From: Amanita rubescens
Taxonomy: Eukaryota; Basidiomycota; Agaricomycetes; Agaricales; Amanitaceae
DNA: 64,000 bases
Assembly (NCBI GenBank): GCA_015039365.1
Contig: WION01000034.1
Span: forward strand, 248,001 to 312,000
Direction of reading: 5' to 3'
Position 1 is the stretch's first letter; the number at the start of each line of letters is the position of its first letter. The notes beneath the pieces were generated by a model that was not told where the DNA came from, ran no database searches, and saw only the letters and a list, made by a program, of their open reading frames with translations. The translations under genes were made by a program, and so were the position numbers. Shown here in pieces: positions 1 to 64,000 of this stretch.

Positions 1-405
1 TAGTCAGATCTCTATCTGTTGCCGAAGCTGCTGGAGAGCGCATTATCGTCAGTGCTGGTACGTCCCAAAAATTGTTTTGAGCACACTCATCCTCAAGTAT
101 ATTTACCTGTAGGCCCGTTCCACTGGCAGGATTGGAGTAAGTAAATCAACTTATGATCATTTGACGGAGCGTCTGAAACACTCTTCTTACAAGTCGACGT
201 TGCGAACTCGCTTTCTCCTCCCGCCGTTCCTGGTAAGACTCTTGCAGTGGGTAATCCAGGCGCTGGGAGAATGGCGCCATACATGCTCGACTATGATACA
301 AGTAAGGAGAAGAGGATATTTGGATTGAAGTACAAGACAATGGAGGAAATATCAAAGGATATGTTGGTAGACTTTGATCGCAGAGGCTGGTCAGTGTTCA
401 ACTGA
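1..405 (+). CDS. 3' end of a DFR-like NAD(P)-dependent SDR gene (partial at window edge)
   Basis: The last three exons match the 3' ends of the two full SDR genes at 28.2 and 34.1 kb. Exon 1-57 ends in GERIIVSAG. The short exon from 113 reads GPFHWQDWS. The last exon from 194 opens with DVANSLSPPAVPGKTL and ends RRGWSVFN with TGA at 403-405. Introns have gtacgt/gtaagt donors and tag/aag acceptors. The family is extended SDRs of the dihydroflavonol-4-reductase/aldehyde reductase type. The Rossmann and YxxxK parts lie outside the window, so activity cannot be judged. It converges on the minus-strand C-terminal exons of the GTPase gene copy at 994-1641. Confidence 0.75.
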
Positions 406-1690
406 AATATTTCTGCATTGTTCTCAGCATCACCCTAGGTAAATTTGCGTACGGGCTGCCGGCCTGTCATAGAATATAATATTTGTACCAAGTATATCTT
501 GAGCTGTGACAGCAACGAAAATGTAGTAGAGTCTTTAGGAAATATGTAAAGCAAAATCAATACAATGTAGTTATACAGACAGACTCAATTCTTGCTCTTC
601 CCCCAAATTGCTTTTAACTTTTGCCAAGGACTATCTATTGCCTTCGAAATTATGTTGTTCCACAAAAATAAGGGTAGTTAATGTCAGTCCTAGCGGACTT
701 AGGGATCGTCGAGGGTATACCCCTGCCATTCCCTGGAACTTAAATGTTCAGGCCATATAACTTGTTGCAGACAAAAAGATAAAAACTATACACACACATA
801 TATATATATATTCACATTACAAGGAAATTTGAGACAGATGCATGAATAACCAAAGGAAGGCATATGGTAGGTGATCTATGTACAAACTCAATGAGAAGGT
901 AATGCAGCTAATAGTAAATCACCCAAATACCATGCTGGGTGTTTCACCCTGTCATAAATTGTTCATAAGTAGCACATGCCTAAGACAAAGTGGCTATGTA
1001 CCATCAATGTGAGTCACCTGCTTGTAGAGTAATGGGACCAAATCTAGATGGCCAGGGTCCATAAATTGGGCAGTTATCTTAGTCTTCAGCTTTTGAACAT
1101 AGCCTTTTTGCTTATATTGGTCCAAGGCTTCTGTAACTGATGGCAGAAATGCTTTATCAATCCAAAAGGATAGCTTGGCAATGATAACAATTGCTTGAAA
1201 GTTTAAGCATAAATACAGTAAATGAAAAGGAATAATTTACAAACTAAGACCTGGCAATCAGTTAGCTTGTTGGGATGGCATCAGTTGTGTACTTAGTAAC
1301 CAAAAAAGAAGGGAAAAAATACCTTGACTGCAAATTCCCTTTGGCTGCCTTCATAGGTGACTGAAAATGCCTTGCCTTGCTTGTCTCCAAAGAGGGAGAA
1401 AAGCTCTTGCTACTTGTGATATTAGAACATAAAATCCAATATGTCATCAGACCTACACACTACCATGCAAACTAATATAAAAACCAATGCCTCATGAACC
1501 AGCATCACTCACCTGATATTTATATAAGTGAGAGGAATGATCACATGAGGTGGTAGTAGATCAGTTGAAATGAAATCTTACAATCTATATTGATAACAAT
1601 CTAAGAGGAAGACATGGAAGATATGGCAACATGCTCACTTTCTGATATATATAGTTATATATCAAACATTGGTAAATTGAGGGATGCTAA
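229..1690. repeat. Segmental duplication, copy 1 (SDR 3' end plus GTPase C-terminal exons)
   Basis: This stretch is repeated, diverged, at about 4061-5345. Shared blocks in the same order are the SDR last exon (GKTLAVGNPGAGRM), its 3' flank, the minus-strand final exon of the GTPase gene (AKLSFWI) and the small exons leading into the microexon array. The duplication unit therefore includes the tail of the GTPase gene, its array and the neighbouring SDR end. Confidence 0.8.
994..1690 (-). pseudogene. C-terminal exon set of a 5'-truncated GTPase/microexon gene (copy A)
   Basis: Read on the minus strand after the array at 4054-1725, this holds one-codon exons AAA (1641-1639), ATT (1584-1582) and TGT (1459-1457). 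An exon reading QELFSLFGDKQGKAFS follows. Next is a 10-nt exon (V L V plus one base) and a final exon with IVIIAKLSFWIDKAFLPSV, ending DGT and TAG at 996-994. All phases agree. The homologous set at 4654-5268 has the same exon order, with mostly conservative changes. No G domain precedes this copy, because an SDR fragment interrupts it at about 4060. It is either a broken gene or a source of alternative 3' ends. I do not recognise the C-terminal domain. Confidence 0.65.
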
Positions 1691-1724
1691 GAATTCAGGT
1701 CACAAATCTTGTGATGTCACTCAC

Positions 1725-4054
1725 AAGCTGTTGGCCCAAGGAAAAATATGTGATGAGACTGCCTTTCACAGCATGTGCAATGTCACTCACAAGCTGTTGG
1801 TCATATCAAAAGATCTGATGAGAGATCTTTAACAAAATATGCAATGTCACCCACAGGCTATTGGTTCATAGGAAAAGTTCTGATGAGATGTCCTTTCACA
1901 AAATATGCAATGCTATTCACTTGCTATTGGTCACAGGAAAAGATATGATGAGACTCTACAAAATGTGCAATGTCACTCACAAGCTGTTGATCATAGGAAA
2001 AGATGTGGAGAGACTGCCTTTCAAAAGAAAGTGCAATGTCACTCACAAACTGTTGGCCATAGGAAAGGGTGTGAAGAGACTGCCTTTCACAAAATGTGCA
2101 ATGTCACCCACTTGCTGTCATAGAAAAATTGTGATGAGTCTGCCTTTCACCAAATGTGCAATTCCACTCACTGACTGTCAGTTGTAGGAAAAGATGTGAT
2201 GAGACTGCCTTTCACAAATCAGGCAATGGGACTCACAAACTGTTGGTTGTAGGAAAAGATGTGATGAGACTGCTTTTCACAAGATATGCAATGTCACTCA
2301 CTCGCTGTTGGTATAGAAAAAGATTGTGAGACTGCCATTCACAAAACATGCAATGTCACTCACTTCCTGTTGGTCATAGTAGGAAGAGATATGATGGGAC
2401 TTCCTTTCACAAGATGTGCAGTGTTACTCACTTGCTGGAGGTCATAGGAAGAGATGCAAGGAGACTGCCATTTACAACATGTGCAATGTCACTTACAATC
2501 TGTTGGTCACAGGGGAAGATGTGATGAGACTGCCTTTCACAAAACATGCAATGTCACTCACATCCTGTTGGTCATAGGAAAGGATGTGATGAGACTGCCT
2601 ATCACAAAACACACAATGATGTCACTCACTGGCTGTTGGATATCATAGGAAAAAATGTGATGGGACTGCATTGCACAAAATGTGCAGTGTCACTCACTCC
2701 CTGTTGGTCATAGAAAAAGATCTGACAAGACCATTTTTCATAAAGTGTGCAATGTCACTCACTGACTGTTGGTTACCAAAAAAAATGCAATAAGACAGTG
2801 AGACTGCAATTCACAAAATGTGCAATGTCACCCACTCCCTGTTGGTCAGAGGAAAAGGTGCAATGAGACTGCCTTTCACATCATGTGTGGTGTCACTCAC
2901 TCGCTGTTGGTCATAGGAAAAGATGTGATTAGACTGCCTTTCACAAAATGTGCAATGTCACTGACATACTGTTGATTACAAAAAAGAATGTGATGAGACT
3001 GCCTTTGACAAAATGTGCAATGTCACTCACAAGCTGTTGGTCATATGAAAGGATGTGAAGAGACTGCCTTTCACAAAATGTGCAATGTCACTCACATGCT
3101 GTTCATCATAGGAAAAGATGTGATGAGACTCCCTTTGATAAAATGTGCAATTTCACTCACAAGCTGTTGGTCATAGGAACAGATGTGATAAGATTGCCTT
3201 TCATAAATTGTTACTCACTCCCTGTTGAACATGGGAAAAGACTCAGATGTGATGAGACTGCCTTTCACAAAACATGCAATGGCACTCACATCCTATTGGT
3301 CATAGGAAAAAATGTGATAAGACTCATTCACAAAATGTGTAATGTCACTCACAAACTGGTAGTTGCAGGAAAAGATGTAATCAGACTGCATTTCACATAA
3401 TGTGTAATGTCACTGACTTGCTGATGGTCATAGGAAAAGATGTGGTGTGACTGCTTTCGCAAAATGTTTAAAGTACAGTAACTCACTTGCTGTTGGTCAT
3501 AGGAAAAGATGTGATGAGACTGTCTTTCACAAATTGTACAATGTTGCTCACTGGCTGTTGGTCAGATTGATGAGACTGACTTTCACAACAGTTGCAATGT
3601 CACTCACTTGCTGTTGGTCATAGGAAAAGTGAGACCGCCTTTTCCATAATGTGCAATGCCACTCACAGGCTGATGGTCATGTGAGAACATGAAATAAGAC
3701 TATCATTCACAAATTGTGCAATGTCACTGACATACTATTGGTCATAGGAAGATGTGATGAGACTGCCTTTCACAAGATGTGCAATATCACTCACTTGCTG
3801 TTCATAGGAAACAATGTGATGAGACTGCCTTTCACAAGAAGCACAATGCCACTCACAAGCTGTTGGCCATAGGAAAAAAGGTGAAAAGACCACCATTCAC
3901 AAAATGTGCAGTGTCACTCACTTGCTGTTGGTTATAGGAAAAGACATGATGAGGATGCCTTTCACAAAATGTGCAATGTCACTTGCTGGCTATTGGTCAT
4001 AGGAAAAGATGTGATAAGACTGCCTTTAACAGAATGTGCAATCTCACTCACATC
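1725..4054 (-). repeat. Microexon array A: 37 tandem units of intron plus one 3-nt exon
   Basis: There are 37 units with a mean spacing near 65 bp. On the plus strand each shows a complement of a splice donor (ACTCAC, or ACTTAC, ACTGAC, ACCCAC and one ACTTGC), three variable bases, then CTGTTGGTCATAGG-like sequence. On the minus strand this is ...CAACAG, a codon, then GTGAGTGAC. Exons run from 4054-4052 (GAT) to 1727-1725 (CTT), always exactly 3 nt. Decoded residues are Q 8, L 6, P 5, D/F/G 3 each, Y/R/S 2 each, H/I/E 1 each; no K and no stops. The array stops abruptly at an SDR fragment at about 4060, so its 5' part is missing. Confidence 0.8.
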
Positions 4055-4059
4055 CTGTT

Positions 4060-4520
4060 GTAAGACTCTTGCTGTGGGTAATCTGGGTGCTGGGAGAATG
4101 GTGCCATACATGCTTGACTATGATATGAGCAAGGAGAAGAGGATATTTGGATTGAAGTACAAGATGATGGAGGAAATATCAAAGGATATGTTGGTAGACT
4201 TTGATTGCAGAGGCTGGTCAGTGTCCAACCGAAATATTTCTGCATTGTTATCAGCATCACCCCAAGTGAATTTATGTACAGGCTGCAGGCCTGTCATAGA
4301 ATACAATATTTGTACCATGTACATATATGTATCTCATGAGCTGTGACAGATTTGAACTGGTGCAATGAAAGTCTAGTAGAGCCTTTTGGAAATATGTAAA
4401 GCAAAATCAATACAATGTATTTTAAGAACTTATACACAGACAGACTCAATTCTTGCCCTTCCCCCAAATTAATTTTGCCCAAACTTATACCAAGGACTAT
4501 CTGTTGCCTTGAAATAACCA
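4060..4520 (+). pseudogene. SDR 3' fragment embedded between the two microexon arrays
   Basis: It starts inside the last SDR exon (GKTLAVGNLGAGRMVPYMLD), directly joined to repeat sequence (ctgttg/taagactc). It continues through LVDFDCRGWSVSN and the 3' flank also seen after position 405. The upstream SDR exons are absent. The stop seen in the copy at 405 is changed here to CGA, so the frame runs on. It marks the breakpoint of the segmental duplication. Confidence 0.75.
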
Positions 4521-5345
4521 AAGGAAGGTACTCGAGAAGTCATCTATGTACAAATAAATATGCAGCCAATCCAAAGGTAATGCAGTCAATAAATCACCTG
4601 ATATTGTCCTGGGTGTTTCACCCTGCCATAAAGTGTTCATAAATAGTGCATTACTAGATAAAGTACCTACCATCAATGCAAGTCACCTGCTCATAGAACA
4701 ATGAGACCAAATCTTGATGACCAGAGTGCAATAAGTCAGGAGTAATGTCAGTCTTGAGCTTCTGATCATAGCCTTTTTTCTTGTATTGATGCATGGCTTC
4801 TGTGACTGATTGCAAGAATGGTTTATTGATCCAAAAGGATAGCTTTGCAATGATGATAATTGCTTGAAGGTTTAAGCATAAATGGAGTAAATGAAAAGGA
4901 ATTATTTACAAAGGAGGACCTGGCAATTGGTAGGCTTATTACAATGGCATCAGTTGTGTGCTACCCACAAAAAAAAATACCTTGACTGAAAAATTCTTTT
5001 GCTTGCCTCCAAACAAGGAGAAAAGTTCAAGCTATTCATGAGATAGAATCCAATGTAAGATCAATGGTCAGACCTACACACTAGCATGCAAAATGATATG
5101 AAAATGTCAATACTGTATGAACCAACATCACTCACCTGGAAATCAAAGAAAGTGATATAAGTTAGGGGAATGGTCACATGAGATGCAAGTAGGTGACCTG
5201 AAATCAAAACTTACAATCTATGATGATAACAATATGAAAGGCTTGGAAATGGGCAACATCCTCACTTTCTGATTTACAAAGGATATAATCATATATCAAA
5301 CATTCATGAATCAGAGTATGAGGTCAGAGAATTGGGAATCTCACT
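4061..5345. repeat. Segmental duplication, copy 2
   Basis: Partner of 229-1690, with the same order and orientation of the SDR end and GTPase C-terminal exons. Several small indels separate the copies, for example a shorter ELFSLFG exon here (17 codons). Confidence 0.8.
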
Positions 5346-8300
5346 CACTTGCTGTGGGTCAAAGGAAAAAATGTCATGAGACTCCCTTTCACAAAATATT
5401 CAATGTCACTCACAAACTGTTGGCCATAGGAAAGGATGTGATGAGGCTGCCTTTCACAATATGTTCAATGTCACACACTTTCTGTTGGTCACAATATGAT
5501 GCCATGCCTTCTACAAAGTGGGCAAGGTCACTCACTTTCTGTTGGTCATAGGATAGGATGTGATGAGACTGCCTATCACAAAATGTGCAATGTCACACAC
5601 TTTCTGTTGGTCCGGAAAAAATGTGATGAGACTGCCTTTCACAAAATGTGCAAAGTCACTCACAACCTGTTGGTCATGGGAAAGGATGATGAGACTGCCT
5701 TTCACAAAACATGCAATGTCACTCACCTCCTGTCAGTCATAGGGAAAGATGTAATGAGACTACTTGTTACAAGAAGTACAATGGCACTGACTTCCTGTTG
5801 GTCAGAGCAAAAGATGTAATGAGATCATTGCCTTTCATGAAATGTGCAGCCCACTCACTTGCTATTAGTCATAGGAGAAAATGTGGTGAATTGCCTTTCA
5901 AAAAAGTGTGAAATGTGACTCACTTGCTGTTGGTCATGGAAAAAGAAGGGATGAGACTGCATTTCACAACACTTGTAACACCACTCACTTTCTGTTGGTC
6001 ATTGGAAATGATCTGATGAGACTGTGGCAGGTCATAAAATGTGCAATGTCACTCACTTGCTGATGGTCATAGGAAAAGAAATGATGAGATTGCTTTTCAC
6101 AAAATGGGAAATGTTACTCACAACCTGTTGGACATAGGGAAAGATGTGATGAAACTGCTTTCACAAAATGTGCAATGTCACTTGCCCACTGTTGATCAGA
6201 GCAAAAATGTAATGAAACTGCATTTCACAACATGTGCAATGTCACCCACTTCCTGTTGGTCATAGGAAAAGACTGCCTTTCACAAAATAGGCAATGTAAC
6301 TTACATCCTATTAGTCATATGAATAGATGTGGTGAGACTGCTTTTCACAAGATGTGCAATGTCACTCACAAGCTGTTGACCATAGGAACAGTGACAAGAC
6401 AGCATTTCACAAAATGCACAACATCACTCACATACTTTAATCATATAAAAAGAAGTGATGAGACTACCTTTCAAGAAATGTGTAATGTCACTCACTTTCT
6501 GTTGGTCACAGCAAAAGATGTGATGAGACTGCTTTTTACAAAATGTGCAATGTCACCCACTTGCTGTTGGTCATGTGATAAGATTGCTTTTCCCAAAATG
6601 TGCAATGTCACTTACTTCCTGGTGGTCATAGGAAAACATGTGAGGATGCTGCCTTCCATAAAGTGTGAATGTCACTCACATGCTGTCAGTAATATGATGA
6701 GACTGCCTTTCACAAAATGTGCAATGTCATTCACATACTGCCATTGGTCATAGGAAAAGATGTTGCAAGATTGCCCTACACAAAATGTGCAATGTGACTC
6801 ACATCCTGTTGGTCATAAGACAAGATTTGATGATGAGAATTCCTTTCATGAAGTCTGTAAGTGACTCACAAGCTATTGGTCATAGGAATTGAAGATGTGA
6901 TGAGAGTGCACAAAATGTGCAATGCCACTTACTGGCTGTTGATTATAGGAAGATATTTAATGAGGCAGTGTCTCACAAAATATGTATGTCACGCAATGTT
7001 ACTCACTTTCTGTTGGCCATATGAAAAGATTTGATGAGACTACTGTTCATAAACTGTGCAATGTTGCTCACTCCCTGTTGGTCATAGGAAATGACTTTTT
7101 CACAAATGTGTGATGTCACTCACTCCCTGATAGGAAATGACCTGAGGAGACTGCCTTTCACAAAAGGTGCAATGCCACCTACACGCTGCCATTCATGGTC
7201 ATAGGAGAAGATGTGATGAGACTATTTCACAAATGTATGGTGTCACTCACATTCTGTTGGTCATAGGAAAGGATCTTATGACACTGCCTTTCACAAAATC
7301 TGCAATGTTTCTTACAAACTGTTGGTCATAGGAAAACATACAGTACAATGAGACCATGTGTGACAAAATGTACATATAATGTCACTCACCCACTGTTGAT
7401 CACAGGAAAAGTTGTGATGAGCTGACTTTCACAAAGTCTGCAATGTCACTCACAAACTGTTGGTTGTAGAAAAGATATGATGAGACTGCCTTTCACAAAA
7501 TGTGCAATGTCACTCACATTCTGTTAGACATAGGAAAAGAAATGATGAGACTGCCTGTCACAATTGTGCAGTGTCACTCACTTTCTGTCGGCCCTAGGAA
7601 AAGAAGATCAGATTGCATTTCACAAAATGTTCAATAATTATATCACTCACAAACTATTGGTCACAGGAAAGGAGGTGATGAGACTGACTTTCACAACATG
7701 GGCAATGCCACTCACAAACTATTGGTCATAGGAAAAGATGTGATTTCACAACATGTGCAACATCACTCACTTTCTGTTGGTTATAAGAACAGATGCAGTG
7801 ATTCTGGCTTTCATGACATGTCCCAGTGTACTCACTTCCTTTTGGTCATAGGAAAGATGTGATACTAAGACTGCCTTTCAAAAAACGTGCATTGGAGGTC
7901 ACTCACTTCCTGTTGGTCATAGGAAAAGATGCAGTGAGACTGTCTTTCACCAAATTTGCAATGTCACTTACTTCCTGTTTGTCATAGACAAAATGTGACA
8001 AAGCTGCCTTTCACAAAATGTACAATGTTGCTCACTTGCTGTTGGTCATATGAAATGATGAGATGAGACTGCCATTCATAAAATGTGCAATATAACTCAC
8101 TTCCTGTTAGTCATAGGAAAAGATGTGATGAGACTGCCTTTCACAAATTGTGCAATGTCACTCACATTCTGTTGGTCATATGAACAGATGTGGTGATGCC
8201 TGTCACAACATGTTACTTACAACCTGTTGGTCATAGGAAAAGATCTGGTGAAACTTCCACAACATATGTATTGTCACTCACTTGCTGTTGGTCATAGAAA

Positions 8301-11300
8301 ATGAATTGATGAGACTACCTTGCACATTTTGTGCAATATCACTCACTTTCTGTTGGTCATAGGAAATAATCTCATGAGACTGCCTTTCACAAAATGTGCA
8401 ATGCCACTTACTTGCTGTTGGTCATAGGAAAAGATGTAATGAGACTGCTTTCACAAAATGTGCAATGTCACTCACAAGCTGTTGGTCATAGAAAGGATGT
8501 GATGGGACTGTTTTTCACAAATATGTGGTGTACTTGCATTCTGTTGGTCATAGGAAAAAAATGTGATGGAGCTGCCTTTCACAAAATGTGCACTGTCACT
8601 CACTTGCTGTTGGTCATATGAAAACATGTGATGAGACTGCTTTGCAAAATGTGCAATGTTACTTACAAACTGTTGGTCAAAGGATGTGATGAGACTACCT
8701 TTCACAAACATGTGCTGTCACTCACATTCTGTTGGACAACATGTGATAAGACTGCCTTCCTAGCATTGTGCAATATCACTCACTTGCTGTTGGTCATAGG
8801 AAAGCATGTGTTGAGACTGTCTTTCACAACATGTGCACCATTGCTCACTTCCTTTTGGCCAAAGGAACAGATTCAGTGTCACCACCTTTCACAACATGTG
8901 CAATGTTACTCACATTCTGTTGGTAATAGGAAAAGATGTGATAACACTACCATTCATAAAATGTACAATATCACTTACTTCCTGTTGGTCATAAGAAAAA
9001 ATGTGATTAGACTGCCTTTCACAAAATGTACAATGTCAAGGCTCACTTGCTGTTGGCCATAGGAAAATATGTAATGGCACTGCCTTGACACATTGTGTAA
9101 TGTCACTCACTTGCTGTTGGAACTGGTCATAGGAATAAAAGTGATAAGATTGCCTTTCACAAAATGGGCAATGTTACTCACAACCTGTTGGTCATAAGGC
9201 AAAATATAATGAGGCTGCATTCACAAATGTGTGGTTTTACTTGCATTCTGTTGGTCATGGAAATAATGTAATGAGAACCTTTCACAACATTTGCAATTTC
9301 ACTCACTTCCTGTTGGTCAGTGATGAGACTGCCTTTCTCAAAATGTACAAAGTCACTCACAAGCTGTTGGTCATAGGAAAAAAGTGGTAATTCAGCCTAT
9401 CATAAAATATATAGTCACTGACTTGCTGTTTGTCATATGATGAGAGTGACTTTTACAAAACATGCAATGTCACTCACAAGCTGTTGGTCATAGGAAATGA
9501 TCTGATGAGATTGCCTTCCACAAAATGAGCAATGTCACTTGCAATCTGTTGGACATCAAAACAGAAGTGATGAGACTGCCTTTCACAAAATGTGCAATAT
9601 CACTCACATCCTGTTGATTGTGGGAAATGATCTGATGGGACTGCCTTTCACAAAATGTACAATGCCACTCACAAGCTGTTGGTCATGGGAAAAGATGTGA
9701 TGAGACTGCCTTTCACAAAATATTCAATATTACTCACTCTCTGTTGTTCATAGGAAAAAATGTGATGAGATAGGCTTTCACAAAATGTGCAATGCCACTC
9801 ACCTTCTGTTGGTCATATGAAAAGATGTGATGAGACTGCCTTTCACAAACTCTGTAATGTCACTCACTTTCTGTTGGCCATAGGAAACATGTGATGAGAC
9901 TGCCTTTCACAAACTCTGTAATGTCACTCACTTTCTGTTGGTCATAGGAAAGATGTGATGAGACTGCCTTGATATGTCACTCACTTGCTGCTGGTCATAG
10001 GAAAAGATGTGATGAGATTGCCTTACGAATGGGTAATGTCACTCACAACCTGTTGGACATAGGGAAAGATGTGATGAGACTGCTTTCACAAATGGGTAGT
10101 GTCACTTGCTTTCTATTGGTCATAAGAAAAAATGTGATTAAGCTGCCTTTTACAACATGTGCAATGTCACTCACTTGCTGTTCATCATATGAAAAAATGT
10201 GATGAGACTCCTTTTTTGCCACTCACTTTCTGTTGGTCATATGAAAGGAAGTGATGAGACTTCATGTCACAAAATGTGCAATGTCACTCACAACCTGTTG
10301 GTCATAGGAAAAGAAGTGATGAGATTGCATTTCACACAGTGGGCAATGTTACTCACAAGCTATTGGTCATAGGGACAGATGTGAGACTGCCTTTCACAAA
10401 ATGTGCAGTGTCACTCACTTGCTGTTGGCCATATGAAAACATGTGATGAGACTGCTTTCACCAATGTGTGGTATCATTCACATTCTGTTGGTCACAGGAA
10501 AAATGTGATAAGACAGCCTTTCAAACATTGGGCAATGTCACTGACAAGCTGTTGGTCATAGGAAAGGACACATAGAGCAGCCTTTCAGGAATACTTGAAA
10601 TGTTACTCACATAGAACTGTTGGCCATTATAGGCAAACTTTTCATATGGTCATCTTTTGAATCATTAAACCAGTATGACATGATGCTAACCCCCTATGTT
10701 TATACAAAAAAATTCAGTGCTTTTCACAAAACAGCCAGTATCATTCACAATCTGTAGAGCAAAAGGATTGTCCAGATTGTCTTGTAGCAGATTGGCCTGC
10801 ATCACTTACTTCCTTTTAAAAGAATTAGGATAATAAAATTGAATGAAAGAAAACAATCCCACTGACTCTCTTTTAAAGTATTGCATATGATGAGCTCATA
10901 TCTCACAAAAATATTACATACATCCTGTTTGTTTTGTAATTGCTTGTGATGAATGTTTGAAAAGGAGACATATTTACTGTCTGTTATTTTGGGACTCATG
11001 TAATGTTTATGAGCAGACAGAAAGGAAATCTCACTGACTTTCTGTTATTAATCCAATGAGGCTTGTTGAGACCATCTTTCAGATAACATTATGTCACTAA
11101 CCTTCTATTGTTCATTGGGTTGTGTTTGATAAACTGCTGCACAATGAAGTTGCTTACTTTCTTTAAGCAGGTCAAATGTTGTGTGAGGCAGTCACACTGT
11201 ATCACTCACTCCCTGCCCATGAGAGACTGGGTTGACAAGTCTGCTTACAACGATTATAGATTAACTCACTTCCTATTGGTCATATGATGCACCATGGGAT

Positions 11301-12962
11301 CATTTACCCAAATCAAAATTGAGTCATGTCACTCACTTCCTGTAGATTATGGGACAACCCTGCTGATCACAAAAAAAAGCATTACTCACAAACTGTTGTC
11401 ATGAGACAATATATCAGATCTATCTTAGTTCAATGTCACTTACCCACTGATATCAATATCATTAGATCCTGCCACCAAGAATATGGCAACAACTAACCTG
11501 TGCTTCATTGGCCATCTGAACAATGACTAATCTTGTTTTCATGTGAAGGTATCAGAGTGTTACTTACCTCCTGATGCACTTGTTGCAAAGATTTATCATT
11601 CCAGACCAAGGTCACCTACCTTCCTGTCCACCTATTTCTGTGCATTCTTTCTATGGTGATATGTAGTTTGACAAAATACATACCCAGAAATGTGGAAATT
11701 TTGAAAAAACCATGAGAAAGCCATGATCCCATGTCCAATCTTTACATCCCAGAGCATGTCTGAGCAATGTCAATGTTAGTGAGTGACATTTTGAATATGA
11801 CATTCACCAAAGTGCAGATTTAATACAAAGACCAAGATTATTCATCTGTGTTGAAACAAACAGCTGATGTATGCTTTCATTGTCTATTGCATCAGCAGTT
11901 TGCTGAGTTAATTCAGCACAATTCTTCTCAGGTAAATCCATGTCTATGAAATGACATTACTACCATGTTTCAGGAAGAAATCTTGTCATTCTCACCTTCC
12001 AACTGCACATATGCCTTGGGAGGATATTTGGCATCCAAAACTTTAGGAAGATAAACTTTCTGAAAAGTGATTTCAGCAATTTCCCTGGCTCTCTCCCACT
12101 TATCTTCATCCTTTGAATCAGTCAAGTTGACAAATTCACTTGCTATTTGACCATCAAACTTAGTGAATATAACCACCAAAGGAACTGTAAAGGACTAGTC
12201 AGTGCACTGTGGTGAATTTTGTGGAAATTTGGCCAATGGAAAGCAGATAACAACAAGATAAGGACTTACCACTGCCTGTCCCTTTATTGAAGAATTCAAG
12301 TTCTGTGGGCAGAATGGGATGAGGGCTGTCCATGGGTATACAGTACCTACAGGAAGTCAGGTCAGACAGTACTGTAAAGGGAAAATGCAAAATACCAAAT
12401 TGCATGCAACTGATTCTTCAGCTCAGTTTCTGCAGACCTCTTTTCAATGAACTTCCAAGCAAGCTCCAATTCATCAGTTGAACCAGATTCAAAACCCATA
12501 GAGTCATGGAAGATAAAGTCACTTCCAGGGTATGTAATTTGATGCTCAATATCATGCATGCCTCTCTGTTATCCTTGATTGTGAATGGATACATCTATAC
12601 ATCATTATCTGGCTCACCTCAATTGATGGCACCAAATGAATCACAGACTGTTCAAGCTGATTACCTGCAAGAAACTTGACAGTCAAAGGAAGCACAAAGT
12701 CCAACTGACATACCATCCTTGTCATATATGCTGGTCTTTGTCCCCTTTGCTACACCACAAACCTTCTCAAGGATGGTTGTCTTGCCTGCATTAGCCCTTC
12801 CAATGACAAGGATGCGAAAGTGTGGGCATAGATAGCGTTCCCTGAGTACTTGAACATGTGTCTCATGATCATCTGCATCTGATATGTGTCAATCAGGGAT
12901 TAACAATGCTGAGACATATAAATTAGCCTACTCAAAGAAGGTGCACTAGTTGTAGCTGCCAT
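4654..12962 (-). CDS. P-loop GTPase gene with about 115 exons, 98 of them a microexon array
   Basis: The start MAATTSAPSL at 12962 is followed after an intron by ADDHETHVQVLRERYLCPHF. The G domain shows G1 GRANAGKTT, switch/G3 HDSMGFESG and G4 IFTKFD, then KYPPKAYVQLEG. Later exons are DMDLPEKNCAELTQQ to CIKSAL, then HALG to KFPHFW (11759-11684). After that come a 12-nt exon (V D R K, 11631-11620), GAG (E, 11570-11568), an 18-nt exon MANEAQ (11515-11498) and 98 microexons (11446-5349). The tail is K, I, C, LELFSLFGGKQKNFSVK (5031-4981), a 10-nt exon (4919-4910) and a last exon 4862-4654 ending DGRYFI and TAG. Expected mRNA is about 1.5 kb from 8.3 kb of DNA. One caveat: the junction CTTTG/A (intron 11808-11760) makes TGA in this copy, while the right copy reads CAA. 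The family is a P-loop GTPase common in agaricomycetes; its role is unknown. Confidence 0.7.
5349..11446 (-). repeat. Microexon array B: 98 tandem units of intron plus one codon
   Basis: Spacing is 49-77 bp, so introns are 46-75 nt. Exon starts on the minus strand run from TGG at 11446-11444 to CAA at 5351-5349; 97 exons are 3 nt and one is 6 nt (TTCTAT, 10616-10611). Donors are mostly GTGAGT, with GTAAGT, GTCAGT, GTTAGT, GTGGGT, GTAGGT, GTATGT, GTGTGT and some GCAAGT. Acceptors are CAG, TAG or AAG. A CTCAT/CTTAT branch-like motif and a TCTTTTCCT tract recur inside units. Decoded composition: K 17, Q 16, E 14, L 8, N 8, F 7, V 6, D 4, G 4, W 3, R 3, Y 2, I 2, T/P/H 1 each, plus the FY exon. 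No stop codon occurs. Units near the G domain (above 10.55 kb) have diverged introns; distal ones are much more uniform. Confidence 0.85.
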
Positions 12963-14156
12963 GACTGATGTTCTGCTATAGCCTATGATCATTGTCTGAT
13001 GAGGGTATGATGGAAAGGAAATGCACACCAGAGATGATGGAAAAAAGCAATGATAGCCAGTGTGTGAATCAATTATCAAGTTGAAGTGTCCTGGACTTGA
13101 TAGGAGCAATGGATGATGTGTCTGGCTTCTGGATTAAGAAATCAGAGAACAGTGGTGAGTTAGATGATGTAGTTTACTAGATGTAGGTGAGGTTCAGAGT
13201 GTGTGTGCTCAAGATCGAAGAGATAACGGTGTGTCGGGTGACCGTGGGGCTGCGCGTGAGAACGAACTTCTCCATTCGGCAACTCGGGTACCCCACCCAC
13301 TCATCGTTTTTGTTACATTGGGAAAAAGACCTGGAACGCATTTCGGATCTTGAGCTGAGCACATACTACCGTGACCATGGTGCCGTCAGTCTCAACTTCT
13401 CAGCCATGCACTAGTCCACCATACGCATGCAAGACACGCTCAGGCCGCCGCCTGCTCGAACACAGTAGTACGCCCACTCTAGGCCCGGAGACGATCAACT
13501 CACCTCGGCCGGCTGTGGAATGATTCTGCCTCTCAATAATCCAACTCAATCTCTACCAGTCCAGAACTCCCTTGTTCATGTCTCCCGTCCCTGCCAGTCC
13601 CGTCATTATTGCCACCTCCGCGGACACCGTCTTCTTCCCATGTAAAAACCGCCGCTCCCTTCCTTTTTCCTCTCCTCGTCGTCATCTATCTGGGACAAGA
13701 TCAAACGACGCCAAGGCTGGTCCGAGATGGTCGACTTACCATATCATGTTCGCAGCTTCCATCCGACACTACATAGCCGCCAGCGCTCGCAACTCGGAAT
13801 TTTTCGTTCAACCCTATTCGTCCCCTTACTTCCCCCTCACACAACATGGCTCAGATTCACTGTCAAGGTACAGGTCTGCGGAACGCCGCTCTAGCTGAGG
13901 CGATGAACGCATATCTCGCCTTTCATTTGCAGATACTGCTACCCACATCTCCTCCGCTACCCACATCTCCTCTGCTACCGACCTCGCCTTTCCAGACCCT
14001 CGTCATACAGCCTTCACTTCCTGTGCCGCTCGCGCATTTCCATTCTGTATGCGTCGCCTCCTGTCCCCTATAGTATCAACCAACGTGATGATCGGACGGA
14101 TTCGGGCCAGCGGCTCGCCAAGCTTTCCGTCCCCGTCTTCTCAGCATAAGCTCATC
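12963..14156. other. Upstream region of the left GTPase gene, then CpG-rich degenerate sequence
   Basis: The first about 200 bp is AT-rich and probably holds the GTPase promoter. From about 13190 the base composition changes sharply to CpG-containing sequence. Open frames here are short and unrecognised. The part at about 13510-13720 (MSPVPASPV... then SSPRRHL) resembles 27510-27740 and is a decayed copy of the same segment. Confidence 0.45.
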
Positions 14157-14595
14157 ATGCCCGTCGTAGCTCCAGGATCAAAAATACTCGTATCAGGCGC
14201 GAACGACTTCATCGCACCCTCCTTGAACAAGGGTGCTCTGTTCATGGTACCGTTCGGTCAAGGGAAAAGAGTGCTTTTCTAGTAGATGTGTTCAAGTCGT
14301 ACGTGGGACAATTTTGAGCTTGTCGTTGAGGATACCACAAAAGTGAGTTTGGCGGATGATTTATGGCGCGATATCCTGACGTTATCATAGGAAGGAGCGT
14401 TTGATGATGCTGTAAAGGGTATAGATGCCATCCAACATGCGGCTTCTCCGTTCCATTACAACGTCGACGATCCAAAGGGTGCGCAAATCTCATCACTCCT
14501 TTTCTATAACTTATGCATATAATCAAGAACTAATCGAGCCTGACGTGAATGGAGCCGTTGGAATGCTCAAAAGCGCCATGAAGAACGCGTAGCTC
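14157..14595 (+). pseudogene. Degenerate DFR-like SDR relic
   Basis: It begins MPVVAPGSKILVSGAND, matching the N-terminus of the intact SDR genes (VAPGSKILVSGANGFIA). The glycine of GFIA is changed and the following helix is disrupted, with a stop at 14279. Later pieces still match (EGAFDDAVKGIDAIQ near 14395, then ELIEPDVNGAVGML near 14530, ending in a stop in place of the splice site). It cannot encode a full enzyme. Confidence 0.7.
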
Positions 14596-14599
14596 GCTT

Positions 14600-16929
14600 A
14601 CTACTCGGAACTCCTCAAACTTCCGTCTCGACTCTCATTCTCCCTTTCACCCCCGCTCTCATGTCTCCCATTTAAACCTGAACTTTCACTTAGCCCAGTT
14701 TCTCCTCATCTACACTCATACCAAGTTGCTAATGCATACATTCGCCTGGGCACAAAGTGGATTTCAACGCGAACGGGCGATCTTGGACACGTTCCCAAGT
14801 TTGTCTGCTCCGGGATGCGGCCGGGCGTCATTTCGGCTCAGCAGTTGTTTAGGCCGAAGGATTTGAGGGAGGAGATGGTGCATCCGTAGATTGGTTGATC
14901 ATGTTCCCAGGGCGCTGAAGGAGGTGCCTTGGATCAGCGCGACGTTGCCTGGAGAGGGAGATTAGGATTGCTGAGTTGACGATAGGATTCAAGTTGGGGC
15001 TTGTGAGCCATTCAATCTGTGATATGCAACCGAAGGACGGGATGAATTGTGATGATGATCCGTCGGAGGTTTATTGCACTTCGTTGGGAGTCTGGTGAGT
15101 TGTCGTTCCGCATTTCCGACCTAGGGCTAAGAAAAGTGGATTTTGTCCCAAAAGTTTGGCCGCAGCCCTACGCTCACCGGATGCCTCAGTCAATCTCAGC
15201 GTTTTTGGAAGCAACTCGCGCGACATACTCAAGCCTTTCACACCTAATATACCTTCAAAACCTTCGTCTCAACCATCTTCCGGACGTCCGACGGTTCGCT
15301 TTCAAACCTCATCTACTCTACCAGTCTCTCCCGTTCAAACCCATACTATCACCCAACCTGATTTCTACGCAATTCTCCTATCGAACAAAATTTGTTGGCG
15401 CATACATGTTATCCTCGGGCGAACACGGTAATCGGGTTGAAAAGGGGCAGAAGTTGAAGTTCAGGTTGAACGAGCATAGGAGCTCGGACCTCGCCCAAAG
15501 TATGTTGAACATCACAACGCTATCTCGGCGTGCTAAGTGCCGAACATTGTTCGCATTGACGCACTTTATAGGTATAAAGCGCGTCTCCACCTCTTTCACC
15601 TCTTTCATACATTCATTCGCTTACCCTTTGTTACATGTCTCTCTACGCTTTACGGACCTCTTGGTAAACATATAAATAGCATACTTCTCTACCCTCTCAC
15701 CTCAGTACGAATATCCGTAACTGAGGTGAGACGTTCCTTACAATTCTTACAAAACCCTTTCTAACATACATCACGTAGGTTACTCTTAGGTATGAACCCA
15801 ATACTAGTACGAATATCCGTAACTGAGGTTACTCTTAGCGTGTTACCGTTTAACAAAGTAACCTCATCAGATATGCGAATGGGTCGTTCCCAGATATGCT
15901 GCGCTTCTCTTCGCTCCAGGATACAAGGAGCTGCGGGAGCGCACTCGACCGGTGACATGTCGACGAAATGCGGTAAACAATAACGGGTTCAACCCTGGTT
16001 CGGGAGGAGCAGCTTCGGAGTACGTTTGTGAGGTTTGTCGTTAGGCAGGAATACGAGAAGGGATGATGAGGATCCCTTGGCGGTTTATCGTGTTTCGTTG
16101 GGGAGTTTGGGGCAAGGTGAGTGGGCGCTTGGGTACTTATGGTGATGGCTAAAAGATGCCGGTATCGATAGTTGCCGTTGCAAGATGCGCAGCTTTCGTA
16201 GTATTCGACCTTGTTTGTCAAAGTGCAGGTGTTAAAAATCATGTGCTCCTTGGTCAAGTACAGATTGTATCAGTTCTATTCTACTCGTAAAGTCAAATGA
16301 ACCCAATGCAGCTGATGACGATGTATTTGATAGATCTTGTTTTCATGTTAATCTTGTCGATCATCCATCATCTATCAGATGATGAATTGACAGATATCAC
16401 GGACATCATGACGATGTGTCAACAGATACGGCCCCGCCACTTGCGCATAGCATTCTAAAAAGGTCGGCACATGTAGAGCAGGAACTGAAGGGGTGACTGT
16501 TTAGTTCAGTCAGATAAAGTTGGCGGGCCAAACAACTCACCACGTCGAATTCATCTGTCAGCAGGTGACTCAGTAATGGGGAAAGCAAAATCACATCAAT
16601 GACGGGGCGAGGTGTGAACCACGCATTGAGGTGATAAGCTTGTGCAGGTGATCAAATTGTCCGTGGTGGGAGGAGCTGCCGTAGCCTGCACTAAATGGTC
16701 AGATATATGCGATTGTTTGTTCATCAGTTGCACCATGTGCCGGACTGCGCCGAGACTCGAGAGCCCTTTACCACGAAGTTTCATGTGACATGTGACATCA
16801 CTTCCTTTCTTCTTGACCACCATATAGCACATCATTCATTGCACAACACCCAGGTAGCCTCATTTTTGCTTATTCCAAGCATAACTCTCAATTCCATATA
16901 TGATTTTTTCATAGACTGTGGTCACCATC
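14600..16929. other. Gene-poor stretch
   Basis: Open frames are short to medium (the longest is 15049-15675 plus, 208 aa) and show no motif I recognise. A roughly 20-bp motif (acgaatatccgtaactgagg) occurs twice, near 15709 and 15811. No confident gene is called. The last about 200 bp becomes AT-rich ahead of the NLR-like gene. Confidence 0.4.
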
Positions 16930-19900
16930 ATGATGTCAGCAGACCCACCTCAGGTAGCAGTGAATACTGGTATCTTTTCTGGATTCCAGAATGTCATTGT
17001 TATGGATGGCCAATTCATAGAGGTATTGCATTTCAGCATTATTACACCAGGATTTTGTCAATAATGAAGACTCATACATAGATGAACTACTATCTTTCAG
17101 ACCCTTCTGACATTGATCTACCTCCTTTACCTGCTATTAAACATTCTAGTACTTTCTTTACAGGTCAAGATAAGTACTTGCAGAAGCTTAAGGACCATTT
17201 TACCTCCCAAGATCAAGGACAAAGGAATTTTTTCCTATTGCATGGTTTAGGTGGGATTGGAAAGACACAGATTTGCCTTAAATTCATTGAAGAAAATACT
17301 GATTTGTGAGTATCTTATAATATTAATATGGCAATTTAAGTAACTGTCATTATAATGAACCTCTTCAAGGTTCTCTGACATATTCTGGATCAATGCTTCT
17401 TCAGAGAAAAGTGTTGAATTCATGCTCACACAAATATCCTCAACCTACTGTACTTCACCAGATGGTAGACCCTCAGCCAGATCTGCTCTTCATTGGATCT
17501 CTCAAAGGCACAATTTTTTGATGGTGTATGATGGAGCAGATGAACATTACTCAGTAGTTGAGAATTTCCTTCCACCAGGAAATGGAGGAAATGTTATGAT
17601 AACAAGTAGGAATATTGGGTTGAAGAAGTTTGCATTGAGCAAGAACTCAATGGAGATTCATGGGATGGAAGATGAGGATGCTATTTCTTTGCTTCTGAAG
17701 TCAGCCATGCTTGATGACACAGATGATGATATCTATAATCTGGCACAGAAGTTTGTGTCACAATTGGATGGAATACCCCTTGCCATTGACCAAGCAGGAG
17801 CATATATGCATTCCTGTGGTTGCAGCATTAATGACTATTTGGCATTGTACACAAGATACAAGCACAAATTAATGAGGGACACTCCTGGATTTGAGGGTGC
17901 CTCAGATTATGGAACATCTACATATGGGACATGGGACATTTCCATAAAAAAGATGGAGGATATGGCTGCAAAAAATAGTTCACAGGAATCTGTTGGAGCA
18001 CAAAGTGCCATCAAGCTCTTGAGGATTTTTGCTTTCCTGGATCATGCTAATATACCACAAGAATTATTCAAAAATGCTGCTGAGAATTACAAGGAAAGAA
18101 ATATTGAGGATCATGTGTATGTTTCATCATCATTGAGTTTACTGGATGATGAAACTGTGTTCTTGGGGGAAGACGGGGATTGGGACAAATTACATTTTCT
18201 GCATGGCATCCAGGTTTTACTCTCCTTCTCTTTAATCAGGAGTCATAATCAGTTGTATTCTATGCACCTACTAGTAAATACCTGGAGTAGGAACTGCATA
18301 CCAAAAACACAAGTAACTGATCAATATTACAGAGCAAGAGCACTTTTATCCTGTTCAATAGCCCTTGACTGGAATACTGATAATTATGAATTCTGTCAAT
18401 CACTCACACCACACATCAGGTCAAACTTTTTGCATGGATTGGAATTAAAGTTGAATGACAAGTACTATGATGATGAATATGCAAGATTTGCACTTGCATT
18501 TGATCGTGCTGGGAGCTGGGATGAACAAGAAAAATTGTTACATGTTGCAGTGCATCAAAGAAAAATGAAACTTGGATTGGACCACCCAGACACTCTTATT
18601 AGCATGGGAAATTTGGCAACAGCATACAGGAATCAGGGAAGGTGGGATGAGGCAGAGAAGCTTCAGATTGATGTAATGAATGCATTCAAAGTAAACTTTG
18701 GATCAGACCACCCAGGTACTCTCACCAGCATGTCCAATCTGACATCAACATACATAAATCAGGGAAGGTGGGATGAGGCAGAGAAGCATCAAATAGGTGT
18801 GATTGATGCATTCAAAACAAAGCTTGGATCAGATCACACGGACACATTCACCAGCATGGCCAATTTGGCATCAATATATAGGAATCAAGGGAAGTGGGAT
18901 GAGGCAGAGAAGCTTCAGATGGATGTAATAGATGGATTCAAAATAAACCTTGGATCAGACCACCCATCCACTCTCATCAGCATTGCCAATCTGGCATCAA
19001 CATACAGGAATCAGGGAAAGTGGGACAAGGCAGAGAAGCTTGAGATGGATGTGATGAATGCATTCAACACAAAGCTTGGATCAAACCACCCTTCCACACT
19101 CACAAGCATGGCCAATTTGGCATCAACATATAGGAGTCAGGGAAGGTGGGATGAGGCAGAGAAGCTTGAGATGGATGTGATGAATGCATTCAAAACAAAG
19201 TTTGGATCTGACCACCCAAACACTCTCAGTAGCATGGACAATTTGGCATCAACATACAGGAATAAGGGAAGGTGGGATGAGGCAGAGAAGCTTGAGGTGG
19301 ATGTGATGAATGCAAGAAAAACAAAGTTTCAATCAGTCCATCCTTCCATTCTCACCAGCATGTCCAATTTGGCATTAACATACAAGAACCAGGGAAAGTG
19401 GGATGAGGCAGAGAAGCTTCAGACAGATGTGATGGATGTGTTCAAAACAAAGTTTGGATCAGACCACCCTTCCACTCTCAGCAGCATGGTCAATTTGGCA
19501 TCAACATACAGGGATCAGGGTAGGTGGAATGAGGCAGAGAAGCTTCAGATAGAAGTGACAAATGCATTTAAAACAAAGCTTGGACCAGATCATCCATCCA
19601 CTCTTGGCAGCATGGCCAATTTGGCATCAACATACCAGAATCAGGGAAGGTGGGATGAAGCAGAGAAGCTTGAGATAGATGTGATGAACACATCCAAAAC
19701 AGAACTTGGATTAGACCACCCAGATACACTCACCAGCATAGCCAATTTGGCATCAACATATAGGAACCAGGGAAGGTGGGATGAGGCAGAAAAACTTCAG
19801 ATGGATGTGATGAATGCAAGAAAAATAAAGCTGGGCTCAGACCACCCTTCCAGTCTCAGCAGCATGGCTAATTTGGCATTAATATACTGGAATCAGGGAA

Positions 19901-21917
19901 TGTGGGATGAGGCAGAGAAGCTTCAGACAGATGTGATGGATGCAAGAAAAATAAAATTTGGATCAGACCACCAAGACACTCTTGCTGCCATGTCAAGTCT
20001 GGCATCAACATACAGGGGTCAGGGAAGGTGGGATGAGGCAGAAAAGCTTGAGATAGATGTGATGAGTGCATTCAAAACAAAGCTTGGATCAGACCACCCT
20101 TCCACTCTCAGCAGCATGGTCAATTTGGCATCAACATACTGGAATCAGGGAAGGTTGGATGAAGCAGAGAAGCTTCAGATAGATGCATTGAATGAGTTCA
20201 TAACAAAGTTTGGGTCAGACCACCCAGACACTCTCACCACCATGTCCAATCTGGCATCAACATACTGGAATCAGGGAAGCTGTGATAAGGCAGAGAAGCT
20301 TGAGGTGGATGTGATGAATGCAAGAAAAGTAAAGCTTGGATCAGACCATCCAGATACTCTTGTCAGCATGTCCAACTTGGCATTAACATACTTCAACCAG
20401 GAAAGGTGGGATGAAGCACAAAAGCTGCAGATAGAGGTGATGAATGCAAAAACAACAAAGCTTGGATCAGACCACCTAGACACTCTTACCACCATGTCCA
20501 ATCTGGCATCAACATACAAGAATCAGGGAAGGTGGGATGAGGCAGAAAAGCTTGAGATAGATGTGATGAATGAATTCAAAACAAAGTTTGGATCAGACCA
20601 CCCAGACACAGTCAGTAGTATGGCCACTTTGGCATCAACATATAGGAATCAGGAAAAGTGGGATGAGGCAGAGAAGCTTGAGACAGATGTGATGAATGTA
20701 TTCAAAACAGAGTTTGGATCAGACCACCCAGACACTCTCACCACTATGGCCAATCTGGCATCAACTTACTGGAATCAGGGAAGGTTGAGTGAGGCAGAGA
20801 TGCTTGAGACAAATGTGATGAATACAAGAAAAACAAAGCTTGGATCAGACCACCCAGACACTCTTCTCAGCATGTCTGATTTGGCATTAACTTACTTCAA
20901 CCAGGAAAGGTGGGATGAAGCACAGAAGCTGCAGCTAGAGGTGATGAATGTGAGAAAAACAAAGCTTGGATCAAACCATTCAGACACTCTTAGCAGCATG
21001 ACCAATTTGGCATCAACATACAAGATTCAGGGAAGGTGGGATGAGGCAGAGAAGCTTGAGATAGATGTGATGGATGGACTTAAAACAAAGTTTGGATCAG
21101 ACCACCCATACACTCTCACCACCATGGCCAATCTGGCATCAACATACAGGAACCAGGGAAGGTTGGATGAGGCAGAGAAGCTTCAGATGGATGTGATGAA
21201 TGCATTCAAAACAGAGTTTGGATCAGACCACCCAGACACTCTCACTGGCATGTCTAATTTGGCATCAACCTACAGGGATCAGGGAAGATGGGATGAGGCA
21301 GAGAAGCTTGAGACAGATGTGATGAATGCATTCAAAGCAAAGCTTGGACCAGACCACCCATCTACTCTTGCTAGTATGTCCAATTTGGCATTAATATATG
21401 TGAAGCAAGAAAGGTGGGATGAAGCACAGAAGCTGCCAATGGAGATGTTGAATGAAGAAGGGTTGAATGATGCAGAGGAACTGGAGTTGGATGTGATAAA
21501 TGCCAAAACAGTGAAGCCTGAATCAGGCCATCTGGATGCAACTGTCACCAGTATCACCAACCAAGCCCCTTCCAATCAAGTTCTTCTGACAGTTCAGCAA
21601 GATCATAACCAACATGAGAACATGGTAAACTAAGCAAGCTGACCTTCACTTATATCTAATAACTTCTTTTGCTTAGTCAAAGCCCCTTGACCAACTATCT
21701 GAGATCCAACAACCTGAAGAACAAGAGCCCAAAGTAGGTCGCATGCACATTCATTTTAATTGTCATACTAGATTTGTATTCTGTATAGATCCCCAGTACC
21801 TTTGACCATTTCAAAGAGGTTGCCCGTCAGGTACATGGGCAGGGTCAAGATTTGGTGCCCATGGTATTCTATCATAGCACACCAACTGCCAAGTTACTGA
21901 CCAGTTCTTTGATGTAG
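16930..21917 (+). CDS. STAND NTPase (NLR-like) with NB-ARC-type domain and 23 TPRs
   Basis: Exon 1 (16930-17022) starts MMSADPPQVAVNTGIF and ends in MDGQFIE. Exon 2 (17082-17305) carries the linker DIDLPPLPAI and Walker A GLGGIGKTQ. Exon 3 (from 17370) opens FSDIFWINASSEKS, with Walker B-like FLMVYDGAD, then a winged-helix-like region. From about 18570, 23 TPRs of 42 aa follow the pattern DHPDTLxSMxNLASTY, N, QGRWDEAEKL. Many are nearly identical, which suggests concerted evolution. The long frame stops at 21633. A spliced alternative (introns 21625-21676 and 21734-21788, both in phase) adds SKPLDQLSEIQQPEEQEPK and IPSTFDHFKEVARQVHG, ending at 21917. Fungal proteins of this architecture are thought to act in non-self recognition or cell death; that role is inferred. 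Confidence 0.85.
18571..21470 (+). repeat. 126-bp tandem coding repeat (TPR array)
   Basis: There are 23 in-frame 42-codon repeats inside the NLR-like gene, all in the same phase. Neighbouring units often differ at only a few positions. Varying positions include the residues after the helix A tryptophan/arginine and the AFKTK/ARKTK segment. Confidence 0.9.
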
Positions 21918-22578
21918 CCTTCCAATCCTGGTCACAGTGAACAACAACTTGAACACATTGCAACACAACCTAAGAATAAGTTTGTTAAGGAACTCAAAGG
22001 CATATGGAGAAAACTGAAGTGTTAAGTACACCTTACTTAACATTTTCAATATGATAGCATACAGATTGTGATGGGGCACTTATCATTCATACACATTGAT
22101 AGAACAATAGCAGGATCATCGGATGGGAGTCCAGCAATCTCATCTGGGAATACATACCAATTGTGCTCCTCGAGATTGCGGACCTGCGGTGCCTCATAGC
22201 TACGGCGCGAGCGGAAGCAGACGACCTAATCCATGCCTTTCCAAGGCAACACACTCTTGAAAGCTTGAACCATAGCTCAGACAACTAATGGTTGATCACC
22301 ATCTTGGCCACGTCAACGTCAGCGACCAAGGCTGCACGAAATCGATCATCTCTTCCCTATCCAGCGCGTCAGGATGTCCCATGATGGCCGAGTTTCTGGA
22401 TGTAAGATACGTGAAATGGGAGAAGCGATCCAAACAAGTGTCCACACGCGTTATATAGTATTGAGGGCGAAAGGCGCATTGCTCTCACGTCTAACTTAAT
22501 CACTCGCTTCTATCGCATCATCGTCATTGCATCATGAATTATAGCTTTCGAGAGAAAGAATTACATTGCGGGTGTTCC
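21918..22578. other. Intergenic region between the NLR-like and PD-(D/E)XK-like genes
   Basis: Composition changes from CpG-poor to CpG-containing near 22170. No convincing open frame or RNA gene is seen. Confidence 0.4.
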
Positions 22579-24018
22579 TTACGTCCGTTGAATCACTTCG
22601 TCATCCCAACCACTCATGATGAGTGGTGTCTCGTAAAAGATTGGTTCCGGTATCAGCTCTATGCTAAAACCCACATAGATTAATTACAACATGACAACAT
22701 GCAGGAATTCCATACCTTAGTTTGAGGGTATTTATCGCGTTTTGAGCTATTGTGTCGGCATCATCGAAATACGCCGCTTGACGCATTAGTTCTGCTCCAC
22801 GGGACTTACTTAGCGCCTCCTCCGCACGTTGGACTGCCAAATTCCATTTGTCCAAGCTCTTTATTGGTTCTCCCTGTTTGATACCTTGCCTGAACGACCG
22901 GTCACGATAAGCTGTCAAGCTTGATATATATCCAACCACCATTATATCAAAGATGGACTCGCATATCGGCCGCAAGTCACAGATGAATTGTGTAGTCTTC
23001 TCCATCAATGTGAAATCGCTGAGCCGCAGACCTCGTCGAAGATGTTTAGGATCTCCTGGGAAGCATCCCCGGTAAAAGTCGGACGGTCGGGTACTTCCAT
23101 CAAACAAGAAGAATTCGAACGTTATACCGTCACAGAGAATGCCGTAGATAGGGATGCCGCAAAAGTTTGCTTGCGTGTTATCCCAGTCACATGCTACAGG
23201 ATTGCTTGGATCAGATTAGAGTTGTGCGTCAAAATGAAAACTAACCTTCGCATTCGGCTATGACTTGAGCGATCGCATTTAAACGCCCATCTTTGTCTCC
23301 AATTTCAGGCTTGATTTCGATGCAGAGAATTGCGACGGCGCCAAATGCTTTGAAGTAATATTCAATCCTTCCTCTTGTAGTGATGCGGCTTTCGATTACT
23401 GGCTCAGGTTCATTTCTGAGAATGAAACCGAATTGCGCTACGAGGTTATTGAATATCTGCGCACATCTTGAGATTTGTGTCGTAAATGAAATCATAAAGT
23501 ACTTACAGGAGAGAGGAAGCGAGATCTAGTTTCTTCAGTTTGATGATCATGGAATGGGCCATACTGAACGAGCATAACGTCCAAATCTTGCACTATGGAC
23601 TTGAGAAGTGGTGTCGGGATGCGAGAGCGATGGAGTGTGAAAGTTTTGGCGTCAGAAAACCGTTTCCAATAGTCAAGTCCAACGAACGGAGCGATATGTT
23701 TGTATTTGACTTTAGAAAAGCTGACTTGCAAGCCTTCCTCTGAAATAGATATTAAAATTCAACCTCGACCCGAGAATATTGAACGAGGGACTAACCGGAC
23801 AAGATTTGTTCCAATTGGCCAGGATGGAAATTAAACTGCTTCATGATGTGAAGCACTGCAATTTCGGCTGACTGGTGAGTTGTAATAGCTGATGAGAGCC
23901 GCTGTCGAAGGTTATTGCTGGGTTGTAGGAGCTGTTTAATGTCCCCGGCGCGTTTTATTTTACTCGCCATTTGTCCTTCAGCCTTATGTTGACGTTCTGC
24001 CTGAATCCGCATCTTCAC
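22579..24018 (-). CDS. Possible PD-(D/E)XK nuclease-like protein
   Basis: At least five minus-strand exons join in phase. The first ends QFNFHPGQLEQILSG. Then come EEGLQVSFSKVKYKHIAPFV to RSRFLSP, IFNNLVAQFGFILRNEPEPV, and AVAILCIEIKPEIGDKDGRL with LNAIAQVIAECE. Next is CDWDNTQANFCGIPIYGILC with DGITFEFFLFDG, a helical region, and a last exon IELIPEPIFYETPLIMSGWD ending EVIQRT with TAA at 22581-22579. The E-I-K motif after a beta-strand, following an acidic EPEPVIES, fits a PD-(D/E)XK fold. Proteins of this look are frequent in agaricomycetes without known function. The start is uncertain (the first ATG in frame is at about 24012). It could also be a non-catalytic relative. Confidence 0.6.
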
Positions 24019-24927
24019 GGTTGGGGGGCTCTCCCCCTGCGGTACTATTCCTGAACATTTGGTTTCCAGTCAAGGGCATACGCGACCGCACCTCATCCTC
24101 ATTCATAGACTCGCCCCTTTCGAAGCCTTCGTCTACACACTCGCTCCCTCCGTCAGCATTTTGACTTGGCTAGACATCATATTCAATCAAAATTTTCAAA
24201 AATTGCGGAAATACGAACTTGTCTAGAGACGAGATTGCTTGATGCGACATCAACTTCTTCCATTGTCTCAACGCCTGAATCTAATAGTGGGGCTACTCCT
24301 CTTGTCCAATGTCGGCGGATGACTCCAAGCCCGTGTGTTAGCTAAGAGCGAACAGTGATCGGTCACCGGTCACAGTGCACGGGTATCGTCGAGAAAATCC
24401 TGTGTGTCACGCGTCGGGATGCGTAGCGTATTAAGTCTTACGCCCGCCTGCGCGGCAGTACCCGCAATGCCTTTTCCATAATCAGATTTGTCAAGCTGTA
24501 CAGAAAGGAATACATTATGCGGCATGCCAATGAAGCCATAGAAAGAATAATAGTCCAAAGAGAGGGTTTTTTTTTTACGTTTTTCTTCGTTATAAATTTT
24601 TTTTCTACTCATTCTTATTACGAACCATTTTCCTTTTTTGTTTTTGTTTTCTGGTATTGATTGTTTGGAGACGTTGCCGGATGGGATGGTGGAGGAATTC
24701 GATTGGGTTAGGGTTGTTCATCGTGGTACGTCCTAGTACATCTTTCCGTTCGTGTCATTAAACAAACCACTCGGGGCAGGCTAAGAATTGTTTGCAATTG
24801 CTTCATCTTTGGTTGATGAAACGTGAGTTGGAGACGTGCCGCGTGAAAAACAGAGGTTTCTCGGGGGTGCCGAAATTAAAACGGGCGCCCATTACGATCC
24901 TCGTCTTCTTCCGGACTGCGGTGGCCA
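24019..24927. other. Intergenic region
   Basis: It has scattered short frames only. The minus-strand frame 24612-24370 (80 aa) contains FIGMPHNVFLSVQLDKSDYG but no family I recognise. A T-rich tract at 24566-24604 may be a promoter or terminator element for an unseen transcript. Confidence 0.35.
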
Positions 24928-25493
24928 TTGCTCAATCATAACCAGGCTAAACTGGTCCAAAGGAACATTGTCGACAAAGATGATAATCTGACGGCTCCTT
25001 GGCTTGAGTACGATAAACTGCACACCGGAACCGTCGTTCTAATGAGGATCTCGTTGCGTACATATTCTATTCCTCAAAGTTACACACAGAAAAAGGTACT
25101 TATTCCGTTTCCGATGACCTGACGACCATTGATCCCTCTCAGATCTATCAGATTTACGCCGACATAGTCAAAGTAATCATGCATGCGGAGGAACCGATCA
25201 ATCGTCGTTCTATACGTGTCTCGATCAACGACTACACTAGTAACGAAGAATCCAACAGCGACAATGATTGCTTAAGAGCTTTTGCCACTGTCATGCCTGT
25301 CGCTGATGTACAAAATAATGCAGCGGTAAGGACATCTTGTCTAGTTCACCTGCTTTTGCTCACCATTCCTTTCGCAGTCGTCCATGTCCTCTGCCTTTAG
25401 TAGCACGGCACCGGCATCCCCCGTCAAACAGGCCAAGACCTTGGCAAAGAAAGCCGGGAAGAAACGTGATACGGATAACATGAATCTCGTTTG
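24928..25493 (+). CDS. Hypothetical protein, C-terminal exons
   Basis: Three blocks join in phase 0: LNHNQAKLVQRNIVDKDDNL to SIPQSYTQKK (donor gtactt); IYQIYADIVKVIMHAEEPIN to ADVQNNAA (donor gtaagg); and SSMSSAFSSTAPASPVKQAK, then KKAGKKRD, ending DNMNLV with a stop near 25492. The 5' end is not found; there may be upstream exons in 24.66-24.93 kb. The lysine-rich tail could be a nuclear localisation signal. I do not recognise the family. Confidence 0.45.
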
Positions 25494-26590
25494 ACATGGA
25501 CACTCTTCGATTGTTTCTTTTCGCGCTACTGTTTAAAAAAAATGGCGGTGGTCCATAATTCTATGGGCTGCCGTTTAGACTATACTGTGCTGACGTCGTG
25601 AGTTAGTTGTTGCTCTTGGTCCAGAGAACGAGGGGGACATCGCTTGTGGCTGGCGGTGCTATCCACGACTCGACATCCCAAAAAGAATCACCGACGTCGA
25701 CTGGCGTGTCGTTTGAAAATCGTTTGCGGAGTACTGGTACGGTTAATGCAGACTTCAGGCCATTGTAAAACAGTATGCCTGTACGAAACGCATGCTACAT
25801 GATCGACTTCAACATCCTATCAAAGTGTGACAATGAATTCATACAGGGTCTGCATCGCCTTCGCGCCGCAAAGCCTCTTCAAGTCTTCGGCGGATAATTG
25901 GTACGTGGTCGTAAACGACGATGTTGGTTGTAAACATGGCACTTGCTGTTTGAATCGTTCCAATCATTGCGATCTCTCCCCCAGGGCCCAAATACAGTTT
26001 TGCATTGCAAAACATTATACTGATCATGTCTCCCTTCGATATTGTCACAGACGAGTTCACCTCACGTCGTCTCGCGGACCGTTCCTGTTTTTGTGAGGGA
26101 GATATCTGCTGAAACCCAAATTGAAGTGGTGGAATCGTCAATGGAAATGGACGCGTGGATTGCGCCACCACCGAGTGGTTCCAAAGTCCAGTGGACAAAG
26201 CTTATGAGAATGACGGATAGACATGCATTGGCTATATGCGCTTTAGTGGACGAAACGGCGTGACTCGGTTATGGTTCATGGGGCGGGCGGTGCTCGAGGC
26301 ACTGATTCCTAAAGGCCGTGCACCGGATAGTACTACGAGTAAGACCCTAATTCACTCGCGTCGGAGTTGCAGATTATGAGCATTAGTAGACGAAACGGAA
26401 CTCGGATATGGCTCAGCACTAGTGGGCGTGACGTGCAATGTACATGGCGCGGCGGCACGTGCTCGATACATTTCGCTTGACGTGCTACAGTCTACTGGCT
26501 TAGCTAACGGACGTCACAAAGATCACAGGCCGGCACGTGCTCGATGATTTTTGCCTGGCGGAGGCTGCTTCCTAAAACCCTTCACCTTTC
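25494..26590. other. Region with one unrecognised minus-strand frame
   Basis: The frame 26198-25839 (minus, 119 aa) includes GDMISIMFCNAKLYLGPGGE and ends with RRRLEEALRREGDADPV. It has plausible protein texture but no known motif, and its exon limits are unclear. A motif close to GCACGTGCTCGA occurs near 26454 and 26534, with a weaker copy near 26290. Confidence 0.3.
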
Positions 26591-28176
26591 AGGTTGCGGG
26601 GATGTCGAGTCATCTCCGACGGGGTGCCTTACGTCGGCCCCTTCTTCTCAGCCTGTAGTGTTGCCGCCGGCAGCTCAATGCCACGAGCCAGCTTAGCTCA
26701 GCCAATCGGGAGAGCCGAAGCCTATTTTTGGCTAAGGCTTGAAATGCGCTCTATCTTTAGAGCGGTCGTCGCCTCTCGCTCGTGCGCTCTTCAAACCAAC
26801 GTTCCTGCCATCCCGGAGAGTCCCAGAAACTCTACTTGCAGTTGCTTTCCGGGGCCTATCAGTCACCTGTGATCTCGTCAACGCGTGCACTGGTTCCTCT
26901 GCCACCCAAAAAAGTTCGTAAATCCCCTGCTTATTTGTTTCATTATCTAGCTCCAGCTCCATGTCACCCGCTACGAACACCTGCTACTTGTGTTCTCGAG
27001 GCAGAACCAACCCGACCCTCAGGCTTCCCGCAATTCCCCCAACATCACGCCACACACCACTCCCCACGGTCTCCCCAACAACACCCAACCTCCGGAACAT
27101 GCAGGCGATCACGATTGAAGGACCAATTTCCGTATGCACTACTTTTTCATTGTTTGCAATTCAACTCACAACTCCTAGGACGAGTTTATGGGCAGCCACT
27201 CCACTCCAGCTATCACCGCATCTCCCGATCGCGCCCCGCAAACCGTAACGCCACTCCCTGCCGAAGCGATCGACACCACCGTCCTCAACGCCACTGCCAG
27301 GTACCTCAGCTGAACGTGCCCGTGTGCGCTCACCCGGGCCACGTGTTGAGCCTCCCGTAGGCCTCAGGTCCTTCATTCAGGCTTACAACATCCTTTATCC
27401 ACACCCTGCGCCCATCCACCAGGTTCCATCCCCCACCCGCGGATTACTGCCCATCTCGTCGAACTTTTGCCCCGGTTGTGGAACGATTCTGCCTCTCAAT
27501 TACTCCAACTCAATTTCATGTCTCCCCTGCCAGTCACATCATTACTGCCAACCACTCCGCTTCATCAGGCTCGGTCCCTGCCGCCGCGAACGTGTCTCTC
27601 AACACGGCCGCATCTTCCGCGCCTGTCTCCCAATCTTCTTCTTCCCACGGAAAGCCCACCACTGTCGTCCTTCTTCCTCTCCTCGTCGTCACCGGCGCCA
27701 TCGTGATCTGGAATCAAACGACGCCAAAGCAAAGAAAAACTCCCTGCTGCAGACGGATTCCAGATATGGTTCGTAGAGGGAAGTGCAGATCCTCCGCCAC
27801 CCATTGAGCCAGGTCCAGTGGATCGTCCCAAGTCGCATCGTCCCTGAGCAGGTTTGGACAGGAAATTCTCAAAAAGATTGTAATTTGAGCTTTCTGAGGG
27901 ACGGGGGCTTCTGGCGGAAATCGCCCGTTTGTAATGAGATGAAGAGGAATACATGATTTGCGTCTTGTAGCCCACTCGAGTCGATGATATAGACGAGTCC
28001 CAGTTGGCGACCAGTTCGGTGCGAGATGCCAGGAAGTTGACTAAGCGGAGCATAGCTTGTTAAATTGTCTCCGACGCGATCGGTAGAATCAAGTTGCCAG
28101 CCAACTTGAATAACGGTGCTCTACCACTTTAGGTCGACAACGTGTAGGCAGCTGTGGCTTGATATCAACCTTTATC
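26591..28176. other. Duplicated segment upstream of the SDR gene, with a possible small membrane protein
   Basis: The plus frame 27478-27807 is Ser/Ala-rich and contains one hydrophobic stretch (TTVVLLPLLVVTGAIVIW), so it could be a short single-pass membrane protein or a relic. The sequence around 27510-27740 is related to 13510-13720. Both lie upstream of an SDR copy, so the segment was duplicated with the SDR. A block near 27862-28030 also resembles the region before the third SDR copy (30240-30545, 33890-33990). Confidence 0.4.
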
Positions 28177-29667
28177 ATGACTGTCGTAGCCCCAGGATCC
28201 AAGATACTTGTCTCCGGCGCGAATGGTTTCATTGCCGCCTGGTTGGTCCGTATTCTCCTAGAACAAGGGTATTCTGTTCGTGGTACCGTTCGCTCGAAAG
28301 AAAAGGGTGCCTTCCTCGAAGACAAATTCAAGTCATATGGTGATAAGTTTGAGCTTGTTGTTGTTGAAGACATAACCAAGGTTCGGTTAAAGTTTGCGCT
28401 CGCTTCGTGGAAATGATTTGGTCGTAGGAAGGAGCATTTGATGAAGCTGTAAAGGGCGTCGATGCTATTCAGCATACCGCTTCCCCCGTCCACTTCTGGA
28501 ACATTGACGATCCGAAGGGTGAGCAAAGCCAGCCGTTGCCTTTTCGTTGATTTACGCAGTTGGTCAAGAATTGATTGAACCTGCTGTGCGCGGAACCGTT
28601 GGATTACTCAAGAGTGCAACGAATAACGCGTACGCTCCCTGTTCTTAATGATTTGTAGTCGCGATCCCTGATGCGTATGAACATGCTTTTCAGGCCAGAA
28701 GTCAAGCGCATCGTTATCCTATCCTCAATCTCTTGCGTCATGCGGGATGTCGGAAATGAACCCCTCGTTTTGAACGAGAATGATTGGAACACTTCAGCGA
28801 TCGAGGCGTGTGAGAAGCTGGGACGGAATGCTATGCCCGGACAAAAATATCTAGCTTCCAAGGCACTCGCTGAAAAGGGTGAGATCTCAGTCTTCGGGGC
28901 GTGACAAGTTGATGGAGGTCGTGTAGCTGCCTGGGCTTTCTACCACGAGAACAAGAAAAACGTGAACTGGGATCTCGTTGTAATCGTCCCGCCTTATGTA
29001 TGTTTCCGCGTGCCGCTGTTTCAGACCGTGAATTGCTTACTGAAAACGTGTACACAGGTCTTTGGGGCAAGTTACTATCCATTCGTGCTTAAAGCGTTTT
29101 CTGATGCGAGCGTAAAATAGCCTATCCTGTACCCGTGTTCATCTCCTGCGGTGCTCAACTTCTCAATTAAGGCCTGGTACAACACTGTTGCTACTCCCAA
29201 CAGTGCCGGTCAATCCAATGAACAATTGGCCACTACCGGAGGCTCTTATGTCGATGTCAGGGATTTGGTAACTGCATTAATCAAAACGCAGTCTGTGCCA
29301 GAAGCTTCCGGAGAGCGAATTATTGTCAATGCTGGTAAGCATCATAAGCCATGTTTTTCGTACACCCTTGCTCAAGCGCCTGTATGTAGGCGAGTTCCAC
29401 TGGCAAGATTGGAGTAAGTAATATGATGCTTGCTTACCGAAGTGGACTGATGGGTTCTGTTTACAAGTCGACGTAGCAAACTCGCTTTCTCCTCCTGCGG
29501 CTCCTGGTAAGACTCTCCCAGTGGGTAATCCAGGTGCTGGGAGGACGGCAACTCATATGTATACCTATGACACAAGTAAGGAGAAGAGAATCTTAGGATT
29601 GAAATATAAGACAATGCATGAAATTGCCAGGGATATGCTAGTTGACTTCAATAACCGAGGCTGGTGA
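28177..29667 (+). CDS. DFR-like NAD(P)-dependent short-chain dehydrogenase/reductase, copy 1
   Basis: Start ATG 28177. MTVVAPGSKILVSGANGFIA carries the Rossmann glycine motif (GANGFIA). It is followed by GTVRSKEKGAFLED, EGAFDEAVKGVDAIQHTASP, LIEPAVRGTVGLLKSATN, VKRIVILSSISCVMRDVGNE, the catalytic YxxxK in KYLASKALAEK, and NWDLVVIVPP. An intron beginning GCAAGT (GC-AG) follows VFG and leads to PILYPCSSPAVLNFSIKAWY. The last exons are SYVDVRDLVTALIKTQSVPE, GEFHWQDWS and DVANSLSPPAAPGKTL, ending NNRGW with TGA at 29665-29667. The family reduces aldehydes or ketones with NADPH; the substrate is unknown. The key residues are intact. Confidence 0.85.
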
Positions 29668-30554
29668 GTGTTCAAGTAAAATTTCACCTACACCATTCTC
29701 AGCACGCTTCAAGGTGAAACCTTACCCTTACAATAAAATTTGTATTATATACAACATATCTCATGGGCCGTAAATGACTGCTCCGAAAACGTAAAAGGAT
29801 AAGAACTCATATCATATATTTATGTGCTTCGACACACCAACTCGTGCGAGACGCGTACATACGTTCCATCCCGTTTCTGACCATCTATTGTTCCTTCTGT
29901 AGAAAGGCAGATTAGTTCTGACTGTTCCCGCAAATTCAAATTGAATTTGGTATTCTCTCCTACTCGATGTTGGGCCAAAGGTGGGCCGTTGCCCACAGCA
30001 AACAATATGGGCGCGGACATTCCACCGCCCGTACGACAGGTGACGCGGAAACATTAAGCTTCATTCTCGTCGCTGATGTTTGTGGAGACTGAGAGCGCCT
30101 TGTCTGACATGCTGCTCGGTGTCAACGGGGTGATGTTGTCCAGTAAGGTCAAAAGGGTGAAAGGCAGATTTATCCTAACGATTCAACTGATGGTCCTGGA
30201 TATGTGGGGAATCGCACTCTGAACTAATTAGAACTTTCCGATGGAACGAGGGCTTCTGGCGGATATCGCCCGTCAGTGATTCGAGATGAAAAGGGGAATG
30301 TTTCTCACCATCTCTTCCAGACTGGGACGCTAGGGTGCTAAAAAAAGCGGACGCCGGCGAGGGTTCAACACCTCCTTCACTTGCCCCTCATCTTTTCTCT
30401 GATTCCTCTCTCTTTCAAGTTGATCATACTTTCGTGTCTTACCAACGATACACCAGGTTGGATCCGAATCGCCAGAAAAGACCGACTTATAGGCCCACCT
30501 CGATGATATTGACGGGTCCGAGTCGGCGAGAAGTGGTTGACTAAACTCAGCCTC

Positions 30555-33500
30555 TGCCGCAATCCGTTAACGGGCACCATCTCGGAGGAGAGGAGCCGCT
30601 TTCAACTGAGACGCGAGCACCGATGCTGTTCGCTACCTTCGCATGTGCATTCAATATATATGTTCTGACCGGTACAAATTAATAGTTTGCATGAGTGGAA
30701 ATGAAGGGAGAACGATGTCTGTATACAAGAATTCTCCGTACTGATAGCGATTGCCATAACTATCGTCAATTGTTTATGTTGTGCTTGTGTTTTTCCTCAC
30801 AGCCATAGAAGCCGCACGAACGACTTTGGCAGCTTGAGGAGATCGAGGGGCAATAGTGCATTTGAATGGCTTTGGGGAGCTTTTAAGATCCCGGTTAACT
30901 TCAGCATAGCTATCCGAAAATGTATGACCGTGACATACCTTGAGAGTCCGTTGCTAAATGCATCCAGATCAATATCAATCTCCCTTCCGTTTTCATCCTT
31001 TGCTTTCGAAATGTTGAAGACCGATAGCACTGAAGCAATCATGAACCACATCTATTGAACAATATCAGAGAGACTACTAGTATATCTTTGAATGTGCGAG
31101 ACTTACGACATGTCTAGCCATGAACTTTCCGGGACAGAACCTGTTAAGTAGCGAATGACGGATAGTAGAACATGTCCAGGAAAGGTGCACACCTGCGTCC
31201 ATAGCCAAAAGTATATTCAACCGTGTCGTCGACCAGATCGCCGTCCGGATTAAGAAAGCGTTCAGGATAGAACGAGTTGGCTTTCTCATATACTGTTTCA
31301 TCCTGGCTGATTGCCCTGAGAACGTGTTGGAAATGAACCAGATGATCCACAAAAAGCTTGGAAACCTACCACGCGTTCGCCATAACCAGCGTGCCTGAAG
31401 AATAAAGAATACGAGTAGTAATGGTAACTTGGACGTGACGAAATCAGCTTACCATTTGGAATGTAATAGCCTTTGTATACATCATCCTTAACTGTGGCAT
31501 GGGGAACACCAAGAGGTACAACGGGCCTCCAGCGTAAGGTCTCCCTCACTACAGCCTCGACAATAGGCAACGAGGGCTTATCCTCGTACGAGGGTAGTCG
31601 ATCCGTTCCCACAACTCTGTCAATCTCATCCTGAACTCGTTTTTGTACCGAAGGGTAAAGCGCCATGGCCATAAAGAACACCAGTTGTGTGGCTTGAATC
31701 TGTTCAAGGTTAGTTGGCGAGAGTAATAACATATAATACCCATTGCTGCATACCGTTTCTATGCTAGCTGATCTTCGCGTTCAGCAACTTTGCAAGAAAT
31801 GAAATTTGAGGAAAAGCGTACCGAGATAAGCCTGTGCCATCGTATCCCTAAGGCTTTCTTCATCTTCGAATGTCACACCATCATCCTTGAGACGATGGCT
31901 CATCAACCTCGTCAATACGCAATCTTTAGCGGTCCCTGCGAGCTGAGAACAACTTTCAGCTTACTCCAAACACGGGAAGCGAGGTGAGTAAGTACAAATC
32001 TCGATTTGACCCATTCAAATGGCTCAGTCTTGTATGCCATCGTGGCTTTCCTTGCGTTTGCTGCGTATCTCTGTGTAAACGCTCCAGGAAACCAAGGGGG
32101 TATATGCCTGAGGATTGGAATCGCATTGATAATTGTCCCTGACGGGGAACAAAGGACAGTCACTGCGGCCAAAATCCGTTCCGCCGAAGTAATATATTTA
32201 TGATGTACATCTCCGGCGGGAATATCGTACCCAAATGTCGTTGACATGGTAATGGCAACGCTTAGCCTATAAGGTGAAATAAGCAGCTGTCAATCGAAGT
32301 ATATCTAGAAAACGCACCATTTGCATTGTTCTCTGAAATCGTTTGGATTGTCAAGCAGCTGATCGATCATGAGATGGACTTTTTCTGTATGTGTTCCCTC
32401 GTAAAGTGGCATTTGTTCCTTTCTGAGACCTTCGTGAAAGAAATTCCTGTGCCTTCGCCATTCATTGCCGTAAGGAATTAAACCGGTGATATTGTCAACG
32501 CCGAGCCTTGAAAATGCGTGTCAGAATTGGACGTCATTGTCAAAGGCCTCCTCACAGTTCAGTAATTGGGATATAGGGACGGTTGCTGTATATAGCCGAG
32601 CGCTTCTCTAAGAGCTCGTTTATATCTTCCATCTTGTGTAGGACGACGATGTGCTTGCCCAACGCTGACATGTGAACAATGTCGCCTAAAATATGGTATC
32701 GTCCAGATATTCGATAGTCTCTGATACCAAGAGTAAAACATACTATTAAGACGCTTCGACCATTCCAAGTACTTGACCCATGGCAGGTCAATGGGAATAT
32801 CAAGCGCATTACGGATGAATGGTTTTGGCCGCGGTCCAGGAGGGTAAGGAAGACGTGATTTCTTGCGCGGGATGAGTGCAAGAACAGCAGCAAGGCTGAA
32901 AAGAAGACATAGCACTAGAGTTAGCATACCCTGGGGATGGCAGCTTGGAGAGGGAGCCTTGGCAGTGTCGACATCTGGTGATTGTTTTATATTCGTCGCT
33001 ACCCTAGTTTTGACATACTGTAACAGAGTCCAGGGATCTGGACACAGCTGCAAGGGCGACGTAATGCCGGCGGTTGATGATCGATTTCATGATCGATTTC
33101 ATGGTACGAAACAATATGAATTCAACATACTACCTCACGGATTAGCAGTTATATGCGTACCTGGGGATATGTGGAAGACGGAAGGAATAAGAGCTTGAAC
33201 CCGCAGGAATTGGCGTGTCCCAGTGCCTTACACTGTTACTACACAAAACGAACATCAATAGTCATGGGAACATTACCTGCTATAACATGTATTTACGGGA
33301 GTAGCCGTTGGTCGTAGTACTGAATCTTGCCAGAAAATCCTAGTTGAGATGCGCATACTACCCTCTTCAGTCAAGCTCAGCCGGAGTACTGATTGTTGTT
33401 TCAATTGTTCTAGCTCACATGTTCACACATATAAGGCACACATACATGATGACCATCCCCATCTGTCTGTCCAGCGAGCTCATCGGGCCAAGCTGATCCC

Positions 33501-33900
33501 ACGTTTTAAGACGCAGTGTGAAGTGTTCGTCTTGGCATGCTATTAAACAGATGGTCGTAACGGTCATATAGCTCACTGATTAAAACGTTGGTTCGCTCGG
33601 AGGCAGGTTGCTTGTGTGAGCGTTGGCAGGTCCAAATAAGTAATAACGTGAGAATCATCCTCGTCAACCATGCTGGTCTTGGTACGGTTTTGGAGACCTC
33701 AGTAGCTGTCCACTCTTTCTAAAAATAAGATCAAAGCCTGGACCAATGTGCCTAACAGACTCACGGGTGGTACGAATTGAGCACCCTCACGCCCCCGCGA
33801 CCTTGCTCTCCGTTGCAACCTTTCCTGGCGCCCATGCTGGCACATCTCAGCCACTGTTGCAACATAGTATACCTACTCTGACACTTACCAACGATACGCC
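30555..33900. repeat. Inverted-repeat arm 1 (P450 gene with flanks)
   Basis: The reverse complement matches 54570-57870: the P450 gene, its downstream block (for example ccggtcagaacatatatatt) and about 1 kb upstream, including the gggcgccaggaaaggt block. Most positions agree where I compared them. The inner edge abuts a 100-bp SDR-upstream repeat (30448-30545). Confidence 0.8.
30774..32927 (-). CDS. Cytochrome P450 (CYP), copy 1
   Basis: It starts MLTLVLCLLFSLAAVLALIP, an N-terminal membrane anchor, followed by the hinge LPYPPGPRPKPF. Then come a C-helix WRRHR, an I-helix with AYLASIET in place of the usual AGxDTT, EIDRVVGTDRLPSYEDK, ETLR (ExxR), PERFLNPDG, and the heme motif FGYGRR joined across an intron to FCPGKFMAR. 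The C-terminus reads PKPFKCTIAPRSPQAAK and ends in TAA at 30776-30774. There are more than ten exons with short introns. Length and motifs fit an intact class II microsomal P450, similar to those often annotated as O-methylsterigmatocystin oxidoreductase-like. The substrate is unknown. Confidence 0.85.
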
Positions 33901-34132
33901 AGGTTGAATCCGAATCGCCAGAAAAGACCGACTTGTAGGCCCACCTCGATGATATTGACGAGTCCGAGTCGGCGAGAAGTGGTTGACTAAACTTGAGCGC
34001 TCCGGGATCGTAGCTTGTCACGTTGTCGACCATCTGACGCGATCGGCCGAACAGATCAAGATGCCGGCCGACTCCTCGTCGGTTCCACCACTTACCGTGT
34101 AGGTAGCCGTGGCTTGATCATCAACCTTCATC

Positions 34133-35630
34133 ATGACCGTCATAGCACCAGGATCCAAGATACTTGTCTCCGGCGCGAATGGCTTCATCGCCGTCTGGCT
34201 GGTCCGTATTCTCCTAGAACAAGGGTATTCTGTTCGTGGTACCGTTCGCTCGAAGGAAAAGGGTGCCTTCCTCGAAGATATGTTCAAGTCATATGGTGAT
34301 AAGTTTGAGCTTGTTGTTGTTGAAGACCTAACCAAAGTGCGTTCAATGCTTGTATGTGCTCGCTTTGTGGAAATAATTTGGTCATAGGAAGGAGCATTTG
34401 ATGAAGCTGTAAAGGGCGTCGATGCCATTCAGCACACCGCTTCTCCCTTCCACTGGAATGCTGACGATCCGAAGGGTGAGCAAAGCCAGCCATTGTTTTT
34501 TCGTTGATTTATGCAGTTGCTCAAGAAATGATTGAACCTGCCGTGAACGGGACCGTTGGAATACTCAAGAGCGCCGCGAATAACGCGTACGCTTCTTATC
34601 CTTAACGATTTGTAGTCACGGTACCTGATACGTATGAACATGTTTTTCAGGCTGGAAGTCAAGCGCATCATTGTCCTTGCCTCAACCGCTTGTATCATGC
34701 GGGATGCCGGAAATGAACCAATCGTTCTCAACGAAAACGATTGGAACACTTCAGCAATCGAGGCGTGTGAGAAGCTGGGACGGAATGCTACACCTGGACA
34801 TAAATATCGAGCTTCCAAGACACTCGCTGAAAAGGGTGAGACCTCAGTCTGCGGGGCGTGACAAGTTGATGATGGAGGCCGTGTAGCTGCCTGGGCTTTC
34901 TACCACGAGAACGAGAAAAACGTGAACTGGGATCTCGTTGTAATCAACCCGCCTTTTGTATGTTTACGCCTGCCGCTGTTTCAAACAGTGAATCGCTTAC
35001 AACTTGTCATGATTCACACAGGTCTTTGGGGCAAGTCATGGTCTGTTCGTAGTTAAAGCGTTTTCTGATGCGAGCGTCAAATAGCCTATCCTACACCCAT
35101 GTTCATCCCCTTCGGAGCTCAACACTTCCGTTAAGGGCTGGTTCGACGCTGTTGCTACTCCCAACAGTGCTGGTCAATTCAATGAACAATTGGCCACTGG
35201 CGGAGGATCTTATGTCGATGTCAGGGATTTGGTAGCTGCATTAATCAAATCGCAGTCTGTGCCAGAAGCTTCCGGAGAACGAATTATTGTCAACGCTGGT
35301 AAGTATCATAACCACGTTTCTCACACATTCATGCTCAAGCGCCCGTATGCAGGTGCGTTCCACTGGCAGGATTGGAGTGCGTAATATGGTATTCACTTAA
35401 CGATGGAGACTGACGTGATCTGTTCATAAGTCGACGTTGCAAACTCGCTTTCTCCTCCTGCGGCTCCTGGTAAGACTCTCCCAGTGGGTAATCCAGGTGC
35501 CGGGAGAATGGCACCTCACAATTTAACCTATGACACGAGTAAGGAGAAGAGAATCTTAGGATTGAAGTATAAGACAATGCATGAAGTTGCTAGGGATATG
35601 TTAATCGACTTCCATACCAGAGGCTGGTGA
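34133..35630 (+). CDS. DFR-like NAD(P)-dependent short-chain dehydrogenase/reductase, copy 2
   Basis: It has the same exon plan as the gene at 28177: APGSKILVSGANGFIAVWLV, EGAFDEAVKGVDAIQHTASP, MIEPAVNGTVGILKSAAN, VKRIIVLASTACIMRDAGNE, YRASK (YxxxK kept), NWDLVVINPPF, and a GC-AG intron after VFG. Next are PILHPCSSPSELNTSVKGWF, SYVDVRDLVAALIKSQSVPE, a short exon AFHWQDWS and DVANSLSPPAAPGKTLPVGN, ending TRGW with TGA at 35628-35630. Its upstream 100 bp (33890-33990) is repeated at 30448-30545. It is the most canonical of the five SDR copies in the window. Confidence 0.85.
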
Positions 35631-35961
35631 GTGTCCAAGCAAAGTTTCGTCTACATCATTCTCAGCATGCTTCAAGGTGAATCTGCATGGCTTACCCCCT
35701 TAAAATAAAATCTGTTTATATGCAATATATCTCATGAGCAGTGAATGACTGCTCCGAAACAGGATAAGATATAATCATCCCATTGCTCTGCTCCAGGTGG
35801 GACTGTCTCTTGAATCAAATGGGCATTTACAAGGTGAGGAGAAAGAAAGTGCTTTCACTATTACGAATTATATGCGTATTGTATGCGTATGTATCTATTC
35901 GTATCGTCAAGTCATACTGTACAAGTTTCTGAAGTGGAATAACGTGGTCCATACCTCAATG

Positions 35962-37170
35962 TCAACAGGGCTGAACAGCCACGTCTTCCCGCCAGTGGGC
36001 CAATCTCACCGCACGCTCCTTCTGTATCTGTTTTTTCTGCTTCTCCTCTTCTTGCAAGTATCTTCTAAGCTCTCCCTTCCATACCGGATCGTCGTGCGCC
36101 AACAATGTGAGTTCGTCTAGCATGGTAGCATCGGGGCCCTCCGCGTCCTCATCGACACCTTCGAGAACCAGGAGACCGTACTTGGCGGAGAATTGCTCTA
36201 CCCCCGCCTCAGCTACCTCCTCTCCCTCTCCATCAGCGATAGTGGAGGTGGTTACCGACGATACTCCGGAGGCCGCCGGTCCTCCCCCGTCTCCAGGAGG
36301 GTTGGAGCTTCCTTGTTCATCTCCGCTCCGATTGTGGGCATTTGTGATCTGTGTGCTCCAGCGCAAGGTTTCCCGGTAACGATCGATACGGTACAACACC
36401 CAGCCAGGCATTATGAGGGGAGGCTCCATTCGTTTAAACTGAATCCAATAGCAATCAAAAAACCTGTCATTGATCAAACAAAAGACTGACCGGCCTGGAC
36501 CTGGGCATAGTGAGCTGCCTAGAAATGACATGAAGAAATGCATCTCTATGGTCTGACCAGCCCCCGAAATCAAGCGGATTAAGCGGTGCACCAAAAGCGT
36601 TAGGCGAGGGGTGACGCGATGACAAAGGTGGGAGTGGGAGAAGTGTCGCTTTGCCGGCGTCGGTCAGTTGATGGAAGCCGCGAACAGCTCCCCCGCTCCT
36701 GGAGAAGGAAACTAGAGGGTAGACGTCAAGCACGTAACTACCATCCTGCAGATGGTACTTTTGACGAATGAATGCTAAGTGCTGAGGGCTTTGTCCCCTT
36801 GAAGTGGGCGGGAGATCGGTTCCAACGGCGGTCCCTTCGTCATCATATTCAGGGTCTACCTCAATGCGACCAGGAATCGGGACAAAAACGCACTCGCCAG
36901 TGGTAAATGGAAGAGCTCCGTCCTGCAGCGAAAGAGAGGGTCCCAGGCGGTGGTGGTGTGCTGAATCCATCAAGGTTGAAAGAAAGATAAATCGTGACGC
37001 GTTTGGTCAATGTGATGTCATCACAGTGCTGCTCCTTTTCTGCAAGCATCTCAGATCTCAATGATGTTTCCCAGCATTTCATTACGCCGTTGAGTTCGTG
37101 GAGCTGATCATTTTTCAAAGAGAGGGAATTGTAAACTCGAGTTACCTTTGGACTGTGGCAGCTCATCGTT
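35962..37170 (-). CDS. Hypothetical agaricomycete protein, possibly frameshifted
   Basis: A possible first exon begins MSCHSPK at 37166. The main frame from 36973 reads MMDSAHHHRLGPSLSLQDGA, then LVSFSRSGGAVRGFHQLTDA. A second, overlapping frame continues with FDCYWIQFKRMEPPLIMPGW, VLYRIDRYRETLRWST, a Gly/Glu-rich low-complexity part, and KKQIQKERAVRLAHWREDVA near the end at 35962. The two main frames overlap at about 36595-36470, and I see no clean intron joining them. It is therefore either a frameshifted copy or has an unusual splice. Function unknown. Confidence 0.45.
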
Positions 37171-37435
37171 CTCTCAACAGAAATAGGAATTGGGCAAGCA
37201 GCAGGTTTTTTTTCGGGAATAACAGGGTGCCAATAGTTATGTGTGCTGCGTGAAACCTGACAATGATCATTAACATTCCTCTAACCACTGCTTTTCTCGT
37301 CGCTCGACGGAAAATAAGGCCTCAAGGGGCGAATGTGATGGTGGCTGTGCTAGTAGGAAGTGGCTGACAAAGCGATCACACGCGCTCACACGACGATGAT
37401 ACGCACACGCCAAACTCGCTAGCCGAGGTCCGATT

Positions 37436-37450
37436 CGGAATATATAAGCC
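37436..37450 (+). promoter_or_regulatory. TATA-like element of the GST gene
   Basis: gaatatataagcc lies about 50 bp before the GST start codon, a normal position for a TATA box with a short leader. Confidence 0.5.
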
Positions 37451-37493
37451 AAGCCACGGTACGCCTTGCCTTCTTCCAACCCCGTCCTCGCCA

Positions 37494-38692
37494 TGTCTGC
37501 TAACGGAGATTCAGGAAAGCTATACCACACAAAATGCACTGGCGATGCGGCAGTCACGGCCGAAGCTCATACCGCGGATGCTCCTTTCACGCTCTTCGGG
37601 AGCTGCTTTTGCCCATTCGTGCAGAGGGCTTGGGTCGCATTTGAGTATCTTGGAATCCCGTACAAGGTGAGTACATATATGATGTCCTGTACTGCCGGTA
37701 TGCAATTGGATTGATTGATCTCTACAGTACTGTAAGTTTCGGGACGTTATTCGATCTGATTGGCAAGGTCTGATACGTAGCTGGCAGACGAAATCAATCC
37801 CTATCAGTCTCCCAAACCCCAGGAACTCCTCGAGATCTCGCCCAAGGGTCTCGTACCGGCTCTAAAGTTGAACGAGTACAGCCCACCCCGAGCTCTCAAC
37901 GAGAGCACTATCATCGTCGAGTTTCTCGAAGAGTAGGTTCTACGTTTTTCTGTATGCAATATCCTGATAATCATCCTTCCGTGTATAGTCTCGCTACACA
38001 AAGCGGCAAGGAGCATACCTTGCTGCCCCCTGTCAGCGAACCGTGTATGTACACAACGCCCTATCATAATCTCCTCGACTGACCGTATAATCACAGATGC
38101 ACGTGCTCTCATCCGTCTTCAAAGTGATCATATTGGCCGAACACTTGTTCCATCATTCTACCGCTACCTCCAGGCTCAGGATCCCGAAAAACAGGTCGCG
38201 GGGGGTCGCGAATTCCACCAAGCCATCGAGACCCTCGTAGGGTTGTTTGAACGAGCGACCGCTGAGCTCGGGAATGATCCGAAATTGAAAAAGCATTTGG
38301 GCTTGTACGCTGGGGGTGAATTGGGTCTCGCAGATGTCTTAGTGGCGCCTTGTACGTGTCATCTCTCGCTGTTCAGTGAATGGGGCAATTTCATTTCGCA
38401 TTTATATTATAGGGATATTCAGAGCGACGAACACACTCAAGCATTACCGCGGGTTTGAACTTCCCAAGGGCAACAAGTTTTCTGCGTGGGTGCAACGATT
38501 GTTCGACCACCCTGCCTTCAAGGCGACGTGCAGCACTGAACAATTGTATCTCGATAGTTACGAGAGGTACGTGGTTAATGTTGCTGTCAGCGCTACGTGA
38601 TTCAATTTTTTTTTCTTGGTAGGTACGCGTACAATAGGCCGAACACAAGCCAAGTTGCGGATGCTATCAATTCTGGAAGGGCGCTTCCTTGA
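37494..38692 (+). CDS. Omega-type glutathione S-transferase
   Basis: The start MSANGDSGKLYHTKC is followed by FTLFGSCFCPFVQRAWVAFE, with the omega-class C-P-F-x-Q-R active site (catalytic Cys), and LGIPYK before a gtgagt intron. Later exons are LADEINPYQSPKPQELLEIS, PKGLVPALKLNEYSPPRALN, ESTIIVEFLEE, TLLPPVSEP, ARALIRLQSDHIGRTLVPSF, ETLVGLFERATAELG and HYRGFELPKGNKFSAWVQRL. It ends SGRALP with TGA at 38690-38692. The small exon after the first intron (TACTGT...) is not fully resolved. The family handles thiol transfer and reduction, often in detoxification. No fusion or truncation is seen. Confidence 0.8.
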
Positions 38693-39520
38693 TACTACGA
38701 TATGTATGAAAAATTCAACTACATAATTCAATGTACGATATTTGGACGATGTGAATGTCGATATGTCAGTGACCGAAATGCTGTAAACCGTTAGTACGGC
38801 AGCAATGGCTGTGAAGGAAAACGCAGGCGTAGGCACCAGAAAAATGTTTAGCGATGTTGAGAGATCACCCAGTTGGGAAGAATATGTATATAAGGAGCTG
38901 TATCTTGCTGTTAAAACTTTTTAGAGGGGCAGGGGATCATGTTACTAGTTCGAAGAGAACTAGACATTTGTGGATAACAATGTGATACTTAAAATTATTT
39001 ACTTAGCGTGCCGTTCTGGAGCTGTGATAAAATCTTACTCCGCTCAACAACAAACATGATTCGGGAGAGACGCTTGGCAGTGAGAAGCAGATCAAACTCA
39101 ACTCGGCAATGACCGAACTTTAGCGTTGACGCTTTTCAACGTTCAAATTTATGCCACTCACGGGTTTCTACAATTCCTTGCAACCCTGATCACCCGCTTC
39201 ACGAAATCGCGACCACGGATTCCGGCTAAAAAGGAAACTCAGTCACATTTCGGACAGCAAGCAGGTACGATACTAGTATACCTTAACGCGGTAGTGATTC
39301 TGACACGGCTACCACGAGGCAGTCTTGCGTACGGACATTCGCTGAGATGGAAGAGCCAAACGATATGATGACAGTTGACTCCCTTCATCAGGAAAACGCC
39401 AAGTTCGGAATTAGATATAATTACATGTAGGGCATATTATAGTGTGTTAAGAGGTCTAGGTACTCGTATCGTCAGTTAAATATACAAATTACGCTGAATT
39501 ACAAAGAATTACAAATGGTG
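38693..39520. other. Intergenic region
   Basis: No supported gene or RNA. It is AT-rich with short frames only. Confidence 0.4.
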
Positions 39521-42500
39521 CTATTTAGGACCGTGAAATAACATGTAAGTATGAGAGTCTGTACAAGAATTGACGAGGAATGTATTACACTTATCCAGAA
39601 CGGTATTACTATTCCAGTCACGAGGTATTGTTCTTCCGGGGAGAGGTGATAGATGGATGCTTTGCCGGATTCTTGTCACAGGAATGATGCTTGCGACACG
39701 CGCATTATGTTGTAACATCCGAGACACTTTGTATAGCCCAGTTTTAGACTCGGGCTGTCTTTGGAACGGCGTGAACCACTCCACATATGCTAGATGTTGT
39801 GATGGGTGGTTGTGCTCGCCAAACAAGAGCTGGCATGCCCTTGGTTTGATACTGAATATGACACGGATCTGGGCGACGTAATACGCTAGTAGTGATGTGC
39901 AGGGCCCGGCTCGAAGCCGTCAAGCCCCGGCTGCCGAGCCCTTGAAGCCGAGCCCAAGCCGAGCCCTACTGAACGGCTCTGTAGGGCTCAGGGCTCGGCT
40001 TCCACTGGAGGAAGCCGTGAGCCGGGCCGTCGAGCCGCGGCTTTCCAGTGTCAACGAGGAGAGTCTCCTCAGTGATTGATGTGATTCCTGCATGTCGAAA
40101 TTTTGACGTACCTGGAAGGCTGGTGGTCATGTGATGATATGACGCACTACCGGGTTTATCGCCAGGTAGCACCTAGCGGCGAGGGGAGCTCTCACAAGCG
40201 AGATCTCACCATGGATGACGGCTACGAGAGCCGTTTTAGTCCCATTTGTGCACCGGTGATCTGAGGAGGTGAGAAGGAGGGGGACAACCGTGTAAGGGCG
40301 ATTACAGGTGAGTTCCTCATCTGTCACATTCCTTCTTTCATTCTTGCGCAACTGACTGACGGTGTGTGGCAGTAGAGACGAGCCCCAAACTTCTGCATCA
40401 CCACAAATTTCTGATACGCAAGAAATGCCTAACGCCATCATAGTGCCCCTGTCCCCAGCAGCGTCGTCGAGCGATGATGGCGCCACAGTCACAGGCTTCT
40501 GGCGCGCTTGCGGACACAACAGCTCAATTACCGCCCACCACGTCATCCGTCCACGAGCCTACAACGAATATCTACCCAACAGACCAACCTACAGCCAGCA
40601 GTATTCTATCTGAGACGTCAACAATCTTAGCTGGTGTATCCACAGACGAAGCTTTCGCGTCATCCTCATCGGAAGCAGTTACAACATCATCGGATTCATT
40701 GCAACCGTATCTTCCAACAACAGTCTCCTCTGAAACTCGAAACCTGAAGTCTATATGGTTATCGTTCTAGGCACAATCCCAGGTGTAGCATGTGTTACGG
40801 CGCTTTTTGCGTGGTGGGTTCAAATTCGTTCACACGCCAAACGCCGTCATCTATATGGCGACACGGATGTGCCTTGGGCATCATCAGAAAACGGTGACAG
40901 TGGCTTGGAAGAAGCTAGAGATATGACGCAAACTCGCTCTAACCTGGAGTTTATTGGACCGGGCGGCCCAGAAGATCTTGCGCAGGTTGAAGCATGGGAG
41001 CCGAGGGCTTGCAGGTCAATGAAGGTATGCCTAGGATGCCAATCACAATGACGGAAGGCCGGAACACGAGCGCGCGCTCGAGGAACTACTCAATCGAGAG
41101 TTTGCGCGCTCGTTCCCTGACTAGCACCTTCACAGCTTCCCAGGCACCAACTTCACGAACGAGGACGCAAGGTTTGTCGATACAAAAGACTGGCACTCGC
41201 AAGGCACTTGATCGAGCAGGTAAATCATCATTTCTGCTTCCTCGGCATTCGCTAACCGCATTTCATAGACGTGTTCACTCTTGGCTGGGCCAACGTGAAT
41301 AGGACAACTCTCGACTTCAGCGACTACCCCAGCAACCACCCCATCCCGACAAGGATCTCATCGCGCGGTCCCTCGTGATGTTCCCCCCGCCACCTGCAGA
41401 CCCCAGATGTCAACGTCAAACCTTCCCCACCCCAATTCCCCCACAGACGCTGCATGCCAAGCCCCGGCCCTATTCACCAAGCCCCGGCCTATACCAAGCC
41501 CCGGCCTGAGCCCAAGCCGGGCCTGAGCCGGCCGTGGGCCCTCTGCTGGGGCCCGGCCTGCATTTCCTACAGGCCCGAGCCGGGTCAAGCCGAGCCCAAG
41601 CCGGGGCTTTTGAGCCGAGCCGGGCCCTGCACATCACTATACGCTAGACACTATAATGTTAGTTGCTACGGTATTGACGTCGGACGCTCAACATACCTTG
41701 GAGTCCCGCTGCCTCGTCAACCTCACCAGAGTAAAAAAGACCGGTATCAAACCGGCCTGCTATCATCTGGCCTTTCCTATCCTTCTTGTGAGGCTGTATA
41801 TGGACTGAGTCCACCACAGGCCCATCGGCAGTATCTTCCCTGAACCGGATGTGGTGATATACCGAGATGTGGGTAAAAGGGATGTGAATGTCTAGAATGT
41901 CTTGCTCCAGACGAGCATGCGTAATTGGTTGATTTTTTTGTTGATGTCGCCAAAGAACAACAAACCTTGCAAAGGCCCCATAGAAAAACTCGGCCCCATA
42001 TTGAGTTATAACGTCTTCGACAGATATGGTCTGGACATTCGGAAATTTTGACATCTTGACGTATCGGCGGGGTGATAGAAGGGAGAATTGAGATGGGGTC
42101 TGTAGGTTAGAGTCGGGGCCACAATTTTGCCATGTAATATATTCTGTATGACGCTCAACCTTTTCATGCCGCTCAACGCAATTTGTCATTTGCGGAAGCT
42201 CGTCTCGCTTGTTTGTGGCGCGGTAGGGATCCTTAGCCAGGTTTCTATGTAGGCGCTCAGTGTACTGCGTATCATAGTTGTCTGTAGTTCCGAAAAGCCG
42301 CATAGAGTGGGCATAGTGTAAGCACGCATGCAACTTCGGAATATTGAACTTGTCGCGGATGCCTAGATCAACAAATATCTGTTTATTTTTATGGAAGGTG
42401 TCGAGAGCCTGATCCATAATGAAAAGATGTCGCGTCGAGATGATAGGAAGTTGAGCAATAAACATAAAGTCGAGAAGTGCGCGAACGGCCCGTAAAAGTC

Positions 42501-44316
42501 GTGTCGCGTCAAAGCCATTCGGCAGGCTCATGTCGGCAATGACACCAAGTATAATGTGCCCGATCATGGCATGTTCCTTTCCTGTAAGCCGAGAAAGCCC
42601 ACTTATCCCTCCTTTGAAAATACGAATGTGGTGGTTGGGCACAAGCCGCTGACAGCGTGCGTCAATCTCGGCACCACCATACGATTTCACCAACCACTTG
42701 ATGACGTGTTTGAGGACACCTTGATGAAGTTGATGTAATATATCTGGGGTGATGGCTTGGAAGATGTCGACGAATGGTAGCGGGGCCCAGAACGGGCCAG
42801 GTATTGGCTTGAAACGTAATTCCTTGCACGCTTTCACATAGTCTTGATAATCCACCTGCGCTTTTGATAGTAGATCATGGACAGCATGTATGTCTCGTAG
42901 ATTTGATGGTGCCTGCGGGTTGCCCAGCTCTTTGTAAGAAATCGTACACTTGGGGCAATCTCCGCTCCTCACACCTGTCACCAGGACTTGTTCGGGATAA
43001 TCCCCGACAAAGGAAGCGAGTACTGGATGGACGCGGCGGACAACGCCGAGGCCATCAGACATGTCCTTTCCACGGGCTCCAGCATCATCAAGAGGTGCTA
43101 GGATGTGACGAAGGCAAAAATGAAATAAATTCGTAATCATGCGCTGTCGAGCTGCCTTATTAGTAACTTGCATTAGTTTGGTCTCGGGTAAGTACGCCAG
43201 TAGTATCTGACCACCACAGGATGGCTTGCGTCGAATTGCCTTGGGCAAATTACCTATTGTCAGGTAGAATGGATAGGCGGTCTTTGAGCCAAATAAAGTG
43301 ACTTTCGTGCGATCCGTCGAGACGATAACCGGTATTACTGATGCACCCGGCTTCTGCGCTTCAAGGAATGTCTAAATGTGCTTAAAATTCGTAAAAAAAA
43401 AAGGGGGATAGGATAGACTGTAAGCACACACCTGAATGCTCCACCACCATTGACCGGTGTGCATATCATGAAAGACTTGAACACGCCTGCCCCCAACTCG
43501 TGCGTAGTGGCGCTCCGGCTTGTGTATAAGGTGTCGCGCAAACTCGGGTTTGCTGTATATGTATTTGATGCATTGTAAAACATCTCGTGAATATAATTCC
43601 ACCATCTCGTCGCCAATCTGAATTTGCTGGCTATTAAAACGGGGGTGGCCAGGCAGCTTCTGGTCAATAAGACGGTTCAACTCCCGGCTATTCCGGAATG
43701 TGAGTCCCAGCGCTTCTGCAAACTTCAAAATTGTTAATACTGACCATTTTTATAGTAAATCACCTACCCCTTCAATTTTAAATAACTCGTCTAATGCAGA
43801 TGATGAGGGTCCACGAAGTTTGGCCCATCTCGCCACTTCCCAATCTAATTTTGACGCGAATGGGGCATATACACTATCCCCTTTAAGCTGTTCCTGGTAT
43901 TTGGTATAGGTAGATTTGCGAGCGGTCGGTGTCGCTATGGGCATGCCAGCTTGCATGCCTGGGAAGTGCTTGATTTCATACTCTTCTGTATCATGTGCAA
44001 AATCCAACTGCACCAACAGCTCATCTAAATCATCGGCCCCGTCGGAATCACCTGAATCGGTGTCAAGTGAATATTCGTCTACAATCCCATCTAAAAGTTG
44101 CTCAAAGGCAATATCCTCCTCCACGCCATTCACTTGGGTGGCTTCCGCATCATTTGCACCGAAAGCGTTAACATCTTGGACTTCGGCATCATTTGCACAG
44201 AAAGCACCAACATCTTTTAGGTGGATTGTGCGGCATACCAAGTTTGCAGAGCGGATGACATGTTGTTTGTAACCAGATGAGGTAAAATCCCGGTTACAGC
44301 CTTTGCACTGGACCAT
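39521..44316 (-). CDS. Plavaka-type transposase, split by a hAT-like insertion
   Basis: Exon 1 (from 44316) begins MVQCKGCNRDFTSSGYKQHV, a Cys/His finger. Exon 2 reads FAEALGLTFRNSRELNRLI to HDMHTGQWWWSIQ. The large exon (down to about 41700) has VIVSTDRTKVTLFG, PFVDIFQAITPDILHQLHQG, RIFKGGISGLSRLTGKEHA, IFVDLGIRDKFNIPKLHACL, LFGTTDNYDTQYTERLHRNL, and EVDEAAGLQ before a gtatgt donor. The last exon lies beyond the insertion at 39887-39521: YYVAQIRVIFSIKPRACQLL, EHNHPSQHLAYVEWFTPF, ending YMLFHGPK with TAG at 39523-39521. These blocks are typical of Plavaka elements of agaricomycetes. Apart from the insertion, no internal stop was seen. Confidence 0.8.
39891..41639. mobile_element. hAT-like non-autonomous DNA transposon with perfect TIRs and 8-bp target duplication
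   Basis: The left end, tagtgatgtgcagggcccgg (continuing ctcg), is a perfect 24-bp inverted match to the right end (41616-41639). The 8-bp direct repeat tacgctag flanks both ends (about 39883-39890 and 41640-41647), as expected for hAT transposition. Subterminal regions are GC-rich repeats of AAGCCGAGCCC type (39900-40060 and 41455-41620). No hAT transposase is inside. It carries a membrane-protein-like gene instead. The left boundary could be off by 1-2 bases. Confidence 0.85.
40474..41302 (+). CDS. Ser/Thr-rich single-pass membrane protein carried inside the hAT-like element
   Basis: The first frame (40474-40770) is Ser/Thr-rich (PTTSSVHEPTTNIYPTDQPT, then SSSSEAVTTSSDSLQPYLPT), like a glycosylated ectodomain. 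An overlapping frame from 40755 gives a hydrophobic segment VIVLGTIPGVACVTALFAWW, followed by basic RSHAKRRHLYG and an acidic cytosolic-like part (SNLEFIGPGGPEDLAQVEAW). A frame change near 40745-40765 means an unrecognised intron or a frameshift. The layout resembles fungal Mid2/WSC-like surface sensors in outline only. It is not a transposase, so it looks like captured host sequence. Confidence 0.45.
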
Positions 44317-44429
44317 AATTGGCGAGGTAGTTGGTTGTCGAGTGTGAACGGGTCAAGCACGTATGCGATAAATCGGGGTAGCTTCGGTTGTCGAGGTGAT
44401 TACAGCACGTTATGAAATGGTCTGAGGTA

Positions 44430-46350
44430 GCTTCAGTTGTTGAGCGTGAACTTAGCGGGACAGGTGAAGAGGAATGTGATGAATCGTACACGAAGACGGG
44501 CAACGGGTTCAAGACCGTAAAAATGCGAAAACAGGTCAAGCGCGTATGCGATAAATCGGGGTAGCTTCGGTTGGTGTATGAGATGGACTCCGGCAGCTTC
44601 GGTTGTTGAGTGTGAACTTAGCGTGACAGGTGAAGAGGAATGTGATGAATCGTACACTAAGACGGGCGACAAGTTCGAGACCGTAAAACAGATCGGACAG
44701 AAATTCCACGTTGAGTCGCTGTAAAAGAACGAGTCCAGTGAATACAACCGAAGGTTGTAGTGATGGGCGAAAGGATTGGATGGAAATCGCGCCTTGAGTC
44801 GCTGTAAAAGAACAAGTCCAGCGAGGAAATCGCGTCTTGAGTTGCTGTGAAGTCGCTGTAAAAGAACAAGTCCAGCGAATACGACCAAGAATTGTAGTTG
44901 TGGAGGGCGTAGGCAATGAACTGAGGTAGCTTCAGTTGTTGAGTGTGAGAGATGGACTGAGGCAGCTTCGGTTGTTGAGCGTGAACTTAGCGCGACAGGT
45001 GAAGAGGAATGTGATGAATCGTACACTAAGACGGCGACAAGTTCGAGACCGTAAAACAGATCGGATAGAAATTGACGAGTCCAGTGAATACGACCAAAGG
45101 TTGTAGTGATGGGCAAAAGAATTGGGTGGAAATCGCGCCTTGAGTCGCTGTAAAAGAACGAGTCCTTAGCGCGACAGGTGAAGAGGAATGTGATGAATCG
45201 TACACTAAGACGGGTGACAAGTTCGAGACCGTAAAACAGATCGGATAGAAATTGACGAGTCCAGTGAATACGACCGAAGGTTGTAGTGATGGGCAAAAGA
45301 ATTGGGCGGAAATCGCGCCTTGAGTCGCTGTAAAAGAACAAGTCCTTAGCGCGACAGGTGAAGAGGAATGTGATGAATCGTACACTAAGACGGGTGACAA
45401 GTTCGAGACCGTAAAACAGATCGGATAGAAATTGACGAGTCTAGTGAATACAACCGAAGGTTGTAGTGATGGGCAAAAGAATTGGGTGGAAATCGCGCCT
45501 TGAGTCGCTGTAAAAGAACAAGTCCTTAGCGCGACAGGTGAAGAGGAATGTGATGAATCGTACACTAAGACGGGTGACAAGTTCGAGACCGTAAAACAGA
45601 TCGGATAGAAATTGATGAGTCCAGTGAATACAACCAAAGGTTGTAGTGATGGGCAAAAGGATTAGACGGAAATCGCGCCTTGAGTCGCTGTAAAAGAACG
45701 AGTCCTTAGCGTGACAGGTGAAGAGGAATGTGATGAATCGTACACTAAGACGGGCGACAAGTTCGAGACCGTAAAACAGATCGGATAGAAATTGCACCCT
45801 GAGTCGCTGTAAAAGAACGAGTCCAGTGAATACAACCAAAGGTCGTAGTGATGGGCAAAAGGATTGGACGGAAATCGCGCCTTGAGTCGCTGTAAAAGAA
45901 CGAGTCCAGCGAGGAAATCGCGTCTTGAGTTACTGTAAAGTCGCTGTAAAAGAACGAGTCCAGCGAATACGACCAAGAATTGTGGTTTTTTGGGGGTGGA
46001 GGGCGTAGGCAATGAACTGAGGCCCTAGCTTCAGTTGTTGAGCGTGAACTTAGCGTGATAGGCGAAGAGGAATGTGATGAATCGTACACTAAGACGGGCG
46101 ACAAGTTCGAGACCGTAAAATAGATTGGGCGACAAGTTTGTGACTGTAAAACAGATCGGACAGAAATCGCGCCCTGAATTGCTGTAAAACGGATCGGGCG
46201 ACAAGTTTGTGACCGTAAAACAGATCGGACGGAAAACGCGCCCTGAGTTGCTGTAAAAGAACGAGTCCAGTGAATACAACTGAGGGTTGTAGTGATGGGC
46301 AAAAGGATCAGACGGAAATCGCGTCTTGAGTCGCTGTAAAGTGTGGGAAG
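44430..46350. repeat. Tandem repeat with 180-bp period next to the Plavaka gene
   Basis: The lines at 45121, 45301, 45481 and 45661 are almost the same at exact 180-bp spacing (aatcgcgccttgagtcgctg). Partial, rearranged units extend to both sides (44440-45120 and 45790-46340). It starts about 120 bp upstream of the transposase start codon. The many overlapping long frames here (up to 302 aa) are repeat artefacts. It may be the subterminal region of the Plavaka element. Confidence 0.8.
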
Positions 46351-46995
46351 GGTTCCCAGATGCGCTCAAGTGCATATGCGATGAATTGCCAGGGTAGTCG
46401 GCACGCAAAAGGTTCAAATCGGGATGATTGGTAGAAATCTGGAGCGGCAATGAGCGCGAGCGCTGCATTCCAGGCACAGCGCAACAGATTAAATGGAGAA
46501 AAAATCTTTAAAGTCAATTAGTTTAATGGGCCAGGATTGCAGGAGGCCAGACCGATCTAACCTTTTATCGTAATTCTTCCGCCTCTCAGTCACTACTCCT
46601 TGCCCTGTTTCTCCCTGGGCCTGGGCCTGTAGCCATATAAAGTATGGGGCATTGAGCGGTGTTTTGACGGTTTGCAATGGTAGCCATATAAACGCTGACC
46701 GGTATTTTGATAATTCGCAATGGCATACACACAGAGCAATAAACCTGAGGGTCTGTAATGAGAGAGGTGGTGGGATTGGCTGTCCAGCGTTGCGTAAGTT
46801 CACAGTGGCAATGCTACCCTGTTGACGACATTGAGAGAGGGCCACTCCTAGTGGTCAGCAGTCACGAGGGCATTGACTATAAAAGCAAGCCAGTTAGACG
46901 GTGCTACTCACCCCCATATCCAGTTTGTCAAACTTACCTCTCGAACACACTCGTTACATTTCTCAAACGTACTCCACTCGTTTATCTTTTATACT
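46351..46995. other. Intergenic region upstream of the DUF6532-like gene
   Basis: No gene is supported. A short motif gtagccatataaa occurs twice (about 46629 and 46680). The second half probably holds the promoter for the gene at 46996. Confidence 0.35.
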
Positions 46996-49071
46996 ATGCC
47001 TCGTGCTTGCGACAATGCACCGGCGGCGTCTACGGACCAGCAAGATGACCTAGGACCACGACGCGCAAAGGTAGATGCCTTGAATAATGCAGGTCAGTAT
47101 TTACCAACTACTTCCAGTTATGAGGCTCACCTGAGACAGTCTGGAAGCAATCTGGTCGCAAGAGGCAGGCATCGCCGGCTGCAAAGGCAGTGCAGAAACG
47201 CAAGAAGTCTAAATCTAGTAAGCACGTGCCTTTGTTGATTGTCGTGCGGCTTCTCACGCACGGTTCAGGCAAACGTGTTGAAAAAGAGAATGGTAAGTTC
47301 ACACCGTTGCTCCTTCCCATCATCTCTCCCCATGTTTACTCTTACCCACCGTTATGCCTTTTGCTTACAAACACAGTCCCCAATGACCTAGAGACAGACA
47401 AGGAGGACTTTGTCTCTATCCACGTCCCTGCAGCTCGCAAGAAGCGTTCTCGACCCATCAAGACCGGTCGTAGCCAGTCGTCTAAGGGGAACAACCAAAA
47501 GAGTATGTGCCTCCCTGTGATTTGACCCCAACCTAATGCCATCCACAGTCGCTAAGGACCCTTCCATCGACGAAGGCTCCGAATCGTCTGCGACCGAGCC
47601 TGATGTATCTACTGAACCCGGCGAGTCAGAGACCGAATCAGATGCCTCGTGGATCGAAATTGATAGCGACAGTGACAATGGAGATGTCGATGATGACAAG
47701 AAGACAGTCACCAAGAATCGATATGCTAACGAGGTATGTAATATTAGTTTGCCGGCTTTAGTAATGACTTTTATCCCTCCAATATCCAGAAACCTATTCT
47801 ATCTGACAATGGGGTAGATAAGCCCAGTGCGAGCACTCGTAAAAGCTTCATTCACCGAGCGGCAATAGAAATACCGGATGATGACGATGAAGTTGACTCG
47901 TCACTCTTGGTAGTCAAAAAAGGTACAGATTAACTTTACGACTGGTATAGATTTCTAATCTAAGGCACTGCTAGAACCGCTCCAATCGTCCAACGTTCTG
48001 AATACTAAGCACTGGCCGTGGTATACGGACATCGTCAAAGGTCCCAAAGGAGATCTTTCACTCAATTTTCAAATGTACGAGCTAAGACTCATTGTTCGCA
48101 AGGCTATCCGGCTGTTAGAAGAGAAGGTTAGATTTGAACATGGATTCCCGAGTGCGATCCAACGTGACGGATGGGGCCGTACTTGCCTTCAGAAGGCGTG
48201 CGAGAATATCAGGGAGTGGTCCGATGGTGAAGTGAAATATAGGTACAAGATGTTTCACGAGCGTTTCACTGCCGACGACGAGTATGTTGGCGAGATCTCA
48301 ACACTTGTAAGCTTCGTTACCCATCATAAACTTAGGCTGACCCACTGTTGTGAGCTTGACCCTCGCATTAGCCTTTTGCGAGGAGCTACCAAAGCGGCGG
48401 CTGTCATCAACACCCGCAACGCTTACGATCTTGGCAAGGGAAATACCCAGCAACTGATACAGGAGCTGTTACAAAGTAAACGTTACATTTACCCTCCCAC
48501 CCCGAATGTTAGTATGTTTAGTTTGTTTTCAGTACATGACTCACCATCCCTAAGGGCCTAGGCTACCAACGAGAGAAGCCATTTGAGCATAATGCAATTA
48601 TCGGAACGCTTCGCGATGATCTTTTCGGCGGTGCCAATACAATTATCCACTTGTTTCCGGACCATTTCAAGTTAGGTGAACAAGCCTCGTATGCGTTGAC
48701 ACCCGCTATGGTTGCGCTTGCGGCTACTGCGGTATGTGTGGTATGATACAATTTGTAAAGCTTACTTAGTTTCTCGCAGGTTTACGCAGCGATCCGAGAA
48801 TGGGAGACGGGACGTTATGTTTCTACACATTTCTCTGCGAATATTTTTGCAGACATATATCGTAACCATGTGACACACCTGTTGGAGATTCAGGCGAAAA
48901 ACAGGCCTGCGTATGAATCACTCATGCGTCGCCTGTTCCGTTTGGCTTCGTACGTGCTTGGTTGGGTTTGAGTAATACATGAACTAATCCCATGATAGCA
49001 ACATGGGCTTTGGTCCTGAAGTTGTCCATAGCTCCATCACGGATATTGAGAACATGCCAGTTGACGTATAA
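46996..49071 (+). CDS. DUF6532-like protein with acidic, basic N-terminal region
   Basis: The start MPRACDNAPAASTDQQDDLG is followed by several small exons. These include VPNDLETDKEDFVSIHVPAA with the basic patch RKKRSRPIKTGR, an acidic exon ESETESDASWIEIDSDSDN, and IEIPDDDDEVDSSLLVVKK. The C-terminal domain has FQMYELRLIVRKAIRLLEEK, GWGRTCLQKACENIREW, LDPRISLLRGATKAAAVINT, NAIIGTLRDDLFGGANTIIH, LFPDHFKLGEQASYALTPAM and VYAAIREWETGRYVSTHFSA, ending DIENMPVDV with TAA at 49069-49071. The pattern fits the DUF6532 family, which is abundant in agaricomycetes and has no known function. The basic/acidic N-terminus suggests a nuclear protein (inferred). Confidence 0.7.
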
Positions 49072-49621
49072 TGGTCATTTGAGTCTCTAGGTCTTATGTA
49101 TATATATCCATCCCCAATACCCGCACATATACAGCCATGAGAAAAAGTTGCCGAAAAAAGTTGATAATTACATAAACCAAAAAAATGTTACGCAGTATAC
49201 CTACACCTTATTTAATGAATATACATAGTTCATTCGTTGTAAAACCTGGCTATGCCTTGATAGGGTGAATAAGTGGGAAGCATAGTAGCCTTATTTCACT
49301 GCAATTAGCATGAATTTACCTGTAAATTACGGGTAGCAGTTAAGGACTGCCTTGATTAAAGTGTAAGAAAAATTGCGGGTAATTGTGGGTAATTAGGGGT
49401 AAGTTCCCTTAATTCACGATTCGGCGTTTTCCTGATGTTCTGTAAGTTTTCTTTCTCAACTTGAGGCGATCATCCGAATATATGGGGCATTGCTTTGACT
49501 CGGGGCTCCTCCCCATCTCACTACGATACCCATGGAGAATAATGGAATCTAAACTATTACTCGAGGCCTATAAATGTGACGAACTCCGGGGAGCCCTTGT
49601 CTAACCCAGCACATTGCACTA
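49072..49621. other. Intergenic region
   Basis: AT-rich, with a short repeated motif (gggtaatt, around 49376-49402). No gene seen. Confidence 0.35.
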
Positions 49622-51105
49622 ATGTCTCACTCGTCTAAATCTTCAATCGATAGCACTCATAGGCTGTAGCGCTCGCAGTACTGACAGCGCGTTAACCTCG
49701 TTATCATCATCATCAACGACATCCAGGGCGTCAGCCATCACCATCTTAACGGATGACTTCAAACAACGTTACGCGGAAGTTGATAACAAGAGTCTCCCGA
49801 TACCCCAGCTCGTTTCACAAGCTGAACGTCTCATCAGAGCACTGGGCGCCTCAAACCTCGACAACGTGATCGAATACGAGAGCGTCAAGGTCCAAGCAGA
49901 CAAGGTACTTGAGGCGATGCTTGCGCACGCTGAAAGCTGTGGCGGGGAAAATGGCAAACGATACACCGCTACAGCAATTTGCGCATGTGTTCACGAGAAA
50001 CGATGGAACAGCCCAGAGACACTCCAGGCGCTTCATGGCCTCGCCCTGACATGGGTAACCCACCTCCTTTTTGTTTGTGAGTAATTAATCATCGGCTCGA
50101 TCGGCTCTGATCAGGCGTAAATAGTCAGGTGCGGTAACCACTCTCAACGTACTCCATCGGATATAGCAACACCTACTATTGATGACACTTCCACGTTTAT
50201 GGACACAACGTCAGGCGCTCGTCATCGAAGAGATGGTCTCAGAGATGAGGTGAATTCTATCTATTGTTCCAATGTTACATTCATGGATTGTGGGTACCAC
50301 TTGCAGATACTGAAACGAGACGGCTACCAGTGTGTTGTGACAGAATTGAGAGAGATTGAACATCCACTTTACAAGCACTTGGATCATCCCGATCCGCGCT
50401 TTCGTTTGGAGGCATGTCATATTCTACGCCGAGCGACTGCAGTATTTGGCTCTGGCCGTGATAATTCATCTGTGCGTCTTATATGAGAGCATTCCCCTTT
50501 GTACCATTCTGAGTTCACTCAACAGTATATATCTGCAACGTCTACTTTCGATATACTGCGGAACTACGCTAGTCTGTCGGAGCAGGTCATAAACAATCTA
50601 AAGGACGTCATTGATGCACCTTCAAATGCTATTTTGTTAGCACCGCAAGTGCATCATGGTTGGGATATTTTCAAGTGGTGTTTGAAGCCTACAGAGGTAC
50701 CGTGAATGAAAATTCTCGCTCCTAAATTCCTAATGCTAAAGTCCTTAATGACAGACTCCAAACAAATATATTGTCAAGTCATTCGGAGCTGCGTCCGGCT
50801 TATATCCAAATCAAATGAACCGGATCGTTGTATTCCGAGATCGCAGTGCGGAATTTGAGAAATCTAGCTCCCGTAAACGCAAGGCTCCCGATATTGACCT
50901 CCCTGACACCAAATTTATTGCGATACATGCTGCCATTGCAGAGATCTTGCATATGAGTGGTGCGGGAAGGTTCTTCGATGAACTATTTAGAAAGTTTGGC
51001 CCAAGCGGAGAGTCTTCTCCTGTCGGGTGTTGGGAGGATTTCGAGATGATGGTTCGGGATGCCAAATTAACAAAGAGCTGTGAACAAGTTATACACGTAC
51101 CATGA
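49622..51105 (+). CDS. HNH_2-type endonuclease domain protein
   Basis: The N-terminal part includes ASAITILTDDFKQRYAEVDN and LEAMLAHAESCGGENGKRYT, a helical region. The HNH core is spread over exons: LKRDGYQCVVTELREIEHPL, LEACHILRRATAVFGSGRDN and LLAPQVHHGWDIFKWCLKP. The C-terminal part reads PNKYIVKSFGAASGLYPNQM, SSSRKRKAPDIDLPDTKF, then CEQVIHVP with TGA at 51103-51105. This order (Cys, His in CHI, then H in HHGWD) matches the HNH_2 family of fungal proteins. The 5' end is uncertain: the ATG at 49622 is in a different frame from the ASAITIL block. Its role is unknown. Such genes often sit in accessory regions. Confidence 0.7.
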
Positions 51106-52238
51106 ACATCGTCAAACTGCCGTATTCTTTTGCTCAATATATACCATTTGTTAGCATGAGCGCATGGCAAAGCCTCTAGCGACTCAAATGTTCAAGGGGC
51201 CGGTTCTCGGGCTCGGTAGGGCAGCGGCGTGGTCGCCCCATTAAGAATCGCCCCCCCTTCACACTCCGCTCGGATATCTCTGCCCTGCCCAGTTGAACAC
51301 ATCTGCCAGGAACGAAGCTATCAAGTATCTCGACAGATCTCGACTCATCCCACTGCCGATCGTAGGTGAGATCAGTTTAAAGTTATTGGTGGTTGTTGTA
51401 GGTTGTTCCGAGTTGGCACGCGTGACACGCGTGGGAACGTGACTGCTCATTCGGACACGAGAACTTTGTCCAAGGCAGAATTCTGACCTATCCCGGCTAC
51501 ATGCAACATGTTGCCTACTTCCGAGCGAACCGATGTTTCAACCTGTGAAGTTACATAACTGTCTGTACACTTAATACAACCTACTTAATTTCCCGACTAG
51601 AGGATATCAGCAGTATTCTGTAACCAACATTTGGCGGCGTCCGACAACGTGGGATTCGCTTGGTCTGGTGTACTCGTGGGGCAAGCGGATGGGGGTATAC
51701 TGGACCCACGAGGTAAGTTACTAAGTATACTTACATATGACCGAGAACAATAGAAATAACAATAAAACTACCACAGTGCAACTCGAAAATGATAGCCTGT
51801 TCCCGGCTCCCGCTTTTCCAATACTCAGTGCTACCCAAATCCCATTGGCACACACGTCCTCATGTGCGATAGCTACTGGAAGTGCGTTCATGTTTCCAGG
51901 AGTATTGACGTTTGTTTGGGGCAGGGCACTTGGGACATGCCCGGCTCGCGCTTTTCATAGTATTCCTTCCAGCTTACGGGATCATGTATGCCTCAGGTAC
52001 GCATGCTCACCGCTTTCCAAATTTGGGACTACGCTGAATCCTTATTGTTTCGAACCATAGTGTCATTCATTACGTCGTCCCTGCATTAGAATCCGTGATC
52101 CCTGCTGCATCCGATCGCGCTCAGCAAGGACAATAAAACGATATCCCATCACTGAAACTGTGACGAATATATAACAATGCCCTTGCATCACGGGCCATCG
52201 ACGCCACTACTCCCCCTCCAAGCTGCCGTCCGCAAGAC
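51106..52238. other. Intergenic region and P450 promoter
   Basis: No gene is supported. The block 51870-51975 is related to the sequences upstream of the other P450 genes (for example 55180-55270), so upstream DNA was copied with the genes. Confidence 0.45.
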
Positions 52239-54360
52239 ATGCTGACTTCGCTATTATGCCTTCTTTTTGGCCTTGTCGTCATTTTTGTGCTCGTCTCGCG
52301 CAAAAAATCACGTCTCCCCTACCCTCCTGGACCGCCACCAAAACCATTCATCGGCAATGCGCTCGATATTCCCACTGATATGCCATGGGTGAAGTACTTG
52401 GAATGGTCGAAGCGTCTTAATAGTATGTTTCCCTCCTGCAACAAGTGACTCTCAAATATCTGACTATCGTGTTTTAGGCGACATCATCCACATGACAGCA
52501 TTGGGCAAGCACATCGTCGTTTTGAACAAGTTGGAAGACATAAATGAGCTCATGGAGAAGCGCTCGGCTATATACAGCAACCGTCCCTGGATCCCAGCTA
52601 CTGAAATGTAAGGAGGCTTTCGATAATGACGTCCAGTTCTGACTTGCACTTTCAAGGCTCGGCGTCGACAATATCACCGGTCTAATTCCTTACGGCAGCG
52701 AATGGCGAAAGCACAGGAATATTCTCCATGAAGGTCTCAGAAAGGAACAGCTGCCGCATTACGAGGGAACACATACGAACCAGATCCGTCTCATGATTGA
52801 TCAACTCCTCGATAATCCAACCGAGTTTAGAGACCATTGCAAATGGTGCGTTTCTAGCTTTACTTCAATTGACGGCTGCTCATTCCATTATTTAGGCTGA
52901 GCGTCGCTGTTACCATGTCGACCACGTTCGGGTACGACATCCCTGCTGGAGATATACACCATAAATATATCACTTCGGCGGAAGAGATTTTGGGCGCCGT
53001 CTCTGTACTTTGTCATCCATCAGGGACCATTATCAATGCAATTCCGTTCCTCAGACATATACCCACTTGGCTTCCCGGAGCGTTTACACAGAGATACGCG
53101 GCAAACGCAAAGCAAGTTGCGATGGCATACAAAACTGAGCCGTTTGAATGGGTTAAATCAAGATTTGTGATTATTTACGTTACTCGTGTATTCAAGAAGC
53201 TGAAAGATGTTCGCAGCTTGCAGGGACCGCAAAAGATTGTGTATTGGCGAGGTTGTTGAGTCGTCGGCTGAAGCATGACGGCTTGACATTCGAAGATGAG
53301 GTCAGTCTTAGGGATACGATGGCACAAGTTTATCTTGGTACGCGCTATTATCAGATTTCATGTCCTGCTGTTGCTAAACCCGAAGATTAGCTAGTATAGA
53401 AACCGTATGTGGAGCCAAGAATCCGCTATTTACTTACCAACTAACAAAAGAACAGATTCAAGCAACCCAATTAGTTTTCCTGATGGCAATGGCGCTTTAC
53501 CCTGCTGTACAGAAACGGGCTCAGGATGAGATTGACAGAGTCGTTGGAAGGGAACGACTGCCTTCCTACGAGGATAGGGCTTCATTGCCTATTGTCGAGG
53601 CTTTAGTGAGGGAAGCCTTACGGTGGAGACCCGTTGGGCCTCTTGCCATTCCCCATACGGCAGCTAAGGATGATATATACAAGGGCTACTACATTCCAAA
53701 AGGTAAGCTAACGTCGTAACGTTCAAGTCACTAATACTCATGTGCGTTATTCCTTCAGGCACGCTTGTTATGGGGAACGCGTGGTAGGTTTCCGGACGTT
53801 GTGGATCATTTCCTTCGTTTCGAACACGTTTTTCAGGGCAGTCAGCCAGGACGAATCGTTATACACGAATGCCAACTCGTTCTGTCCAGAACGATTTCTT
53901 AACCCGGACGGTACCCTGACAGACGACAAGGTTGAGCATGCTTTTGGCTACGGACGCAGGTATGTATTTTGTACCAGTTACATCCCTCACCGCTCACTAC
54001 GCATCAGGTTTTGCCCCGGAAAATATATGGCTAGAGATGTCGTAAGTAGTCGCCACACGCAAAGTCGTAGATTCTTCTGATAACGTTCCATAGATGTGGT
54101 TGATGGTTGCTTCAGTGCTATCCGTCTTCAACGTTTCGAAAGCCAAGGACGAGAATGGAGTTGAGATTGATATCGATCCTGATGCGTTTAACAGTGGACT
54201 TTCAAGGTACGTCACATTGCAAAGTTTCGATTATCGTGAAGTTTAACCGTGATCTTGAAGTCCCCCTAAACCGTTCAAATGCGCGATTGCCCCTCGATCG
54301 CCTCAAGCTGCGAGACTCGTTCGTGCGGGTGCCGTGACCGCGAAGAAAAGGCAAGCGTAA
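52239..54360 (+). CDS. Cytochrome P450 (CYP), copy 2
   Basis: MLTSLLCLLFGLVVIFVLVS forms the membrane anchor, followed by LPYPPGPPPKPFIGNALDIP, NITGLIPYGSEWRKHRNILH (WRKHR), and AGTAKDCVLARLLSRRLKHD. Then come the I-helix region, RVVGRERLPSYEDRASLPIV, EALR (ExxR), PERFLNPDGTLTDDKVEHAF, and heme FGYGRR with FCPGKYMARD across an intron. The end reads PKPFKCAIAPRSPQAARLV, with AKKRQA and TAA at 54358-54360. The reading frame is intact across more than ten exons. It is the most diverged of the tandem set together with copy 4. Confidence 0.85.
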
Positions 54361-54569
54361 CAGTTGGTGATGGATGAAAATGAACATTCACTCAATTTTG
54401 TCTGGTAAATCCGGAGGGCGGATTGTATTATTAGGCAAATTATTGTAAACAGACATCTACTATACTTCGTTCTTCCACTTCTACCCATGCAAACCTCCGA
54501 ATGACTTTCATTAGAATGTACGCATTGAATGTAACTGCCATGAGGCCCATAATCTGCCCCGACGATTCG

Positions 54570-57500
54570 GAGATCACGAGCTCAGGGTAGGTATGCAACA
54601 GTGGCTGAGGTAGCAACGGCAAATGAGGGACGGTGGCATGGGCGCCAGGAAAGGTGTTGCAATGTTGCAACGGAGAACAAGGTCGCGGGCGGCGGCTGCG
54701 CGAGGTTCACCCATTCTTATTAGAAAGAGGCATAATGGACGAGCACGATCGCGTGTTGATCGGTTGACGAGACAATTGTGGGAACATTATTACTTATTTG
54801 GACCTGCCAACGCTCATAAGTTACGCGGCCTCCCACAAGCGCCTCGCAGCGAACCAACGTTTTAATCAGTGAGCTATACGACCGTTACACTTAATGCCAT
54901 CTGTTTAGTAGCATGCAAAGACGAACACTTGACACTGCGTCTTAAAACGTAGGATTAGCTTCAAGGCCTGATGAGAGGCTCGCTGGACAGACAGATGAGG
55001 ATGGTCGTCATGTATGTATACTTTATATATGTGACCTAGAACAGTTGAAACAATAATCACCAGACGTAGCTGAGCTTGACTGAAGAGGGTATTATGCGGC
55101 GCATCTCAACTAGGATTTTCTGGCAAGATTCAAGGTGTCCTCATGTGCAACGGCTACTCCCGTAAATTCACAGGTAATGTTCCCATGACTATTGATGTTC
55201 GTTTTGTGTAAGGCACAGGGACGCGCCCAGTTCCAAGTTGCAGGCTCAAGCTCTTATTCCTTCCGTCTTCCACATATCCCCGGGTACGCATATAACTGCT
55301 AATCCGGGAGGTAGTTGTTGAATTCCTCCATCAAATCGATCATCAAATCGATACCGCCGGCATTACGTCGCCCTTGCAGCTGTGTCCAGATCCCTGGACT
55401 CTATTACAGTATGCCATAACTAAGGTAGCGACGAATATAAAACAATGCCCCCGTATCACCAGCTGTCGACACTGTGCCACTCCCTCTCCAAGCTGCCATC
55501 CCTAGGGTATGCTAACTTTAGTGCTATGTCTTCTTTTCGGCCTCGCCGCTGTTCTTGCACTCATCTCGCGCAAGAAATCACGTCTTCCTTATCCTCCTGG
55601 ACCGCGGCCAAAACCATTCATCCGTAATGCGCTTGATATTCCCATTGACCTGCCATGGGTCAAGTACTTGGAATGGTCGAAGCGTCTTAATAGTATGTTT
55701 TACTCTTGGTATCAGAGACTACCGAATATCTGAACGATACCATATTTTAGGCGACATCATTCACATGTCAGCGTTGGGCAGGCACATCGTCGTTCCACAC
55801 AAGATGGAAGATATAAACGAGCTCTTAGAGAAGCGCTCAGCTATATACAGCAACCGTCCCTATATCCCAGCTACTGAACTGTGAGGAGGCCTTTGACAAT
55901 GACGTCCAATTCTGACTCGCATTTTCAAGGCTCGGCGTTGACAATATCACCGGTTTAATTCCTTACGGCAATGAATGGCGAAAGCACAGGAACTTCTTCC
56001 ACGAAGGTCTCAGAAAGGAACAAATGCCACTTTACGAGGGAACACATACAGAAAAAGTCCATCTCATGATCGATCAGCTGCTTGACAATCCAAACGATTT
56101 CAGAGAACAATGCAAATGGTCCGTTTTCTAGATATATTTCGATTGACAGCTGCTTATTTCACCTTATAGGCTAAGCGTTGCAGTTACCATGTCAACGACG
56201 TTTGGGTACGATATTCCCGCCGGAGATATACATCATAAATATATTACTACGGCGGAACGGATTTTGGCCGCAGTAACTGCACTTTGTCACCCGTCAGGGA
56301 CAATTATCAATGCGATTCCAATCCTCAGGCATATACCCCCTTGGTTTCCCGGAGCGTTTACACAGAGGTACGCAGCGAACGTAAGGGAAGTCACGATGGC
56401 ATACAAGACTGAGCCGTTCGAACGGGTCAAATCGAGATTTGTACTTACTCACCTCGCTTCGCGCGTTTGGAGTAAGCTGAAAGTTGTTCTCAGCTCGCAG
56501 GGAATGCTAAAGATTGCGTATTGACGAGGTTGATGAGCCATCGTCTCAAGGATGATGGTGTGACGTTCGAAGATGAAGTCAGCCTTAAGGATACGATGGC
56601 ACAAGTTTATCTCGGTAAGCTTTTCCTCAAATTTCATTTCTTGCAAAGTTGCTGAACGCGAAGATCAGCTAGCACAGAAACGGTATGCAGCAATGGGCAT
56701 TGTATCTTATTACTCTCGCCAACTAACCTTGAGCAGATTCAAGCCACACAACTAGTGTTCTTTATGGCCATGGCGCTTTACCCTTCGGTACAAAAACGAG
56801 TTCAGGATGAGATTGACAGAGTTGTGGGAACGGATCGACTACCCTCGTACGAGGATAGGGCCTCGTTGCCTATTGTCGAGGCTGTAGTGAGGGAGACCTT
56901 ACGCTGGAGACCCGTTGCACCTCTTGCTGTTCCACATACCACAGTTAAGGATGACGTATACAAAGGCTATTACATTCCAAAAGGTAAGCTGACTTCGTCA
57001 CGTCCAAGTTACCATTACTACTCGTTTATTCTTCAGGCACGCTGGTTATGGCGAACGTGTGGTAGGTTTCCAAGCTTTTTGTGGATCATCTGGTTCATTT
57101 CCAACACGTTCTCAGGGCAATCAGCCAGGACGAAACGGTATATGAGAAAGCCAACTCGTTCTATCCTGAACGATTTCTTAACCCGGACGGCGATCTGGTC
57201 GACGACACGGTTGAATATACTTTTGGCTATGGACGCAGGTGTGCATCTTTCCCGGACATGTTCTACTATCCGTCATTCGCTACTTAACAGGTTCTGTCCC
57301 GGAAAGTTTATGGCTAGAGATGTCGTAAGTCTCGCACATTCAAAGATATAGTCTCTCTGATATTGTTCAATAGATGTGGTTCATGATTGCTTCAGTGCTA
57401 TCGGTCTTCAACATTTCGAAAGCAAAGGACGAAAACGGAAGGGAGATTGATATTGATCCGGATGCATTCAGCACCGGACTCTCAAGGTATGTCACGGTCA

Positions 57501-57870
57501 TACATTTTCGGATAGCTATGCTGAAGTTAACCGGGATCTTAAAAGCGCCCCAAGGCCATTCAAATGCACTATTGCCCCTCGATCTCCTCAAGCTGCCAAA
57601 GTCGTTCGTGCAGCTGTGAGGAATAACACAAGCACAACATAAACAGTTGACGATAATTATGGCAACTTTGGCTATCAGTACGGAGAATTATTGTATACAG
57701 ACATTGTTCTCCCTTCATTTCCACTCATGCAAACTATTAATTGGTACCGGTCAGAACATATATATTGAATGCACATGCAAAGGTAGCGAACAGCATCGGT
57801 GCTCACGTCTCAGTTGAAAGGGGCTCCCCTCCGAGATGGTGCCCGGTAACGGATTGCGGCAGAGGCTGAA
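54570..57870. repeat. Inverted-repeat arm 2 (P450 gene with flanks)
   Basis: Partner of 30555-33900 in opposite orientation. It includes the full P450 gene at 55509-57642, upstream blocks such as gggcgccaggaaaggt near 54650, and about 230 bp downstream (gaacatatatattgaatgca). Confidence 0.8.
55509..57642 (+). CDS. Cytochrome P450 (CYP), copy 3, near-identical to copy 1
   Basis: MLTLVLCLLFGLAAVLALIS, LPYPPGPRPKPFIRNALDIP, and the C-helix WRKHR in NEWRKHRNFFHEGLRKEQMP. Then KDCVLTRLMSRLKDDG, VVGTDRLPSYEDRASLPIVE, ETLR (ExxR), PERFLNPDGDLVDDTVEYTF, and heme FGYGRR plus FCPGKFMARD across an intron. The end reads RPFKCTIAPRSPQAAKVV and VRNNTSTT with TAA at 57640-57642. Differences from the minus-strand copy at 32927-30774 are scattered substitutions and a short C-terminal indel. 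Both copies appear functional by motif. Confidence 0.85.
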
Positions 57871-58811
57871 CGTACTCTTGAACCTCCAGCTCCCGTTCTC
57901 CATCTGGCTTTGCTGATTTTCACTGTTGATGATGCTAATGAGTCCACATCATCGCTCTCAACAAGTCACTCGACAAGCTCGTCAAGATGAAGGTCAACGA
58001 AAGAAGGCTAGCGACGCGCCATTTGCGAGGTATACTTAGGGATTCTAATGCTAGGCAATTGAGATAGAAAAACGACGAGATGAGGGGCAGTGAAAACTTC
58101 ACGAATGTTAAACTGAAAAAGTCTCTGCCTCGTCCTCGCACTCTCAGCTCGCCGAGGTGATACGATGTGTGGATATACGTAATTTCCTCGTTCCAGCCTT
58201 CATGAAGAATTAAAGATATTGGAAACTTATTTTTTATTCCAAACATGAAGTTTTCTGCAATAGCCGGATCCCCAGCCGTGAGTCCAATTTCCAGAACCAA
58301 AGATAGAAGCCCAAACGCAGTACTGGAGTCCTGTCGAGAGAGCGTGGCAACAAGGCACGAGAAGTCGGCGACAGGGCGGGCGTCACACTGGCGTCACAAC
58401 CGCCAAAGCCTGCCTCCGTCCCGCATCCTCCTGAGCCCTGGCAATACATAGCATGAAGTCATTCATCGTTCATTACAATAATCACATCATCCATGCGGTG
58501 AAATTCGTCATCGTGCTCGACAATGAAAAGCTGTACCATTACTCGGATTGCGGCGGGCATACTATGCCTCAGTCTTCAGATATGCTTGCCCGCTGGATTC
58601 CTATTGGTTCGTACCATCAAGTCATTATATTCATCACCTGGCATTACGTCGTCCCGCATTGGGATCCGTGGTCTCTGTACGCCGTTACATCCGATCACGA
58701 ACGCTCAGAATGTACAAATTGATATGCCATAACTCCCTGACAGATAGCAAATATATACCTTTACATACCGGGCCGTAACGCTGCCTTGCTCCAAACCGTC
58801 GTTCGCGGGAC
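57871..58811. other. Intergenic region between P450 copies 3 and 4
   Basis: A minus-strand frame of 121 aa (58300-57935) and several plus frames overlap here, with no recognised motif. The last about 200 bp resembles other P450 promoters. No gene is called. Confidence 0.35.
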
Positions 58812-60948
58812 ATGCTAGCCCCACTTTTATGTCTTCTCTTTGGCCTCGCTACCATTCTTGTACTCATCTGGCACAAGAAACCACATCTCCCTTATCCTCC
58901 GGGACCTCCACCAAAACCCATCATCGGTAATGTGCTCGAGATTCCCACTGAGATGCCATGGATCAAGTACTTGGAATGGTCGAAGCGTCTCAATAGTATG
59001 TTTCCCTCCTGCAACAAGAAGTATTTGACGATATCAAATTTTGGCAGGCGACATCATCCACATGTCGGCGTTCGGCAAGCACATCGTCGTTCTACACAAG
59101 ATGGAAGATATAAACGAGCTCATGGAAAAGCGCTCGGCCATATACAGCAACCGTCCCTATATCCCAGCCACTGAACTGTAAGGAGGTCTTCGACAATGAC
59201 ATCCAATTCTGACTCGCACTTTCAAGACTTGGCATCGACACTATCACCATTGTAATCCCTTATGGTGCCGAATGGCGAAAACATAGGAATTTCCTTCACG
59301 AAGGACTCAGAAAAGAACAAATGCCACTTTATGAAGGAACGCATACGGATCAAGTTCGTCTCATGATTGATCAGCTGCTTGACAATCCAAACGATTTTAG
59401 AGACCAATGCAGATGGTGCATTTCTAGTTGTACTTACTTCGATTGACGGCTGCTTATTCCATTTTTTAGGCTAAGCGTCGCCATTACCATGTCGACGACA
59501 TTTGGGTACGATATTCCCGCCGGAGATTTATACCATAAATATATTACTTCGGCGGAACGGATTTTGGCCGCAGCCGTTGCACTTTGTCACCCATCAGGGA
59601 CAATTATCAATGCGATTCCATTCCTTAGACATATACCTCCTTGGTTCCCTGGAGCGTTTACACAGAGATACGCAGCAAACGCAAGGGAAGCCGCGATAGC
59701 GTACAAGACTGAACCATTCGAATGGGTTAAATCGAGATTTGTAAGTCGTCAGCTTGCGCGCGTCTGTATAAGGCTGAAAGTTATTCGAAGCTCTCAGGGA
59801 CCGCAAAAGATTGTGTATTGACAAGGTTACTGAGTCGTCGTCTGAAAGATGACGGCGCGACGTTCGAAGATGAAGAAAGCCTTAGGGATACGATGGCACA
59901 AGTGTATCTCGGTACGCGCTATCTTGGATCTCACGTTCTGCATTGCTAAGCCGAACATCAGCTAGCATAGAAACGGTACGCAGCAATGAGTATTATATCT
60001 TATTACTCTCGCCAACTAACCATGAGCAGATTCAGTCCACGAAACTCGTGTTCTTTATGGCCATGGCCCTTTACCCTTCGGTACAAAAACGAGTTCAGGA
60101 TGAGATCGACAGAGTTGTGGGATTAGACCGATTACCTACCTATGAGGATAGGCCTTTACTGCCTATCGTTGAGGCTGTAGTAAGGGAAACCTTTCGGTGG
60201 AGACCCGTTGGACCTCTTGCTATGCCCCACACCGCGGTTAAAGATGACGTATACAAAGGTTACTACATTCCGAAAGGTATGATGTTGTAGCCTCTTTGCG
60301 AGCTACCATTACTCATTTATGTTATTCTTCTTCAGGTACAATTGTTTTGGCGAATGGGTGGTAGGTTTCCGACCTTGATGTATCTTCTTGTTCGCTTCAA
60401 ACATGTTATCCGAAGGGTAGTCAGCCAGGACGAAACGTTATATCCAAACGCCAACTCTTTCTGTCCAGAACGATTTTTTAACCTGGATGGCACCCTGACG
60501 GACGATAAGGTTGAGTATGCTTTCGGATATGGACGCAGGTATGTGTTATCATTTACTGGATATGTTCTACTGTTCGTCGCTCACCATTCAATAGATTCTG
60601 TCCTGGAAAATATATGGCTAGAGATATTGTAAGTCATTACAATCACAGACGCAGTCCCTCTGATATCGTTCACAGATGTGGTTGATGGTCGCTTCGGTGC
60701 TATCAGTCTTCACAATTTCGAAAGCAAAGGACGAGAACGGAGTTGAGATTGATATCGATCCAGATGCGTTTAGCACAGGACTCTCCAGGTAAATCACAGT
60801 TTTATGTTTTTCGAATTGCCGTGAGTTTTAATCGGGATTAAGCCAACCCAAACCGTTCAAATGCGCTATTATTCATCGGTCGCCTCAAGCTGCGAAACTC
60901 GTTCGTGCGGCTGCTCTAGTTGCGAAGAAAAACGCAAGCGTCGCATAA
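58812..60948 (+). CDS. Cytochrome P450 (CYP), copy 4
   Basis: MLAPLLCLLFGLATILVLIW is the anchor, then LPYPPGPPPKPIIGNVLEIP, WRKHR, AGTAKDCVLTRLLSRRLKDD, an I-helix with SIET, VVGLDRLPTYEDRPLLPIVE, ETFR (ExxR), PERFFNLDGTLTDDKVEYAF, and heme FGYGRR plus FCPGKYMARD. The end reads PKPFKCAIIHRSPQAAKLV, then KKNASVA with TAA at 60946-60948. The exon plan is the same as the other copies. No internal break was seen. Confidence 0.85.
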
Positions 60949-61349
60949 ACAGCTGGCAGTAGTCGTGGATGGTAGTGGCTTTCTCGGGTTGACCTGGAAG
61001 GTGGATTGTATTACTAAGAGATTATTATACATCACAGACATCTTTCGCGCTTCATCTCTACTTATGCACAGTTTCGAATGGCATTGATTAGAGTGAATTC
61101 CGCTAATCCTTCGTCTAGCATGGCTCCTCGTGGCGATGACTGGAGTGGTATATTCCAGAGTCCTGATCGGAAGGGCCCAGAACTTCCGGTGTGAGATGCG
61201 AAGTCCAGATGATGGCCTAATGGAGAAATGCCACTCCAGGGGTCAGTTACCTCGTGAACTGCCTAAATTGCTGTCACACGGCGTGACATAGGCTGTGCCA
61301 AACCAATCAATCTCTACGATCTCGAGCCTCAGGCTGACGCACACTGCCA

Positions 61350-61375
61350 GTAGGTCGAGCCATATAAACTGCCAT
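61350..61375 (+). promoter_or_regulatory. TATA-like element upstream of the right GTPase gene
   Basis: gagccatataaact lies about 150 bp before the start codon at 61520, followed by a pyrimidine-rich leader (ctctgttctctctcagg). Confidence 0.35.
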
Positions 61376-61519
61376 ACTCTGCAAGAGCCAGGACCATTCT
61401 TGCTTCATACACTCAATTCCCAAGCCAAACACTCCATTACTCTGTTCTCTCTCAGGTTGGATAGATCTCTCCTGGGCCCTCCCTCTTGCACACCACCATC
61501 AAAGCAAAAATTGTCAGTG

Positions 61520-64000
61520 ATGGGAAATACTGCTAGTGCACTGTCAGGTAATTCAATATTCATGTCTTGACATTGTCTATATTTGCCAATTGCTGCAGAT
61601 ATAGATGATGCACATGTTAAAATGCTCAGGGAACGATACCTATGCCCACACTTTCGCATCCTGGTCATTGGGAGGGCCAATTCTGGAAAGACAACTATCC
61701 TTGAGAAGGTCTGTGGTGTATTAAAGGGAACAAAGCCTATCATATATGACAAGAATGGTAAGTTAGCTGAGTTTTGTGCTTCCTCTAAATATTCAATTCC
61801 TTGTAGGTGAAATACTTGCTGAAACTCATTTCCTTGAGAAAGTTTCAAAAGGAATAAAGTCCATCATAAGTGACAAGAATGGTAAATTAGCTGGACTTGG
61901 TTCTTCCTCTAAGTATTCAGTTCCCCATAGGTAAAGAACTATTGGCTGCTGGGACTACCCATTTGGTCCCATCTATTGAGGTGAGTCAAATGATAATATA
62001 TGAATGTTTGAGTCATTCCTGTTCTTCTTGTTAACAGAGAGGCTCACATGATATTGAACATCAAATTACATACCCTGAGAGTAACTTCATTTTTCATGAC
62101 TCTGAGGGATTTGAATCTGGTTCTGCTAAGGAACTAGAGATTGTTTGGAAGTTTATTGAAACAAGATCTACAGAAACTGAGCTGAAAAATCAGTTGCATG
62201 CAATTTGGTATTTTGTTTTGGCCCTTTGGAGAACTGGCTGACCAAGCCCCATGAAGGTACTGCATACCCATGGACAGCTCTCATCCTATTTTACCTACAG
62301 AATTTGAATTCTTTAACAAGGGGACAGGCAGAGGTGGGTCAATTGACCAAGTATATTATCACACACACACACATTATGATTGGCTGTCACTTTAAAAAAA
62401 TAATATATCAAGCACCAAAGGTACTGACTAGCAAATTGTTCCTCATTACAGTTCCTTTGGTTGTTATCTTTACCAAATTTGATGCTCAAATGATCAAGGA
62501 ATTTGCCAACTTGGCTGATTCAGAAGATAAATATAGGTGGGAGAGGGCTAGGGAAAATGCTGAAAGTGCTTTTCAGACACTTTATCTTCCTAAAGTTTTG
62601 GATACCAAATATCCCCCAAAGGCATATCTCCGATTGGAAGGTGAGAATGATGAACATTGTTTCATCAAAACAGACATAATGTTGCTCAATATGTAGACAT
62701 GCATTTACCAGAGAAGAATTGTCCTGAGTTGACTCAGTGCACTGCTGATATAATTGATGATGCTAGCATGCATCAACTATTTGTGACAACACAGATGAAT
62801 AACCTTGATCTCTGCATTATGTCTGCAATTCAGTGAGCACTGAGGTTCACATTCACATATCTCTTTCTAACATTAGCCTTGTTCAGACATGTCATGAATA
62901 AAAACTATTTCATGTGGAGTGATGTTACTACAGTTTTTGCTAAATTTCCACATTTCTGGGTCAGCATCTTCTTCCAACATATCCATATGAGCATAAAAAT
63001 TAACTGCCAGCAGAAGGAGAGAGTGGTGGGTAGCTTTTATACAAAATGATAAATAGTTCACAAAATGCAACAGGAGGTAAGTAACACTTCAATGCTTTAC
63101 TGTGGAAGATAAATTATGTTTCAGATGTCTGGCAAACAATTGGATGAAATACCAGTGAGTTTTTATCATATCTTTGGTGGCAGGATCTGATGTTATGTAT
63201 ATGTAAATAACAGTTAGTATGTGACATTTAACTAGCATACGTCTGGTGTTTCTCTTATGAGAATAGTTTGTGAGTGATGTTTCCTTTGATTATTAGCATT
63301 CTTGTGTCATGATTAATAGGAAGTGAGTGGCAATGCTCAGTTTCTAGTGGATTGTTTCATGTTACATCATGCAACCAACAGGAAGTGAGTACATATGTAC
63401 ATATGTGTCTTTGTAAGCAGTCTCATCATTCCCATTTTCTAATCAACAGGAAGTGAGTGACACAACACTTTTTTTATCTTACATTCACATATCATGCCAC
63501 ATCAAATTTGCAAAAAGAAAGTGAGCAACCATGACACTTGTGTGGTTTGTCAAATGTGATTCAACCAACAACAGAAAGTTGGTAACAAGCTTTTATCTGA
63601 AAGAGTGACTTATTGTGAATTCATTAATAACAGGTGGCAGTAAGGGAATTGCCTTTATTTCTGCTGAAACAAGGTATCATGATGTAACTATTTTGAAATT
63701 AGCTTGTGAGTGGCAATGTACATTTTTGTGAAAGGCAATCTCAGTGCATCCTTTCCTACTATGACCAACAGGGAGTGAGTGACATTGCATGTTCTCATGA
63801 AAGATTAGTCTCATCACGTATTTTGCAGTATGACCAACAGGGAGTGAGTGAAATTGCATGTTCTTGTGAACAACAGTCTCATTACATCTTTTCCTATGAC
63901 CAACAGGGAGTGAGTGTCAATGTACACCTTTGTGAAAGACAGTCTCATTGCGTCTTCTTTTTTTATGACCAACAGCTTGTAAGTGACAATACACACTGTG
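61520..64000 (+). CDS. P-loop GTPase with microexon array, right copy (runs off the window)
   Basis: Exon 1 (61520-61547) encodes MGNTASALS, an N-myristoylation-like start. Exon 2 (61599-61757) has VKMLRERYLCPHFRILVIG and G1 GRANSGKTT. Part of this exon with its intron is duplicated (61825-61930). Then HDSEGFESGS (G3), a WYCIPMDSSHPILPTEFEFF junction, and VVIFTKFDAQ (G4), LPKVLDTKYPPKAYLRLEG. The exon DMHLPEKNCPELTQ to LCIMSAIQ follows, and HVMNKNYFMW to KFPHFW (62887-62959). After that come K E R V (63014-63025), GAG (63074-63076), MSGKQLDEIP (63125-63154) and one- or two-codon exons to the window edge. All phases agree and there is no stop. The C-terminus is outside the window. It is inverted relative to the left copy. 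Confidence 0.8.
63074..64000 (+). repeat. Microexon array, right copy (partial)
   Basis: Exons after MSGKQLDEIP are TTA 63214, TTT 63267, GAA 63320, GAA 63382, GAA 63450, AAA 63518, AAA 63575, GTGGCA 63634, CTT 63703, GGA 63772, GGA 63841, GGA 63907 and CTT 63976 (first bases). Each sits between an AG acceptor and a GTGAGT/GTATGT/GTAAGT/GTTGGT-type donor. The first introns are hardly alike. The later ones (from about 63705) converge on the same consensus as the left arrays in the same sense orientation. Confidence 0.85.

Follow-up and report, generated by a model that had tools for sequence, protein, structure and literature searches.

Genes and arrays in the window

The window, that is, the whole 64,000-nucleotide stretch of Amanita rubescens DNA that was analyzed, contains a minus-strand gene in which P-loop GTPase exons are followed by an array of predicted minute exons and then by C-terminal exons. 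In addition to this main array, the window holds two more arrays of the same kind. The features are as follows.

12932..12962, minus strand: exon E1 with the ATG start, read from the sequence, with a GT donor
12714..12878, minus strand: exon E2 with the P-loop GRANAGKTT, bounded by AG and GT here and conserved in paralogs
12618..12664, minus strand: exon E3
12396..12565, minus strand: exon E4
12270..12346, minus strand: exon E5
11996..12184, minus strand: exon E6, with TKFDG
11808..11943, minus strand: exon E7; its joining to E8 makes a TGA stop in the window copy
11684..11759, minus strand: exon E8, ending in KFPHFW
11620..11631, minus strand: 12-nt exon VDRK, read in phase 0 with a hand-set start; VDRA in protein P0002 is homologous
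11568..11570, minus strand: one-codon exon GAG
11498..11515, minus strand: 18-nt exon MANEAQ (compare MANKQLSEAQ in P0008)
5349..11446, minus strand: main array of 98 exons (97 of 3 nt and one of 6 nt) and 97 introns of 49–74 nt, from the exon chain and a profile HMM
5266..5268, minus strand: one-codon exon AAA, after the array
5215..5217, minus strand: one-codon exon ATT, treated as the final one ahead of the 51-nt exon
4981..5031, minus strand: 51-nt exon LELFSLFGGKQKNFSVK in phase 0, bounded by AG and GT in the window copy
4910..4919, minus strand: putative 10-nt exon GTCCTCCTTT, hand-read, which restores the phase to the next exon
4671..4862, minus strand: C-terminal exon containing IIIIAKLSFWINKPF, hand-read with putative boundaries, resembling VLAAMNIIAKLSF of P0032
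1725..4054, minus strand: second array, made up of 37 one-codon exons and belonging to a 5'-truncated paralog (37/37 of 3 nt in the free-length chain; also found by the HMM)
1002..1406, minus strand: C-terminal exon remnants (51-nt and AKLSF exons) of the truncated copy
61860..64000, plus strand: third GTPase paralog, covered as far as FPHFW and its initial one-codon exons, then continuing past the end of the window

Using exon bounds projected from the window copy, a GTPase reading frame of 297–298 residues is open in all 13 paralog loci in which E1–E8 were all found; the projected acceptor of E2 is not AG in eight of 13 loci. Of 15 loci, four gave no 51-nt exon; 10 of the 11 paralog loci with one show AG and GT at its ends, the exception being L019, whose donor side reads GG. 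Two small exons that the chain placed at 5135 and 5080 were dropped; paralog chains pass directly to the 51-nt exon.

The TGA at the E7/E8 junction, upstream of the array, is missing from the copy on contig C111. Neither this stop, nor the two further arrays of the window, nor the many others in the genome figured in the original prediction. Similarity to the array extends over 47 units on C111 (46 with the same codon) and over 11 units on contig C3 and then ends, as judged from the region delimited by BLAST and from the unit lists of the HMM. Exon differences taken from global alignments of the window array with C111 and C3 were discarded, the alignments being meaningless past the shared stretch. 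Because of the TGA and the breaking off of the array match at C111 and C3, the window copy may be decaying.

Exon boundaries of the array

The original prediction placed 98 tandem exons at 5349..11446 on the minus strand, all but one of them 3 nt long, and this layout was recovered by a chain built by dynamic programming. AG acceptors were found at 98 of 98 exons and donors were GT in 93 cases and GC in five, both dinucleotides being obligatory in this chain. The only 6-nt exon is TTCTAT (10616–10611). Introns, predicted to span 46–75 nt, measured 49–74 nt with a mean of 59.8 nt (n = 97), and the repeat unit of about 65 bp consists of an intron plus one codon. The array would encode the predicted 99 residues and contains no stop codon. 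Three one-codon exons, GAG at 11570, AAA at 5268, and ATT at 5217, lie beyond the predicted interval. Four exon starts were reset by hand, three inside the array and one in the preceding 12-nt exon; at the three array exons, the profile HMM, which has no splice-site rule, also gave 3 nt. The exons at 10980 and 10693 come from the chain alone and are absent from the HMM.

Across the two minus-strand arrays, the HMM, trained on units with 3-nt exons, yielded 137 matches, among them 136 junction-spanning units. All 136 carry AG, followed by GT (130) or GC (6); the exon is 3 nt in 135 and 6 nt in one, and there are no stops. Neighboring intron columns are 70–97% conserved, whereas the splice dinucleotides are intact in 136/136 units. 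An earlier chain, in which exon length was free between 0 and 12 nt, spanned just 70 introns of the main array and gave 3 nt in 66 of 69 exons there and in 37 of 37 in the second array. In its controls, reversed sequence yielded chains of 6 and 20 introns, and the opposite strand yielded chains of 4 and 2; the first version of the chain, with longer motifs, had covered 29 and 30 introns. All five GC donors of the main array read GCAAGT, whereas A at +3 occurs in only 20 of the 89 introns counted, those five included. Genome-wide, GCAAGT was seen nine times versus none with another base at +3. Each exon is thus bounded by AG and GT/GC, as in a spliceosomal array, both in the HMM units of the window and in the main-array chain.

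When bases were shuffled within codon positions, 6.8 stops were expected among the 132 codons of the window arrays and none was found (P = 5e-5); the P values overstate independence, because the units are related by duplication. The same shuffling gave 0/95 versus 4.6 expected for the main chain (P = 0.002) and 0/37 versus 1.9 for the second array (P = 0.09). With lengths that are multiples of three and no stops, the units look like protein-coding exons, and we consider it likely that the 98 units at 11446–5349 are real spliceosomal exons encoding a 99-residue loop. This loop likely sits between a predicted GTPase domain and a predicted C-terminal helical domain.

A family of arrays in the genome

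The window gene is one member of a large A. rubescens gene family. Array-opening units are present at 64 genomic positions. Of 1116 junctions of 0–9 nt, 1084 are exactly 3 nt long; the other 32 comprise 15 junctions of 4–9 nt (nine of 6 nt and six of 4 nt) and 17 of 0–2 nt, 14 of the latter on one small contig. A single stop codon is present among the 1084 codon exons, and in a sample of 1075 codons one was seen versus 69 expected with independent positions. Among the first of the 1084 places, which form 12 clusters, ten clusters follow a GTPase E7 exon, one adjoins a C-terminal exon, and one adjoins neither.

Between units of the same array, introns are 98–100% identical (median) and exons share 34–60% of their bases in 11 of 15 loci compared. 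Entire codons can distinguish loci that are otherwise almost identical. For L009 and L011, 9 of 156 exon positions changed versus 9 of 4686 intron positions (P = 1e-9); in L015 and L020, one of six near-identical pairs, exons were not faster (0/153 versus 6/3246). Units departing from 3 nt number 17 of 63 in L019 and 5 of 64 in L014. In one run, a chain was found in 9 of 11 loci, with none for L014 and L023. Head exons showed identities of 0.85–1.00 versus 0.84–0.95 for introns in ten pairs of five loci, and with too few sites in this set the head codons showed no clear excess of conservation over their introns.

Locus L028, a divergent paralog, bears on whether the layout depends on unit similarity. 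Its introns are hardly more alike than shuffled sequences (pair identity 0.515 versus 0.502), and its 30 exons comprise 23 of 3 nt, four of 6 nt, and one each of 4, 15, and 31 nt. In shuffled controls, a chain was obtained in 41 of 100, with 3-nt exons making up 3% on average and numbering four at most. Because L028 keeps codon exons without the intron similarity expected of satellite DNA, the arrays are not merely satellites, and we rejected a satellite-only reading.

Uninterrupted proteins and the predicted loop

P0002 and P0008 are uninterrupted proteins of relatives, and their JGI contigs measure 1446 and 1903 nt; since their open reading frames are uninterrupted and the contigs short, we infer that these are cDNA. 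At the first one-codon exons (15 positions), WFEKGKKESDREIEY of P0002 and WFEHGKKDTDKQIVY of P0008 agree in order with the codons of locus L018, WFEQGKKETDREIKY, at 12 and 10 of 15 positions, respectively, and none of 5000 shuffles was as good. Among seven transcript-like proteins, the head-codon match was clear for P0002, P0008, and P0017 (P <= 0.0004), weak for P0032 and P0045 (P 0.02–0.11), and not clear for P0043 and P0061 (P 0.09–0.66). The original prediction of whole phase-0 codons between ordinary P-loop GTPase exons is therefore supported by the splice sites, the exact exon length, and the near absence of stops, and further by the layout of L028 and the codon order in P0002 and P0008.

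Disorder is predicted for the loop: pLDDT is below 50 at residues 294–356 of P0032, with values mostly above 80 in the domains on either side. Helical periodicity or a coiled coil was absent from most of the encoded loops, reaching P < 0.05 in 2 of 19 arrays (0.003 in L024 and 0.028 in the second array of the window; above 0.2 in the remaining arrays). Protein searches with the loop region returned P0008 as the sole match for a composite L010-type query and P0002 as its own sole match. A six-frame genome search with the P0008 loop gave no match, which on its own proves nothing.

The composite query proteins take their upstream part from L010 and parts of the middle and of the C-terminal half from other members. 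In one such joined member without the variable loop, the only Pfam family was MMR_HSR1; P0032 and P0045 gave no Pfam family at 0.001. Immunity-related GTPases (Irga6, GM4951, and Irgb10) formed the top rows of the structure search, with 11% identity, Foldseek TM below 0.45, and large rmsd, and other GTPases followed within two Z units. A second comparison with PDB structures excluded no family, and structure comparison gave no evidence of a function shared with immunity-related GTPases.

Discussion

Taken as a whole, the data make it very probable that A. rubescens has a GTPase family whose predicted disordered loop is encoded one codon per exon and would be reshuffled by recombination between identical introns. 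The introns would be removed successively, and with every splicing step the upstream exon would grow by one codon and then abut the next donor; therefore, any skipping would retain the frame. Unequal exchange and gene conversion between introns would homogenize the introns and relocate single codons, and selection would keep the codons varied and stop-free.

Were the array a satellite within one large intron that is excised whole, its 3-nt spacers would be meaningless. Skipping the whole array does preserve the frame, the public model P0079 at the L028 locus skips it as a single intron in just this way, and the units in the window are as alike as those of a tandem repeat. We nevertheless regard this as very unlikely in view of the near absence of stops, the exact 3-nt length, the splice dinucleotides intact in every HMM unit, the same layout in L028, and the agreement, in order, between the first codons and the residues of P0002 and P0008. 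A repeat with a non-coding or plus-strand function is scarcely credible; we found no point in its favor, and it is opposed by the splice signals on the minus strand, the avoidance of stops, and the agreement of codon order with proteins.

Introner-like elements could instead have inserted repeatedly between every two codons of an old continuous coding stretch, the variable codons being the old sequence. Such elements are known in fungi as near-identical spliceosomal introns in many copies (excerpted text of PMC4457414), and introns are near-identical in young arrays. The phase-0, one-codon spacing would be left unexplained, however, and whereas introner-like elements lie in unrelated genes, the A. 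rubescens introns are in tandem and adjoin exons of one GTPase family in 11 of the 12 listed clusters, with no spread into unrelated genes shown; we consider this origin unlikely. Somewhat less improbable, though still doubtful, is that transcripts of a single gene combine differing subsets of codons. Each unit consists of one or two whole phase-0 codons, so all donor–acceptor pairs within the array keep the frame, but the near absence of stops fits constant inclusion equally well.

Compared with the micro-exon genes (MEGs) of Schistosoma, whose exons span several to a dozen codons and most of which carry a signal peptide, the A. rubescens exons have one codon each, the units have near-identical introns, and the gene encodes a GTPase. 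The likeness lies in many tiny exons, skipping in some transcripts, and a variable product (excerpted text of PMC4015677). Aphid bicycle/megacycle genes can have more than 100 microexons in one gene, but the 118 exons of one such gene encode 2092 residues, about 18 each, and one-codon exons do not appear in the excerpted account (PMC9168663). Plant microexons of 1–15 nt show that exons as short as 1 nt can be spliced; as described in the part of PMC8831610 available, they are single or paired and conserved, with no arrays of about a hundred. In fungal NOD-like receptors, repeats are likewise shuffled within and between family members, and selection diversifies a few codons of each repeat (excerpted text of PMC4986451), but there the repeat is coding (WD, TPR, or ANK, in a STAND protein), a pattern not found here, where the repeat is the intron and the variable site a whole exon. 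In agreement with the original prediction, for which no described gene of this kind was known, we recognized no array of one-codon exons in literature titles and abstracts.

As to function, the loop might, by analogy with the shuffled repeats that diversify fungal NOD-like receptors, form a recognition surface, for example in self/non-self discrimination. We tentatively put forward the wider proposal, which we hold to be rather less than probable, that codon cassettes are shuffled via identical introns across scores of GTPase copies and that as many as about a hundred one-codon exons are spliced into an open frame, giving hypervariable loops that act as a self/non-self repertoire, perhaps enlarged by unit skipping.

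If the preferred reading of one-codon exons with recombining introns is true, the spliceosome would be working at its limit, with as many as about a hundred 3-nt exons in succession. The acceptor and donor of a one-codon exon are probably too close for simultaneous binding, and therefore splicing order and accuracy would be directly testable. Such genes may be missed elsewhere, because most of the family's public gene models examined end before or just at the array. The unit of recombination would be one codon, allowing a protein loop to be remodeled residue by residue, the frame being retained whichever units are gained, lost, or swapped, and this would constitute a new route to protein diversity.

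Layout of the gene and its array

The window, part of a 75.7-Mb assembly of Amanita rubescens, contains three arrays of codon-sized exons:

from 12962, minus strand: GTPase gene, with eight leading exons (E1–E8) encoding the GTPase domain
between KFPHFW and the main array, minus strand: small exons
11446–5349, minus strand: main array of 98 predicted exons, 97 being 3 nt long and a single one 6 nt
3' of the main array, minus strand: two more one-codon exons, then a 51-nt exon, LELFSLFGG..VK
after the 51-nt exon, minus strand: a 10-nt exon, then the C-terminal exon, read by hand, in phase and resembling P0032, a database protein of the family
4054–1725, minus strand: second one-codon-exon array, in a 5'-truncated GTPase copy
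about 63100–64000, plus strand: third one-codon-exon array, in a paralog cut off by the end of the window

The original prediction of a run of one-codon exons at 11446–5349, set between ordinary exons, was recovered: all but the one 6-nt exon are 3 nt long, and both the KFPHFW exon upstream and the LELFSLFGG exon downstream were located. The 97 introns of the main array are 49 to 74 nt long. Our translation of E4–E7 agrees by eye with P0009, a public A. rubescens model. A Pfam search with the joined family protein gave MMR_HSR1 as its sole match (E = 1.6e-4), and P0032 and P0045, another family member, matched no family at a threshold of 0.001.

Elsewhere in the window, an ORF of 1403 amino acids (17422–21633, plus strand) matches NB-ARC in part and, after that, TPR_10 22 times. 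Only a few kilobases separate it from the GTPase gene; its repeat is about 80% alike (Tandem Repeats Finder), and it resembles the NOD-like receptors with shuffled repeats. A 180-bp tandem repeat with five copies (44986–45907) and a 17-bp repeat (41457–41529) were also seen.

Splice signals, exon length, and stop codons

Units, each consisting of an intron plus one codon, were located with a profile HMM that has no splice rule built in; its training set consisted of 195 units with 3-nt exons. The window's two minus-strand arrays yielded 136 junction-spanning units, all with AG acceptors and with GT (130) or GC (6) donors; 135 of the exons measured 3 nt and one 6 nt, and there were no stops. 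The window and 17 paralogous loci fetched from elsewhere in the genome, some of them near-copies of one another, gave 1106 units (1075 of 3 nt; AG in 1101, GT in 1096, GC in 10). Among the 31 off-length units, 17 were in L019 and five in L014. Junctions with exact flanks, counted genome-wide, comprised 1084 of 3 nt and 15 of 4 to 9 nt, namely nine with 6 nt and six with 4 nt. A further 17 had 0 to 2 nt and were confined to contigs C749 (14) and C13 (three). With this flank, the third base of GC donors is always A (nine GCAAGT, none with another base).

A single stop, a TGA on contig C537, occurs among the 1084 exact 3-nt junctions. Independence of the three bases would predict 69 stops in the 1075 sampled codons, where one was seen; an earlier, overlapping sample of 778 codons gave one against 46 expected, and the window arrays alone none in 132 codons against 6.8 expected. 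The one-codon pattern exceeds chance.

Arrays in the genome

Exon E7 has at least 150 matches: there were 243 candidates, and every one of the 150 put to scoring proved to match. Copies of the first one-codon exon together with its flanks number 64 at up to three mismatches; both counts probably include duplicate contigs. Among the junctions listed, there were 12 clusters: 10 lie after an E7 exon, one is next to the C-terminal exon, and one is next to neither. Two loci have other layouts: L024 (contig C8) is spaced at 56 nt, not 65, and its codons spell the coiled-coil-like KQLLQKLQKLQKYLEREQYLERY, and in L025 (contig C229) the 3-nt exons are interspersed with four of 6 nt, three reading CAATCT and one CAATAT.

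Satellite or exons

Similarity of the introns invites reading the arrays as a satellite. Median intron identity reaches 98 to 100% in 11 of the 15 loci fetched, while the exons share 34 to 60% of their bases; the medians are 0.81 to 0.95 in the other four and 0.75 in the window. The opposite extreme is found on contig C650 in L028. In this divergent paralog, intron pairs are hardly more alike than shuffles (identity 0.515 vs. 0.502 in shuffles) and Tandem Repeats Finder detected no such array. An exon chain fitted there, with both ends fixed and exon lengths allowed to range from 1 to 33, has 3 nt in 23 of 30 exons, 6 nt in four, and one each of 4, 15, and 31 nt. Base-shuffled controls gave a chain in only 41 of 100 cases, with 3-nt exons averaging 3% and numbering at most four. 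Judged from sequence, the one-codon layout outlives intron similarity, so the arrays are not just a satellite, in line with the original preference for exons; such persistence would be expected if the exons matter.

Several observations count against one-codon exons. P0079, which is the public gene model for L028, skips the whole array, and in L019, a young array on contig C749, 17 of 63 units are not 3 nt, reflecting either a decayed copy or assembly errors. Neither helical periodicity of the encoded loops nor a head-codon conservation test clearly supported the exon reading. A further point against this reading is a TGA across E7/E8 in the window copy; the C3 copy has it too, and the C111 copy has no stop there. 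The match to the window array ends after 47 units at C111 (46 with the same codon) and after 11 at C3, apparently at insertions. In L026 and L027 the match to the window array is lost near 4203 and 1951, respectively (window-gene orientation), where large insertions seem to interrupt the array.

Uninterrupted proteins of relatives

A protein search with the joined family protein returned 1242 proteins, of which 120 were listed. Most of the NCBI family models compared stop at or soon after FPHFW, or earlier, and several proteins from short JGI contigs extend past this point. P0002 (386 aa, contig of 1446 nt) and P0008 (311 aa, contig of 1903 nt) have FPHLW or FPHFW followed by VDRAVTNEQLSETKWFEKGKKESDREIEYDGG and VGRDEMANKQLSEAQWFEHGKKDTDKQIVYDGE, and we infer that their short contigs are cDNA. 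The one-codon exons of L018, two readings combined, spell WFEQGKKETDREIKY. In-order agreement with these codons is 12 of 15 for P0002 and 10 of 15 for P0008, a level reached by none of 5000 order shuffles. The query that retrieved both proteins itself included such a head, but most of their length matches it through the shared GTPase domain. The window's own 13 head codons (at the start of its array) agree with P0002 at 10 and with P0008 at nine. P0017 agrees with the head codons at 7 of 15 (P of 0.0004 or less), agreement is weak for P0032 and P0045, and none is clear for P0043 and P0061.

The encoded loop and its variation

A structure model of P0032 (48-sequence alignment; mean pLDDT 80.3) has a GTPase domain, a stretch with pLDDT below 50 (294–356), and a C-terminal helical domain; the loop is therefore predicted to be a disordered insert. 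P0032 and P0043 are 89% identical overall, and their loops are quite different. Array starts are conserved (W F E. G K K. T D R E I, allowing minor differences), and the middle varies. Eight of nine loci with a chain have AAA and AAT or ATT as their final one-codon exons, L018 differing, provided that two further small exons are dropped from the window chain.

Exons changed faster than introns in five of six near-identical pairs. L009 and L011 differ at 9 of 156 exon sites and 9 of 4686 intron sites (P = 1e-9); the exception is L015 and L020 (0 of 153 vs. 6 of 3246), and the large figure for the pair L018/L020 may stem from misalignment where a unit is missing. Whole-codon changes are included (e.g., ATC to CGA, L009 vs. 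L013), and at least one unit separates L015 from L018.

Two more distant JGI relatives, P0111 and P0113, have loops of very low complexity (HHREEEEYHHHHHYLEYEEY; REELREELERNNEEEKEEKE), and similar arrays may therefore exist in other fungi.

Known systems and a possible mechanism

Judging by titles and abstracts, literature searches for microexons of one codon or 3 nt, for microexons in arrays, and for related gene types found no such gene, as originally supposed. Among the closest systems are the Schistosoma micro-exon genes (PMC4015677), the aphid megacycle gene, reported with 118 exons for 2092 residues (PMC9168663), and plant microexons of 1 nt (PMC8831610). A 2024 paper states that functional microexons in filamentous fungi were previously undescribed (PMC11121469). 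What sets this gene apart is a predicted unit of one codon, although on a cautious view it could be called an extreme micro-exon gene.

Splicing of the introns one after another would be the simplest route for a 3-nt exon. Units would be exchanged between near-identical introns, and selection would keep the codons varied. The shuffled repeats of fungal NOD-like receptors, as outlined in PMC4986451, would offer a parallel for such exchange and codon variation.
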